Source: a bacterium (lineage in GTDB: Bacteria; Zhuqueibacterota; Zhuqueibacteria; Zhuqueibacterales; Geothermadaptataceae). From it: a stretch of DNA of 64,000 nucleotides. Positions 1-64,000 of this stretch are shown here, piece by piece. How positions within the stretch are numbered: the stretch's first letter is position 1; every line of letters starts with the position of its first letter. The notes under the pieces were generated by a model, which did no database searches, had not been told where the DNA came from, and was given only the letters and a program-made list of their open reading frames with translations. The DNA lies in NCBI GenBank assembly GCA_024275575.1, contig JAJRYV010000134.1, positions 1 to 64,000 on the forward strand, read 5' to 3'. The position numbers and the translations under genes were made by a program.

Positions 1-2551
1 CATGATCGTTGTCATCGTCGCGATCGAGATAATCGGGCGTGCCATCGCCATCGGAATCCTGTGCATCTGCCGGATCGCCATCAGTATCGCCGTCGGCGAA
101 TTCATGAAGAGACCCCAGATTATCACCGTCATCGTCATAATCACGCCAGTCAGCATCACCATTGGAATTGACGTCGCCATCCCAATCTTGCAAAATCGCT
201 GCCGGATTGTTTATGCCGGCATTCACCGGGCCGAAGCGCTGGTCATCAGAATCAACGGCATCATCAAGCCCGTCGTCATCTGCGTCAATTCCTGAAAGTT
301 GCGGCAATCCGGATTCAAAATTATCGTACAGTCCGTCATTGTCGCAGTCAAAATCGAGATAATCCGGATCGCCGTCGCCGTCTTTATCCACCGGCGACAG
401 GCCGCTGAATCCGTACGCATCATCGATGCCGTTTTGATCGGCATCCACCCCTGACGGCGCTTGATAGCCGGTTGTGCTTTGCGCCTCGATGTTATCGGGT
501 ATGCCGTCGTCGTCGGAATCGAGATCGATGCTGTTCGCCAGCCCGTCATTGTCGAAATCCGCCGATCCTTCGGTATTGTCGAGAATACCGTCGCCGTCAT
601 CGTCTGCATCAGAGTCATCTGCAATGCCATCGCCATCCCGGTCAGGGATATTGTTATCGGCATCAAGATAATCCGGCAAAAGGTCACCATCGCCATCGCG
701 GGCATCAGCGGGATCGCCGTTGTTGTCCGGATCGTTACCCTCATCTTTGGAAAGGGCGCCATCGCCATCATCATCTGTATCGCGAAAATCAACTTCACCG
801 CTGCCCTGTGCATCATCATCCGAATCGCGTAATTGGGTTGCAGGGTTCACAATTGCAGCATGCGCTGGCCCGAATTGATTATCATCGGGATCGATGACCG
901 CATCCAGCCCGTCCTGGTCGGCATCGCTGCCGGAGGCTTGCGGCAAACCGGATTCGTACATATCAAAAACGCCGTCCGCATCGGAATCCGTGTCGCGAAA
1001 ATCCGCAACGCCGTCATGGTCGCTGTCGACGGGAATCAATCCATTGGTGCCGTAAGCATCGTCAAATCCGTTTTTATCAATATCCTGCAAGGAAGGAGGA
1101 ATAAAGTTAGCTGTTTCCTGTGCTTCGATATTATCAGGGATACCATCGTTGTCGCTGTCGAGGTCGAAACTGTCGGCAAAACCGTCACGATCGAAATCGA
1201 CTGAGCCGTTCCCTTCAATGCTATCAGGAATGCCATCGTTGTCATCATCCGGATCGCTGTGATCGAAAATACCATCGCCATCGGTATCTTTTAGCGGGCG
1301 GCAATTATCATATTCAAAAATAATATTACCATTATTGGGCAGCAAAAGTTCGGTTCTGACCCCTGTTGCCGCAGCGCTGGTGGCGCCGGGGCCGTCCTGA
1401 ACACCTGTGCTGAAATCGGTGGGGAATTGACGAATACGTGTCGTGTCATTATTCCAGCGTTGCACGCGAAAGCTTTTGTCGCTGTCGAGTTCGTAATAAT
1501 CCCAGTTCGTGTGATCACCCGGGCCGACATCAAATGTCCGGCCAGTCGCCGACCAGTCGTTCCAGTTGCGGCGGTTTTTGAAAACAAGATTGAGAAAAAT
1601 ACGTTTTCCGGCTTTGATGACCGTATAGCGTGCCCAGGCGGTACCATTGGCGAATTTAATATAACTATTTTGGCTGCGGCTATCGATGCGCCAGCTTTCC
1701 GTCTCTCCGGAAAGCGGCCCGAAACTTGTGAAAGTCAGACCGTTCCCTCCGGCACGAATATCACAAACCCGGGCGCCGGATGAGGGCAGCTCACAACCGC
1801 CGGCGTCCACCGGCGTACCGAACGGTGTATCCGGGCATTGATCATCGGTGTCGGCAACTCCGTCTTTATCACCATCCGGCGGACTTTGCCTTTGCAAATC
1901 AATTTTTACCGCATCGATAAAATTTCCGATCGAGACACTTCCGCCGGCACTGGCAACTGACCTGAACAAGAAACGAGTCACCGGTTGTCCTGCGGGTACG
2001 GTGTAGATGCCGCTGTATTGTTGCCAGGCAGAATTTCCGGTGCTGAATTGACCCGAAGCGGATTCATTTCCCGGCGCACCGATGAGCAGTTCCAATGTAT
2101 CGACACCCAACCTGCCGCGATGAAAAAATTGCCAGCTAAGGATGTCGCCCTGGCGTGTTTCGAGATCCTGGAAGACGCGTCCTTTTTGCGTCGCATTGAC
2201 CTCGAGAAATTGCTGCCCTGCAGCCGCGCTAACTCCGAGATAAGGCGATGACCACAGCTCCAGCAATTGATCAATCGCCAGCGTTTGCCACCCCGGGATG
2301 CGGGCCGAAACAATCATCTTTAGTGAATTTGCCGGGATTTGAGGTTGCTCAAAATCCCCGTTATACAATAACGGAGGATCGCTGGAATCATGAGCAAGCC
2401 GCCCCGCTGCAAATGGCACGGAGGCCGTATTGGATATCGAGTCACCAAAATATAAAAAGGTGAAACTGAATAAAAAGAGTAAAAACAAGACTGTTTTTTC
2501 ATCTCTGCCCGAGTGAGAGTATTTACTGAAAAAACCGTTGTATTTTTTCAT
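1..2551 (-). CDS. Thrombospondin type-3 repeat surface protein, partial (C-terminus beyond the left edge)
   Basis: Read from ATG at 2551 with an AAAGGG ribosome site about 8 bases upstream; the frame stays open for 850 codons to the edge. Residues 20-45 contain a hydrophobic export segment ([13 protein letters not shown]). Residues about 55-200 look like a beta-sandwich domain beginning NGDFEQP. A first calcium-binding repeat, [14 protein letters not shown], lies near residue 230. From about residue 420 the protein is almost entirely Asp-rich repeats of the type [23 protein letters not shown] and [18 protein letters not shown]3 repeats bind calcium and form rigid extracellular stalks; in this type of genome such proteins are usually secreted or surface-anchored. 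The export route cannot be seen because the C-terminus is missing. The repeat DNA makes many spurious open frames on the plus strand. Confidence 0.85.
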
Positions 2552-2746
2552 CGAAAGCCCTTTCTGTTTGCACAAATTAATCACAATCACTGCAGGTAGT
2601 TTCAGGCCTGTGGTGCATTGCAGATTCACATCAAGAAGTTTGTCGGCGATTTTTTTTTTTTTTTCAGCAATGTAACAGCATTCTTGCAAATTGACAGCAG
2701 GATAAAAGCCCCAGGGAATGCTGCGTTTTCAGTTTTTCAAAAAGGG

Positions 2747-2775
2747 TTGACTAATTCATCACAAGTGCTTATGAT
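2747..2775 (+). promoter_or_regulatory. Sigma-70-type promoter for thyA
   Basis: TTGACT at 2747-2752 and TATGAT at 2770-2775 are separated by exactly 17 bases, one mismatch from consensus in each box. A start near 2782 would give a leader of about 32 bases before the thyA ATG, containing an AAGGA ribosome site. It lies in the divergent gap between the TSP3 gene and thyA. Confidence 0.75.
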
Positions 2776-2813
2776 ATTTCTCAAATTAAAATCCAGACAA
2801 AGGATGCTAAAAA

Positions 2814-3608
2814 ATGCAAGTTTACCTCGATCTGCTCAAACACATTTATGAAAACGGTGTGGAAAAATCCGACCGTACCGGCATCGGCACACGTAGCGTT
2901 TTTGGTTATCAAATGCGATTTGATTTGTCCACGGGTTTCCCGTTGGTGACGACAAAAAAAGTGCATTTGCGTTCCATCATTCATGAACTGTTGTGGTTTT
3001 TGCGCGGCGACTCGAATATAAAATATCTCAAAGAGAACAATGTTTCCATCTGGGATGAGTGGGCCGATGCAAAAGGAGAACTGGGACCGGTTTATGGCGT
3101 ACAGTGGCGCTCCTGGCCGGTAGCGGATGGCGCAAAACTCGATCAGATCGGCAGGCTTGTCAAACAGATAAAAAATAATCCGCATTCACGGCGGCATATC
3201 GTCAGCGCCTGGAATGTGGCGGAAATCGATAATATGGCGCTGCCGCCCTGCCATGTTTTGTTTCAGTTTTACGTTGCAGAAGGCAAGCTCTCCTGCCAGC
3301 TCTACCAGCGCAGCGCGGATATTTTTCTCGGGGTACCATTTAACATCGCCTCATATGCGCTGTTGACGATGATGGTGGCGCAGATCACCGATTTGAAACC
3401 CGGCGATTTTATTCATACATTTGGCGACGTCCATCTCTATTTGAACCATCTGCAACAGGCGGAATTGCAGCTTTCGCGACAGCCTTTTGCTCTGCCGCGT
3501 ATGCACATCAACCCGCGGGTGAAATCGATTTTTGATTTTAGGCTTGAAGATTTTACTTTACAGAATTACCGCTGCCACGCACACATCACGGCGCCGATCG
3601 CGGTATGA
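2814..3608 (+). CDS. thyA: Thymidylate synthase ThyA
   Basis: Makes dTMP from dUMP using methylene-tetrahydrofolate, releasing dihydrofolate, in the cytoplasm. At 264 residues it has the exact length of the Escherichia coli enzyme. Visible signatures are the catalytic cysteine loop [11 protein letters not shown], the dUMP-binding stretch [18 protein letters not shown], and [13 protein letters not shown] arginines that hold phosphate. The next gene on the strand is folA, which recycles the dihydrofolate formed here, a classic pairing. The start is supported by AAGGA 10 bases upstream and by a strong promoter at 2747-2775. Confidence 0.97.
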
Positions 3609-3633
3609 AATTGCCGAATGACGACTTAGCCTG

Positions 3634-3740
3634 CTCTATTCATAAACCTTATTGTTTGCCTGCGGAGTGCTTTACCTTTCTGCAATGCGAGTTGCAGTCC
3701 ATAAAGGGGCTGCACTCCGGCGTTAACAAATTATCTATTA
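3634..3740 (+). repeat. Dispersed repeat family I, copy A (107 bp)
   Basis: Aligns without gaps over 107 bases to 58376-58482, with about 19 differences (roughly 82 percent identity). It contains an inverted repeat, CGGAGTGC with GCACTCCG, enclosing a smaller stem CTGCAA/TTGCAG. In the other copy the outer stem changes to CGGAGTGT with GTGCTCCG, which still pairs through G-U, suggesting folding matters at the RNA level. Both copies sit in gene-free spacers. Confidence 0.75.
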
Positions 3741-3998
3741 GTCTGAATAGTTCTCACGCGGAGACGCAAAGCAGGAAAAGAAAAGGTTTAAATAGTGTCC
3801 ATCCGGGTTTCCGTCATTCCGTCATATTTTTAGCCGAAACGAAGTTCGGCCAGCAACCATGAAGCAAAATCCGTTTTTTGTAGCTTCAACCAGGCGTGGA
3901 TTCCCGATAAAATCATTTGGGAATGACGTGTAGAGATACGTTTTCGTTCACGCACCAAATATGCTATCCATTCGGGGCATAGTTGGTAAATTAAGAGC

Positions 3999-4060
3999 GT
4001 AAACTATTTGAAAACAATGATGATATAACGTCCGCTGCGGAATGAATCCCGCAGCTATTT
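3999..4060 (+). repeat. Dispersed repeat family II, copy A (62 bp)
   Basis: Matches 37764-37825 without gaps over 62 bases with about 12 differences. Its right end is a hairpin, GCTGCGG and CCGCAGC around a short AT-rich loop. The left part resembles the GGCTTAATC-AAAAGTAA head seen in family III, so the families look modular. Confidence 0.7.
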
Positions 4061-4175
4061 AAAAAAATTGCCGGAAGGCGGCTCAATTATCAAGCTCGTT
4101 TCGGCGAGGTTCGGTTTACGTCGCGGCATATTTCAATATGCCGCGGGCGTCTTAACCCCAATAATTAAGGGAAAC

Positions 4176-4661
4176 ATGTCCGTTTCAATCATCGTTGCCC
4201 TGGCGCGCAATCGTGTCATTGGTGCGAATAACCGATTACCCTGGCGATTATCCGATGATCTCCAATTGTTCAAAAAAACGACGCTGGGGCATGCGATCAT
4301 CATGGGGCGAAAAACCTGGCAATCCATCGGCCGGGTTTTGCCGGGACGGGAAAATATCGTTTTGACACGCGATCAAAAATTTCAGGCACCGGGCTGCGTT
4401 GTCGTCCATTCCCTGGAAGAAATTTTGAAGAGCAAAAGGCCGGAAGATGAATGTTTCATTATCGGCGGGGCCTCGCTTTATGAATCGGCATTGCCAATCG
4501 CGTTTAAACTCTATCTCACAGAAATCGACGCTGTTGTCGAAGGTGATGTCTACTTTCCCGCGTTTGATTACGACGAGTGGCAGGAAATTTATCGCCGGAA
4601 ATTTGTAAAGAACGAAAAAAACCAGTATAATTTCACTTTTCGAATTATGCAGCGAAAATAA
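4176..4661 (+). CDS. folA: Dihydrofolate reductase
   Basis: Reduces dihydrofolate to tetrahydrofolate with NADPH, completing the thymidylate cycle begun by thyA upstream. The 161-residue protein starts SVSIIVALARNRVIGANNRLPW, the family's N-terminal folate and cofactor loop, and carries MGRKTWQSIGR and FIIGGASLYESAL, both DHFR landmarks. The ATG at 4176 is chosen because it has AAGGGA just upstream and gives the normal DHFR N-terminus; the frame is open further upstream but that part has no homology-like features. A homoserine dehydrogenase gene follows after 23 bases, so the two probably share a transcript. Confidence 0.95.
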   Translation: MSVSIIVALARNRVIGANNRLPWRLSDDLQLFKKTTLGHAIIMGRKTWQSIGRVLPGRENIVLTRDQKFQAPGCVVVHSLEEILKSKRPEDECFIIGGASLYESALPIAFKLYLTEIDAVVEGDVYFPAFDYDEWQEIYRRKFVKNEKNQYNFTFRIMQRK

Positions 4662-4684
4662 GAATTGAATTGTTTGGGAAAATC

Positions 4685-5683
4685 ATGCTTAATAATAAAA
4701 AAGAGATCGGTATCGCTTTATTTGGATTTGGAACCGTTGGCCAGGGGGTGGCGGAAATTTTTCAGTTAAAAAAAGAAAAGATCGAAAATATTTGCAGAAA
4801 AAAACTGCAGATAACAGGCGTTGCGGTTCGCAATATGGGGAAAAAACGGACGATTTCACTGCCGCAAAATATCTTTACAACCGACATCGCTACACTGATC
4901 GCACAGGAAAATGTTGATATTGTTTTTGAATTGATGGGCGGGATTAAGGAAGCAAAACGCTGCGTTTTACAGGCATTGCAGGCAGGGAAACCGGTGATCA
5001 CAGCAAATAAAGCTTTGCTTGCCGAACATGGCAAGGAGATTTTTACCTGTGCCCGGGAAAATGGCCTGCCGTTGGGATTCGAAGCTTCCGTCGCTGCCGG
5101 TTTGCCGATCATCAATATTTTGCGCAATGACCTGGCGAGCACACAAATCATCGAATTGCAGGGCATTATCAACGGCACGACCAATTTCATCCTGTCGCAA
5201 ATGCAGGAGAAGGAGCAGTCTTACGATGAAGCCTTTGCCCTTGCCCGCAGCCTGGGTTATCTTGAGGCAGACCCGAAGCTCGATGTCGACGGCTGGGATG
5301 CAGCGCATAAGCTGGTGATTCTCGCTTCTATCGTTTTTCAAAAGTATTTCAGTGTTGATGATGTCGATCGCGAAGGGATTTCAGGCATCACAGCGGAAAA
5401 AATGCGCGCAGCACGAGCTGCGGGACAGGTGATTAAGCTCATCGCCTCGGCACGTGCTGAAAAGGGTGAAATAAAATTGGCTGTTTGCCCGCAATCTTTG
5501 CCCGAAAATCACCGCCTTGCCACTGTCGATGGCGGTATGAGCGCCGTCTGGCTGCGCGGTGATCTCATTGGGGAATCGTTTTTTATCGGGCCTGGGGCAG
5601 GGGCTTTGCCCACGGCCTCAGCGGTGGTTTCGGATTTAATCGCTATGTTACGCGACCCACAAATCGCCGGATATGGTTTTTGA
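4685..5683 (+). CDS. hom: Homoserine dehydrogenase, short form without ACT domain
   Basis: Reduces aspartate semialdehyde to homoserine with NAD(P)H, the branch step to threonine and methionine. Visible are the Rossmann motif GFGTVGQG near the N-terminus, VITANKALLA, INGTTNFIL, the catalytic region GYLEADPKLDVDGWDA and the C-terminal GPGAGALPTASAV. The protein has about 332 residues and ends right after the catalytic domain, lacking the regulatory ACT domain of the roughly 430-residue form, so threonine feedback may be absent. An in-frame TTG at 4670 is an alternative start; ATG 4685 has GGGAA close upstream. It follows folA by 23 bases. Confidence 0.93.
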   Translation: MLNNKKEIGIALFGFGTVGQGVAEIFQLKKEKIENICRKKLQITGVAVRNMGKKRTISLPQNIFTTDIATLIAQENVDIVFELMGGIKEAKRCVLQALQAGKPVITANKALLAEHGKEIFTCARENGLPLGFEASVAAGLPIINILRNDLASTQIIELQGIINGTTNFILSQMQEKEQSYDEAFALARSLGYLEADPKLDVDGWDAAHKLVILASIVFQKYFSVDDVDREGISGITAEKMRAARAAGQVIKLIASARAEKGEIKLAVCPQSLPENHRLATVDGGMSAVWLRGDLIGESFFIGPGAGALPTASAVVSDLIAMLRDPQIAGYGF

Positions 5684-5878
5684 CACGATGATTCGTTGAG
5701 CCTGCATGATCAGACCCGCATTTCAGATGTGGTGACTAGTTCGATAATAAGCAATATTGTGCCAATGCTTAGCCTGCATCATTCATGAATTCTGGGAAAT
5801 AACCTGATAATCAATTGATTTTAGTTGACCTGAAGTATGGTTAAAAACTTTATTTTTTATTAAAAAACAATCTCACCG

Positions 5879-5963
5879 AGTCACTGAGACGCAGAGTTTT
5901 GTTTTTAAATATTTAATACTGTTTTTCTCTGCGCCACTGCGTCTCCGCGAGAACAATAAAGGT
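5879..5963 (-). repeat. Dispersed repeat family IV, copy A
   Basis: Read on the minus strand this sequence (CTCGCGGAGACGCAGTGGCG ... CTCTGCGTCTCAGTGAC) matches 54541-54627 on the plus strand over almost its whole length. The ends pair with each other, so it can form a long imperfect hairpin. It directly follows the stop codon of the outer-membrane protein gene on the minus strand and may work as a transcript end or stabiliser. Related material lies at 56895-56995. Confidence 0.65.
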
Positions 5964-6847
5964 TAAAAATTATAGACGAAATCGACGTAAGGGGCAAGGA
6001 AAAACTTATTCGCACCAATGACTGACCACATGGCAAGATCCACCGACATGCGTTCACCAAACAGGCGAATACCGAAGGAAACCAGCGGGTTATCGACCTC
6101 CGGGAAAATCCAGTTTTCGCTGACCAGCGACAGGCGTTCGGAGGTGCGCGTTTCGAAGCCAAGCATGATCATCGGTTTATCGGCCAGATCGCCATCTGCG
6201 AATCCGTAACCCGCGCCGACGGTGAAATTGGCATCTTCGCCACCGAAGGTACTGACGCCATAGGCGATGCCCACCACACCATTATCATCACCCGGCACAT
6301 TGATCACCAGTAGCCCACCGGCAATATTGAGTTTCTCTGATTGCAGCAAGCCAGCTTTCGGGGTGAAATAAAAAATTTGGCTATCGAGGCCGATGCCTGG
6401 AATCAGTGAAATGCCACCGCCGATAGTGAATATATCGGATATACCAAAGGCAATGCCGGGGAACAAGACGTAATAATCTGAAAAATAGCCTTTGCCTCCA
6501 CCGACCATTCTGCCGGTGGGAGCGAAAAACAGACGGGTATTGTTGGGGTTGCGGAACCAGAGATCGCCATAATCACTCTTTGTGTACTCGATTGTGCGCA
6601 GCGACTTGATATCCTTTTTCTTGATCGGCAGTAAACCGAGGGATGATTTGAAAACGATTTTATCATCACTAACGCCGACGATACGCCCTTTGAGTTTAAC
6701 ACCGTCCATCATTTCGAGAATCTGGACGTCGTTGGAATCGGGAATGGTATATTCTCCTGCGTATGGTTTCGCCTGCTGGGCGAAAGCAGAAGATGAGAGA
6801 GCAAACAGGAAAATGATAACCGGGGAAATGAATTTCGTAAACTGCAT
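5963..6847 (-). CDS. Predicted outer-membrane beta-barrel protein with N-terminal LSm-like segment
   Basis: Not a named family. ATG 6847 is preceded by GGAGG at the ideal distance. Residues 1-23 form a clear signal peptide (SPVIIFLFALSSSAFAQQ). Residues about 40-85 (DGVKLKGRIVGVSDDKIVF ... IKKKDIKSLRTI) resemble the small beta-barrel sensor-like segment common in exported proteins of this group. The rest alternates glycine-rich hydrophobic strands and ends VDFVYNF, with a terminal aromatic residue typical of outer-membrane barrels. It lies 52 bases downstream of the OmpR-type regulator and on the same strand, so it could be an output or sensor of that system; that link is inference. Confidence 0.7.
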   Translation of the reverse strand: MQFTKFISPVIIFLFALSSSAFAQQAKPYAGEYTIPDSNDVQILEMMDGVKLKGRIVGVSDDKIVFKSSLGLLPIKKKDIKSLRTIEYTKSDYGDLWFRNPNNTRLFFAPTGRMVGGGKGYFSDYYVLFPGIAFGISDIFTIGGGISLIPGIGLDSQIFYFTPKAGLLQSEKLNIAGGLLVINVPGDDNGVVGIAYGVSTFGGEDANFTVGAGYGFADGDLADKPMIMLGFETRTSERLSLVSENWIFPEVDNPLVSFGIRLFGERMSVDLAMWSVIGANKFFLAPYVDFVYNF

Positions 6848-6899
6848 TACTACCTCCATTGGCTAAATGAAAGATGTGTGTTTGCAGGATTTAAAAAGT

Positions 6900-7604
6900 T
6901 CACTGCTGAATCTCAGGTGGGTTCTGCATAAATTTATATCCGGCAGCATGCATGGTGAGAAGATGGCGCGGTTCAGCCGGGTTGTCTTCAATTTTTTTTC
7001 GCAGTGACAAAATGTAATTATCTACCGTACGTGTTGTGGGGAAGGCCTCGTATCCCCACACTTCTTCCAAAAGGGTGTCGCGGGAGACGACCTCGCCTTC
7101 GTGTTCGGCAAAATATTGCAGGATTTTCAGTTCCTTGTTGCCTAACACGATAATTTCGCCGTTGCTTCGGCTCATTTCCTGCTTTTTAAAATCTACGTGT
7201 TTATCACCAAAGGAAAAATTCACGATGGTTTTCTGGTGTTCGCCGGTTCGGCGCAAAATCGCTTTAATGCGTGCCAGCACTTCGCGCACGCTGAAAGGTT
7301 TGGTGACATAGTCGTCGGCGCCGAGTTCGAGAAGTACAACTTTATCGAGTTCCTGGCTTTTGCTCGTCAAAACGATGATCGGTGTTTTTATGCCTTTCGC
7401 CCGCAGGTCGCGGCAAACTTCTTCACCGTTTTTTTTCGGCAACATTAAATCGAGCAAAATCAAATCGAGGTTTTCCGTTTGGGCGCTTTCAAAACCACGT
7501 TCGCCGTCCCGGGCGGTGAGTACCACATAATGTTCTGATTTTAAACTATCGATCAGCCCCGCCATGATGGCCGGATCATCTTCGATGATCAATAGGCGTT
7601 TCAT
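6900..7604 (-). CDS. OmpR/PhoB-family response regulator
   Basis: A DNA-binding regulator of 234 residues. The receiver domain carries the acidic pair in IIEDDP, the phosphoacceptor Asp in LILLDLMLP, and the Thr/Lys switch residues in VLTSKS and VTKPFS. A winged-helix domain follows, with the C-terminal signature TVDNYILSLRKKIE and HAAGYKF. The ATG at 7604 is chosen because it gives a standard receiver start; the frame is open further upstream but only as antisense of the kinase. It overlaps the end of the kinase gene by 29 bases, implying translational coupling and partnership. The outer-membrane protein gene follows. Confidence 0.93.
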   Translation of the reverse strand: MKRLLIIEDDPAIMAGLIDSLKSEHYVVLTARDGERGFESAQTENLDLILLDLMLPKKNGEEVCRDLRAKGIKTPIIVLTSKSQELDKVVLLELGADDYVTKPFSVREVLARIKAILRRTGEHQKTIVNFSFGDKHVDFKKQEMSRSNGEIIVLGNKELKILQYFAEHEGEVVSRDTLLEEVWGYEAFPTTRTVDNYILSLRKKIEDNPAEPRHLLTMHAAGYKFMQNPPEIQQ

Positions 7605-10074
7605 CCTGTTTCTCCATGGGTAAAAACACGGTAAAAATGCTGCCTTTCCCGGGTTGGCTCTCCACTTTGATGTGGCCTTTGTGGGCCTCGGCGATCGTTT
7701 TGACAACCTGCAATCCAAGGCCTGCCCCGCCGATACGTCGTACGCATTCATCCGGCGCCCGATAAAACGGCTCGAAAATGTTTTGGTGTTCATTTGCTGC
7801 GATGCCGATGCCCTGATCGCTGACAGCCAAGATAGCATAACCATTTTGCTGCGATGATGCAACTGCTATTTTTTTCGCATCGCCGGAATATTTCATCGCA
7901 TTGTTGACCAGATTATTGATGATCCTGATCAGACTGTCCGGGTCGGCGGTGACCGGTAGAGAATGTGGCGACAGGTCGATCTGCACCTCGAATGCTTCCA
8001 TTTTAAAAATATAGGCAAAAGGTCTGAGGGCTTTGTTGATTATTTTGTTTAAGTCGAGTGACTGAAATTGAAAGGTTTTGCTGCCGCGTTCGATTTTGGC
8101 AAAATCCAGCACTGTGCCGATGAGGCGGTTGAGCCGATCTGCCTCGCCATCGATAATTGTCGCATATTCTTTAATTTTTTGTTTTGAAATCGTCTTGTTT
8201 TGCAGCATTTCAGCAAACATTTTTATCGCTGTCAGCGGCGTTTTTAATTCATGTGTGACTGATGAAATAAACTGGCTTTTGGTTTTGCTGAGCTCGGCCA
8301 GCGATTGCGCCAATTCCTGCTCACAAATCAGTTTTTGCTGCAAGCGCAGCCGGCCGATCGTTTCTGCGGTCTGGTGGACGCAGGCGCGCAACAAATCGAT
8401 ATCTTCCAGACTATAGCGAAAACCGGATTTTTTGGGTCCCAGAAGTAACACGGCCTGCGGTTTTTTGTTTTCATCTGCCAGAAAAAAAAGCAGCGCCGGG
8501 GATTGGGCGGACGTTAGTTTCAGTGCCCATTCGGCGTAATCGGCGCGCTGTTCGAGAAAGTTAAAATTAGCGAGAATCGGTTTTTCAACAACGGTGGGTG
8601 TATGCCATAATTCAGTATTCTTCAGTGTCGGCGGCAAATGGGAAGAAAAGACAAGCTCACAGGTTTTGCCCTCCGTTTTATATTCATAAAAACCACTGAA
8701 CTCCGGTAAAATATTTTTTTCAATATGCTGCAGCAGAATTTTTCCGGTATCGCTCACAGCTAAACAATGCGACAATTTTTCATTTATTTGCAGCACGGCC
8801 TCGCGGTAATTATAACGCACACGGAAAAAAGTTTTATCGACCAGTGTCTGGATTTTTTGCCGCAAAGGCTCAAAAAATATGGCGATGATGGCTGCCACAA
8901 TCGCAGAAGATGCGACGGACAACTCGACGGTAAATGTACTGACAAAATAGGCCAGGGCGCCAATCACAAGCGTATAAATTGTTGCGATGATCAGAAAAAT
9001 GATCGCATAAACCACGCTGCGATTAAAAATGATATCGATATCGAGCAAGTGATGGCGCACGATGGAAATAGCAAAACTGATGGGTACGACGGCACAGATG
9101 AGCAAAACGAATTCTTCCGGCAGCAAACCGTGCGACAAGACAATTTGTGGAACCGTCCAGAGAAAAATGATCGCAAAAGCACCGATGGCCAGGCCGAGCA
9201 GAATCCAGCGCAGCCTGCGCCGGTCTTCTTCTTCCGGCGCGCTGAAGTAGGAATGCACGAATTGCGCCAGAGCAAAGAGCAGGCCGGCGGAAAAAAGCAC
9301 GCGGAAGATGTTGAACCAGAAAGTAAAACGGTCATACCATTCAAATGAAAGCCGGATTGTTGCTATCGAATAGGCTATTGTCAGCCAGGGAACGGCGGTG
9401 ATATACAAGCCGGATAGTAGCCGGGACAAAGTTTGTGGCGGGAATTTTTTCTCACGCGGATAAATACCGGCAAATTTCAGAAAAAATATCGGCGTTGCGG
9501 CATAGGCGCTGAGATAGATGAATTGTAGAAATTGCGCGACTCCCGGCAATCCGAGATTATAGGATCGCCAGGGGAAAAAATACATGATGGCGATCGCCAG
9601 TAAGTTATAGTAGAAAATCCGTGCTTCCGGTTTATCCGGCCGTTTCAAGTTCACAAACAGACCCAGGGCGAGAAAAAGCAGGCCGAAAGGGATTGTGATG
9701 AGGAAGTATCGCAAGGAGTAATGCGGCCGGAGTATGGCAATCGTGGCATACTCAAAATCATCGTGCAAAAAGCGCAGCGTCACCTCATCACCATTTTTTT
9801 TGCCGTCGATGAGCAATTCGAGTGAATTTAAAGAATGGATTGCATAGCCGTCACAGGTGATTAGCAGATCACCCGGAGTGAGTTGGCTGCCCGGTGTTTG
9901 GGAATCCGCAATTTTGAACTGCCCTGATGCTGTTTGATCGAGAGCAAATGGCAAAGCCGGTCTCTGCAGGCTGAACCATGTTCCGGCCAGACATAAAAGG
10001 CCCACAACGAGCGGAACCGATATTTGGTTAAATGTGATTTTCACCGGAGCAATATGATTTAGTGGTGGTAGCAA
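7576..10074 (-). CDS. Membrane histidine kinase with PDZ-like, multi-pass membrane, GAF and kinase modules
   Basis: About 832 residues. After an N-terminal membrane segment, residues about 45-105 (LTPGDLLITCDGYAIHSL) look like a PDZ-type loop-strand module outside the membrane, as known in ComP-like kinases. Eight or more hydrophobic segments follow to about residue 400, then a GAF-like region (about 430-590), the phosphoacceptor His608 in SSVTHELKTPLTAIK, and an ATPase domain with NNLVNNAMKYS, VSDQGIGI and GGAGLGLQVV. It overlaps the OmpR-type gene, its probable partner. The start is uncertain: the longest frame begins with TTG, with a GTG 10 codons later, and neither has a convincing ribosome site. 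Confidence 0.9.
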   Translation of the reverse strand: MLPPLNHIAPVKITFNQISVPLVVGLLCLAGTWFSLQRPALPFALDQTASGQFKIADSQTPGSQLTPGDLLITCDGYAIHSLNSLELLIDGKKNGDEVTLRFLHDDFEYATIAILRPHYSLRYFLITIPFGLLFLALGLFVNLKRPDKPEARIFYYNLLAIAIMYFFPWRSYNLGLPGVAQFLQFIYLSAYAATPIFFLKFAGIYPREKKFPPQTLSRLLSGLYITAVPWLTIAYSIATIRLSFEWYDRFTFWFNIFRVLFSAGLLFALAQFVHSYFSAPEEEDRRRLRWILLGLAIGAFAIIFLWTVPQIVLSHGLLPEEFVLLICAVVPISFAISIVRHHLLDIDIIFNRSVVYAIIFLIIATIYTLVIGALAYFVSTFTVELSVASSAIVAAIIAIFFEPLRQKIQTLVDKTFFRVRYNYREAVLQINEKLSHCLAVSDTGKILLQHIEKNILPEFSGFYEYKTEGKTCELVFSSHLPPTLKNTELWHTPTVVEKPILANFNFLEQRADYAEWALKLTSAQSPALLFFLADENKKPQAVLLLGPKKSGFRYSLEDIDLLRACVHQTAETIGRLRLQQKLICEQELAQSLAELSKTKSQFISSVTHELKTPLTAIKMFAEMLQNKTISKQKIKEYATIIDGEADRLNRLIGTVLDFAKIERGSKTFQFQSLDLNKIINKALRPFAYIFKMEAFEVQIDLSPHSLPVTADPDSLIRIINNLVNNAMKYSGDAKKIAVASSQQNGYAILAVSDQGIGIAANEHQNIFEPFYRAPDECVRRIGGAGLGLQVVKTIAEAHKGHIKVESQPGKGSIFTVFLPMEKQDETPIDHRR

Positions 10075-10235
10075 TATGACTGATATTTGTAAATATGGTG
10101 GAAAAAGTTGTTAAAGGCAATAAAAATAAGGTAAGAAATACGGCGTCGCATCGATATTGCAGAGCGTGGTCAAAATTCAGAGATTATTTGTTTTAAAAAA
10201 TCAGACTTGAACAAAAGCGGAGCACACCCCGGACT

Positions 10236-11675
10236 TTATGTCGGGATGTGTTCATTATCTTGTATTTTGGCGGGCGCAATATCATTTTCATCGTCATTTT
10301 CACCATTTTTATTCGGGTAAAGGCCGAGGTCTTTCAGCTTGTCGCGGAAGTGACCGCGGTCCATTTGCGCTAATCGTGCGCCTTTGCTGATGTTACCGCC
10401 AGTTTTTCGAATGATATCGCCAAAATATTGTTTCTCAAAAAGAAAACGCGCCTCACGAAAGGTTTTCCCCGTAAAAACATTATTTCCCGACGGGTCATTT
10501 TCTGCGGCAGTTTTTTCCGCGATATTATCGAGGTGAAGCGTATTGCTTTTTTCGAACAGCATCGCACGGATGACGATATTTTCCAGCTCCCGCACGTTGC
10601 CGGGAAAACTGTAGCGTTGCAGTTTTTCCAGGGATGATGTGGCAATTTTTTCAATCGATTTGCCGTAAATCCCATTATAGGTTTTAATAACATGATCGAC
10701 GATCAGGGGAATGTCTTCCGTGCGTTCGCGCAAGGGCGGGATATTGATCACGAAGCGTTCCAGCCGGTGATACAGGTCCTCCCGAAATGAATTTTCTTCG
10801 ATACTTTGGAGCAAATTACGGTTTGTCGCGGCAATGATACGTACATCGGTCTGCAGCTCTTCTTTGCCGCCAATCCTTTCGAAGGATTTGTTTTGTAAAA
10901 TACGGAGAAATTTTGGCTGCAAAATACCGTTCAGTTCGCCGATTTCATCAAGAAAAATGCTCGATTGATGCGCCCGTTCAAATTTGCCAATTTTGCGCTG
11001 GTCGGCCCCGGTAAAAGCACCTTTCTCATGGCCAAACAATTCGCTTTCTGCCAGGTTTTCCGGTAAGGCACTACAATTGACGATGATGAGCGGGTTTTTT
11101 GCGCGTTTGCTGTGTGTATGCAAAGCATGGGCGACGAGCTCTTTGCCGGTGCCGGTTTCTCCCAAAATGAGCACCGATTCGTCTGTTTGCGACAGGGCTT
11201 TAATTTCTTCGAAAACCTGCATAAGCCCGGCGCTTGCACCGATGATATTGGAAAACTGGTAATTCCGGCGCGCTTCCTCCAACTGGAAATAAGATTCCAG
11301 GTTGCGGCGAAAATACTCTATCGCCAGTTTGATTTTTTTATCCAGAAGATTAAAATCGATAGGTTTGCTAAAAAAATCGAACGCCCCGTTACGTCGGGCC
11401 ATCTCCGGATCATAGAGATTGGTATAACCTGTGAAGACGATGATGCAAATATCCGGATAGTCCGAATGCAGCTGTTTGAGCAGCTCGTAGCCATCCATAT
11501 CCGGCAGTTTCAAATCGAGAAGGATGACGGAAAAATTCATCTTTTCTATGGTGGCGAGCGCTTCGGCTGCATTACCGGCGTGGGTTGTTGCAAAACCGCC
11601 GCTGGTGAGCCATTTATCGATTTTTTGCCGCATTTCCGGCTGGTCATCGATAATTAAAATTCTGTTTGAATTCAT
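10236..11675 (-). CDS. NtrC-family sigma-54-dependent response regulator
   Basis: A 479-residue transcription activator. It has a receiver domain with Asp in VILLDLKLPDMDG and switch Lys in FSKPID, then an AAA+ domain with Walker A GETGTGKE, the sigma-54-contacting loop GAFTGA, and Walker B SIFLDEIGEL with arginine-finger region LYHRLERF. A Fis-type C-terminal helix-turn-helix follows (GNISKGARLAQMDRGHFRDK). A charged tail of about 30 residues ends the protein. GGGAGAG sits next to the ATG. It lies 150 bases after the ATPase/GAF kinase fusion on the same strand. The histidine kinases upstream are likely inputs; its sigma-54 target promoters were not located in this block. Confidence 0.94.
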   Translation of the reverse strand: MNSNRILIIDDQPEMRQKIDKWLTSGGFATTHAGNAAEALATIEKMNFSVILLDLKLPDMDGYELLKQLHSDYPDICIIVFTGYTNLYDPEMARRNGAFDFFSKPIDFNLLDKKIKLAIEYFRRNLESYFQLEEARRNYQFSNIIGASAGLMQVFEEIKALSQTDESVLILGETGTGKELVAHALHTHSKRAKNPLIIVNCSALPENLAESELFGHEKGAFTGADQRKIGKFERAHQSSIFLDEIGELNGILQPKFLRILQNKSFERIGGKEELQTDVRIIAATNRNLLQSIEENSFREDLYHRLERFVINIPPLRERTEDIPLIVDHVIKTYNGIYGKSIEKIATSSLEKLQRYSFPGNVRELENIVIRAMLFEKSNTLHLDNIAEKTAAENDPSGNNVFTGKTFREARFLFEKQYFGDIIRKTGGNISKGARLAQMDRGHFRDKLKDLGLYPNKNGENDDENDIAPAKIQDNEHIPT

Positions 11676-11825
11676 CTCTCCCTCATATTTTTTGATCCAG
11701 TCCTATTGTGATTCATCCTGTAATTTGTGCTTTTTGAATTTTTCAAGCAAGGTAGAAATGCCCGTAGAAATAATGCTGGATAATTCATATCCTTCTTTGA
11801 ACAGAGCGCATATCATGTGATCAAA

Positions 11826-14800
11826 TCAAACCATCGCTGGCTTTTTATACTGCTCAGTTTTTTTCAATATAGTGGAAACAATCTGGTGGATATTATACCA
11901 AAAATCATTATCGAGAACCACAAAGCAGTCATAAGCAGTTGTGTTTATTGCCTGCGGCCTTGCTGTTGCCGAGGTCAGGATCACCGGTTTCCCCGGCAAC
12001 GCACTGCGTAATTCAGCAATAAAATCATCTGCAGTACAGGTGGCGGAATGGTCCTTTTCCAAATGGTAGTCGATGATTACCAGGTCAAATTGAGTTTCGC
12101 TGCATTTTTTAACACCATTAAGTCCAAGCATTGATCCGGTTACGATATACCCATCGTTGTGCAAATGCCGCTTCAGCTTTGACAGAATGGATTTGTCGTC
12201 ATTGATAACGAGAATTTGTGCGGCGCGGCTTTTCCGCAAACCCTTGTCATCGCTGTGCCCGTTTCTTCCTGCCGGCATGATGTTTTGGTCCGGAACCGGC
12301 AGTTCGATCATAAATGTCGTACCTTTGTTCTTTTTACTCTTGAGCCGGATTTTACCGCCATGCTCACTTTGCACGATGCGTTTTGTCAGGGCAAGGCCAA
12401 TGCCGAAGCCCTTGTTTTTAGTGGTGATAAACGGATCGAAAACACTGTTGAGTTGGTCCTGCTCAATGCCGCAGCCGGTATCGATTATGGTGATGATATA
12501 GCGATCATCTTCCAGCCGGCCGCTAACCGTAAGTTTGCCCCGGTCGCCCATCGCATCCACCGCATTGGTGATCACATTGAAAATAGCACGGGTCATTCGT
12601 GCTTTATCAACTTTCAGATAAACGGTTTCTGCCTGCACGTCTTTATTCAAAGAAATGGTGCGCCATTTTTCAATACCGAATAAAGCCAGTGCATCATTGA
12701 TGAGTTGTTTCGCCGGGACGAGCGCAAACTCGGGTTTTGAGCCGGTAGATCGGTTGTTGATATCCACTGTAAATTCTTCGATGCGGTATAAACTGCCCGA
12801 AATATCATCCAGGGCGGCATCGATGTCGCTTTGTCTGATGGTTTTTTCTTTTGCCAGTTTATGCAGCCATTGGGTTTCGGAAACGATATTGGATAAAATG
12901 TTTTTAATATCGTGCGTCAGACCGGTGATCGCTTCTTCGATCGCTGCTTTTTCCAGTGCGTTTGAAAGTCTGATTTGCGTCTGTACCAGGCCTTCGCTGG
13001 TTCGTGCGTTGTGAATGGCTAATCCTGCTTGGTGCGCCAGCCCGTTGAGCAACCGTAAATCGACATCGGTGAAATCATCGGGTTGGTTGCTTTCCATTTT
13101 TATGAGGCCTACGACGTTCTCATTGAACGGCATTGGTAAAATCAGCGCTGATTTTACCGCCGGGCTGCTTGCTTTATAATGAAGATTGTTTTGTGTATGC
13201 ATGACGCGTTGTGGTTTTCGCGTGCGAATAGCAATACTTTCGAGGTCTTCGAATGCTTTGGTCTGATGCGAAAAAATGAGCTTATGTGTCAGTGGATTTA
13301 TCGAAATTTGCACACCGGAAGTTTGGCTGCCCTCATCGAGCAAAAAGACCAAGAGGCTGCGATGCCCATTGCCCAGGGCGGCTTGCCCGACATTGCAAAC
13401 GGTGCGCAAAACGGTTTTAATGCCAATACTGGAATTGATGGTTTTGCCGATTTTGTATAATGCTTCAGTTTCTTTGTAGCGTGCCTCATTGGTATCGCAG
13501 AGTTTGCCGATGGTCAACGCAACCGCTGCATTGGTCGTAACCGTCATCAAAGCTTGGCTATCGTTGGAATCAAAATCTTCGGGCAAAAGGCTTTGGATGC
13601 ACAAGGCGCCCAATTTTTGATCGCGAAAAAACAGGGGCACTGCGATTTCCGAACGCGCATCGGCTGTCAGTTTTAAACTTTCCGGGGTCAAATCCATCTC
13701 GTTTTCGATGATCGCTTTGCCTTCGCGCAGGCAGCGGGAAACCGAGCTGGAGCTCAAAAGGGGCAGCTTTTTTTCGATTTTCAGTATCTGCAAATTTTCA
13801 TCACAGGCGGCGCGCAGGCAGAGCTCGTCTTTCTCATCATCCTGCAGAAAAAGAAAAGCCTTACGGTTGGCGCGCCCGACCATGATCAGGCATTCGCGAA
13901 TAGAAAGTTCTATGATTTTTTCCAACTTGTGCTCATGGCTGATGGCCTCGCCGATACTGGTTAGTGAAATGACCTGCTGTACCTGCCTTTCGGCAAGGCC
14001 GTATAAGCGGTATTTACGAATGGCGGAGGCGGTGAGCGTCGCCAGCGTTGAAAAAACCTTATGCTGCATTTCATCATAAAGTGCCGATCGGCGGTCGCAA
14101 ATCACCAGGCAGCCGGAAATTTCGCCGTCAACTTTCAACGGCAGCACGACCATCGCTTTCGTGGTCTTCCAGACCGGCAGATAGTGGCCTGATTTCTGTG
14201 CATTTGTTGTGATAAACGGCTCCCCTGTTTGCAAAACTTCTCCGACGATGTCGATTTGTTCATCGGGAAATTCCGGAGGCGGAAAATTGTAGGCAGGGGC
14301 GTCTTTAGCAAATTTATAAATGAATTCACCGTTTTGCTGTTTGCGAAAAACGATGTAATTAAGACTCGAATTGGTGATGTGCTGTACGGTTCGTAATATG
14401 GCTTCAAAAGCATTGCCATATTCGATATTGGAATCGAGGAAATGAATGAGGTCTTCCAGTAGTATGACATATTTTCCATATTGTGAAGTGCGGTTCTGCA
14501 GTGGCCGCGTGCGAATGACCAGCGAGAGTTGCTGGGCTAATACTTCCAGTATTTTAACTTCACTCTCGTTAAAAGTGGAAGGCTTGCGCAGCGTTATGTT
14601 CAACACGCCCAGAACCTGCCCTTCCACCGCCAAAGGCAACGAAAGCATGGCGCCGAGATTATGCTTTAATGCGCTGCTCTGCCCGACATAATCGGGGCAT
14701 TCGACGGTATTGGTGATATCATGGATATAGCGTGATTGTCCTGTTGCTGCAACTTTCCCGGCGATTCCCTCGCCGATATTGAGACGAAAACTGCGCTGCA

Positions 14801-16151
14801 CATCCGGTTCGATGCCCACTGAGGCTTCTACTTTCAGGGTTTCAGTTGTGGGGTCGAGCAGCATTATTGAGCAATTCTGCACACCGCGCAGTGAAGAGCT
14901 CAGGTGTGTCAAAATTTCGTCATAGGGATTTGCCGAGTTCAGGGCAGCCATGATGGCTTCGCTGTTAACCTGCAGCGCCGTCAGGGCGCTTTTTGCCTCG
15001 ATTTGTTCGGTGATCACATTGAAATAGAGCTCGCGGGATTTGCGAAAATCACCCTTTTTGAAAAATTGATCGGCGATGCGTTCGCTGGTAAAATAATCCT
15101 GAAATATTTTTTGGAAGATCGGATTACGGATAAAATAGTTACCGTTTTTTTCGACTAAGGCGCCGATGCTCACCAACGGCTGTAAATCACGATCATAAAA
15201 ATGCCCCTGTAAAACGCCATTTTTAAGCACACGCACGATATTTTCAATAAAAACTTCGTTTTTTTCCAACCGCCATATGATGTTGTCGACGACGCTGTCA
15301 CCTTCACGCAGAATTTCTGCAATGATGCTTTTAGCGCTTTTCAGGCTGAATACTGGTTTTATATCCTCAAGATTAGCTGCTTCCAAAATTTTAGAGCAGA
15401 TTTTTTGAATGAGATAGGCCATGCCGCAGGTCTGTTCAAAAATGAGCTGGATAAAGCCGTGCTCAATTTCGATATTAAGCTTTTCGGCGATGCTGCGCAG
15501 CTGGTGCTCAACCTGTGAAAATGAAAAATCCTCCAAAAAAATTCGGAAAGTACATTCTGTAAAGACGATTTCGTCACCAAGCTGTAAATTATTGCGCCCC
15601 AGGCAGCCGGCGATAAAAAACTGGAAATGCCGGTTGCCTTTTTCGTTTTCAAATTCATGGGAAAGTCGCAGCAGTTCGTTTAAGACGTAGTGTAAAAAAT
15701 GCCGGGTTATCGCATCGAGCCCGTCAAAAATAAAAATGTATTGCCGGTTGCGCATAACGGTGCGGTCGAGTTGCAGAAAATATTGCGACAGGCAGGTTTT
15801 TTTATTATATAGTTTTTCCTCAAATTCAGCTTTTCGCCCCTTTGCCGGTGTGAATTTGCGCGCATTGTTTTGAATGATCTGCCGCAAATCGAAAAAGGAA
15901 CGCAAACGATTGCCGGCAAAATTAACATGGATAAAGTTGGCATTGGGATGGGACGATTTATATGCTTTTTTCACGGCAGCAATAAAAGTGGTTTTCCCGA
16001 CTTTCCTGCCGCAACAGGAAGAAAGCCACAGGCCGCGATCGAGCGCCGAGCATGCTTTGTTGATCTCATTTTTCCGTTTGATTAAAACCAGGTGGTCTTT
16101 ATCGACATGTAGAGCACGTTTATAGATAAATGGTATTTTGCACATCTTCAT
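11826..16151 (-). CDS. STAND/AAA-type ATPase - four GAF - histidine kinase - receiver fusion
   Basis: A cytoplasmic 1441-residue hybrid sensor with no membrane segments. Residues 48-55 are a P-loop (GRKVGKTT) and 139-147 a Walker B (IFIFDGLDA), followed by helical and winged-helix-like sequence to about 370, the layout of an ORC/STAND-type ATPase. Four GAF-like domains follow, roughly 395-560, 575-720, 735-880 and 905-1060. His1080 in GLTHDIKNILSN begins the kinase core, with ATPase motifs ITNAVDAMGD, IDTGCGI and GFGIGLALTKRIV. A C-terminal receiver has Asp1361 in LVIIDYHLE but shows VVLDND where a Lys-Pro is expected. Its ATG overlaps the stop of the lone receiver gene by 4 bases, so all three upstream genes are coupled. 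Confidence 0.88.
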   Translation of the reverse strand: MKMCKIPFIYKRALHVDKDHLVLIKRKNEINKACSALDRGLWLSSCCGRKVGKTTFIAAVKKAYKSSHPNANFIHVNFAGNRLRSFFDLRQIIQNNARKFTPAKGRKAEFEEKLYNKKTCLSQYFLQLDRTVMRNRQYIFIFDGLDAITRHFLHYVLNELLRLSHEFENEKGNRHFQFFIAGCLGRNNLQLGDEIVFTECTFRIFLEDFSFSQVEHQLRSIAEKLNIEIEHGFIQLIFEQTCGMAYLIQKICSKILEAANLEDIKPVFSLKSAKSIIAEILREGDSVVDNIIWRLEKNEVFIENIVRVLKNGVLQGHFYDRDLQPLVSIGALVEKNGNYFIRNPIFQKIFQDYFTSERIADQFFKKGDFRKSRELYFNVITEQIEAKSALTALQVNSEAIMAALNSANPYDEILTHLSSSLRGVQNCSIMLLDPTTETLKVEASVGIEPDVQRSFRLNIGEGIAGKVAATGQSRYIHDITNTVECPDYVGQSSALKHNLGAMLSLPLAVEGQVLGVLNITLRKPSTFNESEVKILEVLAQQLSLVIRTRPLQNRTSQYGKYVILLEDLIHFLDSNIEYGNAFEAILRTVQHITNSSLNYIVFRKQQNGEFIYKFAKDAPAYNFPPPEFPDEQIDIVGEVLQTGEPFITTNAQKSGHYLPVWKTTKAMVVLPLKVDGEISGCLVICDRRSALYDEMQHKVFSTLATLTASAIRKYRLYGLAERQVQQVISLTSIGEAISHEHKLEKIIELSIRECLIMVGRANRKAFLFLQDDEKDELCLRAACDENLQILKIEKKLPLLSSSSVSRCLREGKAIIENEMDLTPESLKLTADARSEIAVPLFFRDQKLGALCIQSLLPEDFDSNDSQALMTVTTNAAVALTIGKLCDTNEARYKETEALYKIGKTINSSIGIKTVLRTVCNVGQAALGNGHRSLLVFLLDEGSQTSGVQISINPLTHKLIFSHQTKAFEDLESIAIRTRKPQRVMHTQNNLHYKASSPAVKSALILPMPFNENVVGLIKMESNQPDDFTDVDLRLLNGLAHQAGLAIHNARTSEGLVQTQIRLSNALEKAAIEEAITGLTHDIKNILSNIVSETQWLHKLAKEKTIRQSDIDAALDDISGSLYRIEEFTVDINNRSTGSKPEFALVPAKQLINDALALFGIEKWRTISLNKDVQAETVYLKVDKARMTRAIFNVITNAVDAMGDRGKLTVSGRLEDDRYIITIIDTGCGIEQDQLNSVFDPFITTKNKGFGIGLALTKRIVQSEHGGKIRLKSKKNKGTTFMIELPVPDQNIMPAGRNGHSDDKGLRKSRAAQILVINDDKSILSKLKRHLHNDGYIVTGSMLGLNGVKKCSETQFDLVIIDYHLEKDHSATCTADDFIAELRSALPGKPVILTSATARPQAINTTAYDCFVVLDNDFWYNIHQIVSTILKKTEQYKKPAMV

Positions 16152-16567
16152 TGCTCCTGAATGCTGGCTGCCAATTGGCGGAATGTACCCACAACTTCAT
16201 CGTAGGAAACCGGTTTTTTCAAGTAATGCAGAACGTTCAATCCCCGGATTTTTTCGCTGATGAGATGGTTTGGTACGGCTGTCAGAATGACGATTTTGAT
16301 ATCTGTGGGACAGCCGCGAATGAGGCCGGACCGGATATCTGTGAGTAATTTCAAACCGGCTTCTCGTTGCCGGATGGGTTCGCCGTTGGTTTTTCCGGCG
16401 GAGAACATGATATCGAGAGAAAGCAGGTCATATTTTTCGCGATTCAAAAATTCGATAGCCTGTTGATAGCTTTCTGCTAAATCACAGATGATATCGCTGC
16501 GACGTAATGCCGGAAAATACGCGTCAACCCCCCAGGGTTCATCTTCAACAAACAAAATACGCGTCAT
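16148..16567 (-). CDS. Stand-alone response-regulator receiver
   Basis: A 139-residue single receiver without an output domain. The acidic pair is in FVEDEP, the phosphoacceptor Asp in LLSLDIMF, and the switch residues are in ILTAVP and YLKKPVS, so it should be phosphorylatable. An unusual insert (SAGKTNGEPIRQREAG) follows the phosphoacceptor strand. It overlaps both neighbours by four bases (ATGA junctions), sandwiched between two giant histidine kinases, and is best read as a phosphotransfer or allosteric shuttle between them. The target is inferred. Confidence 0.9.
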   Translation of the reverse strand: MTRILFVEDEPWGVDAYFPALRRSDIICDLAESYQQAIEFLNREKYDLLSLDIMFSAGKTNGEPIRQREAGLKLLTDIRSGLIRGCPTDIKIVILTAVPNHLISEKIRGLNVLHYLKKPVSYDEVVGTFRQLAASIQEQ

Positions 16568-19500
16568 TTTCTGCTCCTTTTTTGTGCTTTGGGCAATAAA
16601 ATATTGACCGATGTCTGATAATCCTGAAAGTCACGTATTTTATGCCGGTTGTTCGACATGGGTTTGCTATCAACATAGATCTGGCCGCTGTGTTGTTCTA
16701 CGAAATCTTTGCATATCTTCAAACCGATTCCGGTGCCTGAAATATAACGGCGTGAATCCCGGGCTTTACTTCTTAAAAAACCCTGGAAAATTTTTTCTTT
16801 CTCATCCGGTGGAATACCCAATCCGCGGTTGCTGATCGTCACCAGAATATGTGAAGAATGTTCGTACCCTTTAATGTTGACCAATTGCCGGTAGTGTGAA
16901 TATTTTACAGCGTTTTCGATGACGTTGCTCAAGACCTGTTCAATCTTGGTTTTATCGATTTCAATTTTCGGTAATCGCCTGATGTTATCGCGCACGGCAA
17001 AACGAATCCCGCGTTCCAGCGCGCGTAACTTGTAGTTATCCACACAATTCATGATGATTTTAAAGATGGAATGCTTGTGGAAGTCGCAGCCATCGCTGAT
17101 GCGTGTTTTTTGCGTCAATGAGAGTGAATTATCGACTTGCCTTTTAGCGCGGTAGACTTCTTCCTGAATTATCTGAATGTATTTATCGATTTCTTTGCCG
17201 CTGTAGCTTTCCTGCAGGTGATCGCGCAGGCCACCGATTTGTGTCAAAATATTGTGCAAGGGGTTGCGGAATTCGTGTGCGGTTTCAGCGATCGTCGTTT
17301 CCAGCCGGTCGATGGTGAGCAGGCCGTGGATGTTGCGCAACGCAATGGCGGATTGAGCGGCAAATGCGTGCAGCACTTTCATGTGCTCCTGCACGATTTC
17401 ATTATTCTGATGTCGAATTTCTTTATTATCCGAAAGGTCTATTTGCAAAACGCCGATGGGCTCTCCTTTGGCGATCAGTGGAATGACATATTGCGAATTG
17501 ATTTGCGCCCGTCGGACAAGATTTTTATCACAGCGCAAATCCTTGCCGCAATTGGCGATAAATTCGGCTTTTTTAGAACGCAGGATTGCCGCACAGATAT
17601 TTTTATCTGTCAATCGATACTTCGAGTGCGGGAGAATTTTTTTCCAGTTATCACCCAGGGCATATTTCCCCTCAATTCGTTGCGCATCCCGTTCGACGAG
17701 GGAAAGCATGCCCTTGTCGAAACCAACGCTTTTCAGACCCTGAAAAATATGATGAATCGCTTCTTCTTCAGTCGTCGTATTGAGCAATTTAATGCTGGCT
17801 TCATTCAGCGCATCGAGTTGTTTTTCCAGGTTCAACCGGACTTTGATGTCATCTTTGAGCTTGTTGTGCAGTTCGCGGTGAGCCAGTGCAAGTCCTGTCT
17901 GCCTGCTCAAATGCTCAATAAATTTTTTCTCATCTTCAGTGATTTCTTTGCGAAAATTTTTTGAATAACCTACCTCGAGTGTGCCGATGATCTCACCTTC
18001 TTTCAGGATGGGTGTGATCAGCCGTACATAATTATCATGATTGAACTCATTATAAAGATATTCATCGAGCCGTTCATCATAACGATCGATATAAAATTGC
18101 TCGCCGTGGCGAACGACCCACGCCTGAATATCTTTGCTGTCGAGGGAGTGGTTTGCCAACCGAATAAACTCGCCGTCCACATTGCGTCCGTGCACACAAC
18201 TGATGGTGTTTTTTTTCTTGTCGATCAGTGAAATCCAGGCAAACTGAAAATCCAGATATTTCGTTACTGCATCCAGCAGGCTTTCGTAGACGACTTCATT
18301 ATCGATCTGGCTGCTCACCGTGGTTTTCTGTACACGTTCGGTCGCTTTTAAACGTTGGATGAGTCTGTTCTTTGCTTCGAGAAGATTCGCATTATACAGC
18401 GCCACAGCAGCCTGGTTGGCCAAAGTTTCGAGATAGGAAATATCAGCCTGTGAAAAGGCATTTTTTTCCGCACTGTCGACGCTAAAAACCCCTAACCTGC
18501 ATGAATTGCCAGTCTCGTTATCATGATAGGTGATCGGAATGATGATTTTTGAACGAACCGCAGGGAAAATAGCGTTCCATTTGATTTTTGGGTCAGCATG
18601 CACATCTCCGGTGTAGTAAGGCTTCTGGTGCATGAAGACATGGCCGGTAAATCCTTTATCGATCGGTGTGCCCACCTCCGGGCATAACTCACCGGGGATT
18701 TTGGAGCTGAGCGCTTCGAACTTTAGCAGGTTTTCATCTTTGCTGTATAATTTGAAATAGGCCCGGTTGGATTGTGGAATTTGCAAACCAAACTCGGTAA
18801 CCTGCAGCAGCAGCAGGTTTGTACTTTTTAAATCGAGTAAGGCTTGACCGATTGTCAGCAAAGCACGGGATTTACTCAGATCTTTGGCGATGCCGATGCT
18901 GCCGTTAAAACCACCCTGCTCGTCTTTGATTGTGCTTACCGAAATGGATGCATAAACAGGTTTCCCTTTTTGATTTGATAAAATAGTCTCATGGTTTGAA
19001 ATATTGCCATCCGCACTGTGGCGCAATTTATTTTTGATCTCCCGCGCCCGCTCCAAATTGCTATTCGTCTCATCGGAATAATAAACGAGCGTTACACTTT
19101 TGCCGAGCATATTGCCGAACATCGATTCTGCGCCGGGGTTCATGTAGGTGATTTTGCCAAATTTGGAGCTGACAATCACCGGGTCCGGGGTCGAGTCGAT
19201 AATTAACCGGTGTTGTTTTAATTTGTTGAGCATGTGTGATTTCACAAAAGATGTTTGCACATTTTCACTAAAAATTTGCAAAAGCGGCAAATCAAAACTA
19301 TTTGTGAAAGCTGTGGCCCTGCCCGAGATGTCGTGGGAAACAGACTTGTTGTAAACGACGATCATGCCGTCGATATTACCTTTGCTGTCGAAAAATGGAC
19401 AAGCGATGGCGGATTTGACCGGCCCTGATTTTAAAAAATTGAGCGGGATTTCACCATTTGCATGGGCTGCTTTGGCAAAGCAGGAACGAGGGGCAATAAA

Positions 19501-20262
19501 TATTTTTTGTGATTGCAGGGCAGGCGAAATAATGCTGCTATCGTTATTTCGCAAATTTTTTAAGGGCAATGTTTTAAACAACTGCAGTTTGCCGGAACGA
19601 TTATAACCGGCATAAAAAGATGCCTCCTCTTTTTTTAATAACCAGAGACAACTAAACTGCGCGTCCAAAAGTTGTCGTGTCTTTTCTCCGACAAAATCGT
19701 ATTGGCAGGATAATGATTTTTTTAATGGGTTAATCGCCAGCTGATCGATCAGATGAGCTAATAGTTCGAGCTTTTTTATCACATAGTCGACATCCCGGAA
19801 TGCATTTTTCCCATCGATGAGTGATGCACAAACCCGACTGGCCTGTTCGATGACCTTTTTTTGTGCATAGCCGAAATTCTTCTGCGCCGATATTTCAAAC
19901 AATAAAACCCCGAGAATTTCCCTGTTCGCCGTCTCGACGGGGAAAAATAACTTATGTTTGTTATTCGCAGATTTGTAAAATGATTTGAGTTGTAGATTTT
20001 TATACAATCGGAACGGGATTTTGAGGTCGGTCTGTTGAAGGGATTTTGTGATTCCTGCAGGAAGGTGCTGCACCGGCAAACAGCATTTTTCCTGACATAT
20101 AATTCGCCTTGATTCGCATTTGCTTGAATGAAGACAAAGTAGATTTTTTCCGTCGTCGTCTATTTGCAGCAAAAAAACTGCTTCGGTTTTGAGAATTGTC
20201 AGCAGCGATCGGAAAAGATCGTGCAAGAGATAACGATCTGGATTTGCAAGGTTTCGGATCAT
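16564..20262 (-). CDS. Multi-GAF/PAS cytoplasmic histidine kinase
   Basis: A 1232-residue soluble kinase, first gene of the block. By eye it holds GAF-like domains at about 10-150 and 165-345, a PAS domain at about 350-465 (STPDPVIVSSKFGKITYMNP), three further GAF-like domains at about 470-630, 645-800 and 815-985, His996 in AETAHEFRNPLHNILT, and an ATPase domain with NVIENAVKYS, SNRGLGIPPDE and GTGIGLKICKDF. The first GAF region has a cysteine-rich stretch (CESRRIICQEKCCLP) that could bind metal or sense redox; this is speculation. No membrane segments. It ends by a 4-base overlap with the lone receiver gene. Confidence 0.9.
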   Translation of the reverse strand: MIRNLANPDRYLLHDLFRSLLTILKTEAVFLLQIDDDGKNLLCLHSSKCESRRIICQEKCCLPVQHLPAGITKSLQQTDLKIPFRLYKNLQLKSFYKSANNKHKLFFPVETANREILGVLLFEISAQKNFGYAQKKVIEQASRVCASLIDGKNAFRDVDYVIKKLELLAHLIDQLAINPLKKSLSCQYDFVGEKTRQLLDAQFSCLWLLKKEEASFYAGYNRSGKLQLFKTLPLKNLRNNDSSIISPALQSQKIFIAPRSCFAKAAHANGEIPLNFLKSGPVKSAIACPFFDSKGNIDGMIVVYNKSVSHDISGRATAFTNSFDLPLLQIFSENVQTSFVKSHMLNKLKQHRLIIDSTPDPVIVSSKFGKITYMNPGAESMFGNMLGKSVTLVYYSDETNSNLERAREIKNKLRHSADGNISNHETILSNQKGKPVYASISVSTIKDEQGGFNGSIGIAKDLSKSRALLTIGQALLDLKSTNLLLLQVTEFGLQIPQSNRAYFKLYSKDENLLKFEALSSKIPGELCPEVGTPIDKGFTGHVFMHQKPYYTGDVHADPKIKWNAIFPAVRSKIIIPITYHDNETGNSCRLGVFSVDSAEKNAFSQADISYLETLANQAAVALYNANLLEAKNRLIQRLKATERVQKTTVSSQIDNEVVYESLLDAVTKYLDFQFAWISLIDKKKNTISCVHGRNVDGEFIRLANHSLDSKDIQAWVVRHGEQFYIDRYDERLDEYLYNEFNHDNYVRLITPILKEGEIIGTLEVGYSKNFRKEITEDEKKFIEHLSRQTGLALAHRELHNKLKDDIKVRLNLEKQLDALNEASIKLLNTTTEEEAIHHIFQGLKSVGFDKGMLSLVERDAQRIEGKYALGDNWKKILPHSKYRLTDKNICAAILRSKKAEFIANCGKDLRCDKNLVRRAQINSQYVIPLIAKGEPIGVLQIDLSDNKEIRHQNNEIVQEHMKVLHAFAAQSAIALRNIHGLLTIDRLETTIAETAHEFRNPLHNILTQIGGLRDHLQESYSGKEIDKYIQIIQEEVYRAKRQVDNSLSLTQKTRISDGCDFHKHSIFKIIMNCVDNYKLRALERGIRFAVRDNIRRLPKIEIDKTKIEQVLSNVIENAVKYSHYRQLVNIKGYEHSSHILVTISNRGLGIPPDEKEKIFQGFLRSKARDSRRYISGTGIGLKICKDFVEQHSGQIYVDSKPMSNNRHKIRDFQDYQTSVNILLPKAQKRSRK

Positions 20263-20329
20263 AATTGCCCCATTTTAGATCTAAACCGGTAGTTGAGGAA
20301 AGCGTGGTGCGGGTTTCTGCTTACTTTAT

Positions 20330-20357
20330 AAAATAGTTTGTTTAAATTGCATTGCAA
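20330..20357 (-). promoter_or_regulatory. Possible promoter of the signalling block
   Basis: On the minus strand TTGCAA (20357-20352) and TATTTT (20335-20330) are 16 bases apart, about 70 bases before the ATG of the 1232-residue kinase. Matches are moderate and AT-rich surroundings make chance hits easy. Confidence 0.35.
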
Positions 20358-20474
20358 GCAAATTGATGCCGAATGATTGGCATTGACGCTGCGAAAAATA
20401 TGCCGGGAGAATGGTGGATTGTTATAACTCATTGATTAATAGTTTGTTAAAGTCGATGTTCTTCTTTTGCTGGA

Positions 20475-20526
20475 TAAAAAAAGTGATGGAGATTTGCCCC
20501 ACGTGAGTGGGTAAATCCCCATCACT
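20475..20526 (-). terminator. Strong intrinsic terminator after the small membrane protein gene
   Basis: On the minus strand AGTGATGG (20526-20519) pairs with CCATCACT (20489-20482). The stem continues through GATTT/AAATC and CCCAC/GTGGG around a four-base loop, and seven T residues follow. It ends the 20580-20798 transcript about 55 bases past its stop and insulates it from the kinase genes beyond. Confidence 0.88.
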
Positions 20527-20579
20527 GCTTTTGTGATACTTGGCTCACCCTGAAAATCTGGCCGGTAACTCCCCTGGGC

Positions 20580-20798
20580 TTATCGTGCCTGGGCCTGTCG
20601 CTGCTTTGGCTCCAGTGTTTTTCGTTTTTCGGACCCGGATGAATCCTGTTTCTCTAAAATTTCACCAATTCGATTGATAGCCTGTACAATGGAGTCACCA
20701 AACTGATTGAAATTAAAGTGAATTTGCACTATGCCGGAAGTCATCAGGTAGTAGACCACCAGGTAGCTGATCACAACCATTTTTACTGCACTTTTCAT
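20580..20798 (-). CDS. Small single-pass membrane protein, unknown function
   Basis: A 72-residue protein not recognised as any family. The ATG at 20798 has a consensus AAGGAGG seven bases upstream, and a strong intrinsic terminator follows, so it is very likely a real monocistronic gene. Residues about 8-28 form one membrane segment (MVVISYLVVYYLMTSGIVQI). The middle (FGDSIVQAINRIGEILEK) can form an amphipathic helix, and the tail is strongly basic and Gln/Lys/Arg-rich. It could be a small regulator of a membrane partner; nothing in the sequence says which. Confidence 0.75.
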   Translation of the reverse strand: MKSAVKMVVISYLVVYYLMTSGIVQIHFNFNQFGDSIVQAINRIGEILEKQDSSGSEKRKTLEPKQRQAQAR

Positions 20799-21019
20799 TA
20801 TGGCCTCCTTTGCCTTGTAGTGAATGTAGGCATGGCTTCGTTCTATATTTATTCAAATTGAGTGCCATAAATCACTAAAAAGATATAAACGTCTTATATT
20901 TCTGCAGTTATGAGATAATTTCTGAAATATTCTTTTAAAGATAGTGGTGGGGAATTGCCCCGGTTTTGGGGTGTAACGGCATCAGTATTAAATCGAGAAA
21001 AAACTGTTATGCAAACGTT

Positions 21020-21754
21020 TTATCCCCGTAACTGGCGCACTCTTTCGTAGAAAAAGATCGCCGCCGCAGTGGAAACATTGAGTGAATTGACTTTCCCCAG
21101 CATCGGTAGAGCGGTGAGAAAATCACATTTTTCCCTGATCAGGCGATGCAAGCCCCGCCCCTCCCGGCCGAGCACAAAAACGGTGGGTATTTTTAAATCG
21201 AGCTGCCAGAGTGCGGTTTTGCCGGTCATATCTGCGCCGACGAGCCAGAAGCCGCTTTTCTGCAGCGTTTCCATGGCACGCGCCAGATTGGGAACCTCGG
21301 CAACCGGCATATGCAGCGCCGCACCGGCGCTGGCTTTAATCGTTCCGGGAGATAGTTTTGCCGACCGGCGTTTCGGAATGATCACACCATCGATTCCGGC
21401 ACCATCGGCAACGCGTAAAATGGCGCCGAAATTGTGCGGGTCTTCGATGCCATCGAGCAAAGCAAGCGCGCGGTTTTCCCGTTTTTTGAGCTGGTTGAGC
21501 AAATCCTGCAAGGAAACCGCAGCCCGGGCTTGCAAAAAAAGAAGAACCCCCTGGTGATTTTCCCCACCACTTTGCCGGTGCAGCCCTTCTTTGTTTATGC
21601 GTTTTACCGGGATATTTTTCTTCTGCGCCAGGCTGCTAATCTTTGCGGCAAATTGCTTTTCAGCGCTTTCCAGAAGAAATATTTTAGAAATAGGCAAGCC
21701 GCTTTCAAGCGCCTCGAATGCCGGCCGCCGGCCGATAATTTTTAATTCAGACAT
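21020..21754 (-). CDS. rlmB: TrmH/SpoU-family 2'-O-ribose RNA methyltransferase (RlmB-like)
   Basis: Methylates a ribose 2'-OH on rRNA or tRNA with S-adenosylmethionine; length (244) and architecture fit RlmB, which modifies a guanosine in the 23S rRNA peptidyl-transferase region. Residues 1-80 form the small RNA-binding domain (IIGRRPAFEALESG). The knotted catalytic domain shows the three family motifs: NFGAILRVADGAG, VFVLGREGRGL and SLNVSTAAAIFFYE. It starts 9 bases after the EIIA-type gene, so the two are co-transcribed. The exact target nucleotide cannot be read from sequence. Confidence 0.9.
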   Translation of the reverse strand: MSELKIIGRRPAFEALESGLPISKIFLLESAEKQFAAKISSLAQKKNIPVKRINKEGLHRQSGGENHQGVLLFLQARAAVSLQDLLNQLKKRENRALALLDGIEDPHNFGAILRVADGAGIDGVIIPKRRSAKLSPGTIKASAGAALHMPVAEVPNLARAMETLQKSGFWLVGADMTGKTALWQLDLKIPTVFVLGREGRGLHRLIREKCDFLTALPMLGKVNSLNVSTAAAIFFYERVRQLRG

Positions 21755-21763
21755 GGATTCCTG

Positions 21764-22282
21764 CTAATCAAATTGGCGAATGGTGCGAATGACTTCACCG
21801 GGATTATTCAGCCACATAAATTCATTGTAAGTGTCTTCAAAGCGAAACATCGCAGCAATTTGCCGATAAATTTTCAAGTGTAAATCACCAACTTTTGCGG
21901 GCGTCGCGATGATAAAAAACAGATGTGACAGACCACTATCCATCGCATCAAAATCGATACCGGTTTCCGAGCGGGCAAAGGCTACGACCGGGTTGCGAAT
22001 ATAGCGCGAACGCACATGCGGGATGGCAACACCATTGACCAGTGCCGTGCTGGATTTGCGTTCTCTGTTGACAAAATCACGGTGCAGTTTGCGCTTGTGC
22101 AGAACATAATTGTTTTTATCGAGTAAATCGACAAATGCCTGTAAGTATTTTTCCTTCTGCATTTGCTTCCATTTGGCGAGATTGAGATCGGGGTTATCCG
22201 GCGGCTCCTCCGGCGGTAGCAAATTCAGCTCGATCATCTCTTCCAGCATAAGTCGCGCAAGGTTCATTTTCTCTGATTCCAT
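21764..22282 (-). CDS. Orphan PTS EIIA-type (fructose/PtsN-like) domain protein
   Basis: A 172-residue protein whose C-terminal about 120 residues match the EIIA type-2 fold, with the phosphorylatable histidine in NGVAIPHVRS and the later GLSHLFFIIATP strand. A charged N-terminal extension of about 45 residues (LLPPEEPPDNPDLNLAKW) is not part of the usual domain. No sugar permease, HPr or EI is in the window, so a regulatory role like PtsN is more likely than sugar uptake. It precedes rlmB by 9 bases. Start at ATG 22282 is assumed; ATG 22267 is an alternative. Confidence 0.82.
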   Translation of the reverse strand: MESEKMNLARLMLEEMIELNLLPPEEPPDNPDLNLAKWKQMQKEKYLQAFVDLLDKNNYVLHKRKLHRDFVNRERKSSTALVNGVAIPHVRSRYIRNPVVAFARSETGIDFDAMDSGLSHLFFIIATPAKVGDLHLKIYRQIAAMFRFEDTYNEFMWLNNPGEVIRTIRQFD

Positions 22283-22312
22283 CGTTCAAAAAATTTGCAA
22301 TTGTTCAACCCA

Positions 22313-22436
22313 GGTATACTCGTCGGGGATTTAAGCCCACACGTTTACCCATCAAGGAATCCCCTGACAGAGTCGATAGTGAGATTCTACGATTGACAAG
22401 CAAGAAGAAAGCCCCGCCAGGCAGATATGGTGAACA
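22313..22436 (+). repeat. Dispersed repeat family V, copy A
   Basis: Runs from TATACTCGTCGGGGATTT to GGTGAACAG and aligns with 58187-58309 along its length and with 25222-25316 over the right-hand 95 bases. Shared landmarks in order are GCCCAC, a GGAATCCCC box, GACAAGCA, a CCCGCCA box and AGAT-TGAACAG. It fills most of the gap between the EIIA-type gene and the TIGR03545 gene. Confidence 0.7.
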
Positions 22437-22575
22437 GATACCATAAAAGTTCGTTGAAAATTTTTAATTTAAAAGATTGTCGTAAATACACCAGCTTTTT
22501 GTTTAGATAATTTCAAATATAGCATGTGAATAAATAAACAAATCACGGCTCGTTATTTCGGGTGGAATCAGCTTT

Positions 22576-24471
22576 TTATGGTTTTTTGAACAGGTCTTTC
22601 AGTTTCTTTTTCACCTCTTTTTCAAGTTGACCCTTTTGCTGTTCAGCGGCCCTTTTCATTTTTGCCGTTTCAGCAGCCAGGCGTGTTTTTAATACCGCCT
22701 CTTTTTCCGAGAGTTTTTTCTTCTGCGTTTCGATACTGTTGTTAATTTCATTGATCTGATGCTCAAATTTTAGCGTTAATTGATCGAGAGTCACCCGGGC
22801 TTTTTCACCGGAATTGTTTGCCGATTTACGTACGCGGTTTTCTAATTGCTGCCGCGCTTTTTTTATTTTTTCACCTAAAATCAACCGCAATCGCCGGGTT
22901 AAAGCTTTATCGATATTCGAATTGATACGTAAAACCTGCGTGCCGCCTTTTTCAGCGATCATGGCATCGATGGTCAATTTTTGAATGCCATCGAGTACCT
23001 CTTTTATCGTTTTGCCGATTTGATTTTTTTTGACTTCCGCATAATCAAACTGAACAGACTGTGCCTGACCCTGCAAATTCAATTTCATGCTTGCGCCTGT
23101 GAAAAAACCGGTTAAAGCAAAACTTCCTGATTTAGCTGAAATTTTCGTCGGGAAATTTATTCTTTCCTGCAAGCTGAACGTGCCAGGTTTTACTGCAGAG
23201 GCCTCGAGCCAAATGGAATCGGCCGTTATTTCTCCGAGGTGATCGAAGACTGCCCGCAAACTGAAAATCTCGTCCATCGATTTGTTGATTTTTAAAGCAA
23301 ACTGCGTCGGTCGGCCAAATACCGCAGGTTCATTGGTCAACCCCAGAATTGTGCCAGAAATATGTTGTTGTGGCAGATTGTCGGCGCCTGTTGATGCAGA
23401 AAGAATTATCTTTCGCACAAGAAAATTTGGGAATTTGCGATAAAAACGGAAATGGATATCCTGTCCGGCAAAACGCTGCGGCTCGGGTTCTTTTTGGGCT
23501 TCAAATAAAATTGCGGCTGCCGGCATATAGCGCCGGGCAAGCACGATATAACGCATGACGGATTTTGCATTTTTGATGAATGGTGCACCGAAAAGCAATA
23601 ATCCGATGTCAGTGGTTTCCAGCTCTTTCAGGCGCGCCATTTTTTTTACCCGCACGATATCGGCCTGCAATTGCCGTTGGGCGTTCGCATAGCGTTTTTG
23701 GGCATTCAGTTTTAACCCCATCAGCGATGATTTGTCGTTTTGTACATTGGCTTGCAAGGTTTCGAGTGTATTTTTTATCTTAGCGAGTTGCTGCAAAGTT
23801 TTTTTAATTTTAACCGGATCCCGTGTTTTTTCGATCTGCACAGCAGCGATTTCATTTTTTAGTGTACGAACACGATCTGCGTATTTGCGCTCGTTTAGCT
23901 GTGCTGTTGTTGCGGTTCTCATGCTGTCGAGCTCGCCGATGAGAGATTCGTATGCAGAAATGCTTTGCAGTTTGTCGGCCTGAACGAGTGAATCAATATC
24001 GAGCTTTTGCCTCAGTTGTGAAAAATCGAGGGCGGGCAGTGATTCCATCCGTGCTTTAATAGCGGATTTGGTTTTGGCAAAAGCGCCCTTCTGTGCGGCA
24101 TCATCATCAACTGTTTGCGGCAGGCTGCCGTCTTTTAAGCGGGCAGTGCCGCTGCGAACGTCCAGCAATTTCAGTTCGCTGATGATGATTTTCCCCCAGA
24201 ACAGCGGTAGGAATTCGAGCGCGAAATTCGCTTCTCCAGTCTCGATGAGGTTTTTCATTGGATGGATTTTATCAGCGACCTGCAATCGCCGCCAACCGCA
24301 TTGCAGATTGAATAGCTTGATGTACATATCGTCAAATTCGACACGAGCGCCGAAAAAGAGTTCGCCGGATTTTTCAGCCAGGCGCTCGATATATTTATTT
24401 TGGGCGAAATAGTAAAGGACACCACTAAACACCGCAAAAGTCAGGAGGAGAACAAGGGCATTTTTTCGCAT
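22576..24471 (-). CDS. TIGR03545-type AsmA-like envelope protein
   Basis: A 631-residue protein with an N-terminal membrane anchor (residues 5-22) followed by an AsmA-like start (LAEKSGELFFGARVEFDDM), a long coiled-coil middle (about 175-285, rich in Lys/Gln/Ala), a beta-rich repeat-type region to about 490, and a Lys/Glu coiled-coil tail ending KKKLKDLFKKP. Recognised from memory as the TIGR03545 family, an uncharacterised family of outer-membrane bacteria always found beside TIGR03546. The stop of the partner and the start of this gene overlap as TAATG, so they are translationally coupled. A periplasmic bridge or lipid-transport role is inference from AsmA resemblance. Confidence 0.75.
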   Translation of the reverse strand: MRKNALVLLLTFAVFSGVLYYFAQNKYIERLAEKSGELFFGARVEFDDMYIKLFNLQCGWRRLQVADKIHPMKNLIETGEANFALEFLPLFWGKIIISELKLLDVRSGTARLKDGSLPQTVDDDAAQKGAFAKTKSAIKARMESLPALDFSQLRQKLDIDSLVQADKLQSISAYESLIGELDSMRTATTAQLNERKYADRVRTLKNEIAAVQIEKTRDPVKIKKTLQQLAKIKNTLETLQANVQNDKSSLMGLKLNAQKRYANAQRQLQADIVRVKKMARLKELETTDIGLLLFGAPFIKNAKSVMRYIVLARRYMPAAAILFEAQKEPEPQRFAGQDIHFRFYRKFPNFLVRKIILSASTGADNLPQQHISGTILGLTNEPAVFGRPTQFALKINKSMDEIFSLRAVFDHLGEITADSIWLEASAVKPGTFSLQERINFPTKISAKSGSFALTGFFTGASMKLNLQGQAQSVQFDYAEVKKNQIGKTIKEVLDGIQKLTIDAMIAEKGGTQVLRINSNIDKALTRRLRLILGEKIKKARQQLENRVRKSANNSGEKARVTLDQLTLKFEHQINEINNSIETQKKKLSEKEAVLKTRLAAETAKMKRAAEQQKGQLEKEVKKKLKDLFKKP

Positions 24472-24998
24472 TATATATCCCCCAATCGTTGTAATTTATC
24501 GATCCATCTGTAAAAGGAAGAGGCTTTGACGGCCTGCACGATTTTCAATTTTTGAACGTGCTCCGCAAATTTATCCCGGTAGATGATAACCAGTTTTTTC
24601 ATCGCAAGATAGACAGGGACAAACAAGACGAGCGCGCTGGCCATGCTGCCCATGACGACGGTATTATAGAATTTTGTCAGTGGTGCGATCGGCAGATTAT
24701 AAAGCATTTCCCAGAAATTGTGCAACCCCGGAATTTGTGCGAGCAAGAAGAATCCCAGGTCATGAAAAAATGGATCAAACAGTACCGCCAGCAGGCTGGT
24801 CAGCATCATGGCGACAAATCCCGCAGCGAGGTTGACATTAAACAAGAGCAAAACCAGCCACAAAAGTAAACTGTGCAGGGTAAAAAACGGCATCAGTCCG
24901 ATGGCAAATCCCAACGAAAACCCGGCTGAAACCTGTCCCGGAGAATCACCGGTGCGTAGCGCTTTAAAAAATTTGATGATAAAATTCAGCCAGAACAT
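24471..24998 (-). CDS. TIGR03546/DUF2062-like membrane protein
   Basis: A 175-residue inner-membrane protein. Residues about 25-75 and 80-135 contain three or four hydrophobic segments, with the glycine/proline pattern GFSLGFAIGLMPFFTLH typical of DUF2062-like proteins. A basic cytoplasmic C-terminal helix follows. It is the fixed partner of the TIGR03545 gene, with which it overlaps by one base. Function unknown; the constant pairing suggests a complex spanning the inner membrane and periplasm. Confidence 0.75.
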   Translation of the reverse strand: MFWLNFIIKFFKALRTGDSPGQVSAGFSLGFAIGLMPFFTLHSLLLWLVLLLFNVNLAAGFVAMMLTSLLAVLFDPFFHDLGFFLLAQIPGLHNFWEMLYNLPIAPLTKFYNTVVMGSMASALVLFVPVYLAMKKLVIIYRDKFAEHVQKLKIVQAVKASSFYRWIDKLQRLGDI

Positions 24999-25501
24999 GG
25001 GTGACCTTTCTCAGTTCATTTTTATAAACTGGTTCGGTGCCTGCTATATTCAGCAAGGCAAGTGGTAGCGGTTCTAAAACGTACCCGGCTATTCAGCGCG
25101 TCAGGCGGGCGCTGAGCTTGCCGAAGCGGGAATTTGTTGTGCACAAAGAGGGTGAACCGCGGGCTTCAAGATTAACAATATGGGTGAAATCCTGGCACTG
25201 CAATGTTTCTTTTGATTCCATGCTCGCCCACTATGGAATCCCCGATGAAAAATATGGCGAGATTTTACGAATGTCAAGCAGGAAGTAAATCCTGTCAAGT
25301 AGATTGGCTGAAATAGATACGAAAAAACGTAGTATCAGTGCAGTATGCCAGGCGGTGGCTGAACCTGTCAATTTGTGACAGTAAAGCGCTCGGGTAAATT
25401 TATTTTGCTTTTTATTGATTTTATCGCTGAAAAAAGCGAAGTTAGCATCGAAAGCAGCAATTTAAATTCTTATCAGATTCTCACGCAATCAGCATAGATT
25501 G
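24999..25501. other. Divergent intergenic region with repeats
   Basis: This 503-base gap separates the divergent TIGR03546 and CDF genes. It holds a CTGAGCTTGCCGAAGC motif at 25112-25127, shared with the tandem motifs at 54661-54700, and family V copy B at 25222-25316. No gene or convincing promoter was seen; the AT-rich stretch 25395-25500 is the likely place for the CDF promoter. Confidence 0.5.
25222..25316 (+). repeat. Dispersed repeat family V, copy B (left end missing)
   Basis: From GCTCGCCCACTATGGAATCC to GATTGGCTGAAATAG it is collinear with copies at 22313-22436 and 58187-58309. The CGTCGGGGATTT head of the other two copies is not recognisable here. Confidence 0.68.
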
Positions 25502-26416
25502 ATGAAAGATTCAAATTCAAACCAGGAAATGCTGCAAAATAGCTTCGAACAGGGATTGCGCAGCACTTTGAAAGGCGTTGTTTCCAATGTCTTTCTTGCG
25601 ATCATTAAAATTCTTTCCGGCATTATCGGTCATTCATACGCCCTCATTGCCGACGGCATTGAATCGTTGCTGGATGTATTCAGCTCGATTATCGTCCTGG
25701 CCGGAATAAAAATCGCTGCAACACCGGCTGACGAACATCACCACTATGGCCACGGCAAGGCAGAATCTCTCGCGGCGATGGTGGTTTCGATTGCCCTTCT
25801 CGCCGCAGCGATGGGGCTGGCTATTCAGAGTGTGCGTGAAATCAATGAACCCCATCACGCGCCGGCGCCTTTTACGCTGGTTGTGTTGCTGCTGGTCATC
25901 CTCATCAAAGAGCTGCTTTTTCGCTATGTCGATGAAGTCGGCGACGAAATAGAAAGTTCGGCCGTCAAAGCTGATGCCTGGCACCACCGCTCCGATGCGA
26001 TCACCTCTGTCGCTGCTTTTATCGGCATTTCCATCGCGCTGCTGTTCGGCAAAGGCTACGAAATGGCCGACGACTGGGCTGCACTGGTGGCCTGCGGCAT
26101 CATCGCTTTCAATGGCTACCGGCTTTTACGCATTTCGATTGTTGATATCATGGATGAAGTGCCCTCACCGGAGGTGGAAGCCAATATTCTTAAAATTGCC
26201 GGTGATATCGAGGGCGTGATGGAAATCGAAACCTGCAGGCTGCGCAAAAGCGGTTTCGGTTATTTCATCGATATGCATATCGAAGTCGATGAAAACTTAT
26301 CGGTGCGGGCAGGCCATGAAATTGCACATACGGTTAAAGATACGCTCATGAGCGAATACCCCAACATTTTTGACGTGATGGTGCATGTTGAACCCTATCC
26401 ATTCAAGCCACTTTAG
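25502..26416 (+). CDS. Cation diffusion facilitator (CDF) metal efflux transporter
   Basis: Exports divalent metal such as Zn, Fe, Mn or Co against protons. Six membrane segments span about residues 20-215. Metal-site motifs are visible: ADGIESLLD in helix 2, HHHYGHGKAE in the loop after it, and ADAWHHRSDA in helix 5, the ordinary HxxxD arrangement. The C-terminal about 85 residues form the ferredoxin-like cytoplasmic domain (IDMHIEVDENLSVRAGHEI). ATG 25502 is used; no clear ribosome site precedes it. The secreted transglutaminase-like gene starts 15 bases later, suggesting one transcript. Confidence 0.93.
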   Translation: MKDSNSNQEMLQNSFEQGLRSTLKGVVSNVFLAIIKILSGIIGHSYALIADGIESLLDVFSSIIVLAGIKIAATPADEHHHYGHGKAESLAAMVVSIALLAAAMGLAIQSVREINEPHHAPAPFTLVVLLLVILIKELLFRYVDEVGDEIESSAVKADAWHHRSDAITSVAAFIGISIALLFGKGYEMADDWAALVACGIIAFNGYRLLRISIVDIMDEVPSPEVEANILKIAGDIEGVMEIETCRLRKSGFGYFIDMHIEVDENLSVRAGHEIAHTVKDTLMSEYPNIFDVMVHVEPYPFKPL

Positions 26417-26431
26417 CGCTATGGACAACTG

Positions 26432-27553
26432 ATGATTTTTCGATACCTTTTGCTAGCTTTCCTCTCTATTTCAGTTGTTGCTGCTGCGGAGAATATCGGG
26501 TTGCAGGCACAACTTTTTGCGGATATGGAGGACAGCCGTCTCGATGATTTTACACTCATCGAAGCGGCTTTTATTTTATCGGGCGTCCAATCGCCGGATA
26601 GTTTGCGAAATCATATCAGATGGTATGAAGAAATGGTACAAAACATTCGTGCCTATAATTTTGATTTGTTCGACAAACCGGCGTTGGCACAGAAAATTTT
26701 TGCCATCATGCACAGCAATATTCTCGGCGAATATGAGCGTGAATCGACGACTTTGCTGGATATTATCCGTCGTAAAAAATTCAATTGTGTTTCGGCGACA
26801 ATTTTATACAATCTCGTTTGCGCCGATCTCGGCTTAGAGACGAAAGCATTCGAAACCCCAACCCATGTCTACACGATTTTTTCTGATTTTGAGCGCCGGT
26901 TCATCGTCGAAAATACCAACGCGATGGGGTTTAATATCATGAAAAATCTGCACACCTATTCTCAATTTCTGCTCCAGTATTACCCGCATGATCGCCGTCT
27001 GGAAATCGGTCTCGACCAGCTTTACGCTTATGAAAACAGCCGTGGCCGGCCCATCGACAACACGGAACTCCTGGGCCTGCTGGCCTATAATCAGGCTTAT
27101 TTTGCCGCCCAAAAAGAGGATTTTGTTGCGGCCTATGAGTTCGTGCTCACAGCACAGCAATTTAATGCCGATAGCCGTTCAAATATCGAATTCGAGAAAG
27201 GGTTATATTTCAGGTGGGGCAGTCGTTGTTTTCGTGAGCGCCGCTTTTTCGATGCTTTCTCCGTTTTTGCCGATGGTTTTTATCGCTATCCGGAAAATGC
27301 GGATTTTGCCCAAAATACGAGGGTTGCATTTCTCAATTGCCTGCAGCAAAATTGGCAGAACCGCAACTGGGCGCAAACACGGCAGGTGATCGGTGAAATC
27401 CTCGAGCTCGATATTTTGCAGGTTGAAGAGATGAAACAGATAAAATTTTATTTTGACAGGTGGTCAACTTATTTTGCTCTGAAGCAAAAAAAAGCGCCTC
27501 TTGATGAGTTGAATTCTCTTTTGAAGAAGATTGAAAATGATTTGCAGAGATGA
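26432..27553 (+). CDS. Secreted transglutaminase-like and TPR protein
   Basis: A 373-residue exported protein with signal peptide at residues 1-19 (LLLAFLSISVVAAAE). Residues about 70-165 resemble a transglutaminase-like cysteine peptidase core: CVSATILYNLVCADLGL supplies a candidate nucleophilic Cys, and THVYTIF a candidate His. The C-terminal half, from about residue 205, is helical with tetratricopeptide-like spacing (ALLAYNQAYFAAQKEDFVAA type). Starts 15 bases after the CDF transporter. Catalysis is unproven; it may be a structural scaffold. Confidence 0.7.
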   Translation: MIFRYLLLAFLSISVVAAAENIGLQAQLFADMEDSRLDDFTLIEAAFILSGVQSPDSLRNHIRWYEEMVQNIRAYNFDLFDKPALAQKIFAIMHSNILGEYERESTTLLDIIRRKKFNCVSATILYNLVCADLGLETKAFETPTHVYTIFSDFERRFIVENTNAMGFNIMKNLHTYSQFLLQYYPHDRRLEIGLDQLYAYENSRGRPIDNTELLGLLAYNQAYFAAQKEDFVAAYEFVLTAQQFNADSRSNIEFEKGLYFRWGSRCFRERRFFDAFSVFADGFYRYPENADFAQNTRVAFLNCLQQNWQNRNWAQTRQVIGEILELDILQVEEMKQIKFYFDRWSTYFALKQKKAPLDELNSLLKKIENDLQR

Positions 27554-27791
27554 TTGCACACTGCGATTTGTAGGGATTTCCCGCATCAGTTTGCTTTAAT
27601 TTCTGCCTTTCGCTAACAATTCAACATAATTCTACGCAAAACTCGCAAATTTCCACTAAATATTAATACATTGGGATATTCTAAAAAAAATCCTGTTTAT
27701 CAGCTTTTTCCAGCTTCAGTGCGAATCGATTGCAGGTACTGATGTATGTTCATTCAGGCTGATAACTTTTATTTTCAGGAGAATCATTAGT

Positions 27792-28310
27792 ATGGCACTT
27801 TCAAACCTTGCTTTTTTGGATGTTTTTGAACTGGAAGACGGACGTTATCGCGGTGCAATTTTGCTGACTTCCCCTGATGCTGCGCCGCTGGAATTCTATT
27901 TATCAGAACCCATTCGCCCGACGGAAGAAAATAAATTATACTATGGTGCCGTGTTTGAAGAGCATTTGCATGTGAGCGTCCTCGGCAATCCACTGATCAA
28001 TCGCATCCAGAAAGAACCGGATGTGGTGCTTATTCGCAATCCGTTTTTGGAAAAAGTATCAAAATCACAGACCCTGGCGCTGGCCCTGGTAAAAGAACCG
28101 GATGTGATCGAAAAAATAGTTGAAGGCAATAAGGAGCGCACAGCCGAGATTGAAGAAGGCATCAAGAAATTTGCTACCGAATATGAGCTTTTTGAACCGT
28201 TCGAACGGATTCGAAAAATCGTTGAGCGTTTTCATAACGAGAATCCTTCCATCAGACGTACCCGGCCTGCTGAGAAATTGAGCAATGCCGTCGAAAGCGA
28301 AATGCAGTAA
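27792..28310 (+). CDS. Conserved-looking protein of unknown function (172 aa)
   Basis: Not recognised. CAGGAGAA precedes the ATG by about 10 bases. No signal peptide or membrane segment. Residues 1-95 look like a beta-rich domain (YRGAILLTSPDAAPLEFYL, VVLIRNPFLEKV) and the remainder is highly charged helix (EKIVEGNKERTAEIEEGIKK). The 532-residue unknown protein starts 53 bases downstream on the same strand, so the pair may form an operon. Confidence 0.65.
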   Translation: MALSNLAFLDVFELEDGRYRGAILLTSPDAAPLEFYLSEPIRPTEENKLYYGAVFEEHLHVSVLGNPLINRIQKEPDVVLIRNPFLEKVSKSQTLALALVKEPDVIEKIVEGNKERTAEIEEGIKKFATEYELFEPFERIRKIVERFHNENPSIRRTRPAEKLSNAVESEMQ

Positions 28311-28363
28311 TCGCCGTCGATGCTATTACCTGCCCTTGCCCAGGAAAGCTGAGATCAAGCCTT

Positions 28364-29962
28364 ATGGATTTTCCCATCGGTGTAAAACAGAAGAATCAAC
28401 ACCTTCGCCCTGACACCTTGCGCTATACGGCCAAAGGAAAAATGCCGGCCGCGACCGTGAAACGTATCTATTTTATGCGTTTGCGCAAACGGCCATACCG
28501 GGAAATCGGGCTTGCCCTTTTGCCTCCGGCACATCTTTTTCCCTTTAAACCCGCCCGACAATCCGTTTATCATAAAATTGATGAACTCGCTTTGCGCAAT
28601 TTGCCGAAAGCGCGCAGTTTTGTGCCCAACATCCCGGATGATGAGGCGCATTGCCGGCAAATTCAGATTCCCCGGCAAAAAGCAAAATGCTGGCAGGAAA
28701 AAATCACCGAACAAACTGCGTTCTGCAACCAGGTATTTTTCCCGGGAAATGAAGCCCGTTGTGAAATGTACATATTTAAGCAGCCGGCAATATCTTGTTT
28801 TTCGTGGCAAAAAATATTGCCGGCTGCCGGAACGCAGCAATTGACCCCGCAGAGCGAAATTGCTGAAGGCCACACTGACGATATTGTCTCAAAAGAAAGC
28901 GAAACAATCGCTGTTACAGCAGCAAAAATTCTCCGGGTTCCCCTTGCTCAGCGGCAGGCCGCCTGTGCCCATTTTGCTTTAAAGGAACCTGAAATCACCC
29001 GGGCGTTTACCATCCCGATGCTGGTTTTACCGCCACAAAGGCAGATCTACAAATTTGTTTTTGGCTTGTCGGCGCTGCGTTTTTATAGTCTCAAAGCCCA
29101 TTTGCCGGAACAATCTCTCGAAGATATTATCACTGTCGAAGCGCAAGATTTTTTCATGCTGAGCCCGGGTACAATGCAACCCTGCCCGGCGTATGAAATC
29201 CGGGAAGCTCAGGCATCGTTAGCTTTCGATGATGTTTCAGCATTTACAGAGACAAAAATCGGTGGGGATATCAGGTTGGACCCGGAGCTGCAACGGATGT
29301 TGACCGGAGCGGCTGGTTCGTCATCGGTGGATATTTTGCAGACAGGGGAAATGGCGGTGAGACAGGCGCGGCGATATGAAATTGTTGAGCTCGATGAAGC
29401 CAAAACCTACCGCATTAATTTTAGCGGCAAAGCAGCGGCGGCGAAACGTCAACGCTTGATCGAATTATTTCAAAATCCGCCGATTTTTTGTGACAAAAAC
29501 GAAGATGAGTGGCGGTTTTTCCTCGATCTGCAAAATATGCCCAATATCAAAGCCGTCTTTTTAAACAATATCGAAGTACCTGCCGAAAACCCCGTCGCCA
29601 TCGATCTGAACTCAAATCATATCAAACTCTTATTGCAGAACAACGGCACGTTTTCAGCCAAAATCGGTGGCGACAGTTCTTATTACTGGTTCCGCCTCGA
29701 TGAAAAATTGCAGCGAGGGCAACGCGAAGAAAATCCAACAACAGGCAATTATCTGCTTATCGTTCCCCAGGATTGGAAATGCGACAATCCGGAGGCAAAA
29801 TGCTTCAATGGCTTGCCGCTGCAACAGCTCGGGCTCGATCACTGGAAAGGTTATCGTGTGCGGGTGAACAGCAGAAACAGCGAATTCCCCAAATTCCGTC
29901 TGTTTAACGGCATGACCCGCATGTGCCGCTGGCTGACGACGGGCCTGGGGGAAGATGATTAA
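28364..29962 (+). CDS. Large cytoplasmic protein of unknown function (532 aa)
   Basis: Not recognised. The long uninterrupted frame and codon use like the neighbours support a real gene. No signal peptide or membrane helix. The N-terminal 170 residues are basic, with Pro, Gln and scattered Cys (KAKCWQEK, ARCEMYIF), giving at least 11 Cys overall. Residues 175-300 are hydrophobic-strand rich (RAFTIPMLVLPPQRQIYKF), and 340-532 look like a folded alpha/beta domain (TYRINFSGKAAAAKRQRLIE, WRFFLDLQNMPNIKAVFLNN). The start has only a weak ribosome site. Possible partner of the 172-residue protein upstream. Confidence 0.62.
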   Translation: MDFPIGVKQKNQHLRPDTLRYTAKGKMPAATVKRIYFMRLRKRPYREIGLALLPPAHLFPFKPARQSVYHKIDELALRNLPKARSFVPNIPDDEAHCRQIQIPRQKAKCWQEKITEQTAFCNQVFFPGNEARCEMYIFKQPAISCFSWQKILPAAGTQQLTPQSEIAEGHTDDIVSKESETIAVTAAKILRVPLAQRQAACAHFALKEPEITRAFTIPMLVLPPQRQIYKFVFGLSALRFYSLKAHLPEQSLEDIITVEAQDFFMLSPGTMQPCPAYEIREAQASLAFDDVSAFTETKIGGDIRLDPELQRMLTGAAGSSSVDILQTGEMAVRQARRYEIVELDEAKTYRINFSGKAAAAKRQRLIELFQNPPIFCDKNEDEWRFFLDLQNMPNIKAVFLNNIEVPAENPVAIDLNSNHIKLLLQNNGTFSAKIGGDSSYYWFRLDEKLQRGQREENPTTGNYLLIVPQDWKCDNPEAKCFNGLPLQQLGLDHWKGYRVRVNSRNSEFPKFRLFNGMTRMCRWLTTGLGEDD

Positions 29963-30134
29963 AATTTCAAACATACGCTCCACAAACTGCTTTTTTTTAT
30001 CTGATTGAACCCTCTCCCCGTTCCAGGTTTTATTGACGGAACATTCCTTATCGCTTTATTTATTTTGCCACAATATCAGCAGAGTCCCGGAAATGATCAG
30101 TTCCGGGGCAACTTCTCTCAATATAAATATAATC

Positions 30135-30170
30135 CTGACGAACGCTTCACGATATCGTGGCACTCGTCAG
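30135..30170 (-). repeat. Nested hairpin just after the LytTR gene
   Basis: CTGACGA and TCGTCAG enclose the 12-base palindrome CACGATATCGTG. The structure begins one base past the stop codon of the minus-strand regulator and is followed by an AT-rich stretch rather than a T run. It could act as a transcript end or 3' stabiliser. A second perfect hairpin, CCCGGAA/TTCCGGG, lies at 30086-30107. Confidence 0.5.
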
Positions 30171-30938
30171 TTAGTCGGTAGAAAACCGTTTCAGCAAATT
30201 ATCGCGATAGGTTCGTGTCAGCGTTAGTTCCTGCCCGGATTCGAGCAGGATGAGGTAATCGCCGTGTGCGTCCGACTGCAATTTTTTAACGCGGTCGATG
30301 TTGACGATTTGTGATCGATGAATGCGGACAAAAACCGCCGGGTCCAGTTTTTTCGTGATATTATTCATCGTTTCGCGCAACAGGTGGGTTTTCCTGCCGC
30401 TATGCAAAGTCAGATAGTTTCCTGCCGCTTCGATCCAGTCGATTTCACTCACCTTTAAAAAGTAAATTTCCGCACCGCTTTTGAGCATCAGGCGTTGCAG
30501 GAATTCCGGTTTGCGATCGAGCTCACCAAGGAGCTGCTGCAGGCGACCGGTTATGGTGGCGGTCTCGTCCCGGGATAAATTTTCCCGTACGCGCATCAGG
30601 GTTTTTTCGAAACGCTCGGCATCAAACGGTTTGAGCAAGTAATCCAGGGCGTGATGCTCAAAAGCGGTTATGGCATATTGATCGAACGCCGTGACAAAAA
30701 CGACCAGCGGCGGGTTTTGCATGTGCAGGTTTTGCAGGATCTGAAAACCGTCAATTTCCGGCATCTGAATATCGAGAAAAAGTACATCAGCATGTAACGA
30801 CGGCAGGTTTTGCAGCGCATCTTTGCCGTTGGCAAACTCACCGACGATTTTGATATCCGGATTATTTTTTAAAAAATTGAGGAGTTTTTTTCGTGCAAAG
30901 GGTTCGTCGTCGACAACGGCAACTTTGATGATTTTCAT
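30171..30938 (-). CDS. LytTR-family response regulator
   Basis: 255 residues. The receiver shows VVDDEP, the phosphoacceptor Asp in VLFLDIQMPEIDG, the switch Thr in FVTAFD and Lys in LLKPFD. A LytTR DNA-binding domain follows from about 150 (EIDWIEAAGNYLTLHSG, FVRIHRSQIVNIDRVKKL). It starts 3 bases after the stop of the LytS-type kinase, its certain partner. Such pairs often control surface or export genes; the targets here are unknown. Confidence 0.94.
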   Translation of the reverse strand: MKIIKVAVVDDEPFARKKLLNFLKNNPDIKIVGEFANGKDALQNLPSLHADVLFLDIQMPEIDGFQILQNLHMQNPPLVVFVTAFDQYAITAFEHHALDYLLKPFDAERFEKTLMRVRENLSRDETATITGRLQQLLGELDRKPEFLQRLMLKSGAEIYFLKVSEIDWIEAAGNYLTLHSGRKTHLLRETMNNITKKLDPAVFVRIHRSQIVNIDRVKKLQSDAHGDYLILLESGQELTLTRTYRDNLLKRFSTD

Positions 30939-30941
30939 ATT

Positions 30942-32165
30942 TTAAACCTGTTTAAACCATGGCGAGGTGTGATAAGGAAAAGTCAGGCGAACACAGGTGC
31001 CGCCTTTGTGTTCGCTGGTGATTTTAAAACTCTGTTTGCTTCCATAGAGTTTTTGCAGGCGATCGACAGTATTGGCCAACCCGACACCTTTTGAATAGAG
31101 ACCTGCTGCAGGACCCGAAAACCCCGGGCCGTTATCCCGAACGACGATTTCAACCTGATCTTTTACTTTTGCCGCCGTAATTTTAATTTCCCCGGTTTTT
31201 ACCGAGGCCTCAAGGCCGTGTTTGATGCTGTTTTCAACCAATGGTTGCAGTAATAATGTCGGTATAAAGGAAGATTCCGCCGCCGCGTCGATGGCGTAAC
31301 TGATGCTCAGTCTTTCCTGAAAGCGAATTTTCATGATTTCGAGGTAGAGCTGCAGATGTTCAAGTTCTCGCTTTAACGGGATTTCCTGGTCGCCGCTGCT
31401 TTCGAGGGTCAGGCGTAATAAATCGCTCAACTGGCGAATCATTTTATCTGCAGCCGGCACGTCTTCATAAATTAATGAGGATAGAGTATGCAGCGTATTG
31501 AAGAGAAAATGAGGCTGTAATTGTGTTTTCAGGGCGCTTAGCTGCGCATTCGTCAACTGCGTTTCCAGTTGTGAAGCATGAAGCTGCCGCTCACGGTATT
31601 TGCCATAGAAAGTAAAACTGCTGCTCAGACCAAGAATGAGAACATATAGGAAAATTGATTGCCAGATATGCTGCATGGCACTGACAAACATGCGGGGATG
31701 ATTAAAGCCCTGCATGAAGAAGTTTTGCAGCGGCCCGGGTCGTGGCCGCATTCGCGGACCGAATCCGTATGGCGGCAGACCGATATAACGTTCGATAAGA
31801 AATTGCAGCGCATTCATATAGATCAATGAAAAAATGACCAGACCGGCAAAATGCACTGCGATGACGATATAAAACTTGCGTTTGTCAAATGGGAAACAGA
31901 CGCTTAAAAGCAGAACGAGCGGCGCCAGCAAAACCGCGATATAAATCGAAAAGGTAATCTGCATCGTCACGTGGCGCACAGGACGTTGCAGTGTAGTGAA
32001 ATAATCGCTACTGAGGATGTGAGCAAAAAACAAGTAGCCGAGAAAGAGCCAGATTGCGATAAACAGCGTTACTTTCTGCCGGTTCAGGGCGTGCAAGCGC
32101 AATTTTTCATTGCCGGTGTTTGTACTTTTTTTGATTTGATTATTTTTCAATTTTGACAATGCCAT
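30942..32165 (-). CDS. LytS/YehU-type sensor histidine kinase
   Basis: 407 residues. Four membrane segments lie between about 30 and 190, including a long loop (LPPYGFGPRMRPRPGPLQ). A coiled coil then leads to the His_kinase (PF06580-type) core with LQPHFLFNTLHTLSSL containing the phosphoacceptor His, and an ATPase domain with QPLVENSIKHG, DNGPGF and SKGVGLANTVDRL. Directly precedes the LytTR regulator with a 3-base gap. Confidence 0.93.
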   Translation of the reverse strand: MALSKLKNNQIKKSTNTGNEKLRLHALNRQKVTLFIAIWLFLGYLFFAHILSSDYFTTLQRPVRHVTMQITFSIYIAVLLAPLVLLLSVCFPFDKRKFYIVIAVHFAGLVIFSLIYMNALQFLIERYIGLPPYGFGPRMRPRPGPLQNFFMQGFNHPRMFVSAMQHIWQSIFLYVLILGLSSSFTFYGKYRERQLHASQLETQLTNAQLSALKTQLQPHFLFNTLHTLSSLIYEDVPAADKMIRQLSDLLRLTLESSGDQEIPLKRELEHLQLYLEIMKIRFQERLSISYAIDAAAESSFIPTLLLQPLVENSIKHGLEASVKTGEIKITAAKVKDQVEIVVRDNGPGFSGPAAGLYSKGVGLANTVDRLQKLYGSKQSFKITSEHKGGTCVRLTFPYHTSPWFKQV

Positions 32166-32363
32166 ATTGGGTTTTGTCGATCATATTTTTTTTACCCGAC
32201 GGGAAGCTATCTGGAATATAAAAAACAGGAAATTATGGTGCAATCGAATCTGCTATTGAGTTGCTGCAGGCAGCCGCATAAAAATAATTAAAAATAACGT
32301 CCATTATTCAAGAATTCATCTGTGGCATGCGATTTATATGTAATAAAACTTTTGAGGAATAAC

Positions 32364-32744
32364 ATGAAAAAAATCAGGCAGGATTTTCACATCAAAGCAT
32401 CAAAAGAGGCTGTTTTTCGTGCGCTTACCGATCGTTTACTCTTTGAACAATGGTCTGAAAGCAATGCGATTATCGATGCGCTCATCGGGACGAAATTTTC
32501 AATATTTAACGGATATATTACCGGCGTCAATCGCGAAATAGTGATGAACGAACGCATCGTGCAGGACTGGCGCATAAAGTTTTGGGAAAAACCTTCCCTG
32601 GTCAACATGACGCTGATCAAAAAACCGGACGGCACTAAAGTGGAACTGCGCCATGATGGCATTCCTGACGCTGATTATGTCGCCATCCAGCAGGGCTGGA
32701 ACAAGTTTTATCTCGGCAAAATCCAGCGGTTCTTTGGCGAATGA
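32364..32744 (+). CDS. AHSA1/START-fold (SRPBCC) protein
   Basis: 126 residues from ATG 32364, which has GAGGAA nine bases upstream. The typical N-terminus is present (IRQDFHIKASKEAVFRALTD), followed by the strand-loop-strand region (FSIFNGYITGVN, IVQDWRIKFW) and a C-terminal long helix (VAIQQGWNKFYLGKIQRFFG). The fold forms a hydrophobic pocket in Hsp90 co-chaperones and small-ligand binders. The ligand is unknown. It stands alone between two long spacers. Confidence 0.83.
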   Translation: MKKIRQDFHIKASKEAVFRALTDRLLFEQWSESNAIIDALIGTKFSIFNGYITGVNREIVMNERIVQDWRIKFWEKPSLVNMTLIKKPDGTKVELRHDGIPDADYVAIQQGWNKFYLGKIQRFFGE

Positions 32745-33598
32745 ATCGCTCCGTTGTTTATTAAATGGCTGGTCGTTCTTCACAACTGTTTAGTAATGCA
32801 CCCACACCACTGCTGGCTTAATCCAAAAGTAACCGCAGGGTTAAACCTTTCAGGTTTTCAAAGCCTGAAAGGTTTAAAGTGACTTAAAAGTATTCCTCGA
32901 TAACCATTCTTTGCGGGTTTGTTTTCGGAAGCTGGATGTTGGATTTTCAAATATACATTCCGGCGATTCACAGTTCCAAAACTTCCAGCTTCTAACCTCC
33001 GGCCTCCAACCTCACCAATCCCCCCCAGGATAAACTCTTCCGGCCTTTTCATTAAAACAAAAATTCCTGAAAAAAAACCACAATGTGATAAATGCCGTTC
33101 TTATGCCGCAGAGTACTGACCGCCAGTGGTGAAATCAGAAATCGCCATTCGCGTGTTTTTTCCTTGTGTATGTAAAAAATTTTACAGAGGTTAATTTGTT
33201 TGATTATGATAACTTTGTCCCGATTCGGAGCAATGTCTGTCGGCGCAAATCTTTCCCTCATTTTCGCCAAAGAAGTGTTACCTTTTTACCGCGACTATCT
33301 CAACAAAAAAAGCCGATAGCGATGCTTTGCTGAAAATCTTCACCGCGGCGCAGAAAGATGGATTGCAACTGCAGGAACCGTACTATAAGCGCGTGCTCCG
33401 TGGTTTTTTCACCGATTCGCACTCTGCAGACCTGCTGATTTGCGGTGAAACCACACGTGGTTTTAGCCACCGATATTCACAGATCGAACGTTTCACACAC
33501 TACCGTGAAACGTGAGGCCTGAAAATCTGTAACTTTTCCCCGGGGAATTCTCGTGAAAGATTTTTTATCAGCTATTTACACACAAAGGAGGAATCATC
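32745..33598. other. Long intergenic region, 854 bases
   Basis: No gene could be supported. It contains family III copy A at 32815-32877, a pyrimidine-biased stretch at 32930-33040, and a perfect 9-base-stem hairpin ACGTTTCAC/GTGAAACGT at 33488-33513 about 85 bases before the next ATG. A 62-codon open frame at 33327-33512 starts with TTG and lacks a ribosome site; it may be gene debris. Confidence 0.5.
32815..32877 (+). repeat. Dispersed repeat family III, copy A
   Basis: Starts GGCTTAATCCAAAAGTAAC and ends in a 14-base perfect stem, TTAAACCTTTCAGG with CCTGAAAGGTTTAA, around a nine-base loop. The whole unit recurs in reverse orientation at 40920-40980. The GGCTTAATC head is also seen near 37750 before family II copy B. 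Confidence 0.75.
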
Positions 33599-36500
33599 AT
33601 GAAATATCGCCTTTGTTTTCAATGGGCTTTTATTTGCGCTATTGTTTTTTTGCTCACGAATCCGGCAGCAAAAACGCAAACGACAACGACAAAGCGTGGG
33701 CAAGGGATGCTGCAGGATTGCGCCGCTGTACCGCTCAGCTCTCGCGGTGAATTCCGTGCCGCCGCCCGCCTCACAGCACCGAATATCGCTTTTTTCAAAG
33801 ACGCGGCAGTCATCCTCGAATACGACAGCATCGATGATGTGCACACCGTTTGGGACTCGCTCAATTATCCCGACAAACGCCTGCAATCTGGCCATTTTGA
33901 CTGGGATAGAATATTGCAGGATTTAGAAACGGTGATCGATCCTGCCAATTACAGTTTTGTGGCGTTGTACACGGTCAACGAAGTGACCGGCTGGATCTGG
34001 AATGGTAGCACCACCGGTATTGCAGCGAAAAATATCGGCAGCCTGAACTCGCTTTATAGCGGCCGGCCGCCGTGGAATTTCAGTGGTACCCGTGCAAATT
34101 GGAAATATTTACTGGAAATTCCGCACATGAATTCAGTCGATTTCATCGAATCGCAGGATGTGAATTTGCCCAACGCAAACAGTACGCTAACCCTTTTCCA
34201 TGAAATTGACCACTACTGGGGTGTGAAAATTACGGCGCAATCCGCCGTCGGCCCGCGCGAATGGAATGCGGCGACCGATCCTGTGGCATGGCTCGCCTCC
34301 TGTTGCGCCCACTGGACCTGGGTCTGGGAAGAACCCGGCATGCCGGGTATCATGTACAGCGGCCCTAGCAGCAATAAATTCAATGCTTTTGATCTTTATT
34401 TTATGGGGCTGATGGGTTACAACGAAGCCAAAACTTACACCCATCAGGTTTATGAGGAACCGCGCAGCGAGCCGCCAATTCTGCACGAGGTCAATCTTGA
34501 CAGCCTGATTTATGCGCTGTCGCTGGCCGGTAGTGGATTTTACGAGGGCGACGGCCGCCGCATTCCTGATCTCGACCCCACGGCACAAAATTTACGCACG
34601 CTGCTGGTAATCGTCAAAGGCAAAGCCGATGAATTTACGCCCTACCAACGATTTTTGCTGGAACAAATGGCTGAAGCCATTCCTGCCGACTGGCAGACAG
34701 CCACCTGGGGACGTTCGGCCATGAGCGTCGGCATCGACGAAAACGGCAACGGCGCTGCGCCATACCAGGTTATTCTGGCCCAGCCTGCCGATCTCGGTTT
34801 TGTACCGGAGGAGGTGGTCTATCTCGAGTGGGACCGATCGCCTTTTGCCGCCAGTTACCATTTACAAGTGTCAGAAAAACCGGATTTTTCCACCACTATT
34901 ATCGACGATAATCAGCTCAGCAGCACCAGTCTGGACGTGCCCTCGCTGACTGAAGATACGCCGTATTACTGGCGTGTGCGGGCGCGAAATGCAACTGCGG
35001 ACTGGGTGTGGTCTGAGGTGCGCTCATTCGTGCGCGGTGCGGTTTCCATCGAGTTCGGGATTTTTGTCGATAATACTGCCGACAGCGGGCCCAATTCCCT
35101 GCGCGATGCAATCGAACAGGCCAATGCCTACATGGGGCCGGATACAATCCGTTTTGCCATTCCGCTGTCCGATCCGGCTTATACTGCCGGGAGCGGCACA
35201 TGGACAATCTATCCTCAAAACCCGTTGCCGGTCATCACCGACGACAGTCTGGTGATCGATGGCTTTTCCCAGGCTGATTTCACCGGGCAGGACAACAATC
35301 CCAACGGGCCCGAGATCGTCATCAACGGCAGCCAGTCTGCCCAGAACTATTGGGGTTTGCGCATAAACAGCTCCGCCAATGTGATTTCTCATCTCGTGAT
35401 CAATGGCTTTGGCAACGGTCCCGGTATCGAGCTCATCGATGCCGCCGCCAAAAATAATACAATCACCGATTGTTATCTCGGCACCGGGGCCAGCGGGATG
35501 GCCGCCGTCCCCAATATGCAGGGTATTTATTTGTATCAGGCGATGAAAAATACCATCGGCGGCACCATGAACGATGGCGGCAATTTGATTTCCGGCAACA
35601 GCAATAATGGCATCGAATTTTTTGGTGAACAGGCGGCTGAAAATACCATCAGCGGCAATTTTATCGGCACCGACCGCACCGGCGTGGCTGCGCTTGCGAA
35701 CGGTTCAATCGGTATTGCGCTCTACGCAGCAACACACGATAACTGTGTCGGCGGTTTGCTGCCCGGCGAAGGCAATGTGATCTCCGGCAATACCAACGAC
35801 GGCATGCGTATCGGCGGTGATGGCAATGTGATTTTGGGCAATTTTGTCGGTACTGATTCTTCTGGCACTGTTGCTGTGGGCAATGCCTGGGACGGCATCG
35901 GCATCTGGGCCGGGAAGGGCAATAAAATCGGCGGCAGCGAAGCCGGAGCGGGAAATCTCGTCTCGGGGAACGGCAAACTCGGCATTTATGTGCGCACGGC
36001 AGACAATATCATCGTTGGAAATAAAGTTGGCACGGATATTAGTGGTAAGGCTGGGTTCGACACAAAACAAGCTTCAGGAATTGGCGTCGGCAGCGGTGCC
36101 AAAAACAATACTGTCGGACCGGATAATATCGTTGCCTTCAATTACTGGGGCGTGCAGGTCTGGGCCGATAGTTCGGTGCAAAATACCATAACACAAAACG
36201 CAATATTTTCTAACGAAACAATCGGTATCATGATTCGCGACGGCGGCAATCTCGAATTGGCGCCGCCGGTGCTCACGAGTTTCGCCAATGGTGATTTACA
36301 GGGCACGGCACCGGCCGGTGCGAAGGTGGAAATCTTTTCAGATGCGGCTGATCAGGGCCAATATTATGAGGGCTTTGCGACTGCCGATGCTACCGGTAAT
36401 TTCAACTGGCAGGGCACGGCGCGAGGGAAATATTTTACCGCCACCGCTACCGACGCAGCCGGCAATACCTCGGCTTTCAGTGCACCACTGCAACCCACGA

Positions 36501-36793
36501 CGGTCGTGGAATTTAGCTCTGAATTGCCGCAGGAATTCTCCTTGCAGCAGAATTATCCAAATCCGTTCAACCCGGAAACGACGATCGCATTTGCCCTACC
36601 GCATCCGGCGATAGTAACGTTGAAAATATTCAACCTGCTGGGCAATGAAATTGCTACGCTGCTACAGCAGCCGTTGTCCGCCGGAAATCACAAAGTGACT
36701 TTTAAAGCCGAGAATTTATCCTCCGGTGTTTATTTTTATCACCTGCAAGCCGGGGAGTTTGTGCAGACACGCAAAATGGTTTTACTATTTTAA
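33599..36793 (+). CDS. Secreted metallopeptidase-like, fibronectin and beta-helix protein with type IX-like sorting domain
   Basis: 1064 residues, preceded by AAAGGAGG. Signal peptide at residues 1-27. Residues about 50-370 contain HEIDH at 201-205, a zincin HExxH motif, followed by a WASCC-AHWTW segment and an ENGNG loop, suggesting a metallopeptidase-like domain; the third zinc ligand is not certain. Residues about 385-480 are a fibronectin type III-like domain (TPYYWRVRARN). About 490-880 is a right-handed parallel beta-helix (SLRDAIEQAN, then repeated NxIxGN turns such as GNLISGNSNNGIEFFG). A carbohydrate-type Ig segment precedes the C-terminal sorting domain with NYPNPFNPETTI and SSGVYFYHLQAG. 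Exported by a type IX-like route by family knowledge. Confidence 0.85.
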   Translation: MKYRLCFQWAFICAIVFLLTNPAAKTQTTTTKRGQGMLQDCAAVPLSSRGEFRAAARLTAPNIAFFKDAAVILEYDSIDDVHTVWDSLNYPDKRLQSGHFDWDRILQDLETVIDPANYSFVALYTVNEVTGWIWNGSTTGIAAKNIGSLNSLYSGRPPWNFSGTRANWKYLLEIPHMNSVDFIESQDVNLPNANSTLTLFHEIDHYWGVKITAQSAVGPREWNAATDPVAWLASCCAHWTWVWEEPGMPGIMYSGPSSNKFNAFDLYFMGLMGYNEAKTYTHQVYEEPRSEPPILHEVNLDSLIYALSLAGSGFYEGDGRRIPDLDPTAQNLRTLLVIVKGKADEFTPYQRFLLEQMAEAIPADWQTATWGRSAMSVGIDENGNGAAPYQVILAQPADLGFVPEEVVYLEWDRSPFAASYHLQVSEKPDFSTTIIDDNQLSSTSLDVPSLTEDTPYYWRVRARNATADWVWSEVRSFVRGAVSIEFGIFVDNTADSGPNSLRDAIEQANAYMGPDTIRFAIPLSDPAYTAGSGTWTIYPQNPLPVITDDSLVIDGFSQADFTGQDNNPNGPEIVINGSQSAQNYWGLRINSSANVISHLVINGFGNGPGIELIDAAAKNNTITDCYLGTGASGMAAVPNMQGIYLYQAMKNTIGGTMNDGGNLISGNSNNGIEFFGEQAAENTISGNFIGTDRTGVAALANGSIGIALYAATHDNCVGGLLPGEGNVISGNTNDGMRIGGDGNVILGNFVGTDSSGTVAVGNAWDGIGIWAGKGNKIGGSEAGAGNLVSGNGKLGIYVRTADNIIVGNKVGTDISGKAGFDTKQASGIGVGSGAKNNTVGPDNIVAFNYWGVQVWADSSVQNTITQNAIFSNETIGIMIRDGGNLELAPPVLTSFANGDLQGTAPAGAKVEIFSDAADQGQYYEGFATADATGNFNWQGTARGKYFTATATDAAGNTSAFSAPLQPTTVVEFSSELPQEFSLQQNYPNPFNPETTIAFALPHPAIVTLKIFNLLGNEIATLLQQPLSAGNHKVTFKAENLSSGVYFYHLQAGEFVQTRKMVLLF

Positions 36794-36884
36794 ATAAATA
36801 CTTTTAAATTGAGCCCTTTACTGCACATTCCAGGTCGCATTGACTCGTCATTCATGCTTCATTTTTTTTAAAACAGGATGAGAG

Positions 36885-37646
36885 ATGAAAAAAGAAACCA
36901 AACTGGCCATCGGAATTATCGCTTCCGTATGCCTGCTGATCACCCTTGCGGTTTTGCAATCTATGGAAGCGAAATTCCTCGAATTGCCGGTCCACTGGAT
37001 TGCTCTGGCCATCGCGCCGCTGGTGTTGGCTTTGTTTACCGGCGGATTTATCACCCGCTTCAAAGGTTTCGGTCTCGAGTTGGAAACCACCTTGAAAGCA
37101 CCGGTGGCTTCTCTGGATTTAACCGCCTCCGATGCGGTGGCTGATATCCCGGGTGATGAAAAAAGGAGCTACGCCTACCTCGACAACCTGCCGAAAGAGA
37201 AAAAACTCGCGGTAAATTGGCTGCTTTTGCGTTCCGGCCGGAAGAATTTTTATACGGCTCAGGGTATCGAAACCTACGTGCGGGAATTGCCCAATATCAA
37301 ATATTTTGAGGTGCGATCAGAAAATGATGACTTTATTTGCTTTCTGCCGATGGCGGTTTTTAAAGATGAAAGCGACCATCTCAGCGACCGCTTGCACCAT
37401 GAAAAGATGCAGCAGCTCATCGAGGCAATCGAAACGGATAAAGTGCCCGAAGCTTTTCACCGTTCGATGATCACGCTGAAAATTCAAAGCGACCAGAGCC
37501 TCGTCGATGTCTTGCGTACCATGCGGGCGGAAAATGTGGGTTTCGCCGCGGTTGTCTCCCCCGCTGGAAACTACCTGGGCGTGCTATTCGCCGCAGAAGT
37601 GGAAAAAAGAATTGCGGATATGGTACTCGCTGCGAGCGGCAACTGA
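36885..37646 (+). CDS. Two-pass membrane protein with CBS-like C-terminus, unknown function
   Basis: 253 residues. Two membrane segments at about 8-25 and 37-55, then a cytoplasmic or periplasmic region. Residues about 205-250 (SLVDVLRTMRAENVGFAAVV, then YLGVLFAAEVEKRIADM) resemble half a CBS motif. A charged middle carries a His/Asp cluster (DESDHLSDRLHHEKM). AGGATGAGAG precedes the ATG. Not recognised as a family; it follows the secreted protein gene by 91 bases. Confidence 0.65.
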   Translation: MKKETKLAIGIIASVCLLITLAVLQSMEAKFLELPVHWIALAIAPLVLALFTGGFITRFKGFGLELETTLKAPVASLDLTASDAVADIPGDEKRSYAYLDNLPKEKKLAVNWLLLRSGRKNFYTAQGIETYVRELPNIKYFEVRSENDDFICFLPMAVFKDESDHLSDRLHHEKMQQLIEAIETDKVPEAFHRSMITLKIQSDQSLVDVLRTMRAENVGFAAVVSPAGNYLGVLFAAEVEKRIADMVLAASGN

Positions 37647-37763
37647 GGGTGAATAACTATGAGATTATTGATGTAAGCTACTGATAGGCGTGGATTTATC
37701 ACTGATTTTAAGTTACGGCTTAGCAAGCTATGCTACCAGATATCGGCAGGGCTTAATCTAAAA

Positions 37764-37825
37764 GTAAATCATCTGAATACAACGGTAATGCAACGTCTGC
37801 TGCGGAATAAATCCCACAGCTATTT
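37764..37825 (+). repeat. Dispersed repeat family II, copy B
   Basis: Ungapped 62-base match to 3999-4060. The hairpin arms GCTGCGG and CACAGC are slightly degraded. It is immediately preceded by GGCTTAATCTAAAAGTAA (37750-37767), the head of family III, showing that heads and hairpins recombine or share an origin. It lies about 100 bases before the lysine-riboswitch promoter. Confidence 0.7.
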
Positions 37826-37922
37826 TTATATAAACTTAAAAATGCTGAGTCAACTGGATAACCAGATGGAAAATACTATTGGCTGTTTGCTTTTGGTTTT
37901 TGAATTACATTCAGGAATATTC

Positions 37923-37950
37923 TTGCATTTCCGCCAATTTTCTCTATATT
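37923..37950 (+). promoter_or_regulatory. Sigma-70-type promoter of the lysine operon
   Basis: TTGCAT at 37923-37928 and TATATT at 37945-37950 are 16 bases apart. The predicted transcript start near 37957 falls exactly at the first base of the riboswitch P1 stem, which strengthens the call. Confidence 0.65.
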
Positions 37951-37955
37951 GACTG

Positions 37956-38130
37956 CCAAATAGAGGCGCTGCAAAAATCAGTAGCTGCCCGGTTTGAAGT
38001 CCAGGCTTCGCATAACCGGGTAGTGAAAGGGTTTGCAGCCGAAACGATTGTTTTCTGGAATGCAATCGTTGGGTCGTGCGATAAGATCGCACGGACTGTC
38101 ATCCTTTCACCGGATGGAGCGCTATTGAGG
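37956..38130 (+). ncRNA. Lysine riboswitch (L box) controlling dapE-dapB-dapA-dapD
   Basis: All conserved blocks of the lysine aptamer are present in order: ATAGAGGCGC, AGTAG, GTGAAAGGG, GCCGAAA, GGACTGTCAT and GGAGCGCTATT. The five helices can be drawn: P1 AATAG/CTATT; P2 GCTGCAAA (37968) with TTTGCAGC (38032) and its upper part CTGCCCGGTT (37985) with AACCGGGTAG (38014); P3 ACGATTG/CAATCGT; P4 CGTGCGAT/ATCGCACG; P5 CATCC/GGATG. It lies between a promoter and an intrinsic terminator that touches the dapE start codon. Bound lysine should favour the terminator and shut the operon. Confidence 0.95.
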
Positions 38131-38131
38131 T

Positions 38132-38204
38132 AACCCTGATTTTTTAATCATGTGGGTTGGTTTAGACCGGTGCTCGATCCGTTTTAAATCAACCCATTTT
38201 TTTT
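38132..38204 (+). terminator. Riboswitch expression platform: antiterminator and intrinsic terminator touching the dapE AUG
   Basis: Terminator arms TGGGTTGGTTTA (38153-38164) and TAAATCAACCCA (38185-38196) form a 12-pair stem with one G-U, followed by eight T residues (38197-38204); the dapE ATG is the very next base. A competing antiterminator can form from AACCCTGATT (38132-38141) with AATCA and GGGTT (38146-38158), which uses the terminator's left arm. The 3' terminator arm also occupies the place where a ribosome site would be. Confidence 0.85.
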
Positions 38205-39203
38205 ATGACTGTCAGCGACTATCTGAAAAAACTCATCGATATTCCTTCCCCCACCGGGGAGGAGGCGCGGCTGTGTCGCCAATTGCAGCAGGACTTGCAG
38301 GCATGGGGATTTGAAACCGGCCTGCAGAAAGTGGATGCCGGGCGTTGCAATCTTTTTGCTCTTTCCGCTTCCGAACCTGAGGTTCTCATTTCCTCCCATC
38401 TGGACACGGTACAACCTTTTTTTGCAGCAAGCGAACAGTCCGGCAGAATTTACGGCCGTGGCGCCTGTGATGCCAAAGGGCAAATTGCAGCGGCTGTTTT
38501 TGCCGTAAAAAATTTGCCGCAAATTTTTCGGCGACGTGTTGGATTATTATTTGTTGTCGGGGAAGAAACCGACAGCATCGGTGCAAAAACAGCGGTTAAA
38601 AACGCTTTGACCTGCAGATTTATTCTCAATTGTGAACCCACCGGGAACAAACTTGCTGCCGGCCAGTGTGGCTTTCTTGCCTTCAAATTGACGGTGCAAG
38701 GCAAAGCGGCACATTCCGGTTATCCTGGGAATGGCGATTCGGCGATTGAAAAAATTGTGCAACAATTGGCTCATCTGCAAAAGTATGATTGGGGCATCGA
38801 TGAAAAATTCGGCCGGGCGACATTTAATCCCGGCAAAATAAAAGGCGGAACAGCGGCAAATGTCATCGCAGCAGAGGCGGAGGCAGAATGCTCTGTCCGG
38901 GTAGTTACGAGCTGCGACAACGTACAGGCACAACTTGAATTGTTGTTAATGCCGGGAATTGAAGTGCAAATTTCAGCACGCAGCGAACCTGTGCAGCTCT
39001 TTGTGCCGCCTGGTTTCGCAGCGGCGACTGTCAGGTTTGGCTCTGATGCGGTGCATTTTTCAAAGGCCTATCAAACCCTGATGCTGGGTCCGGGATCGAT
39101 TCTAAACGCCCACACGAAGGATGAGTTTATCGAAGTTTCGGAGCTGGAAGATGCCGTCAAAATATATCAAAATTTGCTCGAAACCCTTTTATCAATGATC
39201 TGA
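38205..39203 (+). CDS. dapE: M20-family succinyl-diaminopimelate desuccinylase (probable)
   Basis: Removes succinate from N-succinyl-LL-diaminopimelate. M20 metal ligands are visible: His in ISSHLDTV, Asp in GRGACDAKGQ, catalytic Glu in VVGEETDS, and Glu in NCEPTG. The dimerisation domain (FKLTVQGKAAHSGYPG) is present. At 332 residues it is shorter than typical DapE (about 375), so an ArgE/LysK-like specificity is possible. The lysine riboswitch upstream and dapB, dapA and dapD downstream argue for DapE. The ATG directly follows the terminator T-run, leaving no standard ribosome site. Confidence 0.83.
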   Translation: MTVSDYLKKLIDIPSPTGEEARLCRQLQQDLQAWGFETGLQKVDAGRCNLFALSASEPEVLISSHLDTVQPFFAASEQSGRIYGRGACDAKGQIAAAVFAVKNLPQIFRRRVGLLFVVGEETDSIGAKTAVKNALTCRFILNCEPTGNKLAAGQCGFLAFKLTVQGKAAHSGYPGNGDSAIEKIVQQLAHLQKYDWGIDEKFGRATFNPGKIKGGTAANVIAAEAEAECSVRVVTSCDNVQAQLELLLMPGIEVQISARSEPVQLFVPPGFAAATVRFGSDAVHFSKAYQTLMLGPGSILNAHTKDEFIEVSELEDAVKIYQNLLETLLSMI

Positions 39204-39225
39204 ATTCTAAAGGAAAGGCAAAACG

Positions 39226-39963
39226 GTGCGATTAGGCATTATCGGAACAGGGCGAATGGGCATGGCCGTCGAAGCAGTCGCCGAAGATTCGTCTCATGAA
39301 ATTGTATTTCGCTGCGATGTTGACAATCAATTGACAGGTGAACTTGCCGCTCGTGCTGAAGTCATCATCGATTTCAGCACTGCGCACTGCATCAAACAGA
39401 ACGTCGAATCGGCAATGAGAGCGGGAACGCCGTTTGTCACCGGCACCACCGGCTGGCAGGAGGAGCTGGGCGCCGTGCAGGCGCTGGTGGAAAAATATGA
39501 TGGCAGTTTTCTTTACGCGGCAAATTTTTCCGTGGGCGTCGCCCTGTTTCGGCAGTTGGTGCAGCAGGCAAGCCGGCTTTTTTCTGCGTTTGAAAACTAT
39601 GATTTTGCCATTCGCGAAAGCCACCACAACGGCAAACAGGATTGCCCCAGCGGCACCGCGTTGATGTTGGGTGAAACTGTTTTGCAGCATTTACCGCGCA
39701 AGCAACGGCTGGTTTTCGGCAACCAGGATGGCGCTATCGCAGCAGCGGAATTACAAATCAGCAGTTCGCGTTTCGGTGCTGTTCCCGGTACGCACAGCAT
39801 TTTTATCGACAGCGCTGAAGATTTTATCGAGCTGAAGCATGTTGCCCGCGGGCGCGCTGGATTTGCGACAGGCGCTCTGCGTGCGGCTGAATGGCTGCAA
39901 GGGAGAAAAGGTTTTTTCACCCTGGAAGATATGCTGCACACTTTTACAACTCAAAATTTTTGA
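39226..39963 (+). CDS. dapB: 4-hydroxy-tetrahydrodipicolinate reductase
   Basis: NAD(P)H-dependent second step of the diaminopimelate pathway. 245 residues. N-terminal Rossmann motif GIIGTGRMGMAV, the conserved FSVGVALF stretch, and the active-site signature ESHHNGKQDCPSGTAL with the catalytic His pair and Lys. Start is GTG 39226 with AAAGGAAAGG upstream. 22 bases after dapE, 12 bases before dapA. Confidence 0.95.
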   Translation: MRLGIIGTGRMGMAVEAVAEDSSHEIVFRCDVDNQLTGELAARAEVIIDFSTAHCIKQNVESAMRAGTPFVTGTTGWQEELGAVQALVEKYDGSFLYAANFSVGVALFRQLVQQASRLFSAFENYDFAIRESHHNGKQDCPSGTALMLGETVLQHLPRKQRLVFGNQDGAIAAAELQISSSRFGAVPGTHSIFIDSAEDFIELKHVARGRAGFATGALRAAEWLQGRKGFFTLEDMLHTFTTQNF

Positions 39964-39975
39964 AAGGATAAACAG

Positions 39976-40887
39976 ATGAATGAACGAATTTTCAGCGGTT
40001 GTTTTACCGCTATCGTTACCCCGTTTGATGCGCATGGAGAATTCGATGAAAAGGTAATGCGCCAGCTTGTCGAATGGCAAATCAGCAGTGGCGTCGATGG
40101 GCTCGTCGTCTGCGGTACGACCGGGGAAAGTGTGGTGCTCGATCGCGCCGAGACGAGGCGGGTGATCGGCACAGTGATCAATCAGGCCAATGGCCGTGTG
40201 CCGGTAATTTGCGGCCCCGGAACAAACAATACGGTCGATGCGGTGCAGCGCTCAGTGGAAGCGCAGGAACTCGGCGCCGATGGCATTTTGTCGGTGGGGC
40301 CTTATTATAATAAACCGACACAGGCCGGTTTTTATGCTCATTTTGAGGCCGTCGCCGGAGCGGTTTCGCTGCCGGTGATTTTATACAATGTGCCCGGCAG
40401 AACGGGATCGAATATTTCCGCAGAAACGACTTTGTCCCTGGCGCAAATTCCCAATATCGCGGCGATCAAAGAGGCCTCGGGAAATTTCGGGCAAATCATC
40501 GGAATTTTACGGGACCGGCCGGATGATTTTTCCGTGCTCTCCGGTGATGATGCCTTGACTTTGCCGTTGATCGGTGCCGGCGCTGATGGTGCCATCTCCG
40601 TGGTTGCGAATGAAATTCCGAAGCAATTCACGGCGATGGTGCAGGCTGCATTAGACGGTGATTTCCCCACGGCACGGACGATACAAAACCGTTATTTCAA
40701 TCTCATGCAGCTCAATTTTATCGAATCAAATCCCATCCCGGTTAAAACTGCGCTGGCGCTCATGGGAAAAATTCAGGAGAAATTTCGCCTGCCGTTGGTG
40801 CCGATGCAAGCGGAGAACCGGGAAAAACTGGAGACGGAACTGGCCTTGCTCGGGCTGGCAAAATCCGTTGAAAGGCTCGCGGTTTGA
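39976..40887 (+). CDS. dapA: 4-hydroxy-tetrahydrodipicolinate synthase
   Basis: Condenses pyruvate and aspartate semialdehyde, the committed step to lysine and peptidoglycan diaminopimelate. 303 residues. Family signatures are CGTTGES near residue 45, the catalytic Tyr in LYNVPGRTGSN, and the Schiff-base Lys in AAIKEASGNF. AAAGGA precedes the ATG. A family III hairpin lies between this gene and dapD. Confidence 0.96.
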   Translation: MNERIFSGCFTAIVTPFDAHGEFDEKVMRQLVEWQISSGVDGLVVCGTTGESVVLDRAETRRVIGTVINQANGRVPVICGPGTNNTVDAVQRSVEAQELGADGILSVGPYYNKPTQAGFYAHFEAVAGAVSLPVILYNVPGRTGSNISAETTLSLAQIPNIAAIKEASGNFGQIIGILRDRPDDFSVLSGDDALTLPLIGAGADGAISVVANEIPKQFTAMVQAALDGDFPTARTIQNRYFNLMQLNFIESNPIPVKTALALMGKIQEKFRLPLVPMQAENREKLETELALLGLAKSVERLAV

Positions 40888-40919
40888 TGGTGCGTTACGC
40901 TGATTAAAATCATTTCGGC

Positions 40920-40980
40920 AACCCTTTCAGGTTTCAAAAACCTGAAAGGGTTTGCCTTGCAGTTACTTTTCGATTAAGCC
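40920..40980 (-). repeat. Dispersed repeat family III, copy B, inside the dap operon
   Basis: Reverse orientation of 32815-32877. Its stem AACCCTTTCAGGTTT/AAACCTGAAAGGGTT is 15 perfect pairs around a three-base loop, the strongest hairpin in the window, and the GGCTTAATCGAAAAGTAAC head reads on the minus strand. It sits 33 bases after dapA and 55 before dapD, so the operon transcript must carry it; it could reduce readthrough or set mRNA ends. No T run follows, so it is not a classic terminator. Confidence 0.78.
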
Positions 40981-41035
40981 CGCAGTATTGCTGAAAAGTT
41001 ACGTTTTTTGCTCAAACTTTAAAAAAGAAATCGTT

Positions 41036-41872
41036 ATGACAACTCAAGAAATAAAAGTCGAAATTGAAGATGCATTTCAAAACAAAACCGAACTTTCGGT
41101 AAAACTGCAACAGGCAATGAGTTTATTTTTTACCCGTCTGGAAAATGGTGAAATCCGCTCGGCGAAGCCGACGGATTCCGGCTGGCGGGTCAATACCTGG
41201 GTGAAAAAGGGAATTTTACTCGCTTTTCGCCTTGGGCAATTGCATGATTATTCAATAAATGAGCACCTCGTATTTTTTGATAAACACAACATTCCGCCGC
41301 AGAAGTTCACGTTGCGGGATGGCATACGCATCGTGCCGGGAGGAACGACGGTGCGTTCGGGCAGTTTTGTGGCAAAAGGCGTGGTGATCATGCCACCGGC
41401 GTATATCAACATCGGCGCCTATGTCGATGAAGGCACGATGGTGGATTCACATGTGCTGGTGGGTTCGTGCGCGCAAATCGGTAAAAATGTGCATTTGAGC
41501 GCTGCAGCGCAAATCGGTGGTGTGCTCGAACCCATCGGTGCGATGCCGGTCATCGTCGAGGATAATGTGGTTGTCGGTGGCATGGTTGGTGTATTTGAGG
41601 GCACAATCGTACGTAAAAATGCCGTTCTCGGCGCCGGCGTAATGCTGACCCGCTCGACGCCGGTTTATGATTGCGTTCATGAAAAAGTTCACCGGGCGGA
41701 AGGCGAAACGCCGCTCATCATTCCCGCAGGTGCAGTGGTCATCCCCGGCAGCCGGCCGCTGAACATGGCCTTCGGCCGGCTGCATCATCTTTCCGTTCAA
41801 ACACCATTGATTGTCAAATACCGGGATCGCAATACGGATGCAGCGACCGCACTCGAAGATGCCTTGCGCTGA
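41036..41872 (+). CDS. dapD: Tetrahydrodipicolinate N-succinyltransferase
   Basis: Succinylates tetrahydrodipicolinate with succinyl-CoA. 278 residues, close to the 274 of Escherichia coli. N-terminal helical domain, then a left-handed beta-helix of hexapeptide repeats (GAYVDEGTMVDSHVLVGSCA, QIGKNVHLSAAAQIGG) with the family loop VLEPIGAMPVIVED. ATG 41036 is preferred over upstream in-frame codons because it gives the normal N-terminus. Establishes the succinylase branch of lysine synthesis; dapC and dapF are not in the window. Confidence 0.95.
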   Translation: MTTQEIKVEIEDAFQNKTELSVKLQQAMSLFFTRLENGEIRSAKPTDSGWRVNTWVKKGILLAFRLGQLHDYSINEHLVFFDKHNIPPQKFTLRDGIRIVPGGTTVRSGSFVAKGVVIMPPAYINIGAYVDEGTMVDSHVLVGSCAQIGKNVHLSAAAQIGGVLEPIGAMPVIVEDNVVVGGMVGVFEGTIVRKNAVLGAGVMLTRSTPVYDCVHEKVHRAEGETPLIIPAGAVVIPGSRPLNMAFGRLHHLSVQTPLIVKYRDRNTDAATALEDALR

Positions 41873-42112
41873 TTTTGTGATTTTTGCGATTGCTTGTCAA
41901 ATTCGTCGGGTGGCGTGCAGTGCAGTCGGCAAAAGATTAATAAATATAAAAATCAATTTTCCGATACCTTTTAGAACAGATTATGCTGCAGTGTAAAGAC
42001 GAGAAATTACGGCGGTAAATCTTTTTTAAGGTTTGAGAATTAGAATTTCCCCGGGAATCACATGTTCACGAAGTTGCTTGTGATGATAAACTACAACAGA
42101 TGAAAAAGAGAT

Positions 42113-42484
42113 ATGCAACGAATTTTAATAATTGAAGATGATCCTGATATTCGGATGATGTTGAAAAAAATGCTCGAGCGTGAAAAGTATGAAGTCGCCA
42201 TTTCGAGCAATGGTGTTGAGGGGCTGAAAATATATAATGAGGCGTCATTTGACCTGGTGATCACCGATCTTGTGATGCCGGAAAAAGAGGGGATAGAGAC
42301 CATTGCTGAACTCAAAAAAATAAATGCAACGGTAAAAATAATCGCCATTTCAGGCGGTGGCTATGGGGGGCTGGAAAATTATTTGCAGATGGCCAAAGCT
42401 TTTGGCGCCCACTATGCTATCGCCAAACCATTTGAAATGTCGACATTGCTCGCAGCAGTGCGAGATCTTTTTCAGCAAAAGTAA
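42113..42484 (+). CDS. CheY-like stand-alone response regulator
   Basis: 123 residues, receiver only. IIEDDPDIRM acidic pair, phosphoacceptor Asp in LVITDLVMPEKEG, switch Thr replaced by Ser in IAISGGG, and Lys in IAKPFE. No kinase is adjacent, so it probably pairs with a distant sensor. Confidence 0.9.
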   Translation: MQRILIIEDDPDIRMMLKKMLEREKYEVAISSNGVEGLKIYNEASFDLVITDLVMPEKEGIETIAELKKINATVKIIAISGGGYGGLENYLQMAKAFGAHYAIAKPFEMSTLLAAVRDLFQQK

Positions 42485-42724
42485 TAGTTCCGGCAATTTC
42501 ATAATCCGGGAAAAAATATCTCCCCCAAAAATCACGTTATTTGAACTCCCTCGTTCATTTCACTTGAACCGTATCGTACAGTTTTTGCAAGCATAATCAA
42601 GTCAGGCGATTATTAACTTTATCAAAAATAATAAGTTGTCTGAATGTTGTCTTTTTTGGCATATTCATTGTTAAAAACAGGGCAAAAGCAGAAATCAGAT
42701 TTGAAAGAATATCAGGAGGTTAAA

Positions 42725-43030
42725 ATGAAATCGAAAAAGAATGTTTTTCTGGTTGGCGCCCTATTGCTGCTGCCGTTGTTGCTGGAAGCCGGTCCACGAC
42801 TTTATATAAAAATTAAACCACCGGCCCGGAAAGTTATCGTCATCAAACCGGCGCGACCGCATCGCAATGCTATCTGGATCGGCGGACGGTGGCATTGGAA
42901 CGGAAAAGCGTATCTCTGGAAAAAAGGCTATTGGACGCATCCGCGCAAAGGGTTTGTCTGGGTGCCCGGCCACTGGAATCACAATCGCCATGGCTGGCGT
43001 TGGATCGATGGCCATTGGAAACGCGTTTGA
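42725..43030 (+). CDS. Secreted small protein with WxxGxW-type repeats
   Basis: 101 residues with an AGGAGG ribosome site. Signal peptide at 1-21 (VFLVGALLLLPLLLEAG). Three aromatic-rich repeats follow: AIWIGGRWHWNGKAYLW, YWTHPRKGFVWVPGHW and HGWRWIDGHWK, the YxWxxGxW-type repeat of small exported envelope proteins. pI is very basic. A sharp terminator follows 76 bases later. Function unknown. Confidence 0.82.
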   Translation: MKSKKNVFLVGALLLLPLLLEAGPRLYIKIKPPARKVIVIKPARPHRNAIWIGGRWHWNGKAYLWKKGYWTHPRKGFVWVPGHWNHNRHGWRWIDGHWKRV

Positions 43031-43106
43031 TTTTTGCAAAAACTCACCGGGAGAAAAGGACGTCACCCGGTTTTATATACATCCTCAGTTCCTCCCAAAT
43101 CCCAAA

Positions 43107-43130
43107 CCCCGGCGCAAACCGGGGTTTTTT
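43107..43130 (+). terminator. Intrinsic terminator between convergent genes
   Basis: CCCCGG and CCGGGG (43107-43112, 43119-43124) around loop CGCAAA, followed by six T. A few A residues at its left side allow some function on the minus strand, where the M23 peptidase gene ends at 43129 and overlaps the T run. Confidence 0.9.
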
Positions 43131-44373
43131 ATCGGGCACAAATTTCTTTGACCTGTAGCACTTTATCAAAATTATTATCAGCATCCAGGCCTAACTTCTG
43201 CTTTAAATCATTTTTTGCCACTGTAAACTTCACACGATCTTTATCGCCGAGCGGTTTGCCGGCCAGTGGTTGTATTTTCAGCGGGTTGATCGCTTTGCCT
43301 TTGTAATACATGGTGTAGTGCAAGTGGGGGCCGGTGGCGCGGCCGGTTTTTCCCACATAACCGATAAGTTGGTTCTGCGCGACTTTTTGCCCCACATAAA
43401 GCTTTTTGGCAAAGCGTGATAAATGCCCGTAGAGTGTGACATAAGAGCCGTTTTTATGACTGACTTTTATGCAGTTCCCATAGCCGCCAAACCATCCTTT
43501 AAAAATAATTATTCCATCTGCGGCGGAAACGACTGGCGTGCCGGTCCGGGCTGCAAAATCAACGCCGGTATGGGCGCGGCGGCGTTTTAAAATGGGATGG
43601 AAGCGGCTGCGTGAAAAATAGCTTGAAATACGCCGGTAATTTAATGGTGATTTGAGGAAAGTTTTTTGGAAACTCTGACCGTTGGCGTCATAATATTTCA
43701 GGCGTCCGTTGTTATCGGCAAAACTAAAAGCGATGAGCGTCGTATCTTTTTGCGCATAAGCCGCAGCGAGAATTTTGCCGTAACGCAAAAAGGTGGGCAG
43801 CCCCGAATTTTTATCGAACACGTACTGTTTTTCGAAATAGATGCCGAATGAATCACCGCGGCGCGGATCGAGAAAAAAATCGATATCCCACTGGAAAATA
43901 TCGGAAAACGCCATGATCAATTCCGGTGATTCACCGGCCTTGAGAACAGCCTCGTAAAGTGTGGTTTCGACTGAGCCGACGAGCAGTTTTCGTTCTTCGA
44001 TTATGGGCAAAGTATCGAGTGTCGCGATAAAAATACCGAGAGAATCGACGAAAACTTTTATTATTTTATCGATATCCGGCTGGTAGGCAAGGGATGAAAC
44101 TGCACCGTTGCTGTCGAATCGAATCTTAAGTTTTTCTCCGGCGCGTATCTTGCGTGGATTGAAAACAGAAGCAAAGGCTTCCATGAGCGGCTGGATCTGT
44201 GACCGTGGGACGTCGTTTTTGCGCAGAATTGTGCCGAGAGTCATGCCGTAGCGCACGCGCACCAGCCGTGAATCATGAGACCAGGTTTTGTCGCTATTAT
44301 TTTTCGGTGCTGCCAATACTGCTGTTGACTGGTTGAATAGAAACAGTAACAGGATGAGTTTTATGGATGCCAT
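43129..44373 (-). CDS. Secreted M23 (LytM-like) peptidoglycan endopeptidase
   Basis: 414 residues from ATG 44373, which gives a signal peptide (IKLILLLFLFNQSTAVLAA). A LysM/OapA-like region (RVRYGMTLGTILRKND) is near the N-terminus, then a middle domain seen in MepM-type enzymes (LYEAVLKAGESPELIMAFSD, FLDPRRGDSF). The zinc-binding catalytic domain has HTGVDFAARTGTPV and GPHLHYTMY, both metal motifs intact, so the enzyme should be active in cross-link cleavage. The frame is open upstream of 44373 but only across the intergenic region and SDR gene. Confidence 0.92.
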   Translation of the reverse strand: MASIKLILLLFLFNQSTAVLAAPKNNSDKTWSHDSRLVRVRYGMTLGTILRKNDVPRSQIQPLMEAFASVFNPRKIRAGEKLKIRFDSNGAVSSLAYQPDIDKIIKVFVDSLGIFIATLDTLPIIEERKLLVGSVETTLYEAVLKAGESPELIMAFSDIFQWDIDFFLDPRRGDSFGIYFEKQYVFDKNSGLPTFLRYGKILAAAYAQKDTTLIAFSFADNNGRLKYYDANGQSFQKTFLKSPLNYRRISSYFSRSRFHPILKRRRAHTGVDFAARTGTPVVSAADGIIIFKGWFGGYGNCIKVSHKNGSYVTLYGHLSRFAKKLYVGQKVAQNQLIGYVGKTGRATGPHLHYTMYYKGKAINPLKIQPLAGKPLGDKDRVKFTVAKNDLKQKLGLDADNNFDKVLQVKEICAR

Positions 44374-44441
44374 TATTGCTGAAAAATCCCTTTCATCGCA
44401 AAATTTATTTAGTTTATATTTTTTGGGAAACCGGTGCAATT

Positions 44442-45209
44442 TTAGCGCGCACAGGTCAAATGGCGTCCACCATCGATGTTCAGGGTCACTCCTGTAACCC
44501 AACCGGCAGCATCGTCTGCGAGGTACAATATGCCGGAGGCAATATCACGTGGTTCACCGACTCGCCCGATGGGATGGGTCGTCTTGCTGTGTTCGAGAAA
44601 TGCGGCGTATTTTTTTTCATCCATGCCGCTGCGGCGGTGTAAATTAGTCACAACCACGCCGGGATTTACCGCATTGACGCGGATTTTTTTCGGCGCCAGT
44701 TCCATTGCGGAACAGCGGGTCAATTGATCAACTGCGGATTTGCTGACAGAGTAGGCGATAATGCCCGGGAAGGAGCGTGTACCGACAACACTCGATACAT
44801 TGATAATATTACCCTGTGTTTTCTCCAGGTGCGGAATGGCGAATTGCATCAGGTGAAAAACAGCGGTGACGTTGATATCCATCATTTCATTCCAGGCAGC
44901 CGTCGAAGTATCCTCAATCGTGCCCGCCGCGATAATCCCGGCAGCATTGACCAGTACATCGAGCCTACCGAAGTTTTGTACCGTTTTTTCAATCGCTTGC
45001 CGCACCTGTGATTTTTTGGTGACATCACAATGCAACGGTAGGGCTACTTTTTGCGATTTATTCAACTGTTGCGTTAAATGTTCGAGCTCAGATTTATTTC
45101 GTCCTAAAAAAGAAACTGCGGCACCGCCTTCTGTGGCCAAAACTGCTGTTTCCCGGCCGATGCCGCTTGTGGCGCCGGTTATCAAAAAAACTTTTCCTCG
45201 AATACTCAT
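44442..45209 (-). CDS. Short-chain dehydrogenase/reductase
   Basis: 255 residues, classical SDR. Cofactor motif TGATSGIG, NAAG in the fourth strand, catalytic Ser in INVSSVVG and YSVSK (Tyr-x3-Lys). C-terminal VTGVTLNIDGG is usual. FabG-like in shape but not beside fatty-acid genes, so the substrate is unknown. Confidence 0.9.
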   Translation of the reverse strand: MSIRGKVFLITGATSGIGRETAVLATEGGAAVSFLGRNKSELEHLTQQLNKSQKVALPLHCDVTKKSQVRQAIEKTVQNFGRLDVLVNAAGIIAAGTIEDTSTAAWNEMMDINVTAVFHLMQFAIPHLEKTQGNIINVSSVVGTRSFPGIIAYSVSKSAVDQLTRCSAMELAPKKIRVNAVNPGVVVTNLHRRSGMDEKKYAAFLEHSKTTHPIGRVGEPRDIASGILYLADDAAGWVTGVTLNIDGGRHLTCAR

Positions 45210-45300
45210 TTTGCTCTTTTCCTGTGTTGTGAATATTTATGTGCTAAAATTAGCAACTTATTAAGTTAAAGTAAATAATTATTCATCTGACCCCTGAATA

Positions 45301-45329
45301 AAAAAAAGCCCTCCAATTTATTGGAGGGC
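45301..45329 (-). terminator. Intrinsic terminator of the psp operon
   Basis: On the minus strand GCCCTCCAA (45329-45321) pairs perfectly with TTGGAGGGC (45316-45308) around four bases, followed by seven T (45307-45301). It lies 98 bases after the DUF1449-like gene. Confidence 0.92.
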
Positions 45330-45427
45330 CTGAGAAGGGAGGATATGATACAGGAAAATGAGGATTCGCTATTAAATCGTGTTCTCCCTCATCTTTTGTT
45401 AAGGGGCAAAATTTTTTTTCAGCCACG

Positions 45428-45790
45428 TCAACCAATATTTTCCAGGTTTTCGCCTTCACTAATTCTTGATTTTTGCAAGTACTGCATGGCGATATGCCCT
45501 AAAAATGCCGCAAAAGTTCCCATCACCAGTGCCGCGATGAATGCTCCGCCAGCCGGCAAATCGATACGTGAAACCGTGACGCCGGTCAAACCGAAAAACA
45601 CCATAAAATAGACGGCATTTCGAAAGCTGAGGAATTTGAAGACATTCCATACTCCTTTGGTCACAGCATTCATCCCGGTGCCCGCTTCCGGTTCGACCTT
45701 TTCGCCGGCTTCACTCTCCAAATCGGTGAAAAGCAAAACGATAAGAAGAATCCCCCCGAAAATTAAACAACAAAGGTAGAACGTGATCAC
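45428..45790 (-). CDS. Small membrane protein of the psp operon (DUF1449/YqiJ-like)
   Basis: 120 residues, with membrane segments near 1-20, 60-78 and 84-104. The pattern FLSFRNAVYFMVFFGLTGV followed by a short acidic tail resembles the membrane part of YqiJ/DUF1449-type proteins, which in other bacteria accompany PspA-like or flotillin proteins. It starts 14 bases after pspA. Probable membrane anchor or partner for PspA; that role is inferred. Confidence 0.72.
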   Translation of the reverse strand: MITFYLCCLIFGGILLIVLLFTDLESEAGEKVEPEAGTGMNAVTKGVWNVFKFLSFRNAVYFMVFFGLTGVTVSRIDLPAGGAFIAALVMGTFAAFLGHIAMQYLQKSRISEGENLENIG

Positions 45791-45804
45791 TTTTTTATCC
45801 TCAT

Positions 45805-46506
45805 TTATTTCTTTTTTTGTTGTTTTAACCTCGTCAGCTCATCTTCAATAGCTTTCTCTTTCTCCAGCTTTTCGAGATCGATATCATCCTGCCGGCCGAG
45901 GTCTGCAATTTCCTGCGCCGCTTCTGCATCAGCCTCGAGTCCGCCAATCGCCTCTTCATAACTTTCCATTGATGCCTGCCAATCTTCAAAGCTTGAAATT
46001 TTGCCCGCTGCATTTCGTACACTGTCCACTGCTTTTCCGGCGGATTTCTGAATACGCATCTTGGCTTCCGCCGAGCGCTTTCTGCGGATCAATTCTTCTT
46101 TTTTGCGTCGTGCACTCTGAACTTTGTCTTCAAGACAAAGAAGTTCATTTTTCAGTTTTTCCGAAACGATTTTCGCATCCTTTAATTCTTCAGCCAGGAG
46201 TTGTTTCTGTCGTTCTGTATGCAGTTTTTTTACCAGAATTTTACGTGCCAAATCTTCGTTGCCCTCTTCAATCGCCAGACCGGCTTTATTTGCATAATCT
46301 TTGGTGAGATTTTCCGCTGTCAGCAGTTGTTTCTCGATTTGTTTTTCCCGCGCGACGGCGCGAACTGTTTCGCGGCGCATTTCGATGATACTCTCTTCCA
46401 TATCGCGAATGATCTGTTTGACCATGACTTCGGGGTCCTCCGCCTGATCAAGCAGATGATTGATATTGGCTTTCGCCAATTCGCTAACGCGTTTAAAGAT
46501 TTTCAT
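45805..46506 (-). CDS. pspA: Phage-shock protein A / IM30 family
   Basis: 233 residues, nearly all alpha-helical coiled coil, the ESCRT-III-like membrane-stabilising fold. Family features are MKIFKRVSELAKANINHLLD at the start, DPEVMVKQIIRDMEESI, and the Glu/Lys/Gln-rich central helices; it ends LKQQKKK. Upstream is a consensus sigma-54 promoter and a divergently organised PspF-like activator gene on the same strand just beyond, so stress-controlled expression is very likely. Confidence 0.93.
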   Translation of the reverse strand: MKIFKRVSELAKANINHLLDQAEDPEVMVKQIIRDMEESIIEMRRETVRAVAREKQIEKQLLTAENLTKDYANKAGLAIEEGNEDLARKILVKKLHTERQKQLLAEELKDAKIVSEKLKNELLCLEDKVQSARRKKEELIRRKRSAEAKMRIQKSAGKAVDSVRNAAGKISSFEDWQASMESYEEAIGGLEADAEAAQEIADLGRQDDIDLEKLEKEKAIEDELTRLKQQKKK

Positions 46507-46564
46507 AACAGCCTCCAGTCGGTATGATTAAGATAGAATTTTCAAATTGGAATGCCTAGCTAAT

Positions 46565-46581
46565 GGCAAGCATAGTGCCAA
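46565..46581 (-). promoter_or_regulatory. Sigma-54 promoter of pspA
   Basis: On the minus strand TTGGCAC (46581-46575), five bases, then TTGCC (46569-46565): GG and GC are exactly 10 bases apart, matching the -24/-12 consensus. It lies about 60 bases before pspA and faces it; the adjacent PspF-like gene supplies the required activator. Confidence 0.88.
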
Positions 46582-46649
46582 ACATAACCTATTGTTTTTT
46601 AAGGGTTGATAAAATGAGAATATGGGAATTTACGCCAACACCTGGTGGA

Positions 46650-47606
46650 TTACACCAGTAATTCTCCGAGAGAAAATTTTTTATAATAGTGGCGCAATTG
46701 ATCATAGGTCATGCCCAGTTGTTTCGCCGCTTCCCGCTGGTTCCCCGACACATCCTTGAGCGTGTTGAGAAGGAGTGATTTTTCAAAAGCGCGCACCTGT
46801 TCCTGAAAAGTGCCGCCAATGGGTTCGATCGTCGTGATTTCAAGAGGCAATTCTGACGCATGAATGACACCGTCGGCATCCCAGATATAATGGCGTTCGA
46901 TGACGTTTTTTAATTCCCGCATGTTGCCCGGCCAGTGGTAGGCTTGCAGCGCGCGTATGGCTGCCGGTGTGAACTCTTTTTTCTCCATATCCGGCATTTC
47001 TGCATGCAGATTTTTCAGGAAATGGTGAATCAGTTCAGGAATATCCTCACGCCGCTTTCGCAATGGTGGCAAGGTGAGTTCGGCAAAAGCGATACGATCA
47101 TAAAGATCGGCAAGAAATTCCCCTGATTCAATCATTTCATCGAGATTTGCGTTCGTTGCCGCCAGAATCCGGACGTCCACATCAATTTCTTCACTACCGC
47201 CGAGACGCTCAAATTGTTGATATTCCACAACCCGCAATAATTTTTCCTGTGCATCGCGGGACATGTTAGCGACTTCATCTAAAAAAAGCGTACCTCCGTC
47301 TGCGAGTTCGAGTTTTCCCGCGCGGCTGCTGGTAGCGCCGGTAAATGCGCCTTTTTCATGACCAAAGATCTCTGCAAGAAAAAGCTCATCATGCAGCGCC
47401 GCACAATTGACCGCGACAAATTTGTACTCGCTGCGCCGGCTCAGGTGGTGAATGTAGTGCGCCAGCACCTCTTTGCCGGTGCCGCGTTCGCCCCGAATTA
47501 AGATCGGTCGGGGTACGGTTGCAAATTTTTTCGCCTGTTCGACAACGGACAGAAACGCCGGGCTGCTGCCAATACCGGGAGAATTTTTATCACCATTGGG
47601 CAACAT
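46650..47606 (-). CDS. pspF: PspF-like sigma-54 activator without a receiver
   Basis: 318 residues. AAA+ domain with Walker A GERGTGKE, sigma-54-contacting GAFTGA, Walker B LFLDEVANM and DLYDRIAFAE, then a Fis-type helix-turn-helix (NQREAAKQLGMTYDQLRHYY). It has no regulatory N-terminal domain, as in PspF, which is held inactive by direct PspA binding. It ends 69 bases before the sigma-54 promoter of pspA. The pairing of PspF, PspA and promoter is a complete stress circuit. Confidence 0.9.
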   Translation of the reverse strand: MLPNGDKNSPGIGSSPAFLSVVEQAKKFATVPRPILIRGERGTGKEVLAHYIHHLSRRSEYKFVAVNCAALHDELFLAEIFGHEKGAFTGATSSRAGKLELADGGTLFLDEVANMSRDAQEKLLRVVEYQQFERLGGSEEIDVDVRILAATNANLDEMIESGEFLADLYDRIAFAELTLPPLRKRREDIPELIHHFLKNLHAEMPDMEKKEFTPAAIRALQAYHWPGNMRELKNVIERHYIWDADGVIHASELPLEITTIEPIGGTFQEQVRAFEKSLLLNTLKDVSGNQREAAKQLGMTYDQLRHYYKKFSLGELLV

Positions 47607-47754
47607 GGGGTCTTCCTATCTATGTAATTTGGAAGTTACTATCTGTAAAAGTTAACAGAATTTAGCAGAATATGCAAAGCAATCAAGGGAAAATAGATTT
47701 TATAAATTAGCTGATAACTTTCTGTCGTTTTGCTAATATGGCGGAAAATTCACC

Positions 47755-47783
47755 TTGCGGGAAAATTTACTATGCCTTATCTT
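47755..47783 (+). promoter_or_regulatory. Possible promoter of fabI
   Basis: TTGCGG (47755) and TATCTT (47778) with 17-base spacing, about 50 bases before the fabI ATG. Moderate match. Confidence 0.45.
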
Positions 47784-47836
47784 TAGCTTCTTTTTAGGAA
47801 TTTGCTGATTGACGATATAAGAATCTTGGAGGAAAA

Positions 47837-48661
47837 ATGAGTTCGAATGGTTTTAATTTATTACAGGGGAAAAAAGGCATCATTTTCGGCCCGCTGGACG
47901 ATAAAAGCATCGCATGGAAAATAGCAGAAGTCGCCTATCGTGAGGGAGCGGAATTTGGTATTTCAAATATTAAAGTCGCCCTTCGCATGGGGCAAATCGA
48001 TGAATTGGCGAAAAAGTGTGGTGACGCTCCGGTGATCGTTTGTGACGCCTCTAATAACGAGCAACTCGATGCTGCATTTACGCAACTGAAAGAGAAGTTC
48101 GGCAAGCTCGATTTTATCGTACATTCCATCGGTATGTCGCCGAATGTGCGCAAGAAAAAAGACTACATGGATTTGAATTATGACTGGTTTCACAAAACCC
48201 TCGATGTGTCCGCCCTTTCTTTGCATCGCGTAGTCACGCAGGCACTAAAAGCCGATGCGCTCAACGGAGGCGCTTCTATCGTTGCCCTGTCCTACATTGG
48301 CGCCCAGCGGATCTTTACAAAATACGGCGATATGGGCGATGCCAAAGCCTTGCTCGAAAGTGTCACCCGCAGCCTGGGTTCACGGCTTGGAGAAAGGGGA
48401 ATACGGATCAATACGATATCGCAAAGCCCGACTGTGACGACGGCCGGTAGCGGCATCGTCGGATTTAATGCCATGTATGATTTTGCCGAAAAACTCTCAC
48501 CCCTCGGTAACGCCAGCGCTGATGAATGCGCTGATTACGTACTGACACTCTTGTCCGATCTGACCCGCAAAGTGACGATGCAGAATCTCTATCACGACGG
48601 AGGTTTCAGCTCCATGGGCATCAGCGATGCTATTTTTGAAATGATGTACGGGGATAAATAA
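47837..48661 (+). CDS. fabI: Enoyl-ACP reductase FabI
   Basis: Last reduction in fatty-acid elongation, NADH-dependent. 274 residues. Cofactor region GPLDDKSIAW in place of the classical SDR glycine motif, HSIGMSP, and the catalytic Tyr-x6-Lys in KYGDMGDAKALLE are diagnostic of FabI. Ribosome site GGAGG is 7 bases before the ATG. It stands alone. Confidence 0.94.
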   Translation: MSSNGFNLLQGKKGIIFGPLDDKSIAWKIAEVAYREGAEFGISNIKVALRMGQIDELAKKCGDAPVIVCDASNNEQLDAAFTQLKEKFGKLDFIVHSIGMSPNVRKKKDYMDLNYDWFHKTLDVSALSLHRVVTQALKADALNGGASIVALSYIGAQRIFTKYGDMGDAKALLESVTRSLGSRLGERGIRINTISQSPTVTTAGSGIVGFNAMYDFAEKLSPLGNASADECADYVLTLLSDLTRKVTMQNLYHDGGFSSMGISDAIFEMMYGDK

Positions 48662-48957
48662 ATATTCTGAGCCGAAACATAAAATAATTTAGAAATAGAG
48701 AGCTTTATCAAGCTCTAAAACTATTTGCGTTTTTTACTTTTTCGGTCAATTTTTTTGAGATAGACCGGTCATCCTCTGGGGGATAGGCCGGTCAAGCCTG
48801 TTCGGTTTCAGCGGTCAAGTTCGGTGGGATCGGGCAGTATGCTGGGAAACTCGCACGTACAGTTCTTGGAGGAAAATAACTGGTGACAATAGTCGGCATG
48901 GTCCAACCGAATTTTTGCGAAATTTCGCAGGCGTAAATTTCTGCCGAAATGCCCGTT
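48662..48957. other. Spacer between convergent fabI and the double adenylate kinase
   Basis: Contains the hairpin AGAGCTT/AAGCTCT near 48700-48718 and a 14-base perfect palindrome TGCGAAATTTCGCA at 48916-48929. Either could be a transcript end or a binding site. No gene seen. Confidence 0.45.
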
Positions 48958-50127
48958 TCAGCGCAAGGTTTTAAACCCTTTTTCAATTTCTGCCGAGATT
49001 CTTGCGGCGACTTCTTCAAACGAGCCGCGCCCATCAATTCTGCTGACGCGATGTACTTGTTTGTATTTTTCGATCACTGGTACGGTTTTTTCTTCGTGTT
49101 CCTGCAATCGCTTGACAATTTTTGCGGTGCTGGTATCATAGGGCATGCAATCGGTGGTTTTGCTGCGTGCATCGAGACGATTGATCAAATCGAGCGTCGG
49201 CACCTTGAGTTCGATAACCTGAGACAGGCAGGAGTCATGTTTTTTCAGCAAACCATCCAAAATATACGATTGCACCAGCGTTCGAGGAAAGCCTTTGAAA
49301 ATAAATCCACGCACGCTGTTGTGCTTTTCCAGCTTTTTTTCGATCAATTTCACGACGGTTTCATCCGGTACGAGCCGGCCGTTTTCATAGAGCATGAAGA
49401 TTTTCTTTCCAATTTCCGTTTGATTATTGACTTCCTGCTCCAGCATTTTGCCGGTGGCCACATATTCGAGCCTGTATTTATCTGCGAGAAACTCCGCTTG
49501 CGAGCCTCGCCCCGAACCCGGATAGCCGAATATAACGACGTTGAAAAGCCGTTTGTTTAATTCGGATGAAATAACCTGCTGTATGGTTTTATTGACCTTC
49601 TCAATATCTACACTGCCGTCGATTTCATGATAGATGCCCCGTTCCTGAAAAAAATGCTGTACGGGCAGAGTTTTTTCATAATATTCTTGCAAACGATTGC
49701 GAATAACTTTTTCATTATCATCGTTGCGGCCGGAGGTCTCGCCACGTTTCAACAACCGGGAAACGGATTCTTCCACCGGCACTTTCAGGCTGATAAGACA
49801 ATTTAAGGAGGTATTCAATTTGATCATCAAACCTTCGAGAATATACGCTTGAATATAAGTTCGTGGAAATCCATCGAAGAGGAAGCCATTGGCGTCGGAG
49901 TTGTCGGTGATTGTTTTTTCGATGATTTGCACGATGATTTCATCGGAAACCAGACCGCCGGAAGCGATGATATCCTTTGCCTGCAGGCCGAGATAAGTTT
50001 TATCGGCGATCTCCTTGCGCAGCAGGTTCCCGGTCGAGATATAAAAAAGGTTGTAGCGTTTGATCAGGAATTCTGATTGTGTGCCTTTGCCTGCTCCCGG
50101 GGGGCCAAACAACGCGATATTTAACAT
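48958..50127 (-). CDS. adk: Double adenylate kinase: active N-half fused to degenerate C-half
   Basis: 389 residues made of two adenylate-kinase units. The N-half (1-190) has the P-loop GPPGAGKGT (8-16), STGNLLRKEI, the lid-border DGFPRT (85-90), RGETSGRNDD and an Arg pair near 143-145, so it should convert AMP and ATP to ADP. The C-half (195-389) aligns along the same order but its P-loop is GYPGSGRGS (201-209), with Arg for the catalytic Lys, TGKMLEQEV lacks the AMP-binding Arg, and KGFPRT replaces DGFPRT. It is probably a nonenzymatic nucleotide-binding or regulatory half. Lid insert is short in both. No adjacent operon partner. Confidence 0.88.
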   Translation of the reverse strand: MLNIALFGPPGAGKGTQSEFLIKRYNLFYISTGNLLRKEIADKTYLGLQAKDIIASGGLVSDEIIVQIIEKTITDNSDANGFLFDGFPRTYIQAYILEGLMIKLNTSLNCLISLKVPVEESVSRLLKRGETSGRNDDNEKVIRNRLQEYYEKTLPVQHFFQERGIYHEIDGSVDIEKVNKTIQQVISSELNKRLFNVVIFGYPGSGRGSQAEFLADKYRLEYVATGKMLEQEVNNQTEIGKKIFMLYENGRLVPDETVVKLIEKKLEKHNSVRGFIFKGFPRTLVQSYILDGLLKKHDSCLSQVIELKVPTLDLINRLDARSKTTDCMPYDTSTAKIVKRLQEHEEKTVPVIEKYKQVHRVSRIDGRGSFEEVAARISAEIEKGFKTLR

Positions 50128-50606
50128 ATTTCGACTCCAGTAAAAAATCTAAACACAATAGCAATTCCATGAATCCCGGCCAAAAATGAGGCACGATCAC
50201 GGTAGTTATCCTGTATCAGGAGATAATCAGGCAATATCCCCGGCTTTCACATTTTAATATCGTTCAAAAATCTTATTTTAACAAGTGTGATTTTACAGAT
50301 TGATCCTTTGCCGGAACAGTCATCGTAGGGCGTTCAGCGCCCACCTTTGCCGCATAAATATGATGAAATTCTTAACAACAGGCAAAAGCTGAGGCTACCT
50401 CTTTTCACGGAATGAGCGGAAAAGGGGGCGAAATCACCGTGATATTACAGTGTCAGGAAAATTCAGCTCGTATAAAATTGTTGTTGGGAATTTTAGAAAA
50501 AATGAGCGATCATGAAAAATGATTTTCCCTCTTTGCTTTTTTGGCTAATTCAAATTATCTTTACTACGAAATATTTTTTCAGCAAACAAAACCGGTGAGC
50601 GGAAAA
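50128..50606. other. Divergent intergenic region, 479 bases
   Basis: No gene supported. Holds a small GGGCG/CGCCC hairpin at 50328-50342 in a GC-richer island and AT-rich ends suited to divergent promoters, but no box pair is convincing. The frame of the following gene stays open upstream to a TTG at 50541 without a ribosome site. Confidence 0.4.
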
Positions 50607-51512
50607 ATGCAAATATCATTTTTTTCTGAGGCGATTCCCCTGGTCGAAGAAGCGTTAGGACAGTTGCAGCGCTTCGAATTTGACGCCTGCCTCAATTTGC
50701 TGCAACAGGCGCAGGAAATCGATCCGACAGTTGCCAATGCCGAGTATTATCGCGAGATTGCCCTGTGGTGCCGGGAAGGCGGATTGACAGCGCATTCGAC
50801 AGCACAGGAAATCGTAGAAATCTGGCAGGAATTGAAACATCAGATGACCGAGGTGGGAGGCGCCGGCGTTGCAATTCGGGAGAAATGTAAATTATTTGCT
50901 CAACGCCTGCGCATACTTGATGATTTTGACCGCGATGGATGCGTGGCGGATTGCGATTATTTTCTACACGAGGGCGCCTGTGCGCTGCATGACGACAAAT
51001 TTCAGGCAGCCTACGATCTCCTTCTCGATGCCCTGCAAACGCAGGTGGACACGATCCCGGCACGCTATTGGGGCTATTTCGGTGATGCGGCAACGGCGTT
51101 GCATAAATTGCCCGAAGCCAATACCGCCTATGTGAAATTATTGGCGAACGATCCCTTCGAACTCGACTGGACAACTTTAAAAAATAAAAACTTGCGCGCT
51201 GTTTTTTCAGAAATCGCCGGGGCTGAAACGGTTGAGGCCGCTTATGGCAAGTTGCCGTATTTTGCTTGGGTTAATGAGGCGATTTACCTTCCGGAAAGAA
51301 ATACTTTTATCCCGGAAATATTGCGCCGATATGCTGATCACCCGGAAAGTTTTGCAGAGTTACCGCGTGCACGAAAAACCTATATTTTCGCGCTCTATGC
51401 TTTTGATGAGCAGTTGCATAAAAAACGACCTGTTGACCTTGAACGCAGAAAAGTTATGCATAATCTCGCACCGGATTTATTCACTCATTATCTGAGATTT
51501 TGTCATAAATAA
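50607..51512 (+). CDS. TPR-like helical protein of unknown function
   Basis: About 301 residues from ATG 50607. Helical repeats of tetratricopeptide type are visible at about 10-45 (ALGQLQRFEFDACLNLLQQA), 135-170 (HDDKFQAAYDLLLDAL) and 180-205. No signal peptide. An upstream TTG at 50541 would add 22 residues. It precedes a methyltransferase by 59 bases and ddl. Likely a scaffold protein; partner unknown. Confidence 0.6.
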   Translation: MQISFFSEAIPLVEEALGQLQRFEFDACLNLLQQAQEIDPTVANAEYYREIALWCREGGLTAHSTAQEIVEIWQELKHQMTEVGGAGVAIREKCKLFAQRLRILDDFDRDGCVADCDYFLHEGACALHDDKFQAAYDLLLDALQTQVDTIPARYWGYFGDAATALHKLPEANTAYVKLLANDPFELDWTTLKNKNLRAVFSEIAGAETVEAAYGKLPYFAWVNEAIYLPERNTFIPEILRRYADHPESFAELPRARKTYIFALYAFDEQLHKKRPVDLERRKVMHNLAPDLFTHYLRFCHK

Positions 51513-51571
51513 TTCCGGCTTCGCTCGCCACAGTCACCTTTGAAAACAGAAAAAAATGATCGGAATAAAAA

Positions 51572-52225
51572 ATGAACAATTCCGACAGAGAAAACCACTG
51601 GCAAGGCATTTACCGAGGTTCTGAGCTGGAAAACCGGGGCTGGTATCAGCCGGTGCCGCAGACTTCGCTACGCCTCCTGAAAAACTGCCAACTGCCCAAA
51701 TCAGCGAAGATTATCGACATCGGCGGCGGCGACAGTCTGCTGGTAGATCATTTGCTGAAGTTGGGTTATCGCGATCTTTCAGTGCTCGATATTTCGGCTG
51801 CGGCGCTCGAACGCACACAAAAGCGACTCGGCCCACAAGCTGCAAAAGTAAACTGGATTGTCGGTGACGTCACCCGATTTGATACTGATGAGCGTTTTGA
51901 CTGCTGGCACGATCGCGCTGCATTTCATTTTTTAAATGAGGTGCAGGAGATTGAAAAATATGTGCGAATAGCGCATCAATTATTACACCCAGCAGGCCGG
52001 CTCATCATCGGCACATTTTCCCCTCTTGGCCCGGAAAAATGCAGTGGGCTGCCGGTATCCCGCTATTCGGAAGAATCTCTGACTCACTGTTTTTCGCCCG
52101 GATTTGATAAAATTGAAAGTATAAATATCGATCATCAGACGCCCGGCGGTACGAAACAGAATTATATTTTTTGTAGTTTGAGAAAGTCCGAGCAGAATTG
52201 TGACGAAAGCCAGGACAAGCGCTAA
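51572..52225 (+). CDS. Class I SAM-dependent methyltransferase
   Basis: 217 residues. SAM-binding motif I IIDIGGGDSLLVD, acidic motif II end LSVLDISAAALE, and motif III GDVTRFDTD are clear, with WHDRAAFHFL in place of a canonical acceptor motif. The N-terminus HWQGIYRGSELENRGWYQP is typical of a family often labelled tellurite- or thiopurine-type methyltransferases without proof. Substrate unknown. 56 bases before ddl. Confidence 0.85.
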   Translation: MNNSDRENHWQGIYRGSELENRGWYQPVPQTSLRLLKNCQLPKSAKIIDIGGGDSLLVDHLLKLGYRDLSVLDISAAALERTQKRLGPQAAKVNWIVGDVTRFDTDERFDCWHDRAAFHFLNEVQEIEKYVRIAHQLLHPAGRLIIGTFSPLGPEKCSGLPVSRYSEESLTHCFSPGFDKIESINIDHQTPGGTKQNYIFCSLRKSEQNCDESQDKR

Positions 52226-52281
52226 ACCAGAGACAACAGCATTGCAGATGCAGAAGGAATCAGGAATTACAGGAGTTTTGC

Positions 52282-53388
52282 ATGGCAGAAAAAATCAGGG
52301 TGGGTATCTTATTCGGGGGCAAATCAGCAGAGCATGAGATCTCGCTGCAATCAGCAAAAAACGTCATCGATGCTATCGATCGCGAAAAATTCGAAGTTAC
52401 ACTCATCGGCATCGACAAATCCGGTCGTTGGTATTTGAATGATGCCTCGCAATTTCTGTTGCATGCAGACGATCCCAAACAGATAAAAATGCAGCATTTA
52501 CAGGAAGAAATCGCCCTCGTCGCCGGCCGCGAAACACAGCAATTGGTGCGTTTGTCAAATACTGAAACCCCCGACGCTCTTGATGTGGTTTTCCCCATTC
52601 TGCACGGCCCCATGGGCGAGGATGGCACCATTCAGGGTCTGTTGAAATCGGCTAACGTTCCTTTTGTCGGCGCGGGCGTGCTCGGTTCTGCCGTGGGCAT
52701 GGATAAAGATGTGATGAAGCGCTTGCTGCGGGATGCCGGTCTGCCCATCGGTAAATTCCACACGGTTAACGTTTTACAAAAAGGCGATATTATATTTTCT
52801 GAAATGGTCAAAAAACTGGGTTGCCCGGTGTTTATCAAACCGGCGAATATGGGTTCATCAGTCGGTGTGCACCGCGCAGAAAATGAGTCTGAATTTAAAG
52901 CCGGTCTGGCGGATGCATTTCGCTATGATAACAAAGTGATCATCGAAGAATTTATCGATGGACGTGAGATTGAATGTGCCGTACTCGGCAACGAAAATCC
53001 GGCGGCATCGCTTCCCGGCGAAATCATTCCGCACCATCAATTTTATTCTTATGAAGCAAAATACCTCGACGAGACCGGCGCCGGCCTGCAAATCCCTGCA
53101 GAATTGCCGCAGCCGCTTGTGCGAAAAATTCAGCAGAAAGCTATCGCCACTTTTCAGACGCTCAATTGTGAGGGACTGGCGCGCGTCGATTTTTTTCTGC
53201 AGAAAGACGACAAGATTGTTGTGAATGAGATCAATACCATGCCGGGTTTCACACGCATCAGCATGTACCCGAAATTATGGGGCGCCAGTGGTTTAACCTA
53301 CGCGGCATTGATCGAAAAACTGATCGCTCTGGCTATCGAAAGATTTGAACGCGAAAAACGCCTGCAAACCGAGGTTGAATTGCTTTGA
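52282..53388 (+). CDS. ddl: D-alanine--D-alanine ligase
   Basis: Makes the D-Ala-D-Ala peptidoglycan terminus with ATP. 368 residues, the longer DdlA/VanA-size form. Signatures: FGGKSAEHEISLQSAKN, HGPMGEDGTIQG, the ATP-grasp FIKPANMGSSVGV and EINTMPGFT, with the metal ligands in the last. ACAGGAG precedes the ATG. It confirms the organism makes ordinary peptidoglycan. Confidence 0.95.
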   Translation: MAEKIRVGILFGGKSAEHEISLQSAKNVIDAIDREKFEVTLIGIDKSGRWYLNDASQFLLHADDPKQIKMQHLQEEIALVAGRETQQLVRLSNTETPDALDVVFPILHGPMGEDGTIQGLLKSANVPFVGAGVLGSAVGMDKDVMKRLLRDAGLPIGKFHTVNVLQKGDIIFSEMVKKLGCPVFIKPANMGSSVGVHRAENESEFKAGLADAFRYDNKVIIEEFIDGREIECAVLGNENPAASLPGEIIPHHQFYSYEAKYLDETGAGLQIPAELPQPLVRKIQQKAIATFQTLNCEGLARVDFFLQKDDKIVVNEINTMPGFTRISMYPKLWGASGLTYAALIEKLIALAIERFEREKRLQTEVELL

Positions 53389-53529
53389 TTTGTCGTAGTG
53401 GAAAATGGACGATCGGCAAAATATTTACAGCTTTATGACAATTCCATGACATATTCGTTTGCACCCATATTTTATTAGAACAAACCAAGTTCACCATTAC
53501 ATTCAATATGGAGCGATGAAAATGTCAAC

Positions 53530-54509
53530 ATGACCAGAGTTGCAGTCTTTTTGCTTATATTTTTTCTGTCAAAAGCAGTTGTTGCGCAAATTCGGCACAG
53601 TTCAGCGAATTCTGATTCCCAGTCCGCAACAAATAATTATTTTACGCTGCAAGACTCGATTAACCTGAACGCATTTTTAATTACCGGCCGGAAAAAAGAT
53701 AAATTAGCCGGCAATGCCATAAAATGGACTCTGATCGGTGGTGTCCTGGGATTAACTTTTGCCGCTATCGTTGTCGAAGATCAGAATGACTGTTGTATTG
53801 GTTGCGCTATGATTTATGCTTTGGCCCCACCGATCGGCGCAGGTGTTGGATTCTTGGCGGGAATGATAATCGGGATTAGTCAAGCTGGAAAACAAAAAAC
53901 CAAGGTGAATACGAGCCTGATAAAAAAAGTGCCTTTGCAACAGATCGGGTTCATGTTTCCCTATCCGATGGAGGACAAAAATCAGCCTTTTCAAGGTCGG
54001 AGCATCAAACCGGAATCGTTTACCGAAATTTAAACCCCAATCCGCTTTTACCGAATAAATGGCAATTGAACTACGCTATAACCACTGGATACTATTCCTA
54101 CAAATAAGGCAGGCCAAACATTGGCGATAAAATCAGGTTGGAAGCGTCCGAAGAAAAACTCGGGCTTACAGCCATGCATATCGATCATAAAAAAGTGCTC
54201 TCCTTTTTGTACGGCCTTGAACTGGGGGTTGCCGTTCTCCGGCCAAACTATATTTATGGCAGTGATTCTGAAGAGTCCACAGACCCCGAGTATGCGCCAG
54301 GTCGGATTCGGTACATCAATGTAAAAAGAACCCGTGCGTTGTATTGTGATATGATCGTTGGGGCGAACTTGAATTTTTGCGAATTCTGGAGTTTAGAGTT
54401 TCAAATCAAATATGAACCATTCGGTATTTACAATCGCGCCAAACCTGAAAACAGTATCATGACCGATCATATCGTAAAATATTTAATTGGCTCCAGCATT
54501 TATTTTTAA
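53530..54509 (+). pseudogene. Probably broken exported membrane protein gene
   Basis: The first frame (53530-54033, 167 codons) has a signal peptide, two glycine-rich hydrophobic segments (LIGGVLGLTFAAIVV, ALAPPIGAGVGFLAGMIIGI) and ends abruptly. From about 53980 another frame continues with coding-like sequence (TGIVYRNLNPNPLLPNKWQL) up to a TAA at 54105, and the same frame goes on to a second open stretch (54138-54509; GLELGVAVLRPNYIYGS ... LEFQIKYEPFGIY) resembling an outer-membrane barrel end. One frameshift near 53980-54000, close to an A5 run, plus one in-frame stop would join them into about 325 residues. Alternatively two separate small genes. Confidence 0.5.
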
Positions 54510-54540
54510 TGCGGAGCCAACGTTTATCGATTTGAAATCC

Positions 54541-54627
54541 ACCTTTATTATTCTCGCGGAGATGCAGTAGTGCAGAAGAGAAAAATAGCATAAAATATTT
54601 AAAAACAATACTCTGAGCCTCAGTGAC
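54541..54627 (+). repeat. Dispersed repeat family IV, copy B
   Basis: ACCTTTATTATTCTCGCGGA ... CTCTGAGCCTCAGTGAC matches 5879-5963 in reverse orientation, sharing the central ATATTTAAAAACAA and both pairing ends. Confidence 0.68.
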
Positions 54628-54658
54628 GGTATCTGTTCCGCGTGCGCGCGAGAAGCGC

Positions 54659-54700
54659 TATCCTGAGCTTGCCGAAGCGATATCCTGAGTTTATCGAAGG
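54659..54700 (+). repeat. Tandem CCTGAGCTTGCCGAAG motifs
   Basis: Two copies about 22 bases apart, TATCCTGAGCTTGCCGAAG and TATCCTGAGTTTATCGAAGG; a third, GCTGAGCTTGCCGAAGC, lies at 25111-25127. Each can fold as a short stem (CTTCG-like with CGAAG). The motif type is widespread in bacterial intergenic regions. Confidence 0.6.
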
Positions 54701-55066
54701 AAGCATGTTTCGGACAAGTGAGAAGATATCCCGCTTCGATATTTAGGCACGCTTAGCACAAACAGGCCCGGCGTCCACCTGATGCGCTGAACAGATACCA
54801 GCAACTCGGCGAAATGATTTTTTAAATAAAATATTAAGTTTCCAACTGGGCTTTCGAAGAACTACAATGAAATCAATTATTTATCAATCCTTTTAAAGGA
54901 ATTTGTGAATAATGCAGGTCTAGCCCGACAGCCTCGAAAAAGAAGGCCCTTGTCATGACTACAGCTGCACCGCCACCTTTTCAGGAATTGCTGTTTCATT
55001 TTATTAAAATTTTTTCTATCATATTTTTTTAGATGGATGACTTTTAATTTAAAAGGGCCTGTTTTT

Positions 55067-56200
55067 ATGTTTCAGAAGCGAATATTCCAGTGTGCCGCAC
55101 TATTTTTTGCCTCAGTATTTGTCGCCATAGCCGGAGAGAAAAAAACGATCGCTATCGGACCATATGTGCAAAATGTAACTGACAAAAGCGCTGTCGTGTG
55201 TTGGGCGACGCTTTCCGGTGTCTCGACCGTGACTATGCCCGATGGCAGCGTGCAAACCCTCAACCACTACCAGAACCACGAAATGCTGCTTTCCGGTCTG
55301 CAAGAAAATACGACTTATACATATAATGTGTTCGGCGATGGCAGTGAGGCCGGCAGGGGGCAGGTGACGACTTTCCCCAAAGATATTGCGCCGTTCAAAT
55401 TCGTGGTTCTCGGCGATACCCGCTCGCGCCATGAGGTGCACAAAAAAAACATCGACCGTATCATTGCAGAGAAACCATTGTTTGTGGTGAATACAGGTGA
55501 TCTTGTCGCCGATGGACGACAAATTCAGCACTGGGAAAAATTTTTCGCACTGAACAAAGAACTGCTGCGTTCGACGCCATATTTCCCGGTTTTGGGGAAT
55601 CACGAGAAAGATTCCAGATATTATTTTGATTTTTTTAACCTGCCGGGCAACGAGCGTTATTATTCGTTCAGTGTCGGCGATGCTTTTTTTATCTTTTTAG
55701 ATACAGAGGGCGAGGATTATCAGACCCCACGCTATCTCAAAACCGCAGCCGGCAGGGAATATTTCTGGGCCAATTATAATCGCCGATATTTTGAGACACA
55801 GAAAGCATGGGTAGAGCATCAGCTTACGTTGAACAAAGATGCCGGTTTTGTTTTTGTGTTTTTCCACCAGCCGCTTTTCAGTGTGAAAAAAAGCCGTGTT
55901 GCCGATGCCGAATTACGGCGAAAATTCTGGGGTGATATTTTTGAGCGCCATGGCGTACAGGTGGTGATGAACGGCCACGACCATCACTATCATCATGCAT
56001 TGCGGGGCGGCACGCATTACATCACCACCGCTGGCGGCGGCGCCGGGCTTTACGAGCCGGACACACCGCAGCCGGAGACGCAAAAAATAGCAAAAATTGA
56101 ACACCTCGTCAGCGTTGAAGTCGGCCTTGAAAAGTCCGTACTGACCGCTATCGATATCGATGGCAACATCATCGAAAAAATTGAGTTGCAGCGACGTTAA
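55067..56200 (+). CDS. Secreted purple-acid-phosphatase-like metallophosphoesterase
   Basis: 377 residues from ATG 55067. Signal peptide about 1-22 (CAALFFASVFVAIAG). Residues about 28-110 form a fibronectin-like N-domain (SAVVCWATLSGVSTV). The calcineurin-type domain follows with VVLGDTRS, VNTGDLVADG, VLGNHEKD, FFHQPLF and NGHDHHYHH, a complete dinuclear metal set. Likely phosphomonoester cleavage outside the cytoplasm. ATG 55037 is an alternative start that spoils the signal peptide. Followed by a Nudix gene after 28 bases. Confidence 0.9.
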   Translation: MFQKRIFQCAALFFASVFVAIAGEKKTIAIGPYVQNVTDKSAVVCWATLSGVSTVTMPDGSVQTLNHYQNHEMLLSGLQENTTYTYNVFGDGSEAGRGQVTTFPKDIAPFKFVVLGDTRSRHEVHKKNIDRIIAEKPLFVVNTGDLVADGRQIQHWEKFFALNKELLRSTPYFPVLGNHEKDSRYYFDFFNLPGNERYYSFSVGDAFFIFLDTEGEDYQTPRYLKTAAGREYFWANYNRRYFETQKAWVEHQLTLNKDAGFVFVFFHQPLFSVKKSRVADAELRRKFWGDIFERHGVQVVMNGHDHHYHHALRGGTHYITTAGGGAGLYEPDTPQPETQKIAKIEHLVSVEVGLEKSVLTAIDIDGNIIEKIELQRR

Positions 56201-56228
56201 CACGGCGATGGTTTGACTAATCAGGGAA

Positions 56229-56861
56229 TTGACTGAAAAGACGGCACAGCAAAAATGGCTCGACTGGGCACAAAAGATCCAGGCCATCGCCCAATCCGGG
56301 CTCACATACTGCAAAGATGTTTACGATATCGAGCGTTATGAACAATTGTGCGTCATTGCTGCAGAAATGATCGCCGGGCATAGCGAACACGATTTTTCAT
56401 CTGTGCATGCGCTCTTTAAAAATGAAACCGGTTATGCCACCCCCAAGCTCGACTGCCGCGGGCTGGTTATGGAAGATGAAAAGGTTTTGCTTGTGCGTGA
56501 AAAATCCGATGGCAAATGGACCCTGCCCGGCGGCTGGATTGACATCAACGAATCACCGCGACAGGCCGTGGAAAAAGAAATTCGTGAAGAATCCGGCTTT
56601 ACCGCCCGGGCAATTCGCCTGCTCGCTGTTTACGACAAGCATCGCCATGCCCATCCGCCGGATATTTTTCATAGTTATAAACTGTTTTTTCACTGTGAGA
56701 TCGAATCCGGGGCGTCACGCAGTGGCCTTGAAACCGACGGCGTCGAATTCTTTTTACCGGCTGCGCTGCCGCAACTTTCTACCGGCCGTATTTTACCGGA
56801 ACAGATTCAACATCTCTGCGCACGCCTCAAAGCCGGGATCTGCGATACTGAGTTCGATTAA
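56229..56861 (+). CDS. Nudix hydrolase with N-terminal NUDIX_N-like domain
   Basis: 210 residues from TTG 56229. The Nudix box reads GGWIDINESPRQAVEKEIREE plus SG, a full match to the family consensus including the three metal-binding Glu. The N-terminal about 60 helical residues (WLDWAQKIQAIAQSGLTYCK) are typical of ADP-ribose/nucleoside-diphosphate-linked Nudix enzymes. Substrate probably a nucleoside diphosphate derivative. 28 bases after the phosphoesterase. Confidence 0.9.
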   Translation: MTEKTAQQKWLDWAQKIQAIAQSGLTYCKDVYDIERYEQLCVIAAEMIAGHSEHDFSSVHALFKNETGYATPKLDCRGLVMEDEKVLLVREKSDGKWTLPGGWIDINESPRQAVEKEIREESGFTARAIRLLAVYDKHRHAHPPDIFHSYKLFFHCEIESGASRSGLETDGVEFFLPAALPQLSTGRILPEQIQHLCARLKAGICDTEFD

Positions 56862-56894
56862 AATATCCAGGCATAAGCAATAAAATTAAGTTTT

Positions 56895-56995
56895 TTTAAA
56901 AACATCTCACGCAAAGCCACAGCGTGCGTAACGGTCTGGTTTTTTTATTTAAATCTTTTCTTTGCGTGCTTTACATCTCTGTGTGAGAATTATTC
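56895..56995. repeat. Diverged family IV-like inverted repeat
   Basis: CTCACGCAAAG near 56906 pairs with CTTTGCGTG near 56960, and TCTGTGTGAGA closes the far end. Fills the gap between the Nudix gene and the LacI gene. Confidence 0.5.
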
Positions 56996-57007
56996 AGGAT
57001 ACCAGTT

Positions 57008-58018
57008 TTGTCAGCAAAAGTAACCATCGCCGAAGTCGCTAAACGTGCCGGTGTTTCCACCATGACAGTGTCTCGGGTGCTCAACAATACCGGCCCGGTG
57101 AAAAAAGAAACTGCGGAGCGCATCCGGGCAATCATTGCCGAACTCAATTACCAGCCCAATCTCGTCGCCCGCAGCCTGTCCAGCAAACGTTCGATGATGA
57201 TTGGCATCATTATCAACCGGGTGAAAAAGGTCTTTTTCGATAATTACATCGGGCAAATCGGCAGCGGTATCACAGATATTGTGCAAGAGCGCGGCTACCG
57301 CGTTATGTTTTTCCCGGTGGAAACCGACCGGGAAAAAACCTCCGCCTATCTTGATATCGTGCGCAGTCATGTTATCGACGGGCTGATTATTTTGCGTTCA
57401 AAAACCGACAATCCTCATATTCAAATGCTCGCTGATAACGAGGTGCCGTTTATGTTGGTCAACCACAAGAAATACAAGAAAAACTACAATTTTATCGACA
57501 CCGAAAATATCGAGGGAACCAAAACGGCCATGCGGCATCTGTACACGAACGGCCATCGGAAAATCGCATTTTTTGCCGGCAGCATGGATGAAACCAACAG
57601 TATTGACCGGCTTAAGGCTTACCACACCGCCGTGAAGGAATTGCGACTTGTGGTGAACGAGGAATGGGTGCGTTACGCAGAATTCGACAAGCAGAAAGCT
57701 TTCGAGGAGGCCGGCAAGCTGCTGCAATGCACGAATCGGCCGACGGCAATTCTCGCCTCCGATGATTATATGGCCATCGGCGCTATGGAGCGCTTGCAAA
57801 AAGAAGGGCTGCGCGTTCCGCAAGACATGGCGGTGATCGGCTTCGACGATGTGGAACTGGCGTCGTATGTCAAACCCTCATTGACAACCATCCGGCAACC
57901 TCTGACGGAGTTGGGGAGAGTGGCCGCGGAAAACCTGCTGAATATGATCGCCGGTACGCAGAAATCCCCGGTGCATAAATTTCTCAAACTCGAATTGGTG
58001 AAACGAAATTCGGGATAG
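57008..58018 (+). CDS. LacI-family transcriptional repressor
   Basis: 336 residues from TTG 57008 (AGGA nine bases upstream). N-terminal helix-turn-helix VTIAEVAKRAGVSTMTVSRVLN and hinge LSSKRSMMIGII, then the periplasmic-binding-like sugar domain (IGFDDVELASYVKPSLTTIR). The next gene downstream is preceded by a tandem palindromic operator at 58591-58615, so this protein is its likely regulator. Effector unknown, plausibly an amino sugar. Confidence 0.93.
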   Translation: MSAKVTIAEVAKRAGVSTMTVSRVLNNTGPVKKETAERIRAIIAELNYQPNLVARSLSSKRSMMIGIIINRVKKVFFDNYIGQIGSGITDIVQERGYRVMFFPVETDREKTSAYLDIVRSHVIDGLIILRSKTDNPHIQMLADNEVPFMLVNHKKYKKNYNFIDTENIEGTKTAMRHLYTNGHRKIAFFAGSMDETNSIDRLKAYHTAVKELRLVVNEEWVRYAEFDKQKAFEEAGKLLQCTNRPTAILASDDYMAIGAMERLQKEGLRVPQDMAVIGFDDVELASYVKPSLTTIRQPLTELGRVAAENLLNMIAGTQKSPVHKFLKLELVKRNSG

Positions 58019-58375
58019 GAAGCCGGCTGCGGCATGGTATGTGTATCACCTGTTCATGCAATTCAATTATAAAAATAATTGAGCGTGTCGCAAATGGCAG
58101 ATGAATTTAAGTCATATCTTTATAATTGAAAAAGCTCGAACGAGTCGCCAACGCAAAGGGGTGCAGAAAAAAGTCTCTGTTCAGCGTGATATACTCGTCG
58201 GGGATTTGAGCCCACGCACTCACCCATAATGGAATTCCCGGCGGAAAATATGGAGGCTCTATAAATGACAAGCTGAAATTAAATCCCGCCAAGCAGATTG
58301 ACTGAATAGTTTTCCTGAGAATTGAGACATACTCAAATCATTTTCACACCGCGATTTATCCTGCCGCCTAACCTG
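58019..58375. other. Spacer after LacI gene
   Basis: No gene. Family V copy C occupies 58187-58309. Together with family I copy B and the operator, the full gap from 58019 to 58669 is 651 bases. Confidence 0.5.
58187..58309 (+). repeat. Dispersed repeat family V, copy C
   Basis: From TGATATACTCGTCGGGGATT to TTGACTGAATAG, collinear with 22313-22436 (full) and 25222-25316 (right part). Confidence 0.7.
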
Positions 58376-58482
58376 ATCTATTCATAAACTTTGTTGTTTA
58401 CTCTCGGAGTGTATTGCTTTTATGCAATGCGAGATGCAGCCCATAAAGGTGCTGTGCTCCGGCGTTAACAAATTGTTTATTA
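58376..58482 (+). repeat. Dispersed repeat family I, copy B (107 bp)
   Basis: Ungapped 107-base match to 3634-3740 with about 19 differences. The outer hairpin stem is kept by G-U pairs. Lies about 110 bases before the LacI-type operator. Confidence 0.75.
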
Positions 58483-58590
58483 AATAAATGCAGGTTTAGA
58501 TATTATAAAGTCATCATTAATGCACGCGAAAAGTTTTTTCCTTTTTAAAAAAATGTTGCATTTATAAAGAGGAGTTCTTATCGTATACAT

Positions 58591-58615
58591 GTTAACGATA
58601 ACAGTTAACGATAAC
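58591..58615 (+). promoter_or_regulatory. Tandem LacI-type operator
   Basis: GTTAACGATAAC occurs twice, at 58591-58602 and 58604-58615, one base apart. Each is near-palindromic around a central CG as expected for LacI-family sites. It lies 55 bases before the GH2 start and just downstream of the LacI gene. An in-frame ATG at 58589 falls inside the operator and is not the real start. Confidence 0.8.
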
Positions 58616-58669
58616 ATGACAGTTTTTCTCTACTCTTGTAAAGTGCAGTGCCTGTTTACGGAGGAATTG

Positions 58670-61318
58670 ATGTTGCAAAATAAATTTTGCTGCTTAGCTT
58701 TTTTAATTTTAACTCTTATAGCGCCTGCACTCCTGTGCGCTGCGACAGATAAACCCGTGACTCGTGCGCTCAAAAAGTGGCATATCGTCTCTTCCATCGA
58801 AGTGGAAGCCGGCGGCGCCCGCCTGAGCCGACCGGGTGCATCACTCCAGGGCTGGCATCCGGCAACCGTTCCCGGAACCGTGCTGGCATCCCTCGAAAAA
58901 GCCGGCAAATACGACAGCCTCTATTTTGGTAAAAATCTGCTCAAGGTTGAACCCGAACAATTTGAACAGCCGTGGTGGTACCGCACCAGCTTCCAGCTTC
59001 CTGAAAAGAAAAATGAATACCACAGCTTTCTGCATTTCAAAGGTGTCAATTACCGCGCCGATGTCTGGCTCAACGGCCGCCAAATCGCTGCGGCGGATAC
59101 GCTGGTCGGCGCTTTTCGCTTTTTTGAATTCGATGTAACCGCATTATTGAAAACCGGCGAAAACGTCCTGGCGGTCAAAGTTTTTCCGCCCCGCCCGGGT
59201 GATTTCACCATCGGTTTTGTCGATTGGAACCCGGTGCCGCCGGACAACAACATGGGTCTGTGGCGCGAAGTCGCGCTGCTGACGACCGGCCCGGTTTCCC
59301 TGAAAGATCCCCAGGTGATAACCGATCTCGACTTGCGCAGCCTGCGCAAAGCCGGTATCACGATAGTCACAGAGCTGATCAACCACAGCGCCAAAGCGGT
59401 TTCCGGGGTCCTGAGCGGCGACATCGAAGCCATCCATTTTGAGAAAAAAATAAAACTCGCTGCTTTCGAGCGCAGAACCGTGCACTTCACGCCGGATGAA
59501 TTCCCCGGCTTGCTGATCAAAAAACCGCGCCTGTGGTGGCCGAGCAATCTCGGCGCAGCCAATTTGTATCAATTAAATCTGCGCTTTTCGCAAAAGGGCA
59601 GGCTATCCGATAAAAAGAATGTCACTTTCGGTATTCGCCACGTTGCCGATTATGTCAACGACGCTGGGTACCGCGGCTATAAAATCAACGGCAAAAAAGT
59701 CCTGATCAAGGGGGGAGGTTGGGTCGATGATTTGCTGTTAGCTGATACATACAAGTCCATCGCAGCACAGCTCAAATATGTGAAACAAATGAATTTGAAC
59801 ACTGTGCGTCTCGAAGGCTTTTGGGGCAAGGATGAACGTCTCTACGATTTATGCGACAGCCTGGGGCTGATGATTATGGTCGGCTGGAGCTGTCAGTGGG
59901 AGTGGGAAGAATATGCCGGCAAACCCGCTGATCAATTCGGCGCCATCAAGGAACCGACCGAGATGGAACTGGTGGCGCGGTCGCTGCGCGATCAGGTCAC
60001 CTGGCTGCGCAACCACCCCGGCATTTTTGTCTGGTTGGTGGGCAGCGACAAACTGCCGCGTCCGGCGCTGGAGCGAAAATATGTTGACGTGCTGAAAGAT
60101 GTTGATCCGACGCGACCCTACCTTGCAGCAGCGGGCGGCATCAATAGCGAGGTGAGCGGGCCGACGCGGGTGAAAATGAACGGGCCTTACGCTTTTACAC
60201 CGCCGGTTTACTGGTATGCCGACACAGCCAACGGCGGCGCTTTCGGTTTCAATACCGAGACCAGCCCAGGAGCGCAGGTGCCGCCGCTGGAAAGCATCAA
60301 ACGCATGATTCCGCCGGCGCATCTCTGGCCCATCGATCATTATTGGGAATACCACTGCGGCCGCAATAATTTCAACACGCTGGAACGATTTCAGAAAGCA
60401 CTGGATCTGCGCTACGGCAAATCCACTGATGTGGCCGATTTTGCCCGGCGGGCGCAGGTGATGAATTACGAGCTCATCCGGCCGATGTTCGAGGCTTTTG
60501 CCGTCAACAAACACAAACGCGCCACCGGCATTATTCAGTGGATGCTGAATTCGTCCTGGCCGGAAATGTACTGGCAGCTTTACGACAGTTTCCTCAATCC
60601 CACCGGCGCGTTTTACGGCACGCAGAAGGCCTGCAAACCGCTGCATATAATTTATAATTACGGCGATAAAAGCATTTATGCCGTCAACGATTACCTGCGT
60701 TCCTTTGGTGATTTGAAGGCGGAAGTATCTGTTTTCAATATAAACTCACAGAAAATATACACCACTTCCCATACTTTCAGCTTGCGCTCAAACCGCTCGA
60801 AACGTATCCTACCGGCGTCGGATATGCCGCTCGACAGCATCGCTTTATCAACAACATATTTTCTCGATTTATGCCTGCTCGATTCGGAGAGGCGGGTAGT
60901 GGATCGCAATTTCTACTGGCTGTCACGGAAAGCGGATATTCCCGATTACGCCAAAACCGAGTGGTATTATACGCCGATTCGACAATATGCCGATATGACC
61001 GCACTCAACGATTTGCCGCCGGCCACGGTGAATGCTGCGGTTGAATTTGCCGATGTCGGTTCGGAGAATGTGACGGCGCGGGTGACGCTGAGCAATAAGT
61101 CGGACGGTATTGCATTTTTTATCGAAAGCCGCATTGTCGGTGAAGAAAGCGGCCGTTCGGTGCTGCCGATATTCTGGAATGATAATTACATTTCCCTGCT
61201 GCCCGGTGAAATCCGCCGCTTGCAGGTTGTTTTCAAGCATGATGATTTGAATGGTGAAAAACCCGTTTATAGAATGAGCGGCTGGAATGTCGCTTCGAGC
61301 AGCCACAAAACGCGCTAA
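58670..61318 (+). CDS. Secreted GH2 exo-beta-D-glucosaminidase (CsxA-like)
   Basis: 882 residues from ATG 58670, preceded by GGAGG. Signal peptide at 1-25. GH2 layout: sugar-binding jelly roll (about 30-210), Ig domains, (beta/alpha)8 barrel, then two C-terminal beta domains. Close to chitosan exo-glucosaminidase CsxA from memory: catalytic acid Asp460 in LVGSDK, nucleophile Glu530 in GFNTETSPG, and the surrounding KMNGPYAFTPPVYWY and GIIQWMLNSSWPEMYWQL stretches. It should release glucosamine from the non-reducing end of chitosan-like oligosaccharides; a beta-mannosidase-like activity is less likely. It is followed after 31 bases by a CE4 deacetylase-like gene, giving a deacetylate-then-trim pathway. 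Confidence 0.88.
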   Translation: MLQNKFCCLAFLILTLIAPALLCAATDKPVTRALKKWHIVSSIEVEAGGARLSRPGASLQGWHPATVPGTVLASLEKAGKYDSLYFGKNLLKVEPEQFEQPWWYRTSFQLPEKKNEYHSFLHFKGVNYRADVWLNGRQIAAADTLVGAFRFFEFDVTALLKTGENVLAVKVFPPRPGDFTIGFVDWNPVPPDNNMGLWREVALLTTGPVSLKDPQVITDLDLRSLRKAGITIVTELINHSAKAVSGVLSGDIEAIHFEKKIKLAAFERRTVHFTPDEFPGLLIKKPRLWWPSNLGAANLYQLNLRFSQKGRLSDKKNVTFGIRHVADYVNDAGYRGYKINGKKVLIKGGGWVDDLLLADTYKSIAAQLKYVKQMNLNTVRLEGFWGKDERLYDLCDSLGLMIMVGWSCQWEWEEYAGKPADQFGAIKEPTEMELVARSLRDQVTWLRNHPGIFVWLVGSDKLPRPALERKYVDVLKDVDPTRPYLAAAGGINSEVSGPTRVKMNGPYAFTPPVYWYADTANGGAFGFNTETSPGAQVPPLESIKRMIPPAHLWPIDHYWEYHCGRNNFNTLERFQKALDLRYGKSTDVADFARRAQVMNYELIRPMFEAFAVNKHKRATGIIQWMLNSSWPEMYWQLYDSFLNPTGAFYGTQKACKPLHIIYNYGDKSIYAVNDYLRSFGDLKAEVSVFNINSQKIYTTSHTFSLRSNRSKRILPASDMPLDSIALSTTYFLDLCLLDSERRVVDRNFYWLSRKADIPDYAKTEWYYTPIRQYADMTALNDLPPATVNAAVEFADVGSENVTARVTLSNKSDGIAFFIESRIVGEESGRSVLPIFWNDNYISLLPGEIRRLQVVFKHDDLNGEKPVYRMSGWNVASSSHKTR

Positions 61319-61349
61319 ACTATTTAAAGGATAAAAAGGACTGCTGAAA

Positions 61350-63470
61350 ATGAAGCGCCAGTTGAATCAATTGTGCTCCATTGTAACACCGGTTGTTTTT
61401 TTACTTATTTTCTGTGAGTTTTCCCTGGTTCGCCCCCTGGCTGCCGGTGCAAGACAACCGAACATCCTCGTTGCTTACGATCAATTCAGTCCGAATTCCC
61501 GGCATGATAAAAACGGTGTTGTCGCGGCGCTAAACCGGGCGGGAATCATGGTCGAATTAATACGCACCGATCAGGTTGATTTGACAACCAGCGAAATGTG
61601 CCGGCATGCCGGCGTGGTCTTGTGTGAATTCATTTTAGACGCTTCCGAAGTCGCTGATGTTCGCGCCTATGTGCAATCCGGCGGCGGGATATTCGTTACC
61701 GGCAAAGCGGCGAACGGTATTGAAAATCTGCTGGGCCTGAAAAATTATAGCATCAAAACCCATGACGGCGGCAGCGAAATTCGATTCACTGCCGATCATC
61801 CGGTCAGTTTCGGCGCTTACTGGAATGGCCCGAGCATGCAGCACCCGCCGATGCCGCAGGATGAAATTCCCGGAATCAGTCAGTACCGCTATCCCGGCGC
61901 TCAATGGCCCGGTTACAAAGTTACGGTGAGTTCCGGCACGGTCATCGCCCACTGGTATCCTTATTCCGAATCGTGGAAAAGCAGCCGCCGGGAAGCCGCC
62001 ATCGTGGTCAATACTTTTGCCGCAGGCAAGACTGTCTATTCCGGTGCGCTGCCCGGCATTTACGCTGATCCGGCGTGGAACTGGCCGCTGAACTGGCAGC
62101 ATTTTATCGTCAATGCGGTTGAATGGACCAGCCATGATAATTACCTGACCGAGATCGGTTTTTGGCCAAAGGGCAACCGCTCGGCTTTTGTTTTTTCCAG
62201 TGATACGGAAACCCCGGACATGGCCACTGCTGTGCCGCTTATTCTCGACTTGTTCAGCGAGCTGGGTTTGAAAAATTATGGCACTTTTTACGTTGTCGGA
62301 CAGGCCGGTGGGGATGAGGGCACGCAAGGCGCTGTTGAACATCCGCAGGTCGTGCAAATGATCGCCGCGCGCGGCAGCGAAGTCGCCGGCCATGGCGACG
62401 TGCACACCGGTTTCCTACAAGGTACGTTGGTCGATCAACAAACGCGGTTACAGGCGATGGTGGATATTCTCAACCCGTTACTGGCGCCATATGGCGAAGT
62501 CTGTCGCGGTTTTCGCGCCCCGCATGTGGATTTCACCCGCGAGACCTTCGAAGCCGCCAAACGGGTCGGTCTGCTTTATGAAAGCAGCGATATCGACGTC
62601 TGGTCCGAAACCACTTTCCCGACGTTCAACAAAATCTGGGAAGCGACGCCGACCATGCCTATGGACTGGTTTCTCTTCGAGCATTTTAAATTATCCGACT
62701 CCATCGCGCTTGAAATTTTCACCGACAAATTTGAATACACCTATGCCAAACGCAGCATGTTCAACATGCTGACGCACCCCTGGGTCATCGACGGGCATCT
62801 CGAAGTGCTGCGGGATCTGCTGCAGGCTGCCATGGGCAAAAACGACGTCTGGATGGTGCGGCAGGATAGATTGATCGAATGGTGGCGGCAACGGTTCAAA
62901 TTGTTGCTGGTCAATTCTGTTCGCGCGGGCACACGCCTGCGGATGCACATTGCGAATTCCGGCGATCAGACCGTGATCAATGCCGCTGCGCTGTTGCGCC
63001 TGCCGGAAGGCAGTGCAGCGGAAAATGTGCAAGTCCGCCTGGCGGGGCAGACATTGGAAATACGCAACCGCCGTCATAATGAAATGGATTTTATCGTCGC
63101 GATTATTCCCATGATCAGCGCCGGTGATACCGTGATGATTGAGTTTAGCGGTCTTACCCCCACTTCAGTAAAATCATTTAAATCCGGGGCGCTGAAACCG
63201 TTTAAAATTTACCAGAATTTCCCCAATCCATTTAATCCGGAAACGGAGATTCCATTTGATCTCGAAAATGAGGAATATGTCCGTCTGACCGTCTTTGATG
63301 TGCAGGGGCGGCAAGTTACAAACTTGCTGGATGAGCACATAAAAGCCGGGCGGCATTCCGTCGTTTGGAATGCCGGCGATGAACACCCGAAACCGGCCAG
63401 CGGTTTGTATCTGGCGAGAATGCAGGCCGGCGGACAGACGAAAAGCATAAAGTTATTGTTGCTGAAATAA
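61350..63470 (+). CDS. Secreted CE4 polysaccharide deacetylase with type IX-like sorting tail
   Basis: 706 residues. Signal peptide 1-33. Residues about 38-265 form a glutamine-amidotransferase-like (ThuA-like) domain (VAYDQFSPNSRHDKNGVV). Residues about 275-520 form the NodB domain: Asp285 in VFSSDTETPD, metal pair His348/His352 in GHGDVHTGF, FRAPHVDF and a late LTHPWVIDGH. Tail about 625-706 is the sorting domain with NFPNPFNPETEI, VFDVQGRQV and SGLYLARMQAGG. Together with the GH2 enzyme it fits extracellular chitin/chitosan or related amino-sugar polymer processing. AAAAGGA precedes the ATG. Confidence 0.87.
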   Translation: MKRQLNQLCSIVTPVVFLLIFCEFSLVRPLAAGARQPNILVAYDQFSPNSRHDKNGVVAALNRAGIMVELIRTDQVDLTTSEMCRHAGVVLCEFILDASEVADVRAYVQSGGGIFVTGKAANGIENLLGLKNYSIKTHDGGSEIRFTADHPVSFGAYWNGPSMQHPPMPQDEIPGISQYRYPGAQWPGYKVTVSSGTVIAHWYPYSESWKSSRREAAIVVNTFAAGKTVYSGALPGIYADPAWNWPLNWQHFIVNAVEWTSHDNYLTEIGFWPKGNRSAFVFSSDTETPDMATAVPLILDLFSELGLKNYGTFYVVGQAGGDEGTQGAVEHPQVVQMIAARGSEVAGHGDVHTGFLQGTLVDQQTRLQAMVDILNPLLAPYGEVCRGFRAPHVDFTRETFEAAKRVGLLYESSDIDVWSETTFPTFNKIWEATPTMPMDWFLFEHFKLSDSIALEIFTDKFEYTYAKRSMFNMLTHPWVIDGHLEVLRDLLQAAMGKNDVWMVRQDRLIEWWRQRFKLLLVNSVRAGTRLRMHIANSGDQTVINAAALLRLPEGSAAENVQVRLAGQTLEIRNRRHNEMDFIVAIIPMISAGDTVMIEFSGLTPTSVKSFKSGALKPFKIYQNFPNPFNPETEIPFDLENEEYVRLTVFDVQGRQVTNLLDEHIKAGRHSVVWNAGDEHPKPASGLYLARMQAGGQTKSIKLLLLK

Positions 63471-63572
63471 GGAAAAAACACCCCATGGGCCCATGAGGTA
63501 CTTTAGATTTAATCGTTGTTTTTTTTTAAACCAACATATTTTAAATCAAAAAAGTCAGGAGGGTTTTTAAGG

Positions 63573-64000
63573 ATGACAAATCAAAATTGTTTTGGATGGG
63601 GAAAAACTGCAAAGCAGGTGGTGCGGGCAATCGTTTTACTCTGTGCTTATATGTTGATTTTATTCGTGAATGACATTTCTGCTCAGGATCCACGTTCCTG
63701 GCAACATGGCGTCGATTTTGTGCCTCGGGGCAATGGTAATTACTGGCTCATCTGGGGTAGTTCCGGCAATCCGCCAACGGGCGAAGATCAAACCGGCAGT
63801 TGGATTCATGATATTTATTACTCGAACATCAACCCCGCCAATCCGGTCATCAGTCCGGTAACACTGATTTCCAAACCAGAAGCGCAGGAACCGCCAAGCT
63901 CCGCCGCCTCCGATGCAGGCACGATTTATATCACTATGGAAGACGGATGGAACGCCCAGAACTCTATCGCACAGCGTTACGGCGTCTATTCACAAAATGA
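63573..64000 (+). CDS. Secreted protein, partial (runs off right edge)
   Basis: Start ATG 63573 with AGGAGG about 14 bases and AAGG 4 bases upstream. Residues about 16-38 form a signal peptide (AIVLLCAYMLILFVNDISAQ). The visible mature part (SWQHGVDFVPRGNGNYWLIW, SWIHDIYYSNINPANP) resembles a repeat-blade or propeller start. 102 bases after the deacetylase gene, same strand. No function can be given from this fragment. Confidence 0.78.
   Translation, partial: MTNQNCFGWGKTAKQVVRAIVLLCAYMLILFVNDISAQDPRSWQHGVDFVPRGNGNYWLIWGSSGNPPTGEDQTGSWIHDIYYSNINPANPVISPVTLISKPEAQEPPSSAASDAGTIYITMEDGWNAQNSIAQRYGVYSQN

What the first reader, a model, noticed from the sequence alone, without database searches (positions are those of the whole stretch)
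11826..16151. P-loop ATPase fused to a histidine kinase
GRKVGKTT and IFIFDGLDA mark a nucleotide-switch ATPase before four GAF domains. STAND-type ATPases are known mainly in defence and regulators (MalT, Apaf). As the input module of a histidine kinase it could act as a threshold switch or a phage/stress sensor. The missing membrane segment makes this a cytosolic alarm candidate.
Basis: partly seen in the sequence, partly recalled or inferred. Interest (0 to 1): 0.7.

Follow-up and report, generated by a model that had tools for sequence, protein, structure and literature searches.

The report
Sensor kinase with STAND-like ATPase module
A soluble bacterial sensor kinase from an uncultured phylum carries at its front an ATP-binding module related to immune and regulatory switch proteins; it sits in a conserved signalling operon, some of whose relatives lack the module, and similar ATPase-kinase fusions are already known elsewhere.

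Summary
The P-loop is invariant in all eight homologues. Two predicted models match archaeal ATPases PABY2304 and SSO1545 best, then Orc/Cdc6. A homologue passes Pfam AAA_35, a family that elsewhere heads a classical ATPase-WD40 protein. It is therefore STAND-like but diverged: the lid proline (GHP in AAA_35 relatives) is lost, and no long sensor repeat follows. The gene is the third of a translationally coupled, conserved operon: soluble PAS/GAF kinase, receiver, this kinase, sigma-54 NtrC regulator. The operon with the module occurs in 8 of 82 genomes of one uncultured phylum (KSB1/Calditrichaeota records). Three further genomes have the same operon without the module and with the last receiver as a separate gene, so the module is separable. 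Best reading: a nucleotide-switched oligomerisation module gating a cytosolic phosphorelay to sigma-54 transcription (mechanism inferred). No direct evidence links it to phage defence. Pkinase-AAA_16-GAF-kinase fusions are known, so this is a new variant of a known kind.

The parts
11826..16151 (-). ORF for STAND-like ATPase / 4xGAF / histidine kinase / receiver-like protein, 1441 aa
14991..16151 (-). residues 1-387: P-loop NTPase, lid, winged helix and one TPR-like hairpin (STAND-like / AAA_35 branch)
15987..16013 (-). Walker A, residues 47-55 CGRKVGKTT (Lys53); GKT invariant in all homologues
15711..15740 (-). Walker B, residues 138-147 YIFIFDGLDA (Asp143); second acid of AAA+ (DE) replaced by G/S/T, acid at +3
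15411..15431 (-). residues 241-247 TCGMAYL: position of the G-H-P lid motif of AAA_35 relatives, proline lost
14991..15218 (-). residues 312-387: winged helix and TPR-like helix pair leading into GAF1
14511..14939 (-). GAF1 (about residues 405-547)
   Evidence: borders approximate
13977..14474 (-). GAF2 (about residues 560-725)
   Evidence: borders approximate
13482..13964 (-). GAF3 (about residues 730-890)
   Evidence: borders approximate
13017..13469 (-). GAF4 (about residues 895-1045); absent in the G009/G010/G013 homologues
   Evidence: borders approximate
12762..12974 (-). DHp region with phospho-acceptor His1080 (THDIKN), codon 12912-12914
12291..12608 (-). HATPase_c with N, G1, F, G2 boxes (residues 1182-1287)
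11847..12230 (-). receiver-like domain (residues 1308-1435): Asp1361 and T/S kept, first acid replaced by Asn, Lys lost; separate gene in G070, G077, G022, G032
16148..16567 (-). stand-alone receiver REC1 (canonical residues), overlaps its neighbours by 4 bp on both sides
16564..20262 (-). HK1: soluble PAS/GAF histidine kinase, first gene of the operon
10236..11675 (-). NtrC-type sigma-54 response regulator (receiver, GAFTGA AAA+), last conserved gene of the operon
20390..20405 (-). sigma-54-like site CGGCATATTTTTCGCA, about 130-143 bp before HK1; aligns with TGGCACATTTTTCGCA before HK1 in G001
   Evidence: weak on its own, site counts are near chance

Best explanation
It is a soluble, receiver-carrying sensor histidine kinase whose N-terminus is a STAND-like (AAA_35 / archaeal ATPase_2 branch) nucleotide-binding and oligomerisation module, built in the same order as MalT: ATPase and winged helix first, sensor in the middle, effector last. 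Shown: domain composition, conserved P-loop, intact kinase core, conserved operon, absence of the module in three orthologous operons. Inferred: in the resting state the module holds nucleotide and keeps the kinase off. A cytosolic cue, read by the GAF domains or by the module itself, lets the module switch to its ATP state and assemble, so that the kinase domains phosphorylate His1080 in trans. The phosphoryl group passes to REC1 and/or the NtrC-type regulator, which activates sigma-54 promoters, possibly including that of its own operon. The fused receiver, lacking the conserved Lys, acts as a regulatory rather than an ordinary relay receiver.
For: Fold: two models match PABY2304/SSO1545. 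P-loop invariant, Walker B kept. AAA_35 over its cut-off in the G070 homologue, and AAA_35 heads a WD40 STAND-type protein in Chlorohelix. Kinase boxes intact. Gene order HK1-REC1-this-NtrC in the window, G001, G013, G009, G010 and G070 (partial at contig ends in G014, G011); 4-bp overlaps HK1/REC1/this gene. rpoN present in the genome. Sigma-54-like block conserved before HK1 in the genus. STAND-less orthologues in three genomes show that the module is separable from the GAF-kinase core.
Against: No biochemical data. The lid proline is lost and the AAA+ catalytic Glu position is G/S/T, so a switch by hydrolysis may be weak. The long sensor repeats usual in STAND proteins are absent. Orthologues without the module mean that it is not needed for kinase signalling as such. 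The window domain itself passes no Pfam cut-off. Cognate pairing of kinase and regulators is inferred from the operon only.
Confidence: 0.5

Rival explanations
1. The ATPase domain is a cellular energy (ATP/ADP) gauge: it binds nucleotide with little hydrolysis and reports the adenylate ratio to the kinase, without assembling a higher-order ring.
For: P-loop strictly kept while the catalytic Glu position and the lid proline are degraded; the whole four-gene operon is soluble.
Against: A winged helix and TPR-like hairpin typical of protein-protein switching are kept.
Confidence: 0.2
2. The domain is a diverged docking platform: nucleotide binding only stabilises the fold and the domain recruits a partner (for example HK1) to the kinase.
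For: It is absent from three orthologous operons; it evolves faster than the kinase core (19% against 34% identity to G070).
Against: GKT, Walker B acid and fold are kept over large divergence, which suggests a working nucleotide site.
Confidence: 0.2
3. It is a phage or stress immune alarm in which the STAND module senses an invader and the phosphorelay mounts a defence.
For: STAND modules are common in immunity (PMC7159879). Two STAND-less sister operons encode a receiver fused to a CAP12/Pycsar-type TIR-like domain (G022 25.9 bits against cut-off 24.7; G077 21.3, below), with the Glu of NVxFExG kept.
Against: No PADLOC match for the ATPase domain, no phage match, housekeeping neighbours, single copy with conserved order; no TIR-like gene in the operons that carry the STAND module.
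Confidence: 0.08

Closest known systems
Pkinase-AAA_16-GAF-(PAS)-histidine kinase dual kinases (cbSTKIII/HstK type; Burkholderia and Rhizobium plasmid examples L093, L094)
   Same: Large sensor kinases with a STAND-type ATPase, then GAF, HisKA and HATPase_c; the cyanobacterial ones with STK, GAF and HisKA are described in PMC2176072.
   Different: They have an N-terminal Ser/Thr kinase and an AAA_16 ATPase with one GAF; here there is no Ser/Thr kinase, the ATPase is of the AAA_35 / archaeal type, there are four GAFs and a fused degenerate receiver.
MalT and IniR (STAND transcription regulators)
   Same: Order ATPase, then sensor, then effector; IniR's ATPase is modelled on SSO1545 (PMC5760070), the same template found here.
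   Different: The sensor is GAF instead of a helical MalT domain III; the effector is a histidine kinase instead of a LuxR-type HTH.
AAA_35 (PF14516) 'AAA-like domain' proteins, e.g. AAA_35-WD40 of Chlorohelix (L092) and AAA_35 proteins L018, L039 of the same phylum
   Same: Sequence-level relation through the G070 homologue (28.9 bits, cut-off 27, nearly full profile).
   Different: The HK-fused clade has lost the lid proline (GHP to Gx[AGL]Y) and the DE of Walker B; output is a kinase.
PABY2304 (2qen) and SSO1545 (2fna) archaeal ATPases
   Same: Best structural matches over the whole NTPase and winged helix.
   Different: Only 14-15% identity; these are stand-alone proteins.
STAND-less GAF4 histidine kinases of G022, G032, G077 (L072-L074)
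   Same: Same operon place, same four GAFs and kinase core.
   Different: No ATPase module; last receiver is a separate gene.

Membership tests
STAND NTPases | P-loop NTPase core with Walker A | tested here: met
STAND NTPases | Walker B hhhhD with downstream acid | tested here: met
   DG/DS-h-D/E in all but G010/G011 (E-T-F-E)
STAND NTPases | winged helix C-terminal to the lid | tested here: met
   models; near full-length structural matches with 2qen and 2fna
STAND NTPases | GxP motif in the lid region | tested here: not met
   TCGMAYL; Gly kept, Pro lost in all HK-fused members, present (GHP) in L018 and L039
STAND NTPases | superstructure-forming sensor repeats | tested here: not met
   only one TPR-like hairpin; GAF domains follow
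STAND NTPases | ADP/ATP-driven oligomerisation | not testable with these tools
   needs protein
AAA_35 (PF14516) | profile score over the curated cut-off | tested here: inconclusive
   window domain: no match; G070 homologue 28.9 bits against 27
Histidine kinases | H-box with phospho-acceptor His | tested here: met
   invariant H/D/I in seven sequences; Pfam HisKA below cut-off
Histidine kinases | N, G1, F, G2 boxes of the catalytic domain | tested here: met
Hybrid histidine kinase with a working receiver | acidic pair, Asp, T/S and Lys of the receiver | tested here: not met
   Asp1361 and T/S kept; first acid Asn, Lys absent in fused and split versions
Pkinase-AAA_16-GAF-HK dual kinases | N-terminal Ser/Thr kinase and AAA_16 ATPase | tested here: not met
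   neither found over cut-off in the window protein; both present in L093 and L094
Known anti-phage systems (PADLOC) | match of the ATPase domain to a defence model | tested here: not met
   no match; matches of neighbours are to generic sigma-54 AAA, receiver and kinase parts

The most novel reading that the evidence does not exclude
The operon is a cytosolic alarm phosphorelay in which a STAND-like switch gates a histidine kinase, and whose output in sister lineages includes a phosphorylation-controlled TIR-like effector: STAND and TIR parts of immunity joined through two-component signalling rather than direct fusion.
Probability: 0.07. Interest if true: 0.8.

Novelty: new variant of a known kind. 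Interest (0 to 1): 0.42.

Why it matters
STAND modules are studied mostly as direct effectors or DNA-binding regulators. Here one is attached to a histidine kinase in a conserved operon, and close relatives have the same kinase without it. That natural with/without set makes it testable what a STAND-like switch adds to a two-component sensor (a threshold, cooperativity or a new input). It is a variant of known ATPase-GAF-kinase fusions, not a new class.

Tried and rejected
Single-sequence search of the GTDB contig collection gave no relative; the alignment search gave four records, all labelled Calditrichaeota or KSB1, so spread beyond this phylum is not excluded. Sequence search of the PDB gave only short P-loop, ORC/Cdc6 or TPR matches. 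Phage records: none; plasmids: only the GAF/kinase part of the window protein. My first sigma-54 scan had an off-by-one error and was redone; site numbers in the window are near the shuffled mean, so only sites with conserved position are mentioned. Tree of the operon without the STAND part: cannot decide between one gain with losses and two gains, because the place of G070 is weakly supported (74/81). Recent foreign origin of the module: GC 0.42 against 0.47 with SD 0.03, codon usage within range, not supported. PADLOC hits of the NtrC regulator (RtcR/PspF models) are the shared sigma-54 AAA domain. The PF14516 search of the own genome returned nothing in the genome or the 14 controls, so it is uninformative.

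Full report
Observation. The ORF at 11826-16151 on the minus strand is real, 1441 aa, and begins with ATG. Pfam gives four GAF stretches, HATPase_c, weak HisKA and a weak C-terminal receiver. Residues 1-387 give no match over a cut-off, but contain CGRKVGKTT and YIFIFDGLDA. No stretch is hydrophobic enough for a membrane helix.

Homologues. In 82 genomes of the phylum, eight carry the domain fused to GAF and kinase. Named records of the same family are labelled Calditrichaeota or candidate division KSB1. The window domain is 72% identical to its genus mate and 30-33% to other members of the order. In all of them G-K-T of the P-loop is invariant and the Walker B strand ends in D (E in two near-identical members), followed by G, S or T, a hydrophobic residue and D or E. 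The more distant G070 homologue (same class, 1278 aa) has the textbook form GPRKVGKTT / LVFDGME and passes AAA_22, AAA_14 and AAA_35 cut-offs.

Fold. Two AlphaFold2 models, the window domain (pLDDT 74) and the G070 domain with a wider alignment (pLDDT 85, pTM 0.83), both find PABY2304 (2qen) and SSO1545 (2fna) as the two best PDB matches over nearly the whole length, followed by Orc/Cdc6 and clamp loaders. SSO1545 is the template used for the ATPase of IniR, a MalT-like STAND regulator (PMC5760070). AAA_35 itself heads an AAA_35-WD40 protein in Chlorohelix, the classical STAND layout. What departs from STAND: the GHP of the lid, present in AAA_35 relatives L018 and L039, has become G-x-[A/G/L]-Y, and there is a single TPR-like hairpin rather than a repeat array. 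I therefore call it STAND-like and do not file it as a full STAND member. The list of STAND features is from my own knowledge of the class.

Kinase and receiver. The H-box (THDIKN, His1080), N, G1, F and G2 boxes are intact and conserved. The C-terminal receiver keeps the acceptor Asp1361 and T/S but has Asn for the first acid and no Lys. The same atypical domain is a separate gene in G070, G077, G022 and G032, which suggests that it belongs functionally with this kinase.

Operon. Upstream are HK1, a soluble PAS/GAF kinase, and REC1, a canonical receiver. HK1/REC1 and REC1/this gene overlap by 4 bp. Downstream is an NtrC-type regulator with GAFTGA. The same order is seen in G001, G013, G009, G010 and G070, and in part at contig ends in G014 and G011. 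RpoN is encoded on the same contig. A sigma-54-like block is the best conserved stretch before HK1 between the two genus members, and G070 has a full site TGGCATGCGACTTGCT before a small ORF and HK1. Autoregulation is a suggestion only. The flanking genes are housekeeping genes.

With and without. Searches with the kinase core and with REC1 found three more genomes (G022, G032, G077) with the same operon, in which the orthologous kinase is 910-915 aa and starts directly at GAF1. The STAND-like part is thus a separable module; gain or loss cannot be polarised. Two of these operons (G022, G077) carry an extra response regulator whose C-terminal part matches the CAP12/Pycsar TIR domain, above the cut-off only in G022, and aligns with Cap12 around NVxFExG, though not significantly.

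Function. The order ATPase, sensor, effector is that of MalT. I take nucleotide-controlled assembly gating the kinase as most likely (0.5), with an energy gauge and a docking platform as main rivals. A defence role has no direct support.

Novelty. Burkholderia and Rhizobium plasmid proteins found here have Pkinase-AAA_16-GAF-HisKA-HATPase_c, and cyanobacterial dual kinases with STK, GAF and HisKA are described (PMC2176072). The kind is therefore known. New are the ATPase branch, the lack of a Ser/Thr kinase, the operon, and the with/without set. No paper found describes this architecture, but the library is partial.

Noticed in passing
L072:5880-6791 (G077) and L073:5928-6845 (G022): Response regulator with a C-terminal TIR-like (CAP12/Pycsar-type) domain inside the STAND-less version of the operon; a receiver joined to an immune-type effector domain. 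Related TIR-like domains occur in 20 of 82 genomes of the phylum, not in the window's genome.
   Followed up: partly
45805-46506 (-), 46650-47606 (-), site ending at 46580 (-): PspA/IM30 gene with a good sigma-54-like site (TGGCACTATGCTTGCC) 74 bp upstream, next to a PspF-like sigma-54 activator: a textbook phage-shock unit.
   Followed up: partly
L042-L045; L015 about 4701-4778, L017:9414-9489: A 77-nt hairpin element, single copy in four genomes of one genus, between a sigma-54-like site and a secreted-protein gene, beside the NtrC gene of this operon in G009 and G010; folds better than shuffles (z -2.5 and -4.1).
   Followed up: partly
L018:9054-10607 with 10567-13572; L039:1861-3417 with 3395-6274: AAA_35 ATPases of about 517 aa with a C-terminal part that looks like a winged DNA-binding domain, paired with overlapping 960-1000-aa proteins holding two P-loop modules; a separate STAND-like gene pair in G038 and G077.
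   Followed up: no
7576-10074 (-): A further, membrane-bound histidine kinase with a PDZ-like domain follows the operon in the window and in G001 only.
   Followed up: no
L017:7053-8429: The NtrC-type regulator of G010 has GAFTSA in place of the GAFTGA sigma-54 contact motif.
   Followed up: no
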